Below are positions 1 through 38,595 of a DNA stretch of 38,595 bases, piece by piece. The translations under genes and the position numbers were made by a program. The stretch's first letter is position 1, and every line of letters starts with the position of its first letter. Source of the stretch: a virus; IMG/VR virus record IMGVR_UViG_3300035672_000072, positions 1 through 38,595 of that record. One strand, given 5' to 3'. Under the pieces are notes generated by a model. That model was given only the letters and a program-made list of their open reading frames with translations. It searched no databases and was not told where the DNA came from.

Positions 1-1
1 C

Positions 2-88
2 TACGTGGTTACGCAGCGCAATGGCGGAAAGCGAACTGTGTTGGACGCGACGAAAATGACTCCGCCGGGAAGTGAGCCACTCGCATGA
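2..88 (+). CDS. C-terminal end of an unidentified protein (partial)
   Basis: An open frame enters from the left edge and codes for 28 residues, ending ...PPGSEPLA, before a TGA at 86-88. The TGA overlaps the ATG of the next gene as ATGA, the same coupling used by most genes in this operon, which is the main reason to choose this frame over the two others that also cross the edge. Too little is present to name a function. Confidence 0.45.
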   Translation, partial: YVVTQRNGGKRTVLDATKMTPPGSEPLA

Positions 89-276
89 CCGAGCACTTCA
101 CTCGCGCAACCGTCTCCTCCGCCTTCTGGTGCGGAAAATGTCAGAAGCGCACCCAGCACCGTATCGACAAAGGGCGGAAAGGGCCGTGCCTCGATTGCAT
201 GGCGAGATACGACGCCGCCCCGAAAGTGGAAGCGAAGGAAAACGTTTTCGAGCAAGGGAGTTTGTTTCATGTGTGA
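85..276 (+). CDS. small zinc-ribbon-like protein, 63 aa
   Basis: A 63-residue protein with a CGKC pair near residue 17 and a CLDC pair near residue 36, separated by a basic stretch. Two CxxC pairs about 16 residues apart form a typical treble-clef or zinc-ribbon site, so a structural zinc is likely. The start overlaps the preceding stop by ATGA and the stop overlaps the next gene (ATG at 269), so it sits inside a translationally coupled operon. No enzymatic motif is seen. Such tiny zinc proteins are common in early phage operons, usually as nucleic-acid or host-protein binders, but the role here is unknown. Confidence 0.75.
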   Translation: MTEHFTRATVSSAFWCGKCQKRTQHRIDKGRKGPCLDCMARYDAAPKVEAKENVFEQGSLFHV

Positions 277-835
277 GCATCTCGAACTTCCCGGCGGCGG
301 CTTCGCTATCATCTGCGGCGCGCGAAGAAAGCGGCAATACTGCGCGTGCGGACGCGAGTGTGAATTCCTCTGCGACTGGAAAGTTTCGGCGAAGAAAAGC
401 GGGACGTGCGACAAGCCGATCTGCGCGCATCACGCGAAGCAGGTTGCTCCCGAAAAGCATCTCTGCCCGGAACATGAGCGGCAGTGGGAAGACTGGAAAA
501 GCGAAACATCCCCCGAAGCAACAAACTTTGTTTCAGGAGACTGCATCATGAGCGCCGCCCCATCCCTCTCTGTCGAAAACTTCATCCTTCAAGAAGACAT
601 GCCAGTCTGCCGCTTCTGTGGCTGCACCGAAGACGCGCCCTGCCCCATTCTGATTACGTGGGATGACGCCGGCGTCACACGCCTGGCGCGCAACGAAGCC
701 GAGTCGAACGACGTGATCTTCTGCGCCTGGTACATCCACGGCGTCTGCAACTCCCCGGTGTGCATTGAAAAGCTGCTCGAAGAAAAGCGCGGAAGAGTTT
801 TGCTGTTCGATGCCAGTGGAAGAAAGGTGGGGTGA
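269..835 (+). CDS. two-module Cys-rich zinc-binding protein, 188 aa
   Basis: The N-terminal half (about residues 15-75) is dense in Cys and His (CACGREC, CDKPICAHH, CPEHE), as in a double zinc-binding fold. The C-terminal half (about 109-170) carries CRFCGCTEDAPC and later C-x6-C-x3-C, a second pattern often found as a separate small phage protein. An internal ATG at 548 has a good Shine-Dalgarno (caggag, about 9 nt upstream) and would give a 95-residue C-terminal product. The ORF may thus be a fusion of two ancestral genes or produce two proteins. It overlaps its upstream neighbour by 8 bases and abuts the next gene. Function unknown; a structural or regulatory zinc protein is inferred. Confidence 0.75.
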   Translation: MCEHLELPGGGFAIICGARRKRQYCACGRECEFLCDWKVSAKKSGTCDKPICAHHAKQVAPEKHLCPEHERQWEDWKSETSPEATNFVSGDCIMSAAPSLSVENFILQEDMPVCRFCGCTEDAPCPILITWDDAGVTRLARNEAESNDVIFCAWYIHGVCNSPVCIEKLLEEKRGRVLLFDASGRKVG

Positions 836-1237
836 ATGATGACAGCCAAAGAATTTGTTTCCGGCATGCCGCTCGGTCCCGGCGACGCCCGCGCCAACCT
901 GCTCTACGCCCGATTGCTCTTCTCCTACTTGGCCGATCACATCTACGTTGCGGAACTCGGGAACGGCTGCGAAGTGCACGACGCTACCGACTTCGCGAAA
1001 TTCTGCCGGGAAGTGATCGAGGAAGCCCACCAGATTTGCCGATTGTCGGAAGGCAGGAGTGCCGCTCCAACGCATGAACTGCGCGCCGGACCGAAAGTCG
1101 CCCCGATGCCGCAACCCCGCTGGAAAAACAATCACACCTGCCCGGACTGCGACCATGAACACGAAGGCCGCGAAGAGTGTGCGTACTATTTGGGCGAGGG
1201 GAATTTCTGTCACTGCCCGTCGAAGGTGACTGCATGA
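836..1237 (+). CDS. hypothetical protein with C-terminal zinc-binding motif, 133 aa
   Basis: Starts directly after the preceding TGA with a purine-rich ribosome site (aggtggggtga); two ATGs are in tandem (836 and 839). Residues 1-65 look like a helical domain of the kind seen in small phage proteins. After a Pro-rich linker comes CPDCDHEHEGREEC and then CHC, a probable zinc site at about 101-128. The stop overlaps the next start as ATGA. No family recognised; the Cys/His tail matches the theme of the operon. Confidence 0.75.
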   Translation: MMTAKEFVSGMPLGPGDARANLLYARLLFSYLADHIYVAELGNGCEVHDATDFAKFCREVIEEAHQICRLSEGRSAAPTHELRAGPKVAPMPQPRWKNNHTCPDCDHEHEGREECAYYLGEGNFCHCPSKVTA

Positions 1238-1572
1238 TCTTACTGCCGAGAATTCGTCGCAATGGCCGCGTGGATTTGCTGATTGTGCTCGACGAAGAAT
1301 CGTTCTCGCGCATCCGAACCTACGATCCAGCGGAAGTACTCTGGGATCAACTTGGCTACCAATATTCGACGCGGCGCCCCGCAACCATCGGCGTTACTTT
1401 TTGCAGCGCCGGCGAGCAGGAAGAGATCGAGCGCATGTCGGCGACCGATCCGGACTGGAAAGAAAAAGCCTATACGCTTTTAACTCGTGGCTTTAAATTT
1501 CAGCCCGACAAAGGCGATCACGACTTCGGTCCCACCGTGCTCGGCAAACCGACCGAAGGATCAAAGCAATGA
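1234..1572 (+). CDS. hypothetical protein, 112 aa
   Basis: The open frame extends upstream to 1177, but the ATG at 1234 overlaps the previous stop as ATGA and is the preferred start. The protein begins MILLPRIRRNGRVDLLIVLD and is a soluble alpha/beta-like sequence with a mid-region ERMSATDPDWKEKAYTLL. No motif is recognised. Its stop overlaps the next start, so it is part of the same coupled operon. Confidence 0.7.
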   Translation: MILLPRIRRNGRVDLLIVLDEESFSRIRTYDPAEVLWDQLGYQYSTRRPATIGVTFCSAGEQEEIERMSATDPDWKEKAYTLLTRGFKFQPDKGDHDFGPTVLGKPTEGSKQ

Positions 1573-1760
1573 CGGCGCTCGGATACGGATCTCTCTTCGT
1601 CGGACTCCTATGCTTCACGGTGTGGAGTCATCTCGAACTCTACCAACGCGGCTACGCGAAAGGCCGCGAGGACGGCAAGAAGGACGCGCATCGGTACTGG
1701 GTGGAGATCGAGCAGCAAGTCGGCATCGAGCGGGAAAAGATTTGGCGGGAGGAATCGTGA
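1569..1760 (+). CDS. small membrane-anchored protein, 63 aa
   Basis: One N-terminal hydrophobic segment (GYGSLFVGLLCFTVW, about residues 5-19) is followed by a charged, helical tail with a GYAKGREDGKKDA stretch and IEQQVGIEREK. The predicted topology is one membrane anchor with a cytoplasmic or periplasmic coiled tail. Start and stop both overlap neighbours by four bases. Function unknown. Confidence 0.7.
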   Translation: MTALGYGSLFVGLLCFTVWSHLELYQRGYAKGREDGKKDAHRYWVEIEQQVGIEREKIWREES

Positions 1761-2380
1761 GCGACTTTTTCGCAACTCTCACCTGGAAGTGCGACATCTG
1801 CCGGCAAGAGCGGCCCGATGCGAAGATCAGCGTCCACAAAGTCGATCTGCGACCGGATAAACCTGGCGTGGTGATCCGCAACGTGAAGTACTGCAACGAT
1901 AACCCGCGCTGCAAGGAAGGAGCGGAGAATGGACCGGGAAGATTACGACCTGGTGTTGATAATGCTCGGTGTGGCTACCGGCACCGGGCGCATCTTGCCG
2001 AGGCGAAAATGTTTGGAACTGCTGAACCGTCTGAACTCCGGGAACCCGCACTACACGCCGTACCAGGTGGAGGCCGAAAAGAAGTGAGCGAAGAAATTGT
2101 GATCATCTGCCGCGCGTGTAAATATGGGATCGTTCCTGGTGCCGCAATTGGGTTTTCTTGTTCGATCTGTCTTGAACCGCTGCAAATGACGAAGGACGGC
2201 GGACTAGAACGATTTCGCGAGAATCCCGATGCCACCCTTCTCTGCAATGATTGCGGCTTGCTGTATGTGCACATGGCCGAGTCGCAGATTGGGAGCTACG
2301 AGATGAGTCCGCACGCCAAAGCGCAAATGGATTCAGGCGACAGATCGCCACTGGCACGATTTTTACGCAAACGCCCTTAG
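1757..2380 (+). CDS. long zinc-ribbon ORF, possible fusion of two genes, 207 aa
   Basis: A GTG at 1757 overlaps the previous stop (GTGA). The N-terminal part has CDIC and a later CNDNPRC (zinc ribbon, residues about 12-55). The C-terminal part has CRAC, CSIC and CNDC (about 120-175), a second zinc ribbon. The middle (about 57-109) has poor codon bias, and the same DNA in another frame encodes a well-biased 52-residue ORF at 1929-2087. A GTG at 2084, overlapping that ORF's stop and preceded by ggagg, could start the C-terminal module alone (98 aa). The long frame may be a chance join of two real genes by absence of a stop, or a true fusion. The 3' end overlaps the convergent HNH-like gene by four bases. 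Confidence 0.55.
   Translation: MSDFFATLTWKCDICRQERPDAKISVHKVDLRPDKPGVVIRNVKYCNDNPRCKEGAENGPGRLRPGVDNARCGYRHRAHLAEAKMFGTAEPSELREPALHAVPGGGRKEVSEEIVIICRACKYGIVPGAAIGFSCSICLEPLQMTKDGGLERFRENPDATLLCNDCGLLYVHMAESQIGSYEMSPHAKAQMDSGDRSPLARFLRKRP
1929..2087 (+). CDS. nested out-of-frame small protein, 52 aa
   Basis: Lies wholly inside the 1757-2380 frame but in a different frame. It begins MDREDYDLVLIMLGVATGTG and ends ...YQVEAEKK. Codon third positions are G/C-rich here and not in the overlapping frame, which argues that this is the translated frame for this stretch. The stop TGA at 2085-2087 overlaps the GTG at 2084, the usual operon coupling. An 'aaggagcggag' stretch precedes the ATG. No family recognised. 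Confidence 0.6.
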   Translation: MDREDYDLVLIMLGVATGTGRILPRRKCLELLNRLNSGNPHYTPYQVEAEKK

Positions 2381-2739
2381 CCTTTCTCTCCGTTGCACAC
2401 CCAGCACGCCGCCCCATTCCAATTCTTCCCGTCCTTCGTGATCCGGTCGTCGCGCCAGGCCGCGCCCATCCCTCGCCGCCTTTGATGCTCGAAAGTGGCG
2501 TTTCCCAGCGATAAGCGCCGTCCACAGAGGCAGCAGCGGCCTCCCTGACGCAATAGCATGGCCTCTATACGCCGTTTGTATTCGCGCCATCCTGCCGGGG
2601 AGTCCTGGCAAACCTCTCTTCCGTCGTGATAACGGCGAACCGCGCCGTCGAGGATCAAGTCAAAGTAGATGACGTTCTCCTTTTTCGGACGCGGTTGCCA
2701 GTGGTAGGCGGAGCGGGGGATGGGGCGGCGGCGGATCAT
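2377..2739 (-). CDS. HNH-nuclease-like protein, 120 aa
   Basis: The sequence contains CCLCG (about residues 68-72), then FEHQRRRG, then NWNGAACWVCNGEKG at the C-terminus. This order (CxxC, H, N, CxxCNxxKG) is that of HNH/McrA-type endonucleases with a structural zinc. The catalytic His would be in EHQ and the metal or backbone Asn in NWNG. HNH proteins in phages act in packaging, homing or DNA processing; this one is the distal gene of the leftward recombination operon rather than next to the terminase. Its start overlaps the stop of the upstream gene (ATGA), and its stop overlaps the convergent plus-strand ORF. Specificity and activity are unknown. Confidence 0.7.
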   Translation of the reverse strand: MIRRRPIPRSAYHWQPRPKKENVIYFDLILDGAVRRYHDGREVCQDSPAGWREYKRRIEAMLLRQGGRCCLCGRRLSLGNATFEHQRRRGMGAAWRDDRITKDGKNWNGAACWVCNGEKG

Positions 2740-3092
2740 TGACCGTTGGCGTTACGGATGGCGGCTTCGGCTTTTTTCGCGGCGAGCTGAAATGCCTCTT
2801 TTTGAAGGGCTCCCCAATGCGACGGAACCTCGACGACGAACAGCAAATCTTGAAGCGCTCGCAGCAGTTCGCCGTTAACCTGGCAAGCTCGCTCGATCTT
2901 TTCGGTGCGATGTTTTAGCCCGGAGAGTGCGGGACGGCGAGCGAGAACTTCATCTATTGTTTGAAGTTCCATATTCGCCAAATCCAGCGCGAGCGCAACG
3001 TCCTGCAAAAAGCCTTGGGCATTGGCGGCGCGGCGGCTTTCGCATCGGTCACACTTGCAGCCTTCGTCATGTGGTCCTATTCCTAGTGACAT
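2736..3092 (-). CDS. hypothetical helical protein, 118 aa
   Basis: Has a strong ribosome site (gaggag about 8 nt before the ATG). The N-terminus has CKCDRC near residue 13, followed by long amphipathic helices with a VLARRPALSGLKHRTEKIE segment and an Ala-rich KKAEAAIRNANGQ end. It is probably a small all-helical, possibly dimeric protein. It lies between the nuclease gene and the HNH-like gene in the leftward recombination operon. Function unknown. Confidence 0.7.
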   Translation of the reverse strand: MSLGIGPHDEGCKCDRCESRRAANAQGFLQDVALALDLANMELQTIDEVLARRPALSGLKHRTEKIERACQVNGELLRALQDLLFVVEVPSHWGALQKEAFQLAAKKAEAAIRNANGQ

Positions 3093-3113
3093 CGTGGGGC
3101 TCCTCTGTGCGCG

Positions 3114-3129
3114 CCCTCATTTTCGAGGG
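3114..3129. other. short hairpin between exonuclease gene and downstream gene
   Basis: CCCTC and GAGGG arms flank a 6-nt loop in the 61-bp gap between two minus-strand genes. On the leftward mRNA it would sit about 20 nt upstream of the next start. It could be an mRNA processing or stability element; it lacks a T tract on the minus strand, so a terminator is unlikely. Confidence 0.3.
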
Positions 3130-3153
3130 GAAAATGGTAAGTGTTTTTCGGAA

Positions 3154-3843
3154 CTAGAATTGCAGCTCCTCCGGATCGCAGTGGTCCATCGCGAGCACGA
3201 TTCCCTGCGGCTGTTGCGGGAGCGCGGCCAGCACTCCTTCAATCTCCGCGTTGAAGTGTACGACTTCGGTTTCGAGTTGCGCGATCAGCGATTCGTTGCG
3301 CTCGAATCTCCGGACAAATAATTGCAGGTGCGCGGGAAGCCGCGGATCAAACGATACGAAGTCGCACCAGGCGCGGCCGGTGCACGCCATCTCCGCGAGC
3401 ATTTGCGGGCAGTGCTCGACCGGAACCGACCCGGACAGCCAGTAGCCTAAGTGCGTGGACGTGTTTGGGCATTTGATCTGGATCATGCCGTCGTCGCCGA
3501 CCAAGCCATCGGGGGAGGCGCCGAAGCGGGCGATGCCGGGATGCAGGACGAAGCCGCACATATCGAGCAGGACGTCGCGCTGCAGCTCGTAAGCGGTGCG
3601 GGCGAAGGGCTCCTGCTCTTTACCCCACTGAACCTGGCGCGCAAAGGCGGCAGATTGCGGGTAGGGTTCGCCGGTGAGGATCTCGACAATCAATTCCTCG
3701 CGGTAGTTGCGGCGCGCGGCCGCTTCGCTTTTCTTGGCGGTGGCGATCAGGTCGCCACAGCGAGAGGCCGTGGGGATTCCGCATCGCGCTTGCCGCCAGA
3801 GTTCGCTTCCCTGTTCGAGATTGGCTAGTTCGAGTGCCGTCAT
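3154..3843 (-). CDS. lambda-exonuclease / YqaJ-type recombination nuclease, 229 aa
   Basis: The length and motif order fit the YqaJ/lambda Exo family, which resects double-strand DNA 5' to 3' so that an annealing protein can load. Visible motifs are GIPTASRCGDLIA (22-34), WGKEQEPFAR with Glu78, ASPDGLVGDDGM (D112), IQIKCP (K124) and EHCPQMLAEM with the conserved Gln147. The usual (D/E)xK acidic residue is Gln122 here (codon CAG, read on the minus strand), an active-site substitution. It overlaps the upstream candidate annealing gene by 4 bases. The pair looks like a Red/RecET-style module, used for recombination, repair or concatemer replication. The family call is strong; catalytic competence is uncertain because of Gln122. 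Confidence 0.88.
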   Translation of the reverse strand: MTALELANLEQGSELWRQARCGIPTASRCGDLIATAKKSEAAARRNYREELIVEILTGEPYPQSAAFARQVQWGKEQEPFARTAYELQRDVLLDMCGFVLHPGIARFGASPDGLVGDDGMIQIKCPNTSTHLGYWLSGSVPVEHCPQMLAEMACTGRAWCDFVSFDPRLPAHLQLFVRRFERNESLIAQLETEVVHFNAEIEGVLAALPQQPQGIVLAMDHCDPEELQF

Positions 3844-4574
3844 TGGAGTTCCCGCTTTCTCGCGTCCTTCGCCTGAATGAAACCTTCGAGCGCGGCACGA
3901 TCGTTATTTTTCTTGGCTTCGTTGCCAGCGAAAATGTAGCGGGTGCGAAGTGCGTTGATGTTCGGGGCGTTGGCGATCTCGAAGCACAGCTTGCGCACGC
4001 GCTCCAGGTGCATCGGAGTGTATGCGACGCGGGACGCAATGGCGCCGGAGTTGCGGCTGTCCATCTCTTCGGCGGGCGTGGGCGCGTATCCGGCCATGAC
4101 GACAACCCACGCGAGAACGTTGCGATACGCTTTTGCCTGGGCGCGAGTCTGAGCCATGGAGCGTATCTGGGCGAGTGGTTTGTCGCGCCACATCTGTTCG
4201 TCGTCGAGGCACATGGCTTGCGCGGAGGAGATGACTTGACCGTCGGCGCGCAACGCTTCGGCGTGGCATTCGTAGCCGCGCGCCCGGCCCTGCTCGATGT
4301 AATTGGTAGTGCGCGCCGCCACGGTGATTCCGTAAAAGCGGCCGAGGGTTTGCCAGTCCTCGAATTGAAGAAAGGTTTTACCGTTGATGATGCACTTGTT
4401 CGGTTTGCGCTCGATCACTTCGCGGAGAGCCTGCGCGGCCTTCGCGGCTTCCTGCAGAACGATCTCCGGCGCCCGCGGCATGGCGAGCTGGGCGGACTCT
4501 GGCATTCGCAAGGCGAGGTGATGAACGTCTTGCACTTGAATCTCGGGACTAAGCGGCTGCTGTAGCGTTGCCAT
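3840..4574 (-). CDS. candidate single-strand annealing/recombination partner protein, 244 aa
   Basis: The ATG at 4574 is chosen over 4592 because aaaggag lies 7 nt upstream of it. Conserved-looking blocks are NKCIINGKTFLQFEDWQTLG (about 60-79), AEALRADGQVISSAQAMC, and RSMAQTRA...AYRNVLAWVVVMAGYAPTPAEEM (about 138-171). The last block resembles the R-A-rich helix plus nucleotide/DNA-binding segment seen in Rad52/Erf-like annealing proteins, but I cannot assign a named family by eye. Its place directly upstream of, and overlapping, the YqaJ nuclease is the classic position of the annealing partner (Red beta, RecT, Erf, Sak). DNA-annealing function is therefore inference from context. Confidence 0.6.
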   Translation of the reverse strand: MATLQQPLSPEIQVQDVHHLALRMPESAQLAMPRAPEIVLQEAAKAAQALREVIERKPNKCIINGKTFLQFEDWQTLGRFYGITVAARTTNYIEQGRARGYECHAEALRADGQVISSAQAMCLDDEQMWRDKPLAQIRSMAQTRAQAKAYRNVLAWVVVMAGYAPTPAEEMDSRNSGAIASRVAYTPMHLERVRKLCFEIANAPNINALRTRYIFAGNEAKKNNDRAALEGFIQAKDARKRELQ

Positions 4575-4716
4575 TCGAGTTCTCCTTTTCACAATCGGCG
4601 AAGTTGAAATCGGTGAGCGCGTCGAATAAAACTTTCGTGGCCTCTTCCGGTTCGTTGAAGTTGAGGTGGACGATGGCGCGCGCGATCAGAGAGGCGAGGC
4701 GAGGAGTTTTACCCAC
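4549..4716 (-). CDS. small hypothetical protein, 55 aa
   Basis: A GTG start (begins V/MGKTPRLASLIARAIVHLNF) overlaps the upstream stop by 8 bases, and its 3' end overlaps the start of the recombination protein gene by 26 bases. Codon third positions are mostly G/C. The protein has an acidic centre (NEPEEATKVLFDALTDF) and is probably helical. It fills what would otherwise be a gap in the leftward operon. Function unknown. Confidence 0.6.
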   Translation of the reverse strand: MGKTPRLASLIARAIVHLNFNEPEEATKVLFDALTDFNFADCEKENSNGNATAAA

Positions 4717-4930
4717 GGCTCACCGCCCGAAAATGCCGCGCACAATATTCATGGTCGGTTCCGAGAACGTGCACGGTGGCGTCGGCGAAGCAATCTTCGA
4801 AGTCGTCGGAGTAGTCGCAGGAGCCGAGCTGGGGACGGGCCAGCATCCGCTCAACCATTTGGTCGAGGGAGGAGCTGAGCACTTGTGGAAAAGAATGGGC
4901 GGGGAGAGATGGTAGAGTTGCGTGAGCCAC
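4709..4930 (-). CDS. first gene of leftward operon, 73 aa
   Basis: A GTG start at 4930 is supported by ggaggtt 5-7 nt upstream. The sequence has GSCDYSDDFEDCFADATVHVLGTDHEYCARHF, with Cys/His spacing (C..C..H..H..C..H) that could bind a metal. It is the first gene downstream of the strong leftward promoter, so it should be expressed early. No family recognised. Confidence 0.7.
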   Translation of the reverse strand: MAHATLPSLPAHSFPQVLSSSLDQMVERMLARPQLGSCDYSDDFEDCFADATVHVLGTDHEYCARHFRAVSRG

Positions 4931-5010
4931 GATGAACCTCCAGTAAAGGTTTGTTTAGGCTAGGGCTGGGAATGTGTTGATCGCACTTTCTCAGCCCGTC
5001 TACGAGATTA

Positions 5011-5039
5011 TTTATATACGCATCCGCCGCGCATGTCAA
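5011..5039 (-). promoter_or_regulatory. near-consensus leftward sigma70 promoter
   Basis: On the minus strand TTGACA (plus coordinates 5034-5039) and TATAAA (5011-5016) are separated by exactly 17 bp. This is an almost perfect housekeeping promoter and points at the leftward recombination operon starting at 4930. One copy of the 13-bp repeat CCGCCGCGCATGT lies within its spacer and -35 region, so a repressor bound there could block it. Confidence 0.8.
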
Positions 5040-5080
5040 GCCCTTTTTACAGGAATTCCTTGCACGCCCGCCGCGCATGT
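5024..5080. repeat. two direct repeats CCGCCGCGCATGT in the divergent control region
   Basis: Identical 13-bp copies lie at 5024-5036 and 5068-5080, 44 bp apart start to start, i.e. about four helical turns. The first overlaps the leftward promoter, the second overlaps the presumed rightward promoter. This is the arrangement expected for operators of a switch protein, by analogy with lambda OL/OR; the binding protein is unknown. Confidence 0.55.
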
Positions 5081-5094
5081 GTTAATGTGCGCGT
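5060..5094 (+). promoter_or_regulatory. probable rightward promoter with inverted repeat
   Basis: TTGCAC (5060-5065) and TAATGT (5083-5088) have a 17-bp spacer. An inverted repeat CGCGCA...TGCGCG (5072-5077 and 5088-5093) covers the -10 region. The predicted transcription start is at or next to the ATG at 5095, so the message could be leaderless, consistent with the absence of a Shine-Dalgarno there. Confidence 0.45.
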
Positions 5095-5247
5095 ATGACA
5101 GACCAAGCCATCAGTGAGTATCTGTCAAAGCTCGGAAGGCGCGGAGCCGCCGCGACGAACAGCAAACTGACTCCGAAGCAACGAAAAGAGTCGGCTCGGA
5201 AGGCGGCCAACGCTCGCTGGAAGAAAGTGAAACAGGGAAAGCCGTGA
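5095..5247 (+). CDS. small basic protein, first rightward gene, 50 aa
   Basis: Begins MTDQAISEYLSKLGRRGAAA and ends with a strongly basic KESARKAANARWKKVKQGKP. This Lys/Arg-rich helix with ANARWKK resembles short DNA-binding tails of small phage and bacterial proteins. No Shine-Dalgarno is visible, and the start lies where the rightward promoter would initiate, suggesting leaderless translation. As the first gene beside the divergent control region it is a natural candidate for the switch regulator, but this is inference from position and charge only. Confidence 0.6.
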   Translation: MTDQAISEYLSKLGRRGAAATNSKLTPKQRKESARKAANARWKKVKQGKP

Positions 5248-5438
5248 AAGGTACGACTTGGCCTTGGCGCTGTCTGGTCTGGGTTGTTTGGCTGTCGTAT
5301 TTTTGGGCGATTTGCGAATACTTTCGCGTTCCCCGACGAGCTGGTTATGTCCTGCTTTTCGGGTCCTTCTTTGCGGGGCGGATCGACTACTGGCTGGAGG
5401 CCCGCCGGGGCAAGAACAAAACGAAGGAATCGATGTGA
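5244..5438 (+). CDS. small membrane protein, 64 aa
   Basis: A GTG start overlaps the upstream stop (GTGA). Two hydrophobic stretches, WRCLVWVVWLSYFWAI (about 8-23) and AGYVLLFGSFFAG (about 33-45), suggest two membrane passes, followed by a basic tail KKTKESM-like end. It is the first of three consecutive small membrane proteins in the rightward operon. Such early membrane proteins may act in superinfection exclusion or as antiholins, but nothing here proves it. Confidence 0.65.
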   Translation: MKGTTWPWRCLVWVVWLSYFWAICEYFRVPRRAGYVLLFGSFFAGRIDYWLEARRGKNKTKESM

Positions 5439-5632
5439 GTGGCATCATCTTCGGATTCGAGTTCATGTGCGGCATAGCAGTTTTCCTGTTTGTGTCATGG
5501 TGCTGCTATCGCTGGTTTCGTAGAGAAAAGCGAGTGAGAGCGCCGCTGACCTTACGAGACTGGTTGTGGTTGAGCCCCATAATCCTAGTGATCGGATACA
5601 TAGTTGCTGTCGGACTAGGGATTACTAAATGA
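5435..5632 (+). CDS. small two-pass membrane protein, 65 aa
   Basis: The GTG at 5435 overlaps the previous ATG-TGA end. The open frame extends upstream, but only the part after 5435 has phage-like codon bias. Hydrophobic segments are IIFGFEFMCGIAVFLFVSWC (about 3-22) and LWLSPIILVIGYIVAVGLGI (about 44-63), with a basic loop RWFRREKRVRAP between. Function unknown. Confidence 0.6.
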   Translation: MSGIIFGFEFMCGIAVFLFVSWCCYRWFRREKRVRAPLTLRDWLWLSPIILVIGYIVAVGLGITK

Positions 5633-5835
5633 AAGCCCGCTGGTCCAAGGTGAAAGAAGGAGAAGGCGTGAGAAATTTAATCGTGGGGGCTCTGCTTGGG
5701 GCGGTTCTGGCGTTCGCGTTTACGAGGAAGGAAGTGCTGCGCCCGCAGCGTACTGAATGTTGGCCGCTGATCATCGGCACGGAGGAATATGTCGTGTGCC
5801 TCCATGACGGAAAATTGCAGGCTGGGAAATATTGA
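5629..5835 (+). CDS. small membrane-anchored protein, 68 aa
   Basis: The ATG at 5629 overlaps the previous stop (ATGA). A GTG at 5668 with aaggag just upstream is an alternative start giving 55 aa. There is one hydrophobic segment, LIVGALLGAVLAFAF, then a short domain ECWPLIIGTEEYVVCLHDGKLQAGKY with two Cys. It is the third of a run of membrane proteins. Function unknown. Confidence 0.6.
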   Translation: MKARWSKVKEGEGVRNLIVGALLGAVLAFAFTRKEVLRPQRTECWPLIIGTEEYVVCLHDGKLQAGKY

Positions 5836-6116
5836 AATCGCGCCCGGTGACTTTTTCCGCCTCACTTGCGGTGCGCCAGCGTACTCATCCTTTCCACACA
5901 TCCTTCCACTTTTCCTCAACCCACTCCTCCGGTCCAGCACCTCGGTAACTTGCTTCCCTTCCCTCTCTGCCCCCACTCTTTAGCCTGACATGGGTGGCGG
6001 ACCAGTGAGCCTAAGCGCCGCGTCTCTGACGCCCAACGACTACCTCGCTACCTTCCGCCGCCCGCGTATCGCTACCGCTCGCGCTCGCGCCAAAGAAGCG
6101 CCGACTGCTACTCCCC
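5836..6116. other. 281-bp gap with pyrimidine-rich stretch; no secure gene
   Basis: The plus strand from about 5888 to 5982 is conspicuously pyrimidine-rich, unlike neighbouring coding DNA. A frame starting at 5990 (MGGGPVSLSAASLTPNDYLA...) has fair codon bias for about 40 codons, then runs for 180 bases over the better-supported gene at 6117. It could be a degraded gene. No terminator hairpin was found. Confidence 0.35.
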
Positions 6117-6473
6117 ATGAGAATCCCTGTGTTTGCCAGACGGACCAATCCGTCGATCGATCCTCCGATCGTGCGAAAAAATCTGAACTACGCGAAAGAG
6201 GAAGTCGCAGCCTTGCGCGCCGACTGGGTGAACCCGCTCGATCCTTCGAGGGGAATCCTCTGCCGGGAAATGATCCGCAGCGAGCGCCGCTTTCAATCTG
6301 AACCGGAGGGTATGGATCCGGACGGCACGACCTACATCGGAGCCGAGATCCCCGGCCTTCGCTGGGTTCCGCCAGTGCGCGAGCGCAACCCGCTGATTAC
6401 GCGCCTACTCACCCAAAGCGTGCGCGACGCCGCCCCGAGCTGGGACTGGTCGCAGGAACCGATCTCCGCCTAA
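6117..6473 (+). CDS. hypothetical protein, 118 aa
   Basis: Good codon bias throughout. The N-terminal MRIPVFARRTNPSIDPPIVR is followed by a charged helix, then Pro/Gly-rich segments (DPDGTTYIGAEIPGLRWVPP, NPLITRLLTQSVRDAAPSWDW). No Shine-Dalgarno is obvious. No family recognised. Confidence 0.6.
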   Translation: MRIPVFARRTNPSIDPPIVRKNLNYAKEEVAALRADWVNPLDPSRGILCREMIRSERRFQSEPEGMDPDGTTYIGAEIPGLRWVPPVRERNPLITRLLTQSVRDAAPSWDWSQEPISA

Positions 6474-6479
6474 ATCTTT

Positions 6480-6731
6480 ATGGGCGCAACTGCAATTCGT
6501 GAGCGGTCGCACACCGAATACAATGCCGCCCGCAATCCAGCATTAACTCCCCGCGAAATCGAAGTCATACAACTGGCTGCGGACGGAGAAGACTGCAACA
6601 GCAGCGCAATGCGACTCGGAATATGCGTGGGAACCGTGAAACACACCCGGCACAGCGCGATGCTGAAACTCGGAGCAGACGGAGCCGCGCACATGGTAGC
6701 GCAAGCCCTTCGTCGCGGCATTATCACCTAG
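6480..6731 (+). CDS. stand-alone LuxR/GerE-type HTH protein, 83 aa
   Basis: Residues 21-82 (LTPREIEVIQLAADGEDCNS...MRLGICVGTVKHTRHSAMLKLG...) match the LuxR/GerE helix-turn-helix: the opening LTPRE, a mid GxxVGTVKxH-like recognition helix and the closing L-G...A-M-V. There is no receiver or autoinducer domain, so it is a DNA-binding domain alone. A transcription regulator of phage or host genes is the likely role. Its 3' end is 10 bp before the next gene. The family call is firm; targets are unknown. Confidence 0.8.
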   Translation: MGATAIRERSHTEYNAARNPALTPREIEVIQLAADGEDCNSSAMRLGICVGTVKHTRHSAMLKLGADGAAHMVAQALRRGIIT

Positions 6732-6741
6732 TCTTCTAAAT

Positions 6742-7074
6742 GTGCACTGGATCAAACAGATCATGGCCCAACTGGAGCGCCGCGTGACGGCCGTCGAACA
6801 CTCCAAAGTTCTGGGCACCTACCAGGCGGAGGACCGATCGAAGCAATACACCCGCGCCGACAATGCCGAACTGCTGCGCGCAGTGAACGAAGCCTGGAAC
6901 AAAATCCGGAACTGCGAGAAGTTCCTCAACAAAAAAGATTTGGAGATCGCCGATCTCCGCAAGCGACTGAAGCACTACCGCGTCGCCTACACCATCCTCG
7001 TCTCGATCATTACCGGGCTCGCCTGGGAAGGGCTGAAGGCGCTGACTCCGATCGCGATACAACTTTTCCGATGA
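6742..7074 (+). CDS. coiled-coil protein with C-terminal membrane segment, 110 aa
   Basis: GTG 6742 or ATG 6763 (MAQLERR) are both possible starts. A long charged heptad-like region (about 8-78, e.g. LRAVNEAWNKIRNCEKFLNKKDLEIADLRKRL) precedes a hydrophobic tail YTILVSIITGLAWEGLKAL. The architecture resembles XhlA-like small phage proteins (coiled coil plus C-terminal anchor), but the position is among early genes. Overlaps the next gene by ATGA. Confidence 0.6.
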   Translation: MHWIKQIMAQLERRVTAVEHSKVLGTYQAEDRSKQYTRADNAELLRAVNEAWNKIRNCEKFLNKKDLEIADLRKRLKHYRVAYTILVSIITGLAWEGLKALTPIAIQLFR

Positions 7075-7334
7075 TTTCGATCGAGTTTCCTGACATGACC
7101 CGCCAGCAATACGAACGCGAAAAGATTCTACGGATGAAAGCCGATGTCGAAGGCGCCCGCGATCGCGAACTCCGTCTCCTGGCTGAAGCCCGCCGCGACG
7201 CGGATCCCCGCTACGTGAAAAACGTGGTGGCTTTCCTCTGGCGCAATCTGCTCGAGCGGAAAGTCGCGAAGCGCAACTCTCTGCGGACGGTCGAGCAGGA
7301 GCGGCTGAAAACTCTGGTGGGGCTGGTAGCATGA
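7071..7334 (+). CDS. hypothetical charged helical protein, 87 aa
   Basis: Begins MISIEFPDMTRQQYEREKIL and is predominantly charged helix (DVEGARDRELRLLAEARRDAD), ending KRNSLRTVEQERLKTLVGLVA. Both ends overlap neighbours (ATGA at each junction). No motif recognised; possibly an oligomeric helical protein. Confidence 0.65.
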   Translation: MISIEFPDMTRQQYEREKILRMKADVEGARDRELRLLAEARRDADPRYVKNVVAFLWRNLLERKVAKRNSLRTVEQERLKTLVGLVA

Positions 7335-7510
7335 AGCCTCATTTGAAAATGCGGATTGACTGGGACCGATTCGAATTGGCTCTCACTCTACCCGAGCGGA
7401 TCATGGTTGAGCGGCATCACATTCAGGCGGTGTGGGAGCTGGTATCGAAGCCGCTGAAGTTCCCTGCCCGGCGCCGGCGCTCGGACCGCGAGATCCCCAA
7501 GGCTGCATGA
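7331..7510 (+). CDS. small hypothetical protein, 59 aa
   Basis: An ATG at 7331 and a TGA at 7508-7510 overlap both neighbours in the operon style. The sequence MKPHLKMRIDWDRFELALTL is followed by a helix and a basic tail KFPARRRRSDREIPKAA. It directly precedes and overlaps the recombinase gene, so a role with it is conceivable. No family recognised. Confidence 0.6.
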   Translation: MKPHLKMRIDWDRFELALTLPERIMVERHHIQAVWELVSKPLKFPARRRRSDREIPKAA

Positions 7511-8094
7511 AAATCGCTCTCTACGCCCGCGTCTCGACTGACAAGTGCGAGATCTGCGGGAAAAAGCCGGCGCTGCATCCGAAAGCTGGACACGAGTTTC
7601 GTGGGCAGGACCCCGAAGTACAACTTCGAGAGCTGCGGGAATGGTGCGCAACCAATAAGCACGAGATTGTGTGCGACTACGTCGATCGCGGGCTTTCAGG
7701 GAAAAAAGGTGTAGTGCGCCCGGAACTGAATCGACTCATGGTCGATGCGGAGAAAGGGCGTCGCGATTTTGAAGGTGTGCTGGTGTGGCGACTGAGCCGG
7801 TTTGGCCGGTCCTTCCCCGATCTGATCGCCAACGTGCAAAAGTTGAGTGAGGCGAAGATCAACTTCCTAAGCAAACAGGAAGGCTTCCAGCTCGATACCA
7901 CAATGGGACGTTTTGCCTTTCGCATCATGTGTGCCGCCGTCGAGATGGAGCGCGAGGTGATCAGCGAGAACACGATCGCAGGCATGAAGCTCGCGAAAGC
8001 CGAGGGACATATCCCCGGCCCCAAGATTGACCCGCGGAAGGGTCCAAGTCGTTGGACGATCCGACGGCGACGCAAAGCGGGACAGGCAGCCTAA
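7507..8094 (+). CDS. small serine recombinase (resolvase/invertase type), 195 aa
   Basis: The N-terminus YARVST gives nucleophile Ser10 and Arg8. Later motifs are YVDRGLSGKKGVVRPELNRLM and VLVWRLSRFGRS (Arg98/Arg101), then the long dimer helix ...MEREVISENTIAGMKLAKAEG. It cuts and rejoins DNA via a Ser-DNA link, as in plasmid/transposon resolvases and phage invertases. Odd point 1: about 20 residues with CEICG-x6-H-x4-H are inserted right after the active-site loop (14-33), possibly a metal site. Odd point 2: the C-terminal HTH is missing, but reading on in frame past TAA 8092-8094 gives IAMVQMGRFALSTTYERFYT..., resembling an HTH, to TGA 8178. The start 7507 overlaps the previous stop (ATGA). 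Confidence 0.85.
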   Translation: MKIALYARVSTDKCEICGKKPALHPKAGHEFRGQDPEVQLRELREWCATNKHEIVCDYVDRGLSGKKGVVRPELNRLMVDAEKGRRDFEGVLVWRLSRFGRSFPDLIANVQKLSEAKINFLSKQEGFQLDTTMGRFAFRIMCAAVEMEREVISENTIAGMKLAKAEGHIPGPKIDPRKGPSRWTIRRRRKAGQAA

Positions 8095-8103
8095 ATAGCA
8101 ATG

Positions 8104-8125
8104 GTGCAAATGGGTCGATTTGCAC
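8104..8125. repeat. perfect inverted repeat after recombinase gene
   Basis: GTGCAAAT and ATTTGCAC arms flank a 6-nt spacer, 10 bp after the recombinase stop. No T tract follows, so a terminator is less likely than a protein-binding or recombination half-site pair. Confidence 0.45.
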
Positions 8126-8297
8126 TATCAACAACTTACGAGCGTTTTTACACCGAAAACCCCTCCGAGCAGCCGTGAACAATCAAAAACAATCAAGTGA
8201 ATTCAACTATCTCGTTGCAGGCAAAAGCCTTGCGACTGCGACAGTGTGCACACGACGGAATCGTAAGTCGTTGGAAAGATTAAAGCGCGTCATCTGC

Positions 8298-8331
8298 GCC
8301 CCACTCGCGATCTTGATTAGGGGCTCTTTTT
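8298..8331 (+). terminator. candidate rho-independent terminator
   Basis: GCCCC (8298-8302) pairs with GGGGC (8320-8324), followed at once by TCTTTTT. The loop is long (17 nt), so it is weak. It would end the early rightward transcript before the packaging genes. Confidence 0.35.
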
Positions 8332-8379
8332 GGTTGAAAAACTTGAATTTCTGCGGAGCTTTTCAAGAGGTGGTTCGGT

Positions 8380-8850
8380 GTGCGTAAAACGGTCCATGGC
8401 GGGGCGCGAGAGAACGCCGGACGTAAGCCGAAACCGCAGATCGAGCAGCGCGCCAACAAGGGCATCGCGAGCGAAGTTCTGTCGATGGATGGAGCGCCGG
8501 AGCACTACCGGAAATGCGGCTGCGCTATTTGCGCGGTGGCAAAGAAGGTCCGGCTGTGTGAGTGCATCATCCGCGTCGGTGAACCGAAGACTGAATGCCA
8601 GTACTGCCGTACTCGATCAGAGCACATCATCTGCCACTGTGAAGTCTGCGGCTGGTGGGAAGGGCTCACCGCAACTGATCGGCGGCTTCGCCTCGACACG
8701 CGCCGCTATCTGACCGACCGGCGCGATGGCAAACCAGCGCAAGGCGTATTCATCGGCGACACCCGCGAAGCGGCAATGGATCTAGATTTTGGCAACCTCC
8801 TCATGCCAGCTTCCCCGGATCAGCCTGGAACGGCTGGTAAACCCAACTGA
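8380..8850 (+). CDS. probable terminase small subunit or associated DNA-binding protein, 156 aa
   Basis: A GTG start with aagagg upstream. The N-terminus HGGARENAGRKPKP matches the GGARxGAGRKP signature that opens many phage terminase small subunits and related DNA-binding proteins. The middle is Cys-rich (CGCAIC, CEC, CQYC, CHCEVC; about 47-88), implying zinc binding. It overlaps the large terminase gene, the normal TerS position. The small subunit recognises the packaging site and regulates the motor. A typical TerS HTH core is not obvious, so the call rests on the N-terminal signature and context. Confidence 0.55.
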   Translation: MRKTVHGGARENAGRKPKPQIEQRANKGIASEVLSMDGAPEHYRKCGCAICAVAKKVRLCECIIRVGEPKTECQYCRTRSEHIICHCEVCGWWEGLTATDRRLRLDTRRYLTDRRDGKPAQGVFIGDTREAAMDLDFGNLLMPASPDQPGTAGKPN

Positions 8851-10360
8851 CAAACAGCGTGAATTTCTCAAGTCCATTGCGGAAAAAGATTTCGTTCTCT
8901 ACGGCGGAGAAGCCGGCGGCGGGAAAAGCTACATCCTGCGCTGGTGGCTCATTCTCTATCTGGTCTGGTGCTGGAAAGTTCTGCATCTGCGCGGCGTTGT
9001 CGTTGGTTTGTTTTGCGAAGACTATCCCAACCTCTACGATCGGCAGATTTCCAAACTCGAAAAAGAAGTTCCTGCCTGGCTTGGCCGCGTCACCTACCGC
9101 AAGACTTGCAACCTCGAACTCCGCGCGGAGTATGGCGGCGGGGTCATCGCGCTTCGCAACCTCGACAAGCTCGAAAAATATAAGTCCGCAGAATTCGCCG
9201 CGATCGCGGTCGATGAACTCACCCTCAATCGTCTCCACGTTTTCAACTGGCTGCGATTCCGTTTGCGCTGGCCGGGCGTTGAGCGCCCAAAGTTTGCTGC
9301 AGCTACAAATCCCGGCGGTCCTGGCCACGATTGGGTTAAGCGCTACTGGCACGACCGGAAATTTCCGGACGAGTTTCATAAGCCCGTCGACATCACCGAT
9401 CAGTTTGTCCTGGTGCGGGCGAAGTCTGCTGATAATCCCCACGTCCCAGCCGGTTACCACGATCGCCTTCTCACCCTGCCGCCCGACATGGCGCGCATGG
9501 TCGGCCGCGGCGACTGGAACGTTTACACCGGGCAATACTTTCCCCAGTTCGAATCCGTACCCGGGCGCCACGTTCTCAAAGACGGCGAAGCGGTTCGCCA
9601 GGTCAAGCCCTGGCACACGCGCTGGATCTCCGGCGACTGGGGTTACGAGCATCCCGCCTGCTTTCACTGGCACGCCAAGAACGAAAACAATCGCATCGTC
9701 ACCTATGACGAGATGTGGGATCGCCGCGTAGGCGAATCGGAATGGGCGCAGAGAATCACAGCACGGGAGCAGCAGTGGAAAGAAAGATTCGGATCTTCCT
9801 ACCGTCCGCTGACCTCATTCCCATTTTCCTGGGACGCCGGCCGGCAGAGTCCGCGCTCGCAGCCGAAGTACCCCAAGTCGATCGTGCAACTGCTTTCCGA
9901 TCACTTGGGTGTGAATGTGCCGAAGCCTCATCCTGCGGATTCCTCGCCTGGTTCGCGCATGTCGGGCTTTCGCCTGATGTCGCAGCTCCTCGATGCGGAC
10001 TTGTGGGGGATCTCCGACGCATGCCCGAAACTGATCGAGTGCTTGCCGACGTTGATCCGCGATGAAGACGACACCGAGACGCTGCTTAAAGTGGATTACG
10101 CGGAAGGCGACACCATCGGCGACGACCCTGCGGACTCAGTGCGCATGGGATTGCAGCACGAGTTTGGATCGAGCGTGGTTCCAGTGAACGTGATGGCCGA
10201 TCGCCGCGTGGCAGCGTACGCCGAAGCGCGCGGACAGGAAGTCGAAGACCTCGACCCGAACGCAGTTCACATGCTGCATCGTCAAGCGATGGTGCGCGAA
10301 CAGCAGGCGCGAAGAAAGCGCCGCGGAGGATTGGGAAGGATATGGAGACCGAGAAGCTAA
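8789..10360 (+). CDS. terL: terminase large subunit (packaging ATPase/nuclease)
   Basis: Walker A GGEAGGGKS (39-47), Walker B AVDEL (D142, E143), coupling motif AATNPGG (171-177). The C-terminal RNase-H-like nuclease has acidic residues at ISGDWGY (D283), FSWDAG (D349) and DDPADSVRMG (D449). This is the motor that cuts concatemers and pumps DNA into proheads through the portal. The length of 523 aa is normal. A TTG at 8789 is the likely start because motifs upstream of Walker A (LVNPTDKQREFLKS) need it and no ATG lies closer in frame; it overlaps the putative small subunit by 62 bp. Confidence 0.93.
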   Translation: MATSSCQLPRISLERLVNPTDKQREFLKSIAEKDFVLYGGEAGGGKSYILRWWLILYLVWCWKVLHLRGVVVGLFCEDYPNLYDRQISKLEKEVPAWLGRVTYRKTCNLELRAEYGGGVIALRNLDKLEKYKSAEFAAIAVDELTLNRLHVFNWLRFRLRWPGVERPKFAAATNPGGPGHDWVKRYWHDRKFPDEFHKPVDITDQFVLVRAKSADNPHVPAGYHDRLLTLPPDMARMVGRGDWNVYTGQYFPQFESVPGRHVLKDGEAVRQVKPWHTRWISGDWGYEHPACFHWHAKNENNRIVTYDEMWDRRVGESEWAQRITAREQQWKERFGSSYRPLTSFPFSWDAGRQSPRSQPKYPKSIVQLLSDHLGVNVPKPHPADSSPGSRMSGFRLMSQLLDADLWGISDACPKLIECLPTLIRDEDDTETLLKVDYAEGDTIGDDPADSVRMGLQHEFGSSVVPVNVMADRRVAAYAEARGQEVEDLDPNAVHMLHRQAMVREQQARRKRRGGLGRIWRPRS

Positions 10361-10518
10361 CAACGAAGAAACTGCCTCTGGCGCGGCGGCGTTCGCTCGT
10401 CATCGCGATGGCTACTAGTAAACTCTTTAGCCCTCCAGTACTGAAAGGCGAGCGACTGCGCAAGCTGCAGCTTTCGTGTCCGCCGAAAACTTATCGATGC
10501 GAGGCCACACATGCCTAG
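10342..10518 (+). CDS. small basic protein between terminase and head genes, 58 aa
   Basis: The ATG has ggaagga just upstream and overlaps the terL end; its stop overlaps the next ATG (10511). It begins METEKLTTKKLPLARRRSLV and is highly basic. An internal ATG at 10408 is an alternative start. No family recognised; plausible because it fills the space between two firm genes with operon-style junctions. Confidence 0.5.
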   Translation: METEKLTTKKLPLARRRSLVIAMATSKLFSPPVLKGERLRKLQLSCPPKTYRCEATHA

Positions 10519-10993
10519 TTTTCCTGGACCTGCCAACGGCACCAGCTTCGTGCAGTCAAACGCTTCGCCGATCGCACTCTCGAAGCCCGGCGATTACTGT
10601 TATGTTCTCGGCCAGCTCGCGGCCTCGGCGACTCAGCTTCCTCTCGCCGATAACAACGTTGCCTTTGAAGCCGCCCCCGCCGGCGCGACCGAAGCCTCAA
10701 TTGCGGTCGAACTTCCCGGCGCGGATAACGCCGGCCCGCCGATGGTTTCTATCGAGGTGCTCTACAGCGGCGTACCCGGAGCAGGCGAATCGATTCAGAT
10801 TCAGGAAGCCGACACCCACGCCGACGCTTTCTTCATCACTCCCTCGAATGCGAATTACACGATCAACGCCTTCAACGCGAACAACGTCGCGCGCGTCGAT
10901 CTCTCGCCGACCGGCGGGAAATTTATGCGCGTGCTGCGCACCAAGGGCGCAAACGCCGTGGGTGGCACAGTGAAGATCACCAGGCTCGCTTAA
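10511..10993 (+). CDS. probable virion protein of the head module, 160 aa
   Basis: Low-charge, Ala/Gly/Asn-rich sequence (e.g. ELPGADNAGPPMVSIEVLYS, NYTINAFNANNVARVDLSPT) with beta-like periodicity and a C-terminal GTVKITRLA. It looks like a small structural beta-sandwich such as a decoration protein or a head fibre base. It lies between terminase and portal genes. No named family is recognised. Confidence 0.65.
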   Translation: MPSFPGPANGTSFVQSNASPIALSKPGDYCYVLGQLAASATQLPLADNNVAFEAAPAGATEASIAVELPGADNAGPPMVSIEVLYSGVPGAGESIQIQEADTHADAFFITPSNANYTINAFNANNVARVDLSPTGGKFMRVLRTKGANAVGGTVKITRLA

Positions 10994-10998
10994 ACAAA

Positions 10999-11271
10999 AT
11001 GAACTGGCTGCGCAATTTAATTCTTCGCTGGCTGGGCCTCGCCGATCACGAAGGACGTTTGAAAGACGTAGAGCGCCACTTCGTAACCAAACGCGATCGC
11101 GAAGGCCTGCCGGTCGAAACTCTCGCCGACGTTCCGCTCGAAAAGCGCAAAGAGAAAGAGATGAAGCCGCGCATGGCTGGGATGAGCTGGGCGCAGCGCA
11201 AAGCTTATCTCGAAGCGACCGACGGAGAACGCAGAGCCCCGGTGGGCGAACGATTCGCGAGTACGAGCTAA
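10999..11271 (+). CDS. hypothetical protein, 90 aa
   Basis: An amphipathic N-terminus (MNWLRNLILRWLGLADHEG) is followed by a charged region with KRKEKEMKPRMAGMSWAQRKAYLE. The N-terminal helix could be membrane-associated. It lies in the head module 5 bp after its neighbour. Function unknown. Confidence 0.6.
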   Translation: MNWLRNLILRWLGLADHEGRLKDVERHFVTKRDREGLPVETLADVPLEKRKEKEMKPRMAGMSWAQRKAYLEATDGERRAPVGERFASTS

Positions 11272-11276
11272 CTCTT

Positions 11277-11660
11277 ATGCACATGATGAATCCGCAACGC
11301 GCCGCACACATGGCACCCACACCAGGCCCTGCAGCCAACTACAACCCGGATGCGGGTGGACCGGGACCAGGTGCCGATCCTCATTCCGATCCGAATGCCG
11401 GCATCGGTTCGGCGCTTGCCGGTTACGCCGGATCCGAGGACGGACCGTTTGAATGCGGCAACTGCGTTCACTTCGACGGCCAGAGTAAATGCGACAACCC
11501 TCAAGTCATCTCCGATCCGGAAGTGAACGGGCAAGTCGAAGCGGAAGGCTGTTGCAATTTGTTTTCGCCGGCACAACACGAGGGCGATGAAGACGGATCC
11601 GGCGCAGACGACGAAGGCGAGACCGGCGCAATACCCGGAGCAGGCGAAGGAGGACAGTAA
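11277..11660 (+). CDS. Cys-rich head-module protein, 127 aa
   Basis: A Pro/Gly/Asp-rich N-terminus leads to a compact motif CGNCVHFDGQSKC...GCCNLF (about 60-90), a conserved-looking metal- or Fe-S-binding pattern, and an acidic Gly-rich tail. Its first residues (MHMMNPQRAAHM) nearly repeat those of the next gene (MHMNPQRGRHM), suggesting a shared signal or duplication. Small Cys-rich proteins of this type accompany head genes in several phages; the role is unknown. Confidence 0.65.
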   Translation: MHMMNPQRAAHMAPTPGPAANYNPDAGGPGPGADPHSDPNAGIGSALAGYAGSEDGPFECGNCVHFDGQSKCDNPQVISDPEVNGQVEAEGCCNLFSPAQHEGDEDGSGADDEGETGAIPGAGEGGQ

Positions 11661-11662
11661 TC

Positions 11663-11932
11663 ATGCACATGAATCCACAACGCGGCCGTCACATGAGTGG
11701 CGACGCGCGCAATAGCGGAGAGCACGGCGGAGAAACCAAGCCGCACATCTTTGTTCACTCCCACACCAACGGTCATACCGTTCACCTCTTCCATAGCGAC
11801 GGCCGCCACGAAGAGCATGAGCACGGTCACGATGCTGCGGCGGTCGCCGATCGCGTGCACGAATCGCTCGGCGGCGAACAGCGCCCGGAGAACGACAGCA
11901 TGGGCGCGGAGGATAGCGGCCAAGCCGTTTAG
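11663..11932 (+). CDS. His-rich protein, 89 aa
   Basis: Begins MHMNPQRGRHM, then has an unusually His-rich core (HIFVHSHTNGHTVHLFHSDGR, HEEHEHGHD). About 19 of 89 residues are His, giving strong metal-binding potential. It shares its N-terminal motif with the preceding gene, 2 bp upstream. No family recognised; a virion-associated metal binder is a guess. Confidence 0.6.
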   Translation: MHMNPQRGRHMSGDARNSGEHGGETKPHIFVHSHTNGHTVHLFHSDGRHEEHEHGHDAAAVADRVHESLGGEQRPENDSMGAEDSGQAV

Positions 11933-12004
11933 TTTCGAAACACTTTCCCACGCGGCACCTTTTTACGCGGCACAACCCGCGAACTGACTCAGGAGAATCC
12001 AATC

Positions 12005-12880
12005 ATGAAAACAGCAATTCGCAGTCTCGCGGCGTTCCTCATCTTGACGGCGGCCGCGTTCGCCCAATCCGCCCCTGGCATCGTTCCCTTCGGCCAGGCC
12101 TTCGGCTACCAGCATCGTCTGGGAGCGATCTTCTACGCGCCTGGCTACGCCACCTGGCAAGGCACCGTCCTGGTCGGCAACTCCGCCACCGGTTCGCAGT
12201 CGATCACCGTGACCGCGAACTCCGGCGGCGTCTCAGGCGTGGCTTCCCTTTCCGATGGCACGTCGATTCCGTTGGCGGTGGTCTTCAACACCTCGACGCC
12301 GCTCTACATCATGGACGCGAACGCGGAGACGGTGACTCCGACTTCAGTCACCGGCCCATTCGGTTGCCCCGCTGGTTATCTCGGCGTGGGATCGGCGACC
12401 CAGTGCGTCACCGTCACTGCCACTTTCGCGAATACCCACGGAGCCAGCGCACCGGTCGTCTCAGGCGATGCCGGCATTGAGGAAGCCTTCACCGACGCCG
12501 CCAACCAAGGCGGAGGGTTGGTGTACTGGGCGACTGACACCGGTACGGTCACGCTCGGAACCGGCGCCCTGACAACGACAACGTTGACGAAGGTTCCGAC
12601 GAACTTTCTTTCGGCGGGAGCATCGGCGATCGTCAAAACCACGATCACCACGTCGGCGAGTTGGGCGGTCGGAATCTCTGGGACCACGGCAGCGTTCTGT
12701 ACGGCGAACGCCACGCTCACTGCCGGCACGACTTGTATTGCCAACATGAACTCACCCGCAACAGTCGGTACTTCGCAAGGCTTAACGGCGGTGCTCTTCA
12801 CGATGGGTACTTCAAACCCTGGCGCCGGCGCCATTAAAGCCCGGCTGTGGGGATGGAGCGCCGTTCAAGCGAATAACTAA
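12005..12880 (+). CDS. virion-operon protein with Sec signal peptide, 291 aa
   Basis: The ATG has aggag upstream. Residues 1-21 form a classical signal peptide: basic MKTAIR, hydrophobic AAFLILTAAA, cleavage at AFA|Q. The mature part is Ser/Thr/Ala/Gly-rich beta sequence with repeated TVT-ANS...GGVSG and choice-of-anchor-like GTTAAFC...TLTAGTTCIA patterns. There are four Cys that could form disulfides. It sits between terminase and portal genes, where a decoration or fibre protein is expected. Export of a head-module protein is unusual. It may be a surface-exposed structural protein or a secreted factor made during infection. Confidence 0.75.
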   Translation: MKTAIRSLAAFLILTAAAFAQSAPGIVPFGQAFGYQHRLGAIFYAPGYATWQGTVLVGNSATGSQSITVTANSGGVSGVASLSDGTSIPLAVVFNTSTPLYIMDANAETVTPTSVTGPFGCPAGYLGVGSATQCVTVTATFANTHGASAPVVSGDAGIEEAFTDAANQGGGLVYWATDTGTVTLGTGALTTTTLTKVPTNFLSAGASAIVKTTITTSASWAVGISGTTAAFCTANATLTAGTTCIANMNSPATVGTSQGLTAVLFTMGTSNPGAGAIKARLWGWSAVQANN

Positions 12881-12925
12881 CGCCCTGGAAGTCGAAGGCG
12901 CAAGCCGGTTGGGGCCATTCGCCTC

Positions 12926-12977
12926 GCGGCATCCACGCTCTGGGCGGAAAAACAGCCGTCCAGGAGTGGGATGCCGC
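12926..12977 (+). other. strong nested RNA hairpin in gap before portal operon
   Basis: A perfect 9-bp outer stem (GCGGCATCC 12926-12934 with GGATGCCGC 12969-12977) encloses a 5x5 internal loop and an 8-bp inner stem (12940-12947 with 12956-12963, one G-U) with an 8-nt loop. It would sequester the AGGAG at 12962-12966 and the ATG at 12971, making the ATG at 13013 the more likely start. It could be an mRNA processing site, attenuator or stability element. Confidence 0.6.
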
Positions 12978-13012
12978 AACTCCCAAACACTCACTGCCTG
13001 AAAAGAAGAAAC

Positions 13013-13312
13013 ATGTCATCCCTCGCCGAAGACATTCGCAAAAAGCCTGACGACGAAGACGAAGAGCCACCGGCGCTTTCCGCGCGCGAGACGAAACGCG
13101 CGGAGAAAAAAGGCCGGAGGAAATTCCGTCACGAGATCTCGAAACGCATGTGGAAGGTCGCGGCTCGGCGCATCGGCATGTTTGCGCGGCCGGCACAACT
13201 CCACGAAGCGGCGCGCACTCTCACGGACCGCTACATGCACGCGGTCGATCACGCACCCACGCAAGTGAAGCCGATCGCAGAAGTAACAGTTCCTGTTGAA
13301 GTCAATGGCTGA
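13013..13312 (+). CDS. small basic protein upstream of portal, 99 aa
   Basis: Starts MSSLAEDIRKKPDDEDEEPP, then a very basic region (ETKRAEKKGRRKFRHEISKRM) and a C-terminal domain ending TVPVEVNG. An upstream ATG at 12971 would add 14 residues but is buried in a hairpin. The end overlaps the portal start by 8 bp, so the two are coupled. Mixed acidic/basic sequence suggests a nucleic-acid or portal-associated protein; no family recognised. Confidence 0.6.
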   Translation: MSSLAEDIRKKPDDEDEEPPALSARETKRAEKKGRRKFRHEISKRMWKVAARRIGMFARPAQLHEAARTLTDRYMHAVDHAPTQVKPIAEVTVPVEVNG

Positions 13313-15794
13313 CGAACTCTACAAAGCATCGGGCACCGCCGCTGAAGAAGGCGCGGAGTCTGCCACTACGTCCGATTCCGAATCGCAGGACAATGACCGC
13401 GAAGAGGAAGAGGAAGAGTGGGACGATCCCCTTGCCGACGACGAAGAGTTGCAGAAAGCCTTTCTCTCGCTCTACCTCGAGTGCTCCGCCGAGGACCGCT
13501 ACCCGCGCCTGCTTGAAGTCAAAGACGTGAAGCAGGCGGAGAACTACTGGGCGGGACGGCAATACTGGTACTGGTCCGACAAGGATGAAACCTGGAAGCC
13601 GGCGCCAGGTGTTGGAGTTTCACCAAGTGGGGATCTCGATCTCGACGAGATGCCGCGCTTTGAGTTTGTCACTAACATTTATCAGTCGCGCGGATTGATG
13701 TTCATCGGCGCCGTCGCCGGCGCCCCGCCGCGCTACCGCTTTTTCCCTACCGACTCCGACAACCCCGCCGACACCGACGCCGCGGATGGACGCACTAAGC
13801 TCTCCCGCCTCATCTGGCGCTGGAACCCGGCGCAACTGCTCTTGCAGGACGAGTGTTATCAAGCCTGGTGCGGCGGCTTCATCTGCCTGTGGACACGCTA
13901 CGTCGCCGACGGCGAGAAGCATGGGTTTGACACTATCCCTGGACTCGGCACGAAAGATTCTGATGTGGACTCAACCATCATCTGCCCGAAGTGCGGCTGG
14001 TCCGCGCCGGCGGCGGAAGCCGTGCCTCCGGTTCCCTGCCCTACCTGCGGCACTCAGCTCAGCGATGAAAATATCAGCGAAGAAGAATCGATCCCGGTTC
14101 CGATCGACGCGCAGGATTCCGAAGTCCCGCGCGGCCGCCAGGTGATTGAAGCCTTCGGCGCACTGAACTGCAAGCGGCCGCAGCATACCAAGAATCAAAG
14201 CGAGTGGCACTACTTCGCCATCGAACGCGAGATCCACTACTCGCTCTTGCGGGCCTCGGCCGCCACCGAAGACATTGCCGACAAGATCCGGCCGGGAATG
14301 AACTTCGGTCCCGATGACGCCTTTGAACGCAACGCCCGCCTGGCTGTCGCCGAGAACTCCAAACTGCCCACTCAAACCGGAGCCAAGCAATCGACGCTCG
14401 TGACCCACGTTGACGTTTGGTTCCGGCCTTCCGCCTACTGGATGCTGAAAGACAAAGAGATGCGGCAACGCGCTAAAGATATTTTCCCGCGCGGCGTGCA
14501 TATTCAGTTTGCCGGCAACACGTTCTTTAAATCCGAAGCGCAGTCGATGGACGACTGCCTCGCCACCTGCCACGCCATGCCGGGACGAGGGCAGCATCGA
14601 CCGGCCGTGGGAACGGCGGAGATCTCCGTCCAGGACCGCTTCAACACCTTCTCAAATATCTCGGCGGAAACGTACGAGTACGGCATTCCCATCACCTACC
14701 GGGCTTCCGATACATTCTCGCCCGAAGCCAACGAAGATCAGCGGGCCGCGCCCGGACTCGAAGTCGAAGTCGCGCTGCAACCGGGAGCAGACATTCGTTC
14801 CCGCGTGATGCAGACCCGAGCCGACTCGGTTTCCCCGGACATGCAGAAACACATGATGGACCTGATGGGGCCGATCTCCGACCAGGTCACCGGAACCTAT
14901 CCCGCACTCTCGGGAGCTGGAGAAGATCAGCCGAATACGCTCGGCCAGCAATCTATGCAGCACGATCAGGCGATGGGGCGCATGGGCGTCTTCTACGTGC
15001 CGCTGAAGCAACTGCACGCCGACATCACCACACTCGCCTGCCGCGATTACGAAAAACATTGCAGCGGCAAAGTGAACATCCCGGTGCTCGGCGACTCCGG
15101 CGACTTCGAAAACGAATCAGTGGACGTCGACGCGCTCGAAGGCGATGCCGGGGCCTATCCCGAAGGCGACGAGAACTTCCCCGAACTGTGGAATCAACAG
15201 CGCGCGATCGTGATGCAGATCGCAGATACGCCGTATGGCCAGGAATTAAAGCAGGACATGGGCAACGCGCAACTGTTCGCCAAGATGACCGGCATCCCGG
15301 ATTTAAAAATCCCCGGCCTCGACGACTGGCAATTCCAGTTAAAAGAAATCGCCGATCTGATCCGCATCCCGGAAGGCGAAGAGTTACTGACTGGCATCGC
15401 CCCGCAAGTCGAAGTAGAGAACTATCAGAATCACGGCGTGCATTCCGCCTGCTGTAAATGGTGGCTGAATTCCCCGCGCGGGCAAAAGACTAAACGGGAG
15501 AACCCGCTGGGCTTCGACGCCGTGGTGCAGCACCTGGCGCAGCACGACAGGATGATCCCGCCGCCGCAGCCGCAGGAAAAGCCGCTCACTGAAGCGCTGA
15601 ACATCGCCTTCAAGGATATGCCTCCCGAAGCCCAGGCGCAGGTGCTCGCGAAACTCGGGATCAACGTCACCCCGCAGGATTTCCTTCACAAACTCATGCT
15701 CGACAAAGCGAGCAAAACACCGAAGCACGTACCCGTAACATCCGCCACGCCTTCAGCAACGGGCGCAGGTGAAAGGACACAACTCAATGCTTAA
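13305..15794 (+). CDS. portal protein, P22-like large type, with inserted zinc ribbon, 829 aa
   Basis: The size, position after terminase and before scaffold, and an acidic N-terminus followed by LEVKDVKQAENYWAGRQYWYW and FVTNIYQSRG fit the large portal proteins of short-tailed phages. The ring of 12 subunits forms the DNA entry vertex and docks the terminase. A Cys4 zinc ribbon (C227, C230, C245, C248) is inserted in the stem/wing region; I know of no typical P22-type portal with this. The C-terminus (about 740-829) is Pro- and Gln-rich and helical. ATG 13305 overlaps the previous stop; its own stop overlaps the scaffold start. Confidence 0.8.
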   Translation: MADELYKASGTAAEEGAESATTSDSESQDNDREEEEEEWDDPLADDEELQKAFLSLYLECSAEDRYPRLLEVKDVKQAENYWAGRQYWYWSDKDETWKPAPGVGVSPSGDLDLDEMPRFEFVTNIYQSRGLMFIGAVAGAPPRYRFFPTDSDNPADTDAADGRTKLSRLIWRWNPAQLLLQDECYQAWCGGFICLWTRYVADGEKHGFDTIPGLGTKDSDVDSTIICPKCGWSAPAAEAVPPVPCPTCGTQLSDENISEEESIPVPIDAQDSEVPRGRQVIEAFGALNCKRPQHTKNQSEWHYFAIEREIHYSLLRASAATEDIADKIRPGMNFGPDDAFERNARLAVAENSKLPTQTGAKQSTLVTHVDVWFRPSAYWMLKDKEMRQRAKDIFPRGVHIQFAGNTFFKSEAQSMDDCLATCHAMPGRGQHRPAVGTAEISVQDRFNTFSNISAETYEYGIPITYRASDTFSPEANEDQRAAPGLEVEVALQPGADIRSRVMQTRADSVSPDMQKHMMDLMGPISDQVTGTYPALSGAGEDQPNTLGQQSMQHDQAMGRMGVFYVPLKQLHADITTLACRDYEKHCSGKVNIPVLGDSGDFENESVDVDALEGDAGAYPEGDENFPELWNQQRAIVMQIADTPYGQELKQDMGNAQLFAKMTGIPDLKIPGLDDWQFQLKEIADLIRIPEGEELLTGIAPQVEVENYQNHGVHSACCKWWLNSPRGQKTKRENPLGFDAVVQHLAQHDRMIPPPQPQEKPLTEALNIAFKDMPPEAQAQVLAKLGINVTPQDFLHKLMLDKASKTPKHVPVTSATPSATGAGERTQLNA

Positions 15795-17229
15795 ATATTT
15801 CTTGCACTGGATGCTGTTTGGATCGACCATGTTCGCAGCCGCCGCCGGAGTGGATCTGGCGGGTGGAGGAGGAGCAGGCGATGGCGGAGCTGGCACTGGA
15901 GCCGGAGACGGTGGCGAAGCTGCTGGAGCTGGTGAAGGTTCTGGCGGTGGAGGATCGGAAGATTTTGAGGACGCATCAGGCGGCGAAGGTGAAGGCGATG
16001 AATTACTGGAAGGGCACGTTGACGACCCCGACCAGCAGCAGCATCATCAAGCCACCGACGCCGACAAAGAATCCGCCGACTTCAAGGGCCTCGTCTCGAA
16101 GCGCCTCCTCGCGCTCAAGAAAGAAGCCCCGGAACTAACCGCGGTCTTCCAGAAATATCCCAAAGTGCAGGAGCAGGTCGAAGCGGCCTTCCGCCGCGAC
16201 ATGGCCTACCGTGAACTTTATCCCACGCTCGCTGAAGCACGGCAGATGCGCGAGCAGTTCCCCAATGGCATCGCCGACGTAGAGCAGCTCTACGGAGAAA
16301 TCAAAGAGATCGAAGAAGTCGATCGCGATTTCGAAGGCCGCGACGCCCAGGGCAATTACACCGGGCACGGCAGGCTGGTGCAGAACTTCTTCCAGCGCGA
16401 TCGCGCGGCCGCCGTGTCTTTGTTCAAAACCCTGCCGAAAGAATGGGCGCGACTCGATCCCGACAGCTACAACGAAGTCATGGGCTCGATCGTGGGCGCA
16501 ACCCTGCAACGTTCCGAGATCCCCGAGTGGCTCACTGAGCTGCGCGACTCCGCTAAGTCCGCGAAACAGGATGGCATCGCCGCCTCGCTCGACAAAATGA
16601 TTCGCTGGGCGCAGGGGTTCCAAAAACGCAAAGCCGAACCTTCGGAAGACGAGCGCAGGCTCGAAGGCCAGCGGCAACAATTCCAGCGCGAAACCAGCGA
16701 ACGGCAGCAGCAGGATTTCACCCGCTTCCGCACGACGTTCTCTACCGACTCGCGCCGGCTGCAGGAATCCATCATCCGCAAACACCCGGCCATCGCCTCT
16801 ACCCTTGCCACCAAAGCCTTACCGGAGGCGAAGAAGGCGGAGATCGTTGAGAAGGTCCGCAAGGCGATCGAAGGCCATCTGAAAAGTTCGCGCGCCTTCA
16901 TGTCGAAGCTGACCCCGGCTTACAAGTCGGCGAATTTACAGGAGTGCTTGAATTTACAGAAAGCCCAGTGGAGCTATCCCTGGGTGCTCAACAAGTTCGT
17001 GCGCGCGGTCCTGGCGGAAGAGACGCCGAACCTCGTGCGACAAAACCGGGAGAGAACGCGCGGCTCCGCGTCGCAGTCTCAAAGACAACCCGCCAATCGC
17101 GGACAGCAGCAAGAGAAACGAACACAGGAACGCACCGGACCCTATCAAGAGGGAAACGTGTGGAAGAAGAAAGACGGCTCGCGATTCACCATCTCGGAGC
17201 TGCTACGCGGACTGCATTTGAAGTCCTGA
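15787..17229 (+). CDS. probable scaffolding protein, 480 aa
   Basis: ATG 15787 with gaaagga upstream overlaps the portal stop. A Gly/Ala/Glu-rich disordered region (about 20-100) is followed by long charged helices (ALKKEAPELTAVFQKYPKVQ, RRLEGQRQQFQRETSERQQQ) and a basic C-terminal end (ANRGQQQEKRTQERT...KKKDGSRFTISELLRG). This is typical of scaffolds directly before the major capsid gene: a helical assembly chaperone with a capsid-binding basic tail. Odd: the first about 25 residues (YFLHWMLFGSTMFAAAAG) are hydrophobic, like an export or membrane signal; ATGs at 15808 or 15829 would remove it. Confidence 0.75.
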   Translation: MLKYFLHWMLFGSTMFAAAAGVDLAGGGGAGDGGAGTGAGDGGEAAGAGEGSGGGGSEDFEDASGGEGEGDELLEGHVDDPDQQQHHQATDADKESADFKGLVSKRLLALKKEAPELTAVFQKYPKVQEQVEAAFRRDMAYRELYPTLAEARQMREQFPNGIADVEQLYGEIKEIEEVDRDFEGRDAQGNYTGHGRLVQNFFQRDRAAAVSLFKTLPKEWARLDPDSYNEVMGSIVGATLQRSEIPEWLTELRDSAKSAKQDGIAASLDKMIRWAQGFQKRKAEPSEDERRLEGQRQQFQRETSERQQQDFTRFRTTFSTDSRRLQESIIRKHPAIASTLATKALPEAKKAEIVEKVRKAIEGHLKSSRAFMSKLTPAYKSANLQECLNLQKAQWSYPWVLNKFVRAVLAEETPNLVRQNRERTRGSASQSQRQPANRGQQQEKRTQERTGPYQEGNVWKKKDGSRFTISELLRGLHLKS

Positions 17230-17372
17230 AGTTTTTGCTTTTGTAGTTTTTGTTTCCTAGTTTTTCCCGCAGACCAAAACGGCGCCTGGCATCCTCTGCC
17301 AGAAACGGGTTTTCCGCCGTCCCGCATGTCTCGGCCAGTAAGCGCTCGACATTTCCTTTCTGGAGACATGCC
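17230..17372 (+). promoter_or_regulatory. structured leader of the major capsid gene
   Basis: Three AGTTTTT repeats (17230-17236, 17245-17251, 17259-17265) form a T-rich block. A composite RNA structure follows: outer stem ACGGCG/CGCCGT (17279-17284, 17315-17320) enclosing a perfect CTGGCA/TGCCAG hairpin (17286-17302). A ribosome site ggag lies 8 nt before the ATG at 17373. Such a leader would let the capsid gene be expressed above the scaffold level. Confidence 0.5.
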
Positions 17373-18626
17373 ATGCCCGCACAAAATTTAAATTCCGTTG
17401 CACTGCAACTGGAAAAAGTGCGCAAGACGGTTCCGACCGCGTATGAGCAGGAAGTCATCCTGCTCGATCTGATCGACAAGCGCGGCGATTCCGTCGATGC
17501 GTCCACCCGTAACATTCGCCTCCCGCAACTCATCCGTCCCGGCGGGAAATTTTCTCAAGGTTCCGCCGATTTCGACGACATGGGACGCGGCTCCGGTTCC
17601 ACCTGGGATGTAGGGACGCTCTCGACCCTGCATTTCCGCTTCGCCTTCGAAATCTCGAAACTCGCCGAATACGCGAGCAAGGGCAACGACAAGTCGGTCG
17701 AAGATGTGGCGGTCCGCGAAGTCGAAGAAGCGCTCAAGATGTTCAAGCGCGCTCTGGACTGCGTTTACAACACCAACGGCACCGGTCAGCTCGACACCAT
17801 CTCGGCCATCGCCGGCAACGTTGTCAGCGTCACCAACCCCAACCTCTTCTACTTCAACCAGGACATCCAGTTCTATCCCTCCGGCCTCGCTTCGGCCTCG
17901 CGCGGACTGGCGACGGTCATCGCCGTCGATCCGCTGCTCAAGACCGTCACCTTCAACGCGCTGCCACCGGGAACTTCGGTGACCGATGCGCTGGTGATCA
18001 ACATCAGCCAGGGAGCGGGCGGAGCCAATCCCGTTTCGCTCGAAGGGCTGCTCTATAACCACGTCGATTCCCAGTCGGGCACCTGGAACAACATGTCGCG
18101 CTCGACCTATCCGGAAGCGCTCAAGACGCCGCACGTCGCGGCCGGCGGAGCGACCATCACACCGGCTTTGCGCAGGCTCGGAGAAAACAAGCTCCGGCGC
18201 GTGCTGGGCGTGAACTTCGAAGAGCCGATGCTGGCCTACATGAACGTAGACCAGGAAGCGGCTTGGGAGAACGCCGGGCTGACCATCAGCTCGATCATCC
18301 TGAACCAGGTGACCGGTTCGAACTCGGAAGATGCCTTGAAACGGAACACACCGAAGACCTTCGGCGGGATCCCGATCAAGACTTCGATCCACGCCACCAT
18401 CCAGCGCATCGACATCATCCTGTTGAAGCACTGGGGACGCGGCATCACCAAAGAGATCGACATGTTCGAACTCGGCGGCCAGACCACCTATCAGGTGTAT
18501 GGAGCGTCCGGCGGACTCGAGGCTGGCTATCTGCAGTACTTCGACACCGTCTTCAACGTCTTCATGGACCAGCCGCGCTACGGCGTGTTCTGGGATGGAT
18601 TGGCGTTGCCGGTCGGCGGCTACTAA
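17373..18626 (+). CDS. major capsid protein (HK97-fold, inferred), 417 aa
   Basis: ATG 17373 is chosen from tctggag upstream rather than the longer frame from 17250. The protein starts MPAQNLNSVALQLEKVRKTV and contains a helical N-arm, a spine-like EVEEALKMFKRALDC region, and a conserved-looking C-terminal GGIPIKTSIHATIQRIDIIL segment ending DQPRYGVFWDGLALPVGGY. Size, position after the scaffold, dedicated ribosome site and flanking RNA structures fit the capsid subunit. The fold itself is inferred, since sequence alone cannot show it. Confidence 0.8.
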   Translation: MPAQNLNSVALQLEKVRKTVPTAYEQEVILLDLIDKRGDSVDASTRNIRLPQLIRPGGKFSQGSADFDDMGRGSGSTWDVGTLSTLHFRFAFEISKLAEYASKGNDKSVEDVAVREVEEALKMFKRALDCVYNTNGTGQLDTISAIAGNVVSVTNPNLFYFNQDIQFYPSGLASASRGLATVIAVDPLLKTVTFNALPPGTSVTDALVINISQGAGGANPVSLEGLLYNHVDSQSGTWNNMSRSTYPEALKTPHVAAGGATITPALRRLGENKLRRVLGVNFEEPMLAYMNVDQEAAWENAGLTISSIILNQVTGSNSEDALKRNTPKTFGGIPIKTSIHATIQRIDIILLKHWGRGITKEIDMFELGGQTTYQVYGASGGLEAGYLQYFDTVFNVFMDQPRYGVFWDGLALPVGGY

Positions 18627-18673
18627 GTCGCGGATTGGTTTGAGTTGATTTCGAGGTTTATGAAAACGATGCG

Positions 18674-18711
18674 ATGCCGGGCCTCGCTGGACGCGCCAGA
18701 GGGCTCGGCAT
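18674..18711 (+). other. long hairpin after the capsid gene
   Basis: ATGCCG (18674-18679) pairs with CGGCAT (18706-18711), with inner GCC/GGC and CTGG/CCAG segments and a 5-nt loop. No T tract follows. It is likely an mRNA 3'-stability, processing or partial termination element that sets capsid message level. Confidence 0.5.
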
Positions 18712-18740
18712 GGCGTCACTCACACAAGAGGAGAATTCAG

Positions 18741-19178
18741 ATGCACGTAACCACAAAAGAAGTCGTGACCGACGAGAAGCGGGCCAGTGAGCTGGACGTC
18801 GACAAGGGCGTTCATATCCTGACCAGCGCCATCGATGCCGATGGCCCGTTTGAAATGTGTTCGCCGAAGGCCAAGCTCTCCGCCGAAGTCATCGCCCTGC
18901 GGCGCACTGATAACGGTGGAATCTTCTTGCAGACGGCGCTCACCATCAGCGAACCCACGCCAGAAGCCGCGCCTGCTCCGGAAGTTCCGGAGAAAGCCCC
19001 CACGCCCGAAGAACTCGCCGCCGAGTATCTAAAGGAAAAGGGCATGAGCACAGGCGAGGCCACAGCCGCCATCGAACGCTTTGGAGCCGCGAAGATTCTG
19101 CAGGGCAAGAATGCAGAGCGCGACGCGGAACTGAAAGCGTTACTAGCGTCACCGAAGCCGGAAGAACCGAAGGCGTAG
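18741..19178 (+). CDS. capsid-proximal protein, 145 aa
   Basis: Start 18741 has gaggag upstream. An N-terminal domain (1-72, beta-like, EMCSPKAKLSAEVIALRR) joins a Pro/Ala linker (PEAAPAPEVPEKAPTPEEL) to a small UBA-like helical C-terminal domain (EYLKEKGMSTGEATAAIERFGAAKIL). Position immediately after the capsid gene suggests a head-completion or decoration protein. No family is recognised. Confidence 0.65.
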   Translation: MHVTTKEVVTDEKRASELDVDKGVHILTSAIDADGPFEMCSPKAKLSAEVIALRRTDNGGIFLQTALTISEPTPEAAPAPEVPEKAPTPEELAAEYLKEKGMSTGEATAAIERFGAAKILQGKNAERDAELKALLASPKPEEPKA

Positions 19179-19188
19179 AATTTCCGGC

Positions 19189-19599
19189 ATGGATCGCCGT
19201 AGATTCTTATCCTTGCTCGCTGTTGGTGCGCCTGCTGCCATCGTTGCCGAAAGAGTAGGTCTGCTCGAAAAGATGCGGACCTACTTCTTCGCGCCGCGTG
19301 CGGGATGGAACTTGTATACGCCGTACCTCAACGCGAACGGAGTGAGAAGCGGAATCGGTCGTGACTATGTTTTGTACGGCGGCGCGCGCGGAGGCGGAAA
19401 GGGATTGCTAGCCCAGGCGAGGCAGGATCTTCGCATGCCCAGGAATATTCTTTATTACCATTTGTACGGCGGCGCGCGCGGAGGCGGAAAGGGATTGCTA
19501 GCCCAGGCGAGGCAGGATCTTCGCATGCCCAGGAATATTCTTTATTGCCATCAAGTCCGTCCTGAAGATATGAATTGGCGCAACCTTGATCGATCATGA
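19189..19599 (+). CDS. Tat-signal-like protein with duplicated P-loop-like segment, 136 aa
   Basis: The N-terminus DRRRFLSLLAVGAPAAIVA has the twin-arginine motif (RRxFL) plus a hydrophobic stretch. YFFAPRAGWN follows; short RRxFL proteins near phage capsid genes often share this. The C-terminal half contains DYVLYGGARGGGKGLLAQAR, then a nearly exact second copy encoded by a 90-bp tandem repeat. The GGxxGGGK core looks like the terminase Walker A here (DFVLYGGEAGGGKS), but with Gly replacing the Ser that binds Mg. It overlaps the next gene by 4 bp. Function unknown; it may be a partly rearranged gene. Confidence 0.6.
   Translation: MDRRRFLSLLAVGAPAAIVAERVGLLEKMRTYFFAPRAGWNLYTPYLNANGVRSGIGRDYVLYGGARGGGKGLLAQARQDLRMPRNILYYHLYGGARGGGKGLLAQARQDLRMPRNILYCHQVRPEDMNWRNLDRS
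19371..19550 (+). repeat. 90-bp tandem duplication
   Basis: Two direct copies, 19371-19460 and 19461-19550, differ at one base (19457 A versus 19547 G). Each encodes 30 residues in frame. Such identity indicates a recent duplication or an assembly artefact. Confidence 0.9.
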
Positions 19600-20273
19600 A
19601 ACACAACTCCCAAGAAGCCGTCGAACTCCACGATTGCCCTGCGAACGTCGCTCGCGAGCTGAGAATCGCCGGAGGCGTCAACCGCTACGGGGAAGCCATG
19701 TTCCGCGCCATCTGGGGCTACAACCGCATCGTGTTGATGAGCGGAGAGTGGCAGGAGTGGGAACACGTCGAGGCTCGACTCACCGACAAGTTGACCGGAC
19801 ACGCGGAGAAGCGCGAATTCATCCGGCTCAAGGAATCGAAGATCGAAACGCGTCAGGTTCCGAAATATCTTCCCGCAAACTGCTGGCACCTGGAAAAATG
19901 GTGTCCGCCCGAAGACTACGGATCGCCGGAGATGTGGCGCAAGCAGGGCGAGGAACTGATTGCCGGACTCACCGTCGATACTGCCGGAGAATTCCCTTCG
20001 CGGGGAGAGTACGAGCTGGTGTTTCCCTTGACTCACGATTTTTCAAGCGATGGCAAACCGCTGCCTCTTTCGGCGGCCGTCGTTTCTCATCTCGCCGCGC
20101 TGGTGAAAGCCGGGACGGAGCGCTTCTCGATGGTGCAGCGTAAGGCGGCAATCGAGCAGCGGCTGCAAAGAGAAGAACAGGGCTTCACCCGCCGCGCCAT
20201 CGACATCATGAAAGATGGAATGCGGCCCTACGCGGGAGAGGCGTTTGTCACCGTGCCGGGAGAATCAAAATAA
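19596..20273 (+). CDS. structural-module protein, 225 aa
   Basis: Starts MKHNSQEAVELHDCPANVAR and has aromatic-rich blocks (WGYNRIVLMSGEWQEWEHVE, NCWHLEKWCPPEDYGSPEMW), a beta-like EYELVFPLTH, and a charged helical C-terminus. It looks like a well-conserved soluble protein of head genes, but no named family is recognised. Overlaps the Tat-like gene and abuts the next. Confidence 0.65.
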   Translation: MKHNSQEAVELHDCPANVARELRIAGGVNRYGEAMFRAIWGYNRIVLMSGEWQEWEHVEARLTDKLTGHAEKREFIRLKESKIETRQVPKYLPANCWHLEKWCPPEDYGSPEMWRKQGEELIAGLTVDTAGEFPSRGEYELVFPLTHDFSSDGKPLPLSAAVVSHLAALVKAGTERFSMVQRKAAIEQRLQREEQGFTRRAIDIMKDGMRPYAGEAFVTVPGESK

Positions 20274-20684
20274 ATGGACTGTGTCGCCGTATTCGTGAAG
20301 CGTGCCGGCATTCTCGTTCCGTGCCGGGCTTACGCGGAACCGGATGGCGCGCTGTGGCGTTGCGCCTGTTGCGAGGGTGCTCTTATTCGCGCCAGCTACG
20401 GCATCCTGAACGGATTGTGGCGCTGCCCCTGCGGATGCGAGGTTGAACTGCTGGTCAATGGACTTGCCATCGACCTCGAAGCTATGAACGGCAGGGCGTT
20501 TGCCGATCACGACAACGCGCACGACCATGCCAGTGATTCGGCGCGCTACGCGACCGGCTACACAACTTCCCAAGCGCCTGGCTGGAACGATATCGAACGC
20601 CGCGCCGCCGCAGTTACTGACGAAGATTTTCTACGCGGGTTGAAGATCACACCTTCCCTCGCGATCGAGGAGGAACCATGTTAG
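20274..20684 (+). CDS. rubredoxin-like zinc protein, 136 aa
   Basis: Residues about 25-55 contain LWRCACCEGALIRA and GLWRCPCGCEVELL, two Cys knuckles of the rubredoxin/zinc-ribbon type. The C-terminal half is soluble and acidic (DHDNAHDHASDSARYATGY). It starts right after the previous stop and overlaps the next gene by 7 bp. Function unknown; probably a structural zinc site. Confidence 0.65.
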   Translation: MDCVAVFVKRAGILVPCRAYAEPDGALWRCACCEGALIRASYGILNGLWRCPCGCEVELLVNGLAIDLEAMNGRAFADHDNAHDHASDSARYATGYTTSQAPGWNDIERRAAAVTDEDFLRGLKITPSLAIEEEPC

Positions 20685-21544
20685 ACGCACGCATCATCAT
20701 CAACGTAAGCGATACCGAGCACCTTCACATGAACGGCCTGGCCGGGACGTATATCGTCCCCGCGAAAAAGCCGTCCGAAGAATTCGGGATTCTCGCGATC
20801 TACAACGCGCACGAAATTCAGGATGTGGGCAACCAGGCGAAGACCGAACACTGGCCCGCGTCGCTTTCCGTGGCGCTCGACATCATCGGAAAAAACTCCG
20901 ACGCCGCCGCGCACACTGCGGGGCAACCTGCGGGAGCCGAGAAGTGGGGACTGTATTTGTGCGAAGCCTCGCCGGACATCCCGAAAGAGTTACTGGCCGC
21001 GATCGACGAGGAGCGTGCCTTTCTGAACGACAACCCTCCGGAGATCAAACAGAAGCGCGATCGCAAAACCAAGATGATGCTTGCGACCACGGTGGATCCG
21101 CCGGAGATCGCCAACCAGAAAGAAAAACTGGCCGAGCGCGTGACCCGGCTGCGGGCGAAGTTCACCGAAGACTGCCGCAAACTGGTGACTAAGGCGGAAG
21201 TCCTCAAGGCAAAACAGAATTTACAAAAAGAAGATCAGCGCCTGGTCTCCGAAGGCGACACCATGTGGGCTGGCAACGAAGCTTCGAAGCGCAACATTTC
21301 CGAACTGCACAAAAAAGCTTGCACGCGCATGGGCCAACAACGGCCCTGGTGCTACATCGCGGAGCAGTTGGTCGATTGCCCCGGCTGCGGCGCGAAAATC
21401 CGCGAAGACATTTTGACCTGCCCGCAATGCACCGGCTGGCTCGATGAAGGCATCGACGAACTGCGCGCGATGAAGCCGAAGGACCGGGCGGTGAAGATGT
21501 ATCCCGAACGATACGGGGAGCCGGTGGCAGCGCGGAAGGCCTAG
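20678..21544 (+). CDS. hypothetical structural-module protein with C-terminal zinc ribbon, 288 aa
   Basis: An N-terminal beta domain (LDARIIINVSDTEHLHMNG...) leads to a long charged coiled region (about 110-205, e.g. KEKLAERVTRLRAKFTEDCR) and a Cys4 ribbon CPGCGAKIREDILTCPQC near residue 230-247. A possible connector, neck or virion-associated protein. The family is not recognised. Confidence 0.65.
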   Translation: MLDARIIINVSDTEHLHMNGLAGTYIVPAKKPSEEFGILAIYNAHEIQDVGNQAKTEHWPASLSVALDIIGKNSDAAAHTAGQPAGAEKWGLYLCEASPDIPKELLAAIDEERAFLNDNPPEIKQKRDRKTKMMLATTVDPPEIANQKEKLAERVTRLRAKFTEDCRKLVTKAEVLKAKQNLQKEDQRLVSEGDTMWAGNEASKRNISELHKKACTRMGQQRPWCYIAEQLVDCPGCGAKIREDILTCPQCTGWLDEGIDELRAMKPKDRAVKMYPERYGEPVAARKA

Positions 21545-21771
21545 CCTACGTGAAACTTCCTAAACTGTAATTCTTGGAGCTTTGAATCCAGATCTGGCGT
21601 CATTTCCATGCCCATGATCGCCAGGTCTGCAATTATCCGCAGGTGGAACTCGTCCGGATCGCAGTTGTAGCAATCACAATCAACTAGCCGCACAATATCG
21701 CAATCCCCGAAGATATGCCCGCAGCGATAACGTGTCGCTATACGTTCCAGCCGTAAATTTTCACATCCCAT
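21541..21771 (-). CDS. antisense-oriented small Cys-rich protein, 76 aa
   Basis: The only coding candidate in the 225-bp space between two plus-strand genes. Start at 21771 has gagga upstream. The sequence YRCGHIFGDCDIVRLVDCDCYNCDPDEFHLRIIADLAIM has six Cys plus His, again a zinc pattern. Its stop overlaps the upstream gene's end by four bases and its ATG shares CATG with the divergent plus gene. This looks like a moron inserted into the structural operon. Confidence 0.6.
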   Translation of the reverse strand: MGCENLRLERIATRYRCGHIFGDCDIVRLVDCDCYNCDPDEFHLRIIADLAIMGMEMTPDLDSKLQELQFRKFHVG

Positions 21772-22537
21772 GCCAGTCCTCGGATCCTCAGCTTATAACA
21801 CCGCCGAAGACGTTTTAAACCGTCTTCGTGCGATCGTGAACGACTCGGAAGTCGCGGGCGGGGATATCCTCACCGACTCCGCGCCCTTCACCTTCATTCT
21901 GCTCAACGGCGGCTACGAGCGCGTGCAACTGGAACTGGCGAAAGTGGGCATCGAAACTTTTATCCAGGACTGGTGGCTGATCGGGCTGCCCATCATGTCC
22001 ACGGTGGATCCCGAAGCCCGCATGGTGATCGACGACTCCGGCTGCAACATTATTTATCCAAACGGAACGGGCGATGTGTTCGCGTCCGCGCCGCAGCTCC
22101 CCGTCAATCTTTTGTTGCCGCTCGATCTCTACGAGCGCCAGACGGGCTCGACCAACGAAGCCGCCAAAATGGAGCAGCCGAATGCCGGCCTTCCCTCCGT
22201 CAGCCAGCAAAGTCTCCTGCAGGACTGGGAGTGGAAAGCGGACGGCATCCGCACGCGCGGCGCGCTGCAATCGCAGGACGTAAAAATTGTCGGCGAAGCC
22301 AACCTGCCGAAACTGATCAGCCCCACCGATCCCGTGCCGATTCGCGGTGTACTCAACGCGGCGGCGTATTTCGCAGCCATGATTTTCGCCGAATCGCGCG
22401 GCGGCCTCATCTCCCCGCAGTTCAAGGCGCATGCCGACGAAGAGATTTTCTTGCGCATTCAGATTTCCGCGCGACGCCGGCAACGCAAGCAAGTGCGGCG
22501 ACGTCCGTATTCGTCACGAGGGCGCGGGTGTTCCTGA
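21770..22537 (+). CDS. probable head-tail connector/neck protein, 255 aa
   Basis: Starts MPVLGSSAYNTAEDVLNRLR and carries helical and beta segments (FTFILLNGGYERVQLELAKV, IQDWWLIGLPIMSTVDPEAR). The C-terminus is very basic (ARRRQRKQVRRRPYSSRGRG). Position after capsid genes and before tail genes suggests a head-completion protein. The basic tail could contact DNA. Its ATG is nested with the divergent start of the antisense gene and no Shine-Dalgarno is seen. Confidence 0.6.
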   Translation: MPVLGSSAYNTAEDVLNRLRAIVNDSEVAGGDILTDSAPFTFILLNGGYERVQLELAKVGIETFIQDWWLIGLPIMSTVDPEARMVIDDSGCNIIYPNGTGDVFASAPQLPVNLLLPLDLYERQTGSTNEAAKMEQPNAGLPSVSQQSLLQDWEWKADGIRTRGALQSQDVKIVGEANLPKLISPTDPVPIRGVLNAAAYFAAMIFAESRGGLISPQFKAHADEEIFLRIQISARRRQRKQVRRRPYSSRGRGCS

Positions 22538-22545
22538 CCAGAATT

Positions 22546-22574
22546 TCGCTTCCCGTTTTTCGCTTACCCGTTTT
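22546..22574 (+). repeat. short tandem T-rich repeat before tail gene
   Basis: TCGCTTCCCGTTTT (22546-22559) is followed directly by TCGCTTACCCGTTTT (22560-22574) in the 81-bp gap before the next gene. It resembles the T-rich block before the capsid gene and could be a late promoter or leader element. Confidence 0.4.
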
Positions 22575-22618
22575 CACTTTCAGAGTTTCGATCCGATTTC
22601 CGATCAAGGAGAATTTCC

Positions 22619-23035
22619 ATGCCAGCACAAGTGCAAATCAATAACGTCGATGCTACCGGAGCCTGTATCGCGGTGACCGGCTTCATCGTTCTTTCCGGCA
22701 ACTATCCCCCGGGCGGCGATCCGTTGAACTTCGCCGCAGCCATTGCGGATCCGTCGTTCGCCGGCATGTTGGCGGGCGTCGAAAGCTCTGGCCTGCTCAA
22801 CGTCGATGTCTGGTCGATGGGCGGCAGCATGATCGGCGGCGCAAGCTCGACCGATTACGACGTGGTCTGCGTGAAGACCGGGAACCCGGCCATCATCAGC
22901 CCCGCCACCGGCGCGAAGCTGAAGGTCGGCACGCTCGGCACCACTCCAACTACCGAACATGCCGCCGCAGCCTATGAAGCCCAGTACACCGGCGACATCA
23001 TCGCCTTCATGGCTGTCTTCACCAAGAACATCTAA
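22619..23035 (+). CDS. small virion/tail protein, 138 aa
   Basis: aaggag lies before the ATG. The sequence is Gly/Ala/Ser-rich with beta-like stretches (CIAVTGFIVLSGNYPPGGDP, VDVWSMGGSMIGGASSTDYD) and few charges. It fits a small structural protein, such as a tail tube, decoration or collar subunit. It begins the tail gene block, ahead of the large 1091-residue protein. No family recognised. Confidence 0.6.
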   Translation: MPAQVQINNVDATGACIAVTGFIVLSGNYPPGGDPLNFAAAIADPSFAGMLAGVESSGLLNVDVWSMGGSMIGGASSTDYDVVCVKTGNPAIISPATGAKLKVGTLGTTPTTEHAAAAYEAQYTGDIIAFMAVFTKNI

Positions 23036-23058
23036 CACGCTTTTCTCTCCTTCTTTTC

Positions 23059-26000
23059 ATGATCTCCGACGATCTCATCGACGTGCCCGTCGAAGTGTTC
23101 GGCGGCTATTGTCCGGCCATCGTGCCGGCCAATCTGCCGCCGGGCGCCGCCAACATCGCGCAGGATGTCGCATTCCCGCAAGCCGGGGTGCGCACGCGCG
23201 GCGGACTGGGGAATGGCGTCGCCTTCGCCGGCGCTGCGATCCCGGCGGGCGCCTCGATCAACGGGCTGAAAACTTATCTCACTCCATCGGGCGGACAACG
23301 TCTGATGATCTGGGATTCGCTCGGAGATCTGTTCAAGGAAAACCCGCAAGGCACGCTCAGTCTGATCAACTCCCGGCCCTACCAGAATCTTTTCTGTGAA
23401 TCGCAGACGCTGTTTGGGCGCGAGTACCAGGCGTTTTTCAATTCGCTCGGCGGAGCAGATATTCCGCGGCAGTTCGATGACACCAACTGGGACCGAGTCA
23501 GCCAGGTAGGGCCAGGTGTGGCGCCGACAGCCGGAAGTTTTACTCCAGCGCCCGCCACGATACAAGGCGCTGCAGGCGCGCCCATCAACATTTCCACCGT
23601 GGTCTGGGGCGGACAATTTATCGGGCAGCCACCTCATATCACTTCCTACTACGCCTACTTCACGGTCACCACGGCTGCCGCCCATGGCCTGGTCGCAGGA
23701 CAGAGGGTGACACTTGCCGGCTCGAACGCTACCCCCTCGGTCAACGGAACCCAAACCGTAAACGCAGTTCCCTCTCCCACTACCTTTACCGTTCTCGACA
23801 CCGTTCTGTTTTCCTCTGCCGCCAATGGCACGGCTGCGGGGACGGTGACCGCAAGCACAGCCAGTCTTTCGCGCGTAGCCGGGGTGGTATTGGCGTCAAC
23901 CTCTGCGGCCCACGGCTTTCAAGCCGGTTGGCAGGTTCTAATCTCCGGAGTTCCTAACACAAACATCGGCGGCGGGATTTCTGCCATCGCGCGCGACGGC
24001 ACCGGCACGGTCACGGTCACAACGGCTGCCGCCCATGGCCTGGTTGTCAATTCTAAAATCGCCATCAACGGAGTCACCAATCCGGACGCGACTTTCAACG
24101 GGACCTTTCCTGTCGCCGCAGTTCTCAGCCCAACGCAATTTACTTATCTTCAGAGCGGCACCGTTGCCGCCTCTGGCGCGGGCACAGGCAATGTGCAAGA
24201 TATCTGGGATACCTTAGCCGTCATCGCCTCGGTTCCATCGACAACGACCTTCACTTATAACCAGACAGGCGCGAACGACACCACGACCAGTACGGGAACC
24301 GCCACAATTGTGCCGCAGGTGATGTCCGGCCTGCATCAGGTCTCGGTGGCGTTCATCACCCGGCAAGGCTATATCACCAAGCCGGCCCCGCCGGTCGCCT
24401 TCAACGCGACCGATGCGGGTCTTATCTCGTTGTCGCAGATTGCGACCGGCCCCTCGAACATCGTCGGACGGCTTCTGCTATTTACTCCAGTGATTTCGCC
24501 CCCGGCGACAACCGGGTCGTTCTACAGCATCACCAGTGCCGGGCTCGGCGGTCCGGCAATGATTATTAACGACAACACGACCACGGGTTTTGTAGCGGAT
24601 TTCAATGAGGCGATCCTGATCGCCAGTTTCGCGGCCAATTATCTCTTCAATCAACTGGAGCTTGGGGAGTCGGCATTCTTTCTGCCCTACAATTCGCGGA
24701 CGGTCTGGCTGGGAGAGCGCAACAAGGTTTCCAATTTCGATAACCTCACCTTTGATGGCGGCTTTCAGGGTTCCCTGCCGAATGGCTGGACGCCTGACCC
24801 CAACAATAACGCGGGCGGCGGCTCCGCCCTCGCGCAGCCCGCTCCGACCGATTGGGGCGATGCCTATTTAATCCAAGGCGACGGAGCCACCGCGATCCGC
24901 GGCAAGATCACGCAGCCTGCTTATCAGGATTCGCTTGGAGTCGCGATTATTCAGGCGAATACGTCCTACTCGGTGCGAGTGCGACTGGCGGCTTCTGCCG
25001 GATTTTCGCAGGGCACGCTGCATATCAATTTATCGTCCGTCTCCGGAGCCTTCACCACAGTTGGGCTTGCCGTCCCTGCCGCCTCGCTCCCGGTCGGCAT
25101 CTACAAGGAATTCATCGCAGCCTTAACCGACGTACCGCTTGCGAATCTCCCCAGCGATCTCGTGTTGCAGGTCTATATGGATGGCACCCCGAACAACGGG
25201 GCCTTTGTGGTTGTCGATTCGATCGAACCCTTTCCGACTCTCACTCCTTTCAACTCCTCACTGGCGCGGATCTCGCGCGCCTTCAATCCGGAATCGTTTG
25301 ACTCCATCACCGGGCAAGTGCAGATTCGCGCGGGCGACGGCCAGCAATTGCGCGCCGGATTCCCTTTGCGCAACTCGCTCTATCTCGCGAAGGATCACTA
25401 CCTCGGCTACGTCACCGACGACGGCGTGAACGAGCCGGCTTTGTGGGCCTTCACTGAAGTTTCGGCGACGGTTGGCATCTGTGGGCCGAACGCGGTGGAT
25501 TGGAACGAAGAGTGGGCGGTGTTTGCCGAACGCAGCGGAGTTTATTTGTGCTGGGGCTCGGACCCGGCCAAGATCACCCCGGAGATCCAGTCGGACGCGA
25601 GCGGCGCCGGCCGCACTTCCTGGGCTTCGATCAACTGGGCGTTCGCTTCCACCATTTGGGTGCGCATCGACAAAGTGAACAAAATGATTTTGATCGGCGC
25701 GCCCATCAACGGAGCCACCACGCCGAACGTCGTCTTCATGATGGATTACCGCTGGCTCGACAACGCGGAAGACATCGCCGCTTCCCCGCTCGTGACTTAT
25801 TCCTCATTCACCGGAAAGATCCTGGCGCACGGCCGCGGCCGCCGCTGGGCCATCTGGAACATCGCCGCGAACTCAATGACATTTGCCGAGCGCGCCGATG
25901 GCACGGCGCAACCTTTTTTCGGCGGGGTGGGCAACGGAACAGTTTTCTGGCAGCAGGATATTTCAATTCAAGGTTTTGACCACGGAGCGGCCGTCAACGG

Positions 26001-26334
26001 AATTTACCAGAGCTACCCTCTGCCCTCGTCGATGGAAGAGCAGCAATACCAACTCCGCGCCCATCGAAAACTTTTCGGCTATCTGAAGTTCCGCGCCTTC
26101 GGTTCAGGCACGCTGAATCTGGCGGTGGGCACGGTGCAACGTTCGACGCTGCTGCGCGGCTACCCGCTTTCGGCCAACCCGGTCGGCGACGGCGAGCGTC
26201 CGCTCAACATCCACGGCGAGCGCTTCTTCCTGACGGTTTCGACCAACGCAGTGAACTCCTGGTTCCAGTTGGAAAAATGGATTGCCTGCATCAAGAAAGA
26301 TTCTTCGGCGCTGGTGCGGGGCGTGAGTTCGTAA
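23059..26334 (+). CDS. large tail protein (tail hub/needle-like), 1091 aa
   Basis: An N-terminal domain VEVFGGYCPAIVPANLPPGA opens a protein with a recurring AAAHGLVAGQ...NGTQTV motif: at least two strong copies (near residues 210 and 325) of a beta-rich domain similar to those found in phage tail proteins. The centre has a carbohydrate-binding-like jelly-roll region (about 590-700), and the C-terminal half has beta-propeller-like repeats (WNEEWAVFAERSGVYLCWG, ILAHGRGRRWAIWNIAAN). Likely a main tail component that binds the spikes. The DNA near 23661 and 24012 repeats over 33 bp with one mismatch. Confidence 0.7.
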   Translation: MISDDLIDVPVEVFGGYCPAIVPANLPPGAANIAQDVAFPQAGVRTRGGLGNGVAFAGAAIPAGASINGLKTYLTPSGGQRLMIWDSLGDLFKENPQGTLSLINSRPYQNLFCESQTLFGREYQAFFNSLGGADIPRQFDDTNWDRVSQVGPGVAPTAGSFTPAPATIQGAAGAPINISTVVWGGQFIGQPPHITSYYAYFTVTTAAAHGLVAGQRVTLAGSNATPSVNGTQTVNAVPSPTTFTVLDTVLFSSAANGTAAGTVTASTASLSRVAGVVLASTSAAHGFQAGWQVLISGVPNTNIGGGISAIARDGTGTVTVTTAAAHGLVVNSKIAINGVTNPDATFNGTFPVAAVLSPTQFTYLQSGTVAASGAGTGNVQDIWDTLAVIASVPSTTTFTYNQTGANDTTTSTGTATIVPQVMSGLHQVSVAFITRQGYITKPAPPVAFNATDAGLISLSQIATGPSNIVGRLLLFTPVISPPATTGSFYSITSAGLGGPAMIINDNTTTGFVADFNEAILIASFAANYLFNQLELGESAFFLPYNSRTVWLGERNKVSNFDNLTFDGGFQGSLPNGWTPDPNNNAGGGSALAQPAPTDWGDAYLIQGDGATAIRGKITQPAYQDSLGVAIIQANTSYSVRVRLAASAGFSQGTLHINLSSVSGAFTTVGLAVPAASLPVGIYKEFIAALTDVPLANLPSDLVLQVYMDGTPNNGAFVVVDSIEPFPTLTPFNSSLARISRAFNPESFDSITGQVQIRAGDGQQLRAGFPLRNSLYLAKDHYLGYVTDDGVNEPALWAFTEVSATVGICGPNAVDWNEEWAVFAERSGVYLCWGSDPAKITPEIQSDASGAGRTSWASINWAFASTIWVRIDKVNKMILIGAPINGATTPNVVFMMDYRWLDNAEDIAASPLVTYSSFTGKILAHGRGRRWAIWNIAANSMTFAERADGTAQPFFGGVGNGTVFWQQDISIQGFDHGAAVNGIYQSYPLPSSMEEQQYQLRAHRKLFGYLKFRAFGSGTLNLAVGTVQRSTLLRGYPLSANPVGDGERPLNIHGERFFLTVSTNAVNSWFQLEKWIACIKKDSSALVRGVSS
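23661..24044 (+). repeat. 33-bp repeat within the large tail gene
   Basis: Copies at 23661-23693 and 24012-24044 differ by one base. Each codes for a TVTTAAAHGLV segment, so it reflects recent duplication of a domain. Confidence 0.8.
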
Positions 26335-26558
26335 TGATGACGTGCACCGAAAGCTGTCCGCGCTGGGCGCAGTGGAAAGTGACCACCCCGGAAAAAGATG
26401 GCGACGGCAAGATCATCCGCCTGAAGACTGTAGCGATTCTCTGCGGCCAACATAAGAAGTCGATGGAGCAGATGGCGGAGACGAGCGAACCGAAAATCGA
26501 TTTGCGCTTCAACTTCGTAGGAGCCGTGCCCAATGGCAGTTACCATCCCCAATCTTGA
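26334..26558 (+). CDS. small Cys-containing protein, 74 aa
   Basis: ATG 26334 overlaps the stop of the large tail gene. The frame reads on from upstream but only this part is likely coding. The sequence has CTESCPRW and CGQHKK (zinc pattern) and a beta-rich middle (KWKVTTPE-like, IIRLKTVAIL). Unknown function; the zinc theme recurs. Confidence 0.55.
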   Translation: MMTCTESCPRWAQWKVTTPEKDGDGKIIRLKTVAILCGQHKKSMEQMAETSEPKIDLRFNFVGAVPNGSYHPQS

Positions 26559-26694
26559 CCGGATCCAGAAAATCGACCCCAAGCTGGGGGAAGCGATGAA
26601 GAAGATTCAGAACTACGTGAACCTGAACGTCACGCCGGCGCCGGGAAACCGCACGCCACCGCCGCCGATCGATCCCACGTCGATTCGCGGATAG
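26533..26694 (+). CDS. small Pro-rich protein, 53 aa
   Basis: The ATG overlaps the previous gene by 26 bp. It begins MAVTIPNLDRIQKIDPKLGE and ends with a Pro-rich NRTPPPPIDPTSIRG tail. Good codon bias and no other gene in the interval. Function unknown. Confidence 0.55.
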   Translation: MAVTIPNLDRIQKIDPKLGEAMKKIQNYVNLNVTPAPGNRTPPPPIDPTSIRG

Positions 26695-26723
26695 CGTTTC
26701 TTAAACACAACTCACCCACGCCA

Positions 26724-27119
26724 ATGATCGTCCGTCCTTACATGCGCGAAGATTTTCCCGAAGTCAAAGCACTGCATCAGGCGCAGGGCCTCGCCTATGA
26801 ACTGCCGAACCTCGAAGCCCCTGCGATGCTGGTGCGCGCGGTGATCGAGGAGCGAGGGCGCGTGACGCATGCCGCATTCTTGCGCAAGACCTCGGAAGCC
26901 TACTGGGTTTTTTCTCCGGAAGAAACCAAGCGAGAGCGGCTGGGAAAACTGTTGGTACTCAATCGGGAATTGAATGCGCCGGCGGCGCGCGCCGGGATCG
27001 AAGACGTGCACGCCTTTTTGCCGCCCGACATTGTCGATAAGAAATTGCACCTTACGCTGTTGCGCCTCGGCTGGGTGCATCCGTTGTGGACCTGCTATAG
27101 CCGGAAAGTGAGCGCCTGA
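26724..27119 (+). CDS. GNAT-like acetyltransferase-fold protein, 131 aa
   Basis: MIVRPYMREDFPEVKALHQA is the first strand-helix of the GNAT fold (I-R-x..D...i..L). A beta strand (RVTHAAFLRKTSEAYWVFSP) follows, then GKLLVLNRELNA... and a C-terminal LRLGWVHPLWTCYSRKV like GNAT ends. A clear acetyl-CoA P-loop (R/Q-x-x-G-x-G/A) is not evident, so catalytic activity is doubtful. GNAT-like proteins are found among ejection or tail genes of some podoviruses, consistent with this place. Confidence 0.6.
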   Translation: MIVRPYMREDFPEVKALHQAQGLAYELPNLEAPAMLVRAVIEERGRVTHAAFLRKTSEAYWVFSPEETKRERLGKLLVLNRELNAPAARAGIEDVHAFLPPDIVDKKLHLTLLRLGWVHPLWTCYSRKVSA

Positions 27120-27120
27120 A

Positions 27121-27654
27121 ATGGCACGCGGACAATCACAAGCGGCAGACTCGAATTTACAAACCACTAACGCCGTCGCCGGGAAACAGGGTCAGCAAGC
27201 GCAGACCCTCGAAAATCAACTCATCCCCGGATACACGTCTCTGATGGACACCGGGTACATGAACCCGGAAGAAGAAGCGGCGGCCACAACCTCTGAAATG
27301 GGCGCAGCCACGGCCCCGTTTGCAAGTGCAGGCTTCCAGGCGAAAAACGATGCGGCGGCTACGCGCAACGATTCCAACCTCCCCGCGCAAGAAGACCAGC
27401 TCGCGCTCGAGGAAGGCCAGACCGCTGGCAATGCGGCGGCGACTCTGCAAACTCAGAAAATGACGAATCAGGAAGCCGGGATGTACGGCCTCGACCAGCT
27501 CGAAGCCGGGAACCTGGGCGCAAGCACCAGTATGTACGGGCTGGGACCGTCAACCTTGAACGCGAGAGCGGCGGGACCGAGCGTAGGACAGGAGATCGCG
27601 GGCTATGGAAACGCGGCAGCGGGTCTGATTAGCGCATTCAAAGGAAAATCGTAA
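27121..27654 (+). CDS. probable ejection/internal virion protein, 177 aa
   Basis: Ala/Gly/Gln-rich, low in aromatic residues, helical (LENQLIPGYTSLMDTGYMNP, EEAAATTSEMGAATA, NAAAGLISAFKGKS). Similar composition is seen in small internal virion proteins that exit the capsid during injection (P22-like gp7/gp16 class). A glycine-zipper-like end GYGNAAAGLISAF could insert into membranes. The family is inferred from composition and context. Confidence 0.5.
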   Translation: MARGQSQAADSNLQTTNAVAGKQGQQAQTLENQLIPGYTSLMDTGYMNPEEEAAATTSEMGAATAPFASAGFQAKNDAAATRNDSNLPAQEDQLALEEGQTAGNAAATLQTQKMTNQEAGMYGLDQLEAGNLGASTSMYGLGPSTLNARAAGPSVGQEIAGYGNAAAGLISAFKGKS

Positions 27655-29036
27655 TGGCTGATCTCGACTACGCTCCAGTGGGATTTTACGATGACGACGA
27701 AGAACTGCTCCGCAACGGCGGCTATGCTCCAGTTGCGCCTCCGCCATCGGATGCAGGACCGCCGCCTTCCGCTCCTCCGGTTACATCTTCTGCTCCGATG
27801 CCCGCCATGGGCTCCGTGGGCGATCTGGAAGGGCGCGCTGCTCAGCCTTCGACGTATCACGGTCCAGATGCAACTCCGCCCGCTCCGCGCCCTTCGTGGG
27901 ACGCTTACAAACCACCAGAAGTTCATGGCTGGGGAAAGGTCGGCAGAACGCTTGGCGAAATGTTTACCGGCATTCCGCAAAGAGATTTAGGGCAGCGAGA
28001 ACTAGCCTACCGCAATGCCACCGCCGAATACGAAGCGCCCATCGCCGACCAGGAAAAAGAAGCCCAAACCGAACACGCGCAATCGCAATCGGAGTTGGAG
28101 CGTCAACAGACTGCCACGCTGCAACGAAACGGAGGGCTGAAGCAAGGACTCACTCCGGAAGAGACCACGATCCACGATCTGATGACTGGCAACAATGGCG
28201 GCCCGCGCGTGAATCCCGCGACCAACCAGCCCTATCAGGCTTTTGAAGCCTACCGAGATGTAATGCAGGCGAAGACCGAGAACAAAGTGCAGAAGCCGGA
28301 TCAACCGGAGCAGCAGTTTGTAGATGAATACCAGAAAGCTCACCCCGGCGCGACGGTTGCCGAAGCGCAACGTGCATTCAAAAAGAATGAGACAGTGCGC
28401 GATCCCGGAACATTTACTCCTACCTACGATCCGAAAACAGGTGCGCTGACTGGCGCGTGGAATCCGCAGACCGGCGAGGTACGGTCCGCGCCGACGAATG
28501 TTCACGGCACTACCGCGCCGGGAGTTGGGATCGGAACCAAAGCCGCCGACGCCAACAAGAAAGCGCTCGATCCGTTACAGGGCGTGATCGACGAGATCGC
28601 CGAGTCGCGAGAATTCGCGGCCTCGCCCAGCGCGACCAACGATTACGGACTGCTGATGAATTTCATCGGCGTGACCAAGCCGGAATCCCTCGCCAAACTG
28701 CGGTTGAATCAGAACGAAGTCTCACTCGCCAAGGGAACACGTTCGGCGCTGGGTGATCTTGAAGCCCTCGGAAAGAAGCTCGAAAACGGCGAGACGCTCA
28801 CCGCCGATCAGCGCGCGTCGATGTTGAAGACAATGGATGTAGTCGAGAAATTCACGCGGCGAAGAATTGATGCACTCACCGGAGGTGCGGGCAGCGAAGA
28901 CAAGAACAAAGGCGGTGGAGAGAGCGGCAAGTCTGTGAGCCTCACTGAAGCGCGAACGCTGCCGCAGAACAAAGGCAAGTCGGACGCCGACATCCGCAAA
29001 GACATCGCGGCGCACGGACACAAGGTAGTGGACTAA
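27654..29036 (+). CDS. Pro-rich, coiled-coil virion protein, 460 aa
   Basis: Pro/Ala-rich disordered N-terminus (about 20-100), then charged coiled-coil stretches (EKEAQTEHAQSQSELERQQT) and a helical C-terminus (LQGVIDEIAESREFAASPSA). Its ATG overlaps the preceding TAA. Between the small ejection-like gene and the KTSC gene it is likely another internal virion or injection protein. No family recognised. Confidence 0.55.
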   Translation: MADLDYAPVGFYDDDEELLRNGGYAPVAPPPSDAGPPPSAPPVTSSAPMPAMGSVGDLEGRAAQPSTYHGPDATPPAPRPSWDAYKPPEVHGWGKVGRTLGEMFTGIPQRDLGQRELAYRNATAEYEAPIADQEKEAQTEHAQSQSELERQQTATLQRNGGLKQGLTPEETTIHDLMTGNNGGPRVNPATNQPYQAFEAYRDVMQAKTENKVQKPDQPEQQFVDEYQKAHPGATVAEAQRAFKKNETVRDPGTFTPTYDPKTGALTGAWNPQTGEVRSAPTNVHGTTAPGVGIGTKAADANKKALDPLQGVIDEIAESREFAASPSATNDYGLLMNFIGVTKPESLAKLRLNQNEVSLAKGTRSALGDLEALGKKLENGETLTADQRASMLKTMDVVEKFTRRRIDALTGGAGSEDKNKGGGESGKSVSLTEARTLPQNKGKSDADIRKDIAAHGHKVVD

Positions 29037-29888
29037 ATGGCTGATCCAGCTCAAGACGATCCCTACGCGCAGATCGCGAAGCCGATTGCAGATGCGGATG
29101 ATCCCTACGCCTCGATTGCGAAACCAATCTCTCCGAACGCCGGACTCGCACCGGCCGCGAACTCTAAAGTTAAACCTGATTTCGACGCACCGACCGCTGG
29201 ACTTCCCGGCAGCAGCCCGAATCCACAACCAGCGACCGAGGGAATGACGCACGCTGCGGAACTTGGGATTGGAGCGGCGGCTGGTGGCATATACGGACCG
29301 GGCATTTTGAAGGCTGCGAAGCCGTTCATCTTGCCCGCGGCGGGAAGTTACGCGATCAGCAAAGCCCGCGACCTTCCGGTAGTTGGGCCGATTCTGAAAC
29401 ACATTCCCTTTGCCGAGATGATTCCGTGGATGGCGTCCGGCAGAGGCAAGCCCGAAGCCGAGGCGGAGTATCCTGGCGCGCCAAACCCTGATACCGGAAA
29501 GATCGGCGACTCGTTGAACGAAGGTCTCGGCGGAAATGTTCCCGAAGGCCACACGCCCGTAAAAGGATCGAGCGTCATTCGCTCTTACAAATACGATCCG
29601 GCGACCAAGGAATTCGAAGCGGGCACCACGGGCGGAACCTACATTCACGGCGACGTGAGCCCGGAGCAAGCCAAAGACTTCGAGAACGCGTCGTCTAAAG
29701 GTAAGGCGTGGACGGAGCTGAAAAATAACAGCACCTACGTGGGAAAGATCGTAAACGGCAAGAGAATAGCAGCCAGACCGCCGCGCGATCTCGGCTCCGC
29801 ATCGCCCGATGACCTCACGCCGCAATTACAGAAATCACTGGATGCCGCACGGAAAGCCCGCACTGCACGCGTAGCCAGCCCTAGATAG
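29037..29888 (+). CDS. KTSC-domain virion protein, 283 aa
   Basis: Residues about 178-235 (SSVIRSYKYDPATKEFEAG...GGTYIHGDVSPEQAKDFENASSKG) match the KTSC domain pattern: strand, G-x-x-Y-x-x-x-V, then helix A-S-x-G. The N-terminus has a tandem DDPYAxIAKPI repeat. A hydrophobic Ala/Gly region lies at about 76-105. Possibly an ejected virion protein carrying a KTSC module, a domain often linked to lysyl-tRNA synthetase-like or phage proteins, whose role is unclear. Confidence 0.65.
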   Translation: MADPAQDDPYAQIAKPIADADDPYASIAKPISPNAGLAPAANSKVKPDFDAPTAGLPGSSPNPQPATEGMTHAAELGIGAAAGGIYGPGILKAAKPFILPAAGSYAISKARDLPVVGPILKHIPFAEMIPWMASGRGKPEAEAEYPGAPNPDTGKIGDSLNEGLGGNVPEGHTPVKGSSVIRSYKYDPATKEFEAGTTGGTYIHGDVSPEQAKDFENASSKGKAWTELKNNSTYVGKIVNGKRIAARPPRDLGSASPDDLTPQLQKSLDAARKARTARVASPR

Positions 29889-29926
29889 AACTTTTCGCAA
29901 TCACTTCTTTCGGCCCCATCATTCCC

Positions 29927-31888
29927 ATGAGCGATAAAACCTCACGCCTTCTCTTTGCCGCCGCGCTGATTTTCTGCGCCTGTTTCGCCCACGCCCAGAA
30001 CGTACGCCAGGACGGGGTTGTCAGTTCCCGCTCCGGCCAGCCCGCCGGGGGAGCCTTTGTGGCCGTCTGCACCCAGCCCGCCAATACTTCTGTCGCTCCC
30101 TGCTCACCCCTGGCTCCGCTGTGCTCCTCTCTGAGTGACATCGCCTGCACCCAGACGAACCCGGTTCAGGCCGACGGCCTCGGCAACTTCCACTTCTACG
30201 CGAAGCTCACTTCCCTGCCCGTCACCATCCAGTACTTTGGTCCCAACGTCCCCACCTACTCGGTCCCAGACCAGACATTCGGAGGCGGCAACGGCAGCGG
30301 AGGATCGCCTGGCGGCTCCAGCCTGCAATTGCAATACAACAATGCCGGCTTCTTTGCCGGCCTGCCCTGCACCTGGACCAATGGAACTTCTACCCTGGCT
30401 TGTACCGGGACGATCAACGCGTCGGTCGGGTTGAACATCGGAACCTCGTCGCCGACTGCGTGCACTGGGATATCGGGCTGCATTGCCCTTGCTGAAGCGT
30501 CCACCCCCTGCACGCCTACCGCAGGTCAGATTTGCTTTCGAGCCGACGCAATTAATCACGCATTGAAAGTGTCTGTCGATGCCGGGGCGGAATACATCGA
30601 ATTTCCGCAAGTTCCTCTTGTGGTGGGGGCGGGTATTTCGACGTGGGGAACGGGTGACATCGGAGCACAAATCAACGCAGCCTACGCCGCCCTCCCTTCA
30701 ACGGGCGGAATTATCTCGATGCTTGCGGGGCCATGCCTCACTTACTCCACGCCAATTGTATTCGGAACTTCTCATAAACCCGTTGCGCTGGTGGGTGCGG
30801 GAAATTACGGCACCTGCCTTACCTATACAGGAACCACCGGAGCGGCCATCACCGTCAACGTCGGCGTGCAAGGCCGCATCAACCGCTTGGAGGATTTTAT
30901 TCTTACTGGTCCCGGCATTGGGACAAGCACTACCGGAGTCGTGATCGGTGGAGCGACGGATAGCGGCACCAATTTCGCGCACACCAGCCGCATGTTAATT
31001 GCCTCCTTCGGATTGGGCATGCAGTTTGTCGGATCGAATACCTGGGGATTTGTCGGCTACGAAATGCAGTTGAACGACAACGGGCAAAACTTTTCCGACA
31101 CCTACGGGCAAGAGAACAATAGCTTCATCGGCTCGAAGTTCTCGATCGACACCCCGGGAACGAACGGCACGGTTGCCAACAGCGTCCAGATTTCAGGAAG
31201 CTCCGATTGGAACTTCTACGGGTGCAGCTTCGACAACGTGCAACTTTCCGTATCATCGAACGCCATCATTCACATCTTCGGCGGCCACTTTGAAAACCCA
31301 GCTTCCACAAGTTACGACTACTTCGTATGCGCGGGCCTCGAATGCTCCTTCAACGAAGTTCTATTCAATCAGGACAATGCTTCGGCCTTTGCCAATAATC
31401 GCTTCGGAACCGCGTCGAGTGGCGTGGTTAGCTTTTACGGTGGGACGGCGTTCTCCGCGCTGAGCCCGTTAGGAAGCTTCGTGAACACTACAGGAAGCGC
31501 AAAGCTTAACGCTTTCGGACTACTTCTCGACTCCTCGTTCAGCGGTTTTTACAGCAGCACCAGTTCTGGAACGGTAAGCGTCTGCCCGCTCGACAATTTC
31601 GGGAACTGCTCGATCTCCGGCTCGCTGATTTCCAAAGGTCTCTACCAACCCGCCGCCAATACTTATGCGGGGAAATGTGCAATGGGTGCCACCACCACCT
31701 GCACCTATACGGCAAGCGGCCCGGCCTTCGGAAATTACGTTTCTTTTGCCTCGATTGATCAGGCCTCAGCCCCGCCGGCAACCGCGATTTCGGCGAAGTG
31801 CAGTTTGTCGGGAACGACCGTCACGATCACCGCCGGCGCAAGCAACTCCCTTACTTGGGATTGTTTGTTTGTAGGAAATCCGAACTAG
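29927..31888 (+). CDS. spike-like beta-helix protein with Sec signal peptide, 653 aa
   Basis: Signal peptide at residues 1-23 (SRLLFAAALIFCACFAHA|Q). An N-terminal Carboxypeptidase-regulatory-like segment (QDGVVSSRSGQPAGGAFVAV) is followed by a parallel beta-helix typical of tail spikes and pectate-lyase-like proteins: GDIGAQINAAYAALPSTGG is the classic entry to such helices, then GAGNYGTCLTY, many short strands. Cys are frequent. Location in the tail-spike slot suggests receptor binding or polysaccharide cleavage, yet the signal peptide implies export; see findings. Confidence 0.75.
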   Translation: MSDKTSRLLFAAALIFCACFAHAQNVRQDGVVSSRSGQPAGGAFVAVCTQPANTSVAPCSPLAPLCSSLSDIACTQTNPVQADGLGNFHFYAKLTSLPVTIQYFGPNVPTYSVPDQTFGGGNGSGGSPGGSSLQLQYNNAGFFAGLPCTWTNGTSTLACTGTINASVGLNIGTSSPTACTGISGCIALAEASTPCTPTAGQICFRADAINHALKVSVDAGAEYIEFPQVPLVVGAGISTWGTGDIGAQINAAYAALPSTGGIISMLAGPCLTYSTPIVFGTSHKPVALVGAGNYGTCLTYTGTTGAAITVNVGVQGRINRLEDFILTGPGIGTSTTGVVIGGATDSGTNFAHTSRMLIASFGLGMQFVGSNTWGFVGYEMQLNDNGQNFSDTYGQENNSFIGSKFSIDTPGTNGTVANSVQISGSSDWNFYGCSFDNVQLSVSSNAIIHIFGGHFENPASTSYDYFVCAGLECSFNEVLFNQDNASAFANNRFGTASSGVVSFYGGTAFSALSPLGSFVNTTGSAKLNAFGLLLDSSFSGFYSSTSSGTVSVCPLDNFGNCSISGSLISKGLYQPAANTYAGKCAMGATTTCTYTASGPAFGNYVSFASIDQASAPPATAISAKCSLSGTTVTITAGASNSLTWDCLFVGNPN

Positions 31889-32982
31889 TGCAATATCTCC
31901 TCATCTTCGCGATGCTCTGTAGCGGAGCAGCCGCTGCTCAGACCTTCCCGAACCTCGATGACACGAATTCGGGATGGGGAAGCTGCAATGTCAGTTGCGC
32001 AGGAGGCACCGGAACCGCGACTGCCTTTCCGCGCACCATCAATAATCCGACTCCTTCGCTCGATGGCGAGTCGATGGAAGTCAGCATTACCGGTCCCTCG
32101 CTCTCGCCTGGACACACAACCAACGCGCTCTGGTACGAGAAGGTGGGAGCGAACAATTCCCTCTCCACATTCACCGGAACTTACAACGTTTACTTTCCCT
32201 CGTTCTCAAACATAGCGGCCGCGGAGTACGACCAGTTTCAATTCAACGCCGGCACTCGCTTCATGATGGGCTCACAGTGCCTGACGGGCGGGGTGTGGCA
32301 GATCTGGAACTCCTGCGGCGGCGCATGGCTCAACACGTCCGTCTCCTGCAGCCTCACCACGAATGCCTGGCACAGCATCGTTTGGAATACGCATCGCGAT
32401 CCCTTAACCAGCACCTCGTGCGGCGGTCATCCCTGCGAATATTACGACAAGCTGACGATCGATGGCGTTCCGAACGGACCGTTTACGGCGCAGCCGGCGT
32501 GCAGCAGCGCCGACTCAGATAACGTCGGCATTCAGGTGCAAATCGATCTGAACTCCACGGGCGGAACTGCCATCGAGTTTGTCGACGAGATGAGTTTGAC
32601 TTCGGGGGTGCCTACTTTCAGTTATTCCCCGAATCCAGTCGCGATCGGCAACGTCCCGGTAGGCTTCAGCTCTCCGACGACCGTGACGATCACCAATAGC
32701 GGTAGCGGCGTACTCATCGTCGGAACACTCTCTTCGAACAATGCGCAATTCACCTTTACTTCTGACGGGTGCTCTGGACAGAACGTCGCCCCGTTGGGGA
32801 CGTGCACCTTCAATTTAGTGTTCCAGCCTTTGAGCCTCGGGTTGCAGAGCGCAACCATCACGGTGCCGGATAACGCTGGGAATCCGGATACGATTTCGGC
32901 CACGGGAACCGGGACTGCGACCGCCAGCGGCACCTCAATTTCTGGAGGAGTACAGATTTCGCCAGGAGTACAGATTAAATGA
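31888..32982 (+). CDS. secreted ConA-like / choice-of-anchor-D protein, 364 aa
   Basis: GTG at 31888 overlaps the previous TAG. Hydrophobic signal YLLIFAMLCSGAAAA|Q (few basic residues before it). Residues about 20-235 look like a concanavalin-type sandwich (polysaccharide-binding). Residues about 245-350 (SYSPNPVAIGNVPVGFSSPT ... ITNSGSGVLIVGTL ... CTFNLVFQPLS) form a choice-of-anchor-D domain common in acidobacterial secreted proteins. Together these suggest a surface glycan-binding protein. Codes between two spike-like genes. Confidence 0.7.
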   Translation: MQYLLIFAMLCSGAAAAQTFPNLDDTNSGWGSCNVSCAGGTGTATAFPRTINNPTPSLDGESMEVSITGPSLSPGHTTNALWYEKVGANNSLSTFTGTYNVYFPSFSNIAAAEYDQFQFNAGTRFMMGSQCLTGGVWQIWNSCGGAWLNTSVSCSLTTNAWHSIVWNTHRDPLTSTSCGGHPCEYYDKLTIDGVPNGPFTAQPACSSADSDNVGIQVQIDLNSTGGTAIEFVDEMSLTSGVPTFSYSPNPVAIGNVPVGFSSPTTVTITNSGSGVLIVGTLSSNNAQFTFTSDGCSGQNVAPLGTCTFNLVFQPLSLGLQSATITVPDNAGNPDTISATGTGTATASGTSISGGVQISPGVQIK

Positions 32983-35612
32983 AGAACTTTTTCGCGGTTG
33001 CGTGTTTCGGGTTGCTGCTTTTTGCGGCGGTGGCCGCAGAGGGGCAAGGGCAGAATTTCCCCGGGGGCGCTGGTAGCCTCGTCGCAACGCCAACCCAAGG
33101 CTATGAGGCTTCGGGGAGCAGCACCGGGCAGATCATCACCAGCGCCTCCAGCGTTCACGCCGAGGACTTTTGTGGCGCGGGTGGCTTTAGTTCAACGCTC
33201 GGGGCTTGCGTATTGAATTACGACGGCACCCACTCCATCGGTCACGGAGCCTGCCAAGCCGTCATCGCAGCCATCGCCTCACAAGGAGTTAACGTTGGCT
33301 ACATCGACGCGCGAGCCTTCACCGGAACGCAATTTATTGATTCCAACTGTGGTGTCACGTTAAGTTACGGCGGAACTGCGAACTCTCCGGGATCGACAGT
33401 CAACGGCAAAGTTTTGTGGGGGAATGCAACGTACATCGTCGACGGGCCCACCACGCTGCCATTTTTTACAGATGGCGCGGTGAGCGGCACGCCGAGTTTT
33501 TCAGGCCCGTCTACCTGGGGCACGCCTGGTTTCCTCTTAGCCAATCAGTTCACTGGATTCTTCGGAGTCTCGAAGGACGCTTCGATTTTTGTCCCTTGCT
33601 CTACAACGACTACCGGATGCGTGCACGATTGGCCCTCGCGCAGCTTCCCGATCACCTCTACCTCGGTAGCCGGAAACACAATGACCATTACGGTCACCGG
33701 GACATTGCTGGCCACCGGAAATCCCAGCGCGATCGTCACCAGCTTTACCGGAACTTCGGGCACGCTGTCTTTTACGAACTCGGGAACAAATAATTTCTAT
33801 TCCGGTTTTCAGACTGTGCTGTTCGGATTCACCGGAGCCAACGTTGGATTGAATGGGCAGACGGTCACCGTTTCGGCCACTGGACTGAGCGCGACGACTT
33901 TTCAAGCTACGGTCACTGGTTCGGGCTACTCTTCTGCGGGCGGATACGCTTCGGAGCAAAACATCTATCCCACCGGCGGCGGACTGACAGGAGAATATGC
34001 CTTCCTCGTCGGATCGTCGCTCGATAACAACAATTCTTACTACATCGTAAAGACGGTTCCAACCAGCACGACGATCACTGTCGGAGTGCCGACCGGAGCC
34101 ACATCCTGCGCCTCGAACTGCGGCACGTTATGGCTTGGCACGGCGATGCACGCTTGGGGAATGCAAATTGTTAATCAAGCCTACATTCCACAACAGGGCG
34201 GAGCGGGATTGCAGTCGTTCGCCCAGCGTCTCGAAGACATCGGCATTTACGGAGGGTCCACCACAATTCCTCAAGGTAAATCGTGGCCCTATGGTTTCAT
34301 CGCCATGCAGAACAGCAACGCTGGCGAACACGCGGGAGCCTCGCACATTCAGTGTGATTACATCGCGGGAATGTGTCTTGATCTTCATGGCGGGTCGACC
34401 GACTCAGGGCCGTGGGATAACTTGCGGATGACCAACCTGGGGAACAACAATGCCGTCCGGTCAACGGTGGGATTCGGCGTTGCGGGAGCGATTCGCGGTA
34501 TTTACAACTCTTCCGTCATCACGCCCTATCCGGTCGGGACGCTCACCACATCGGCTGGGGCTCTCGGGGGATGCACGACGAACTGTGCTCAGCAAGTCAG
34601 CGGTACGAACTTTGCCACGATGTTGCCGAACACTCAAATCAACATTGCGGGGACGTTGTTCACGATTAGTGTCGTCAACTCCACTTCGATTCTCACCCTT
34701 ACGACGAATCCCGGTACGCAAACGGCCGTTGCGTTTCAGTATGGTCAGCCGTTGGCCTGCATTGCCATTGATGGGCAGGGCCCGACGGCGAACCTCTCGC
34801 CCGTGTTTCTAGCAAATCACCCGGAAGCCTGCGCGGATGGTTATCGTTTAGCCGCAAATTATAGCGTCCGGGGAGTCAGCATTCTAGGCTTCCTTGGCGG
34901 GCCGAGCGGCGGTCATGCCAACGTCAACCTGGTTCACGCCGTCGCCGCAGGCAATCTGGTTCTAGGCAGTGCAGTAATGGGAGTGGACACTCAAGCTAGC
35001 GGCGCCACGGCGACTGTGCAAGACGACATCAACGGGAATAGCTGTCTTGATTTGCCGCTGAATAGCTACCAATGGGACCCTTCGGGCATCCCGATGTATT
35101 CCTGCAAATCAGGAACGTTCGCGACCGGCGTGCAGACGATGAACGGAATCGTCCATAGCTACAACGCCACGAAGAGTCTGACAGTAGACTCAGCTTCCAT
35201 TACGGCTACGACCCCCGCGACCTCGACCACCGTCTTCACCTTCAGCAATTTCATTCCGAACGTCACCCTAAACATTCATTGCTCCGGGACGACCACGCAA
35301 GCCACGGCCGGGGCGGGGATCGGCATCGCCTTCCAGACGGCCACGGTTGCGGCCGCGACCGAACTTCACGCGTCGGTAGCCACCGGACCAGCAGCGTCAG
35401 CCTACCAGTCGAGTGGGACGGTTTCAGGCACGAGCGCCAATGTGATTTATGCAGGATCGACGGGCACGCTCACGACACAATTGCCCTGGACGATTGATGG
35501 ATCGATCACTCTCGGCGCAACTGTTCCGTCTGCATTAAATATTGCCTTCTACAGCATCAACGCTTCGGACGGAGTTGTGGTGAAGGCGAATAGCACCTGC
35601 GCGATCCGCTAG
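32979..35612 (+). CDS. large secreted spike-like protein, 877 aa
   Basis: aggag lies before the ATG, which overlaps the previous stop. Signal peptide FFAVACFGLLLFAAVAAEGQ. The mature part contains an exported beta-helix entry (HGACQAVIAAIASQGVNVGY), IgG-like Thr/Ser-rich strands (TMTITVTGTLLATGNPSAIV), a distal beta-helix (about 380-600) and a C-terminal jelly-roll-like domain (about 720-877). Likely the main receptor-binding or depolymerase spike. Confidence 0.7.
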   Translation: MKNFFAVACFGLLLFAAVAAEGQGQNFPGGAGSLVATPTQGYEASGSSTGQIITSASSVHAEDFCGAGGFSSTLGACVLNYDGTHSIGHGACQAVIAAIASQGVNVGYIDARAFTGTQFIDSNCGVTLSYGGTANSPGSTVNGKVLWGNATYIVDGPTTLPFFTDGAVSGTPSFSGPSTWGTPGFLLANQFTGFFGVSKDASIFVPCSTTTTGCVHDWPSRSFPITSTSVAGNTMTITVTGTLLATGNPSAIVTSFTGTSGTLSFTNSGTNNFYSGFQTVLFGFTGANVGLNGQTVTVSATGLSATTFQATVTGSGYSSAGGYASEQNIYPTGGGLTGEYAFLVGSSLDNNNSYYIVKTVPTSTTITVGVPTGATSCASNCGTLWLGTAMHAWGMQIVNQAYIPQQGGAGLQSFAQRLEDIGIYGGSTTIPQGKSWPYGFIAMQNSNAGEHAGASHIQCDYIAGMCLDLHGGSTDSGPWDNLRMTNLGNNNAVRSTVGFGVAGAIRGIYNSSVITPYPVGTLTTSAGALGGCTTNCAQQVSGTNFATMLPNTQINIAGTLFTISVVNSTSILTLTTNPGTQTAVAFQYGQPLACIAIDGQGPTANLSPVFLANHPEACADGYRLAANYSVRGVSILGFLGGPSGGHANVNLVHAVAAGNLVLGSAVMGVDTQASGATATVQDDINGNSCLDLPLNSYQWDPSGIPMYSCKSGTFATGVQTMNGIVHSYNATKSLTVDSASITATTPATSTTVFTFSNFIPNVTLNIHCSGTTTQATAGAGIGIAFQTATVAAATELHASVATGPAASAYQSSGTVSGTSANVIYAGSTGTLTTQLPWTIDGSITLGATVPSALNIAFYSINASDGVVVKANSTCAIR

Positions 35613-35728
35613 ATTTCTTAGCTTAAAGGCATTCTCTTAAACTCCGCGCCCATCGCCCGTTTCGGCTTCCGATCGCAACGCCTCGAGGAGCTGCCGGCCG
35701 CGCGATCGCAAACCTCGAAGCTATAGCC
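35613..35728. other. 116-bp gap with imperfect direct repeat
   Basis: Two related segments, CGATCGCAACGCCTCGAG... (35670-35692) and CGATCGCAAACCTCGAAG... (35703-35722), lie just before the lysis-like genes. No terminator or ribosome site is obvious. Confidence 0.35.
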
Positions 35729-36154
35729 ATGAAAGTTGAAATCAGAAGACTCTGGGAGACGCCGCGCTCCGTCTGCGGCGAGATGTGGATCGTTACCGAG
35801 AACGGCGCGCAGTTTGAGTGCTACACGCTCGAACCTTCGCGCCTGACGCCAGTGCATGAGGGCCATCCCTGCATCGCGGCCGGCACCTTCAAAGTCATCC
35901 TGACAAAATCTCCGCATCTCGGTTATGTCTGCCCGGAAGTGCTCGAGGTGCCCGGACGCACCGCGATCCGCTGGCACATCGCCAACAAACCCGAAGACGT
36001 TCTCGGCTGCGTTGGCGTGGGAGAAAAACATTCGGCCGACTGGGTCGCGAATTCGAAATTCGCATTTGAGAAGTTGATGACGATTTTGAAAACAGCAAAC
36101 GACGGAATTACGGCCGTCTATCTCGATCCGCCCGCGCCAGGTGAGACTTTATGA
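35729..36154 (+). CDS. DUF5675-like protein, lysis module, 141 aa
   Basis: CYTLEPSRLTPVHEG, CIAAGTFKVILTKSP, VPGRTAIRWHIANKPEDVLGC and a final S-x-F-A-F-E-K-L-M match the DUF5675 pattern of about 130-residue phage proteins found near lysis genes. Function of the family is unknown; a cell-wall-associated role is often assumed. Its start is 116 bp after the spike gene and its end overlaps the next gene by 4. Confidence 0.7.
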   Translation: MKVEIRRLWETPRSVCGEMWIVTENGAQFECYTLEPSRLTPVHEGHPCIAAGTFKVILTKSPHLGYVCPEVLEVPGRTAIRWHIANKPEDVLGCVGVGEKHSADWVANSKFAFEKLMTILKTANDGITAVYLDPPAPGETL

Positions 36155-36711
36155 AGGACTATTTAAAGCAGTATCTCTCGACTCATGTCTTCTACATCGT
36201 GGTAATCGCGATCGCGATCGTATGCGGCCGCGCCTGGCTTCAGGAGCACGACGCGCGCGTATCGGCCGAACTGCAAATCAAACAGAGCGAGCAGCAGGTG
36301 CAAGGCCTGCAGAAACAGATCCAGGTGAATGACGCCGCGGCCGAGCAGCAGGTTACGAGCTTGCGCGTACTGACTGCGAAAACGAAAACGCCGCAGCAGG
36401 CGATCGCCGCGATCCCCGCTCTCGCGGAAGCACTCAACGCGCGCGCCGGTCCTTCGAGCGCCACGGTGATCGTCGATGCCGTACCGCTATTTCAGGAACT
36501 CGCGCAGTGCAAGCAGGACGCGGTCAACTTAAACGCCTGCCAGGCGGATTACAAAGCTGAAGTCAAGATCACCGCACAAAAAGACGATCAGATTACGACG
36601 CTGAAAAAGAAACCGCGGTTTTGGAAGCGCGTCGGTTCAGCGCTGAAGACGGCGCTGATCGGCGGAGCCGCGACCGAGATTCTACATATCGCGCTGAAGG
36701 GGGCATTATGA
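36151..36711 (+). CDS. spanin-like inner-membrane coiled-coil protein, 186 aa
   Basis: One N-terminal membrane segment (VFYIVVIAIAIVCGRAWL, about 12-30) followed by a coiled coil (QIKQSEQQVQGLQKQIQVND) is i-spanin/Rz architecture, needed to disrupt the outer membrane at lysis. The C-terminal KTALIGGAATEILHIALKG is unusual for an Rz. No separate Rz1-like lipoprotein was found nested in it. Confidence 0.55.
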   Translation: MKDYLKQYLSTHVFYIVVIAIAIVCGRAWLQEHDARVSAELQIKQSEQQVQGLQKQIQVNDAAAEQQVTSLRVLTAKTKTPQQAIAAIPALAEALNARAGPSSATVIVDAVPLFQELAQCKQDAVNLNACQADYKAEVKITAQKDDQITTLKKKPRFWKRVGSALKTALIGGAATEILHIALKGAL

Positions 36712-37004
36712 AAGAACTGTTCAAATTTTTTCGCAGCGTGCTCAGTGAGTCCGACGGTACGGGATCGTGGAGTCGGTGCGGTTCTTTGTTGATTGTTCTG
36801 TTCACTCTGGGGTGGGTCACGCACGTTGTCTGCAAGACACACGCCATTCCCGATCTCGGCGGAGCTACGGGCTTTATGACCGTCGGCACCGGAGCCCTGT
36901 ACGGAACGAACAAATTAAGTTCCATTGTCTCGGCCGTCACCGGGAAAGGGAAAGATGGGACACCCACACCCACACCCACGCCCATCGTCGCTCCACCGCA
37001 ATAA
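36708..37004 (+). CDS. holin-like two-pass membrane protein, 98 aa
   Basis: ATG 36708 overlaps the upstream stop. Hydrophobic segments at SLLIVLFTLGWVTHVVC (about 26-42) and GFMTVGTGALYGTNKL fit a small holin. The C-terminus is a TPTPTPTPI run encoded by a short (CCCACA) microsatellite at about 36962-36980. Class not determined. Confidence 0.55.
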   Translation: MKELFKFFRSVLSESDGTGSWSRCGSLLIVLFTLGWVTHVVCKTHAIPDLGGATGFMTVGTGALYGTNKLSSIVSAVTGKGKDGTPTPTPTPIVAPPQ

Positions 37005-37039
37005 AACCAGAAATTAAAACTTTTTCGAGGAGAACACAC

Positions 37040-37261
37040 ATGGACCCAGTACTGCTCGCCTTCATCTTCGCCATTCCCGCCGCCTATATCGCGGGAGTGC
37101 TCACCCACAAGTACGTGATCAGCGAAGCGGATTCCATTAAATCGCATGTCACCGCGGCCGAGGGACGGATCCGCACCGATATCGCTTCCCTGCTGAAAAA
37201 GGCGGATAGCGAAGTCGCGTCAGTAGCCAGCAAAGCTGCGGGCGCCGCCGCGAAGATCTAG
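37040..37261 (+). CDS. small membrane protein, 73 aa
   Basis: gaggag precedes the ATG. One membrane segment MDPVLLAFIFAIPAAYIAGV, then a charged, Ala-rich helix (EADSIKSHVTAAEGRIRTDI). Follows the holin-like gene, so a lysis accessory or antiholin is possible. Ends overlapping the convergent gene by 4 bp. Confidence 0.6.
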   Translation: MDPVLLAFIFAIPAAYIAGVLTHKYVISEADSIKSHVTAAEGRIRTDIASLLKKADSEVASVASKAAGAAAKI

Positions 37262-37647
37262 CTCGCTTCCTTCAGCCGGCGCGGCGGCGGCAGGATCTCG
37301 GGCTCGGGAAGCGCGGCATTGAATTCAATATCGCCGACGCGCCCTTCGCGTTCGATGATCAGCTCGAACATTTCCTGAAACGCTGCGTTCACCTCGGGGC
37401 GTTGTGAGCCCGTCAGTTTGCTGATCATCTGGAAAGCGGCGACATTGAAAAAATCAGACTCAGGTGGGCCGGGGCGGATGGCGAGCACCATCGTGCACGC
37501 GGGGCAGATGTAAATCACCGGCGCTGAGGCTTTTCGTCGCGGCTTCATCCCAGCAGTTTGGCAGAACATGAAAACGGCGAGTGCTTTGTCGCTGACTTCG
37601 ATCTGGCTTTTACAGCGGCGGCAGATAGTACGGTCACGGTTTGGCAT
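37258..37647 (-). CDS. minus-strand zinc-ribbon protein, 129 aa
   Basis: CRRCKSQIEVSDKAL (CxxC) and CPACTMVLAIRPG (CxxC), about 33 residues apart, form a probable zinc ribbon. The rest is helical (SDFFNVAAFQMISKLTGSQR). gagaggggt is a good ribosome site. It sits alone on the minus strand at the end of the lysis block, transcribed away from the Acb2-like gene, with a tandem palindrome upstream. It might be a regulator of that switch. Confidence 0.65.
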   Translation of the reverse strand: MPNRDRTICRRCKSQIEVSDKALAVFMFCQTAGMKPRRKASAPVIYICPACTMVLAIRPGPPESDFFNVAAFQMISKLTGSQRPEVNAAFQEMFELIIEREGRVGDIEFNAALPEPEILPPPRRLKEAS

Positions 37648-37662
37648 GAAACCCCTCTCTTT

Positions 37663-37688
37663 CGCGTGCTAGCACGTGCTAGCACGCG
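37663..37688. promoter_or_regulatory. tandem-palindrome operator
   Basis: Two adjacent GTGCTAGCAC units (37666-37675, 37676-37685) flanked by CGC and GCG form one perfect 26-bp palindrome. It lies 15 bp upstream of the minus-strand gene's start codon and 131 bp from the Acb2-like gene. This is the form of a repressor site binding two dimers. A second inverted repeat AGTGT-N5-ACACT follows at 37694-37708. Confidence 0.7.
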
Positions 37689-37693
37689 GAATC

Positions 37694-37819
37694 AGTGTAC
37701 TCGACACTGCTACTGGCCGGACTCAGGGAAGTAAACAGCCGCAGCCTCCGGTTACCTCGGTTTCTCGCGAAGGCGGGAATCGCTAGGTGACGAAAGGCGT
37801 GGAACGGTAGAGTGGCGGC
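37694..37819. promoter_or_regulatory. divergent control region of the accessory edge
   Basis: Contains the AGTGT/ACACT repeat and a 7-bp hairpin with GAAG loop (37762-37779) upstream of the Acb2-like gene. On the minus strand TACACT (37694-37699) could be the -10 of the leftward gene. A clear -35 is not seen on either strand. Confidence 0.35.
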
Positions 37820-38170
37820 ATGTACAAAAACGCTGATTGCGAAAAGACTCAAGCGCCGCCCGATGATTACCGATTAAAGCAGGCGATGCAACAGGAGCGC
37901 GATTCTCGCTGCGATGTGATGCAGGCCGGATGTGAGCCGCGTCCACTGATGACTGAGGCGCAGATCGTCGCCGAATTTTTCAAGTATCAGCCACCGACCG
38001 ATTTTACGCTTCCGAAGTTTGCCGCCATCAACCAGGCCGCCAAGAATTTCGCCGAAGTCATCTTGGCGAATTGCCCTCGGGGATCAGATCGAGTTGTCGC
38101 AATCCAGAGAATCCGGGACGCTCGTATGAGCGCGAACGCGGCCGTCGCGCTGAATGGGTTGTCGCTTTAA
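37820..38170 (+). CDS. acb2: Acb2/Tad1-like cyclic-nucleotide sponge (anti-CBASS/anti-Thoeris), 116 aa
   Basis: Residues about 51-113 (EFFKYQPPTDFTLPKFAAIN, AAKNFAEVILANCPRGSDRV, AIQRIRDARMSANAAVALNG) fit the Acb2/Tad1 hairpin-domain pattern: [FY]-x-Y-x-P-P, K/Y-F-x-x-I, A-K-x-F-A, N-C-P-x-S/G, A-I-x-x-I-R-x-A, M-x-A-N-A-A-x-A. In Acb2 this hexameric domain sequesters cyclic oligonucleotides from CBASS (and gcADPR in Thoeris), blocking defence signalling. The N-terminal 48 residues are an extra, charged extension. It lies divergent to a zinc-ribbon gene with a palindromic operator. Strong family resemblance; ligand unproven. Confidence 0.78.
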   Translation: MYKNADCEKTQAPPDDYRLKQAMQQERDSRCDVMQAGCEPRPLMTEAQIVAEFFKYQPPTDFTLPKFAAINQAAKNFAEVILANCPRGSDRVVAIQRIRDARMSANAAVALNGLSL

Positions 38171-38178
38171 CACTACAC

Positions 38179-38595
38179 ATGACCACCGCCGCCCTTAAAC
38201 TCGAAATCGCTCTCGTCACCAAAGACGAACTCGCGGAACTTGCCGAGTGGGAGCGCAAGTACGCGGACGCGAAAAAGAAAGCGTCCCTCGCCGAAAAAGA
38301 GCTGGAGTTCCGCCGCCAGGCGCTCGCCGAAAAAGTTCTCGGGGTGAAATCGAAAGACGAACTGAAGCTGCTCTCCCCGGAGCAAGTGCAGAAACGCTAC
38401 GCCAAACGCTGGGAGAATGGCGACTGGAAAGCGGAGCGCGGCGCCCCCGAATTCGCTTTCGCGAAAACCAGCTCCGGCCGATATCCCGCATGGCGGCAAC
38501 TCTTCATCGATGAGCTGGGTGAGACCGCCGCCGCCCGGATCGCCACCGAAACCCCGATGACGTACTCCTACGCAGTCGAAGTCTCCGCGTTTTAG
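38179..38595 (+). CDS. hypothetical coiled-coil protein after the Acb2-like gene, 138 aa
   Basis: ATG 38179 is chosen because the frame upstream lacks coding character and overlaps the Acb2-like gene. Charged coiled-coil (about 18-52, EWERKYADAKKKASLAEKEL) then a conserved-looking Trp/Tyr region (KRYAKRWENGDWKAERGAPE, RYPAWRQLFIDELGE). TAG ends at the last base of the window. No family recognised. Only 8 bp separate it from the Acb2-like gene, so the two are likely co-expressed. Confidence 0.6.
   Translation: MTTAALKLEIALVTKDELAELAEWERKYADAKKKASLAEKELEFRRQALAEKVLGVKSKDELKLLSPEQVQKRYAKRWENGDWKAERGAPEFAFAKTSSGRYPAWRQLFIDELGETAAARIATETPMTYSYAVEVSAF

Follow-up and report, generated by a model that had tools for sequence, protein, structure and literature searches.

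The stretch of DNA analysed here (the window) is the whole of a 38.6-kb linear IMG/VR virus record. Three consecutive genes, which we call spikes 1, 2 and 3, each begin with a Sec-type signal peptide, as an earlier note made from the sequence alone had proposed, and the starts it placed at 29927, 31888 and 32979 are correct. The features of the window are collected in Table 1; several of the gene names come from position and weak matches, and the label 'major capsid' was assigned from genome position and conservation. The portal and spike 1 found zero matches among 50,697 phage records, so the virus group is essentially undescribed. PADLOC detected nothing in the window. The large nozzle-like tail protein is kept in 16 of 19 records, and a PHROG tail fiber match covers its insert. 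About half of the members have a hydrophobic N-terminus on the scaffold-like protein (MLKYFLHWMLFGSTMFAAAA, window 15769-15860), which is absent elsewhere; we considered membrane-attached assembly through this stretch and rejected it as a general feature, given that it is kept in only about half of the members.

Table 1. Features of the window and of related records discussed in the text.
Feature	Position	Strand	Basis or remark
Early genes	start of the gene order		
Terminase	8789-10360		
Small genes and gene 12005	between terminase and portal		
Fourth signal-peptide protein, head region (signal peptide, residues 1-20)	12005..12880	+	conserved family, 17 members
Portal	13305-15794		
Scaffold-like gene	15769		after portal
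Major capsid protein	17373..18626	+	reference gene of the virus group; used in finding relatives
Connector-like genes	up to 22537		
Connector-like virion gene	21770..22537	+	homologue adjoins signal-bearing spike in MAG-linked relatives
Large tail protein (nozzle-like), no signal peptide	23059..26334	+	variable inserted repeats
Low-complexity internal genes	between nozzle-like gene and the three spike genes		
Spike 1, putative precursor of an exported tailspike-like protein, 653 aa	29927..31888	+	ORF; signal peptide; homologues in 15/15 related records that reach the slot
Sec signal peptide of spike 1, residues 1-23, predicted cut before Q24	29927..29995	+	n/h/AxA pattern
N-terminal domain of spike 1, tailspike virion-docking type, residues 24-121	29996..30289	+	hhalign, AF2, Foldseek
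Conserved cysteine pair, codons Cys48 to Cys59	30068..30103	+	both in 22/23 signal-bearing members of alignment A6
Spike 2, putative exported protein with C-terminal ASH/choice-of-anchor-D-like domain, 364 aa	31888..32982	+	signal peptide; PF15780
Signal peptide of spike 2, residues 1-17	31888..31938	+	sequence and random-draw test
Spike 3, putative exported protein, fold unrecognised, 877 aa	32979..35612	+	signal peptide; mature QGQNFPGG motif
Signal peptide of spike 3, about residues 1-22	32979..33044	+	random-draw test
QNFPG motif just behind the spike 3 signal peptide	33051..33065	+	common to unrelated signal-peptide proteins of the group
DUF5675 gene	35729		downstream of the spikes
Spanin-like gene	36151		followed by small membrane genes
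Other QNF sites	G006:43215; G008:38235, 35433; G010:21505, 23977; G015:32913; G018:3747; G007:5902; G009:27698		
Relatives with an insert in the docking domain	L027:5585; L030:12569 (minus); L033:13397 (minus); L036:5381; L039:12555 (minus)		

Signal peptides were called with a home-made, heuristic score of the n-, h- and c-regions, together with conservation. By this heuristic the N-termini have the pattern of signal peptidase I substrates, with all three regions and an AxA-type site. The predicted signal of spike 1 is MSDKTSRLLFAAALIFCACFAHA, with cleavage leaving a mature protein that starts QN; that of spike 2 is MQYLLIFAMLCSGAAAA, followed by QT; and that of spike 3 is MKNFFAVACFGLLLFAAVAAEG, followed by QGQNF, with the exact site uncertain within VA-A-EG. 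Of 5000 random N-termini drawn from the composition of the respective protein, 4, 13 and 2 scored as high as those of spikes 1, 2 and 3 (0.04-0.26%). The signal of spike 2 is the weakest of the three, having a weak n-region that lacks K or R. Spike 2 starts at a GTG that overlaps the spike 1 stop; a longer reading frame from 31798 is possible, but it overlaps spike 1.

Behind its signal, spike 1 carries what appears to be a small docking domain of the kind found on podovirus tailspikes. In a single hhalign comparison, its N-terminal domain (NTD) matched known tailspike NTDs with a probability of 94 and an E-value of 1.4e-7, and the matched part corresponds to the N-terminal ~80 residues of tailspikes and depolymerases already described (Enterobacter phage Arya, Klebsiella KA2-1, Serratia MQ-4 and Spe5P4, Erwinia KEY and others). 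In all eight aligned known tailspikes the domain starts at the initiator methionine, with no signal peptide. The sole PDB profile match was weak and fell on a tailspike head-binding domain (7eeq, E 0.73), and the NTD also weakly matches carboxypeptidase-regulatory-like folds. An AlphaFold2 (AF2) model of the NTD built from 25 members reached a pLDDT of 88.6. Its viral neighbours in Foldseek include many N-termini of phage pectate-lyase-superfamily proteins and tailspikes (TM 0.6-0.73, E down to 3.5e-4). Among the top 50 PDB matches listed, the highest TM scores were those of the cyanopodophage Pan3 tail protein (0.63) and the P22 tailspike (0.59-0.61); no individual PDB match was significant, the lowest E-values belonging to dioxygenases (best 0.017) and carboxypeptidase D, which have a similar beta-sandwich. 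We read this as a tailspike docking domain, identified by profile and predicted fold, with the caveat that the fold is a generic one. Among the three spikes, only spike 1 has such a domain.

Searches with the capsid and portal sequences yielded about 20 related contigs. Single-sequence searches of viral contigs with each spike gave no matches, which is explained by conservation being limited to the first ~150 residues; searches of INPHARED with the spikes also found no match, and homologues of spikes 2 and 3 are absent from the collections searched. In most relatives the part shared with spike 1 spans residues ~1-150, and the remainder is swapped from phage to phage. Spike 1 lies in a virion module and pairs a constant N-terminus with an exchangeable C-terminus. 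One relative has a 48% identical copy of this C-terminus (residues 541-653) in its head module, placed between the portal and the 12005 homologue (G014:C1:11953-12279), so that bodies may be exchanged between this module and the spike slot. In two other genomes (L037 and G030:C23), the spike gene with signal peptide and docking domain is duplicated, giving two copies per genome.

The first spike gene starts with a signal peptide in 15/15 related records that reach the slot, and most additional slot genes of the relatives bear one too. Across the 16 aligned members (alignment A1), the signal differs in both sequence and length but keeps its charge, hydrophobic core and AxA/GxA site, followed by an invariant glutamine at +1. 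Genes were called in all fetched records (640) and then grouped, giving 25 families that occur in four or more records. The signal-peptide score was reached by 16/18 members of the spike 1 family and 12/17 members of the 12005 family, together 28/35, as against 3/298 for the other 23 families. Far from the spike slot, one relative has three short signal-peptide genes in a row (L033:15085-16625, minus strand, oriented coordinates).

The earlier note had named start codons downstream of the hydrophobic stretch in related phages as one observation that would speak against export. Across the whole near clade we found none that is usable: in the window, the first internal start of spike 1 falls at residue 45, inside the docking domain, which rules it out, and starts that skip the signal and spare the domain are not conserved among relatives. 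Such starts occur only in a distant sister group (G020/G021, 32% capsid identity) and in an Acidobacteriota metagenome-assembled genome (MAG; G304), both of which lack the cysteine pair of the docking domain. In G020/G021 the same domain starts MSVFRKDG, without a signal, and its second cysteine is replaced by proline. In G304 the domain has no signal and neither cysteine and forms a separate protein of 171 aa (L095:1492-2007), followed by a signal-bearing gene, an arrangement that is possibly a split adaptor and exported spike. In the capsid tree, which was midpoint-rooted and in which the placement of a long branch is unsure, the signal-bearing records cluster, and a very long branch carries G020 as the outgroup. 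With two signal-less cases, this pattern is only suggestive of the signal having been added once, together with the cysteine pair.

Cysteines are abundant in all three spikes, as had been claimed, with 21, 10 and 18 in the mature parts of spikes 1, 2 and 3. Signal-peptide proteins longer than 300 aa contain 2.2% cysteine versus 0.97% for the others (Mann-Whitney U, p 5.6e-10), and 28 of 35 have an even count (binomial p 2.5e-4); since the proteins are mutually related, these p-values are indicative. Enrichment and mostly even counts are expected if disulfides form after export. Closely spaced pairs in spike 1 (48/59, 66/74 and 148/159) and spike 3 (377/381, 459/466 and 532/536) fit with disulfides. 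The conserved pair of the docking domain, Cys48/Cys59, is missing in both signal-less members of alignment A6. Five relatives have a repeat-like domain within the docking domain, placed between the two conserved cysteines and similar to the inserts of the nozzle-like tail protein.

The mature bodies had been described as beta-helix or lectin-like, a description that holds only in part. The C-terminus of spike 2 is an ASH/choice-of-anchor-D-type domain (PF15780, residues 244-331, E 3.2e-7), and its N-terminal half has no profile match. No Pfam, PHROG or PDB profile match covers the bodies of spikes 1 and 3; PDB sequence searches with the spikes gave chance-level matches only, and the AlphaFold model of full-length spike 1 is of low confidence (pLDDT 38). 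Among 15 relatives, one spike has a pectate-lyase-like domain (1.3e-7) and one a tail-spike PHROG match. The second slot protein of one relative (L030:6688-9183, minus strand) carries both a signal peptide and a GH18 domain (E 3.6e-26).

A fourth signal-peptide gene, missed by the earlier note, lies in the head region between terminase and portal. Twelve of the 17 members of this 12005 family reach the heuristic score, and nearly all look signal-like by eye; the family has a conserved cysteine pair (121/134), comes in types with short and long C-termini, and has no match in Pfam. Signal-bearing proteins of the group also share a QNF motif behind the signal, found in 11 of 67 proteins with a signal peptide versus 0 of 475 without (~0.4 expected), one of the 11 cases (G003) lying further in from the signal. 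Often in the form GQGQNFPG or QQNF, the motif occurs in proteins of the head module as well as of the spike slot and is possibly a second docking or sorting tag.

A search with the docking domain alone recovered further virus contigs and five genome contigs, all five from Acidobacteriota MAGs. A capsid homologue was present in all 12 NTD-bearing records tested, and the NTD occurs in only 3/396 Acidobacteriota genomes; being rare in these genomes and tied to the capsid gene, it is a viral domain and not a common host secretion module. In the MAG-linked relatives (L089, L101-L103), the signal-bearing spike lies between capsid-adjacent genes and the connector, in the order capsid, g19596, g20678, spike, connector. 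Host-type genes near the L089 locus, among them a neighbouring host-like protein of ASH/choice-of-anchor-D type, support the Acidobacteriota assignment. The acidobacterial host group put forward earlier is therefore borne out by phage-gene matches in five Acidobacteriota MAGs. Capture of the spikes from such a host is another matter, fitting at most the ASH domain of spike 2 and made unlikely for spike 1 by the rarity of its NTD.

We consider the spike-slot genes best explained as encoding receptor-binding proteins of tailspike type in a podovirus-like group of soil phages with Acidobacteriota as hosts, and spike 1 as an ordinary tailspike design, a small docking NTD with an exchangeable body, that has gained a Sec signal peptide. 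The spikes are probably exported. Export is not expected of tailspikes in tailed phages, and assembly would have to end with an unusual step; cysteine content and parity are indirect signs of export and of disulfide formation, both of which are strongly inferred. Virion membership and loading at lysis we only infer. The mechanism that we propose, and to which we give about an even chance of being right, is that the spikes are tailspikes re-routed via the periplasm and loaded onto virions at lysis. Host Sec machinery would export the precursors, signal peptidase would cleave off residues 1-23 of spike 1, and the mature spikes would fold and form disulfides in the periplasm, with capsids and tails being built in the cytoplasm. 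When holin and endolysin opened the inner membrane, virions would meet ready-made spikes, which would dock through the N-terminal domain as the final assembly step. Loading poses a spatial problem, because virion and spike would meet only at lysis; P22 tailspikes are added last and bind spikeless particles in vitro. A broader proposal, which we hold plausible at somewhat short of an even chance, is that this lineage matures both its spikes and the head-module signal-peptide protein in the periplasm and completes its virions only at lysis, cleavage creating a mature N-terminus (glutamine at +1, or the QNF motif) that adjoins the docking surface.

The strongest rival, which we regard as possible though rather doubtful, is that the proteins are secreted and not virion-borne. 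They would then be free depolymerases or adhesins, loosening the exopolysaccharide of the host, aiding release or preventing superinfection, and the docking-like domain would have been re-used. Clean signal peptides and cysteine enrichment would suit free enzymes, as would the GH18 domain in a relative's slot protein and the precedent of Pantoea WceF, a host-encoded, exported enzyme of tailspike fold (PMC7949094). The nozzle-like tail protein, with its variable inserts, could itself be the receptor-binding protein. A further point against our preferred reading is that the bodies lack a recognised fold, except for the ASH domain of spike 2. Against free enzymes stand a docking domain kept in all members and strictly co-occurring with the capsid gene, the virion-operon position in MAG-linked relatives, and mosaic bodies behind a constant N-terminus, which is the usual receptor-binding pattern; the retained domain and its association with the capsid gene speak for a place in the virion.

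Two further explanations appear improbable. The spikes may be passengers, secreted acidobacterial proteins captured with their signal peptides and serving no virion role, an origin to which the ASH domain of spike 2 and its counterpart in the host-like L089 neighbour lend some weight. For spike 1 such an origin is unlikely by distribution: the NTD is nearly absent from Acidobacteriota genomes, the five MAG loci all lie in genomes carrying the capsid gene, and the signal-bearing gene is kept across the whole clade. Nor does the first spike gene behave as the 'lysogenic-conversion type' cargo suggested in the earlier note, being present in every record that reaches the slot, bearing a docking domain like that of tailspikes and sitting between capsid and connector in the MAG-linked relatives; it is not a dispensable insertion that is absent from close relatives and outside the virion operon, as a moron would be. 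Alternatively, and with slightly less probability still, the proteins may stay in the cytoplasm, their hydrophobic N-terminus being retained to serve the virion structurally or in docking, much as other virion proteins of some members (the scaffold-like 15769) have hydrophobic N-termini. Against this, the stretch varies and yet preserves the hallmarks of a cleavable signal and the invariant +1 glutamine, the proteins are enriched in cysteines with even counts, and in known proteins with homologous docking domains nothing precedes the domain.

The cytoplasm is where tailed phages are assumed to have their receptor-binding proteins folded and assembled. If our preferred reading, loading of exported tailspikes at lysis, is true, virion assembly can finish outside the cytoplasm, and the making of large cysteine-rich spikes is explained; annotation would change as well, many such proteins being ones that would at present be labelled as secreted proteins of the host. 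Acting free instead, the spikes would constitute a conserved phage-secreted enzyme set.

Among known systems, the closest to spike 1 are podovirus tailspikes of the P22 gp9 type, with which it shares a small NTD of the same predicted fold class (TM 0.59-0.61), a profile match of the NTDs, a variable body and a tail/virion gene context. It differs in its Sec signal peptide and cysteine pairs, the eight aligned tailspikes starting at the docking domain; the usual tailspike trait of being made without a signal peptide and folded in the cytoplasm does not hold here, as every near-clade member carries the signal. Filamentous phage pIII and pVIII are virion proteins with cleaved signal peptides, but they sit in the inner membrane before being assembled as the particle is extruded, and are not soluble spikes of a lytic tailed phage. 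The tailspike domain and the Sec signal are thus each of a known kind, and their combination appears new, as the literature searched, which leaves out most subscription journals, turned up no spike of a tailed phage described as having a signal peptide. A DsbA dependence of phages reported for Klebsiella was considered as a precedent and set aside, as it was explained there by surface receptors (PMC13412088). In a study of the targets of diversity-generating retroelements, variable binding proteins of phages and bacteria, absence of signal peptides was taken as a mark of phage origin (PMC6199706), a rule that the spikes described here break. WceF of Pantoea stewartii, a trimeric beta-helix encoded in an exopolysaccharide cluster and bearing a Tat signal, resembles the spikes, as we read them, in being exported and having a tailspike-like fold (PMC7949094); WceF is bacterial and uses Tat, whereas spike 1 is viral, carries a Sec-type signal and has kept its predicted virion-docking domain.
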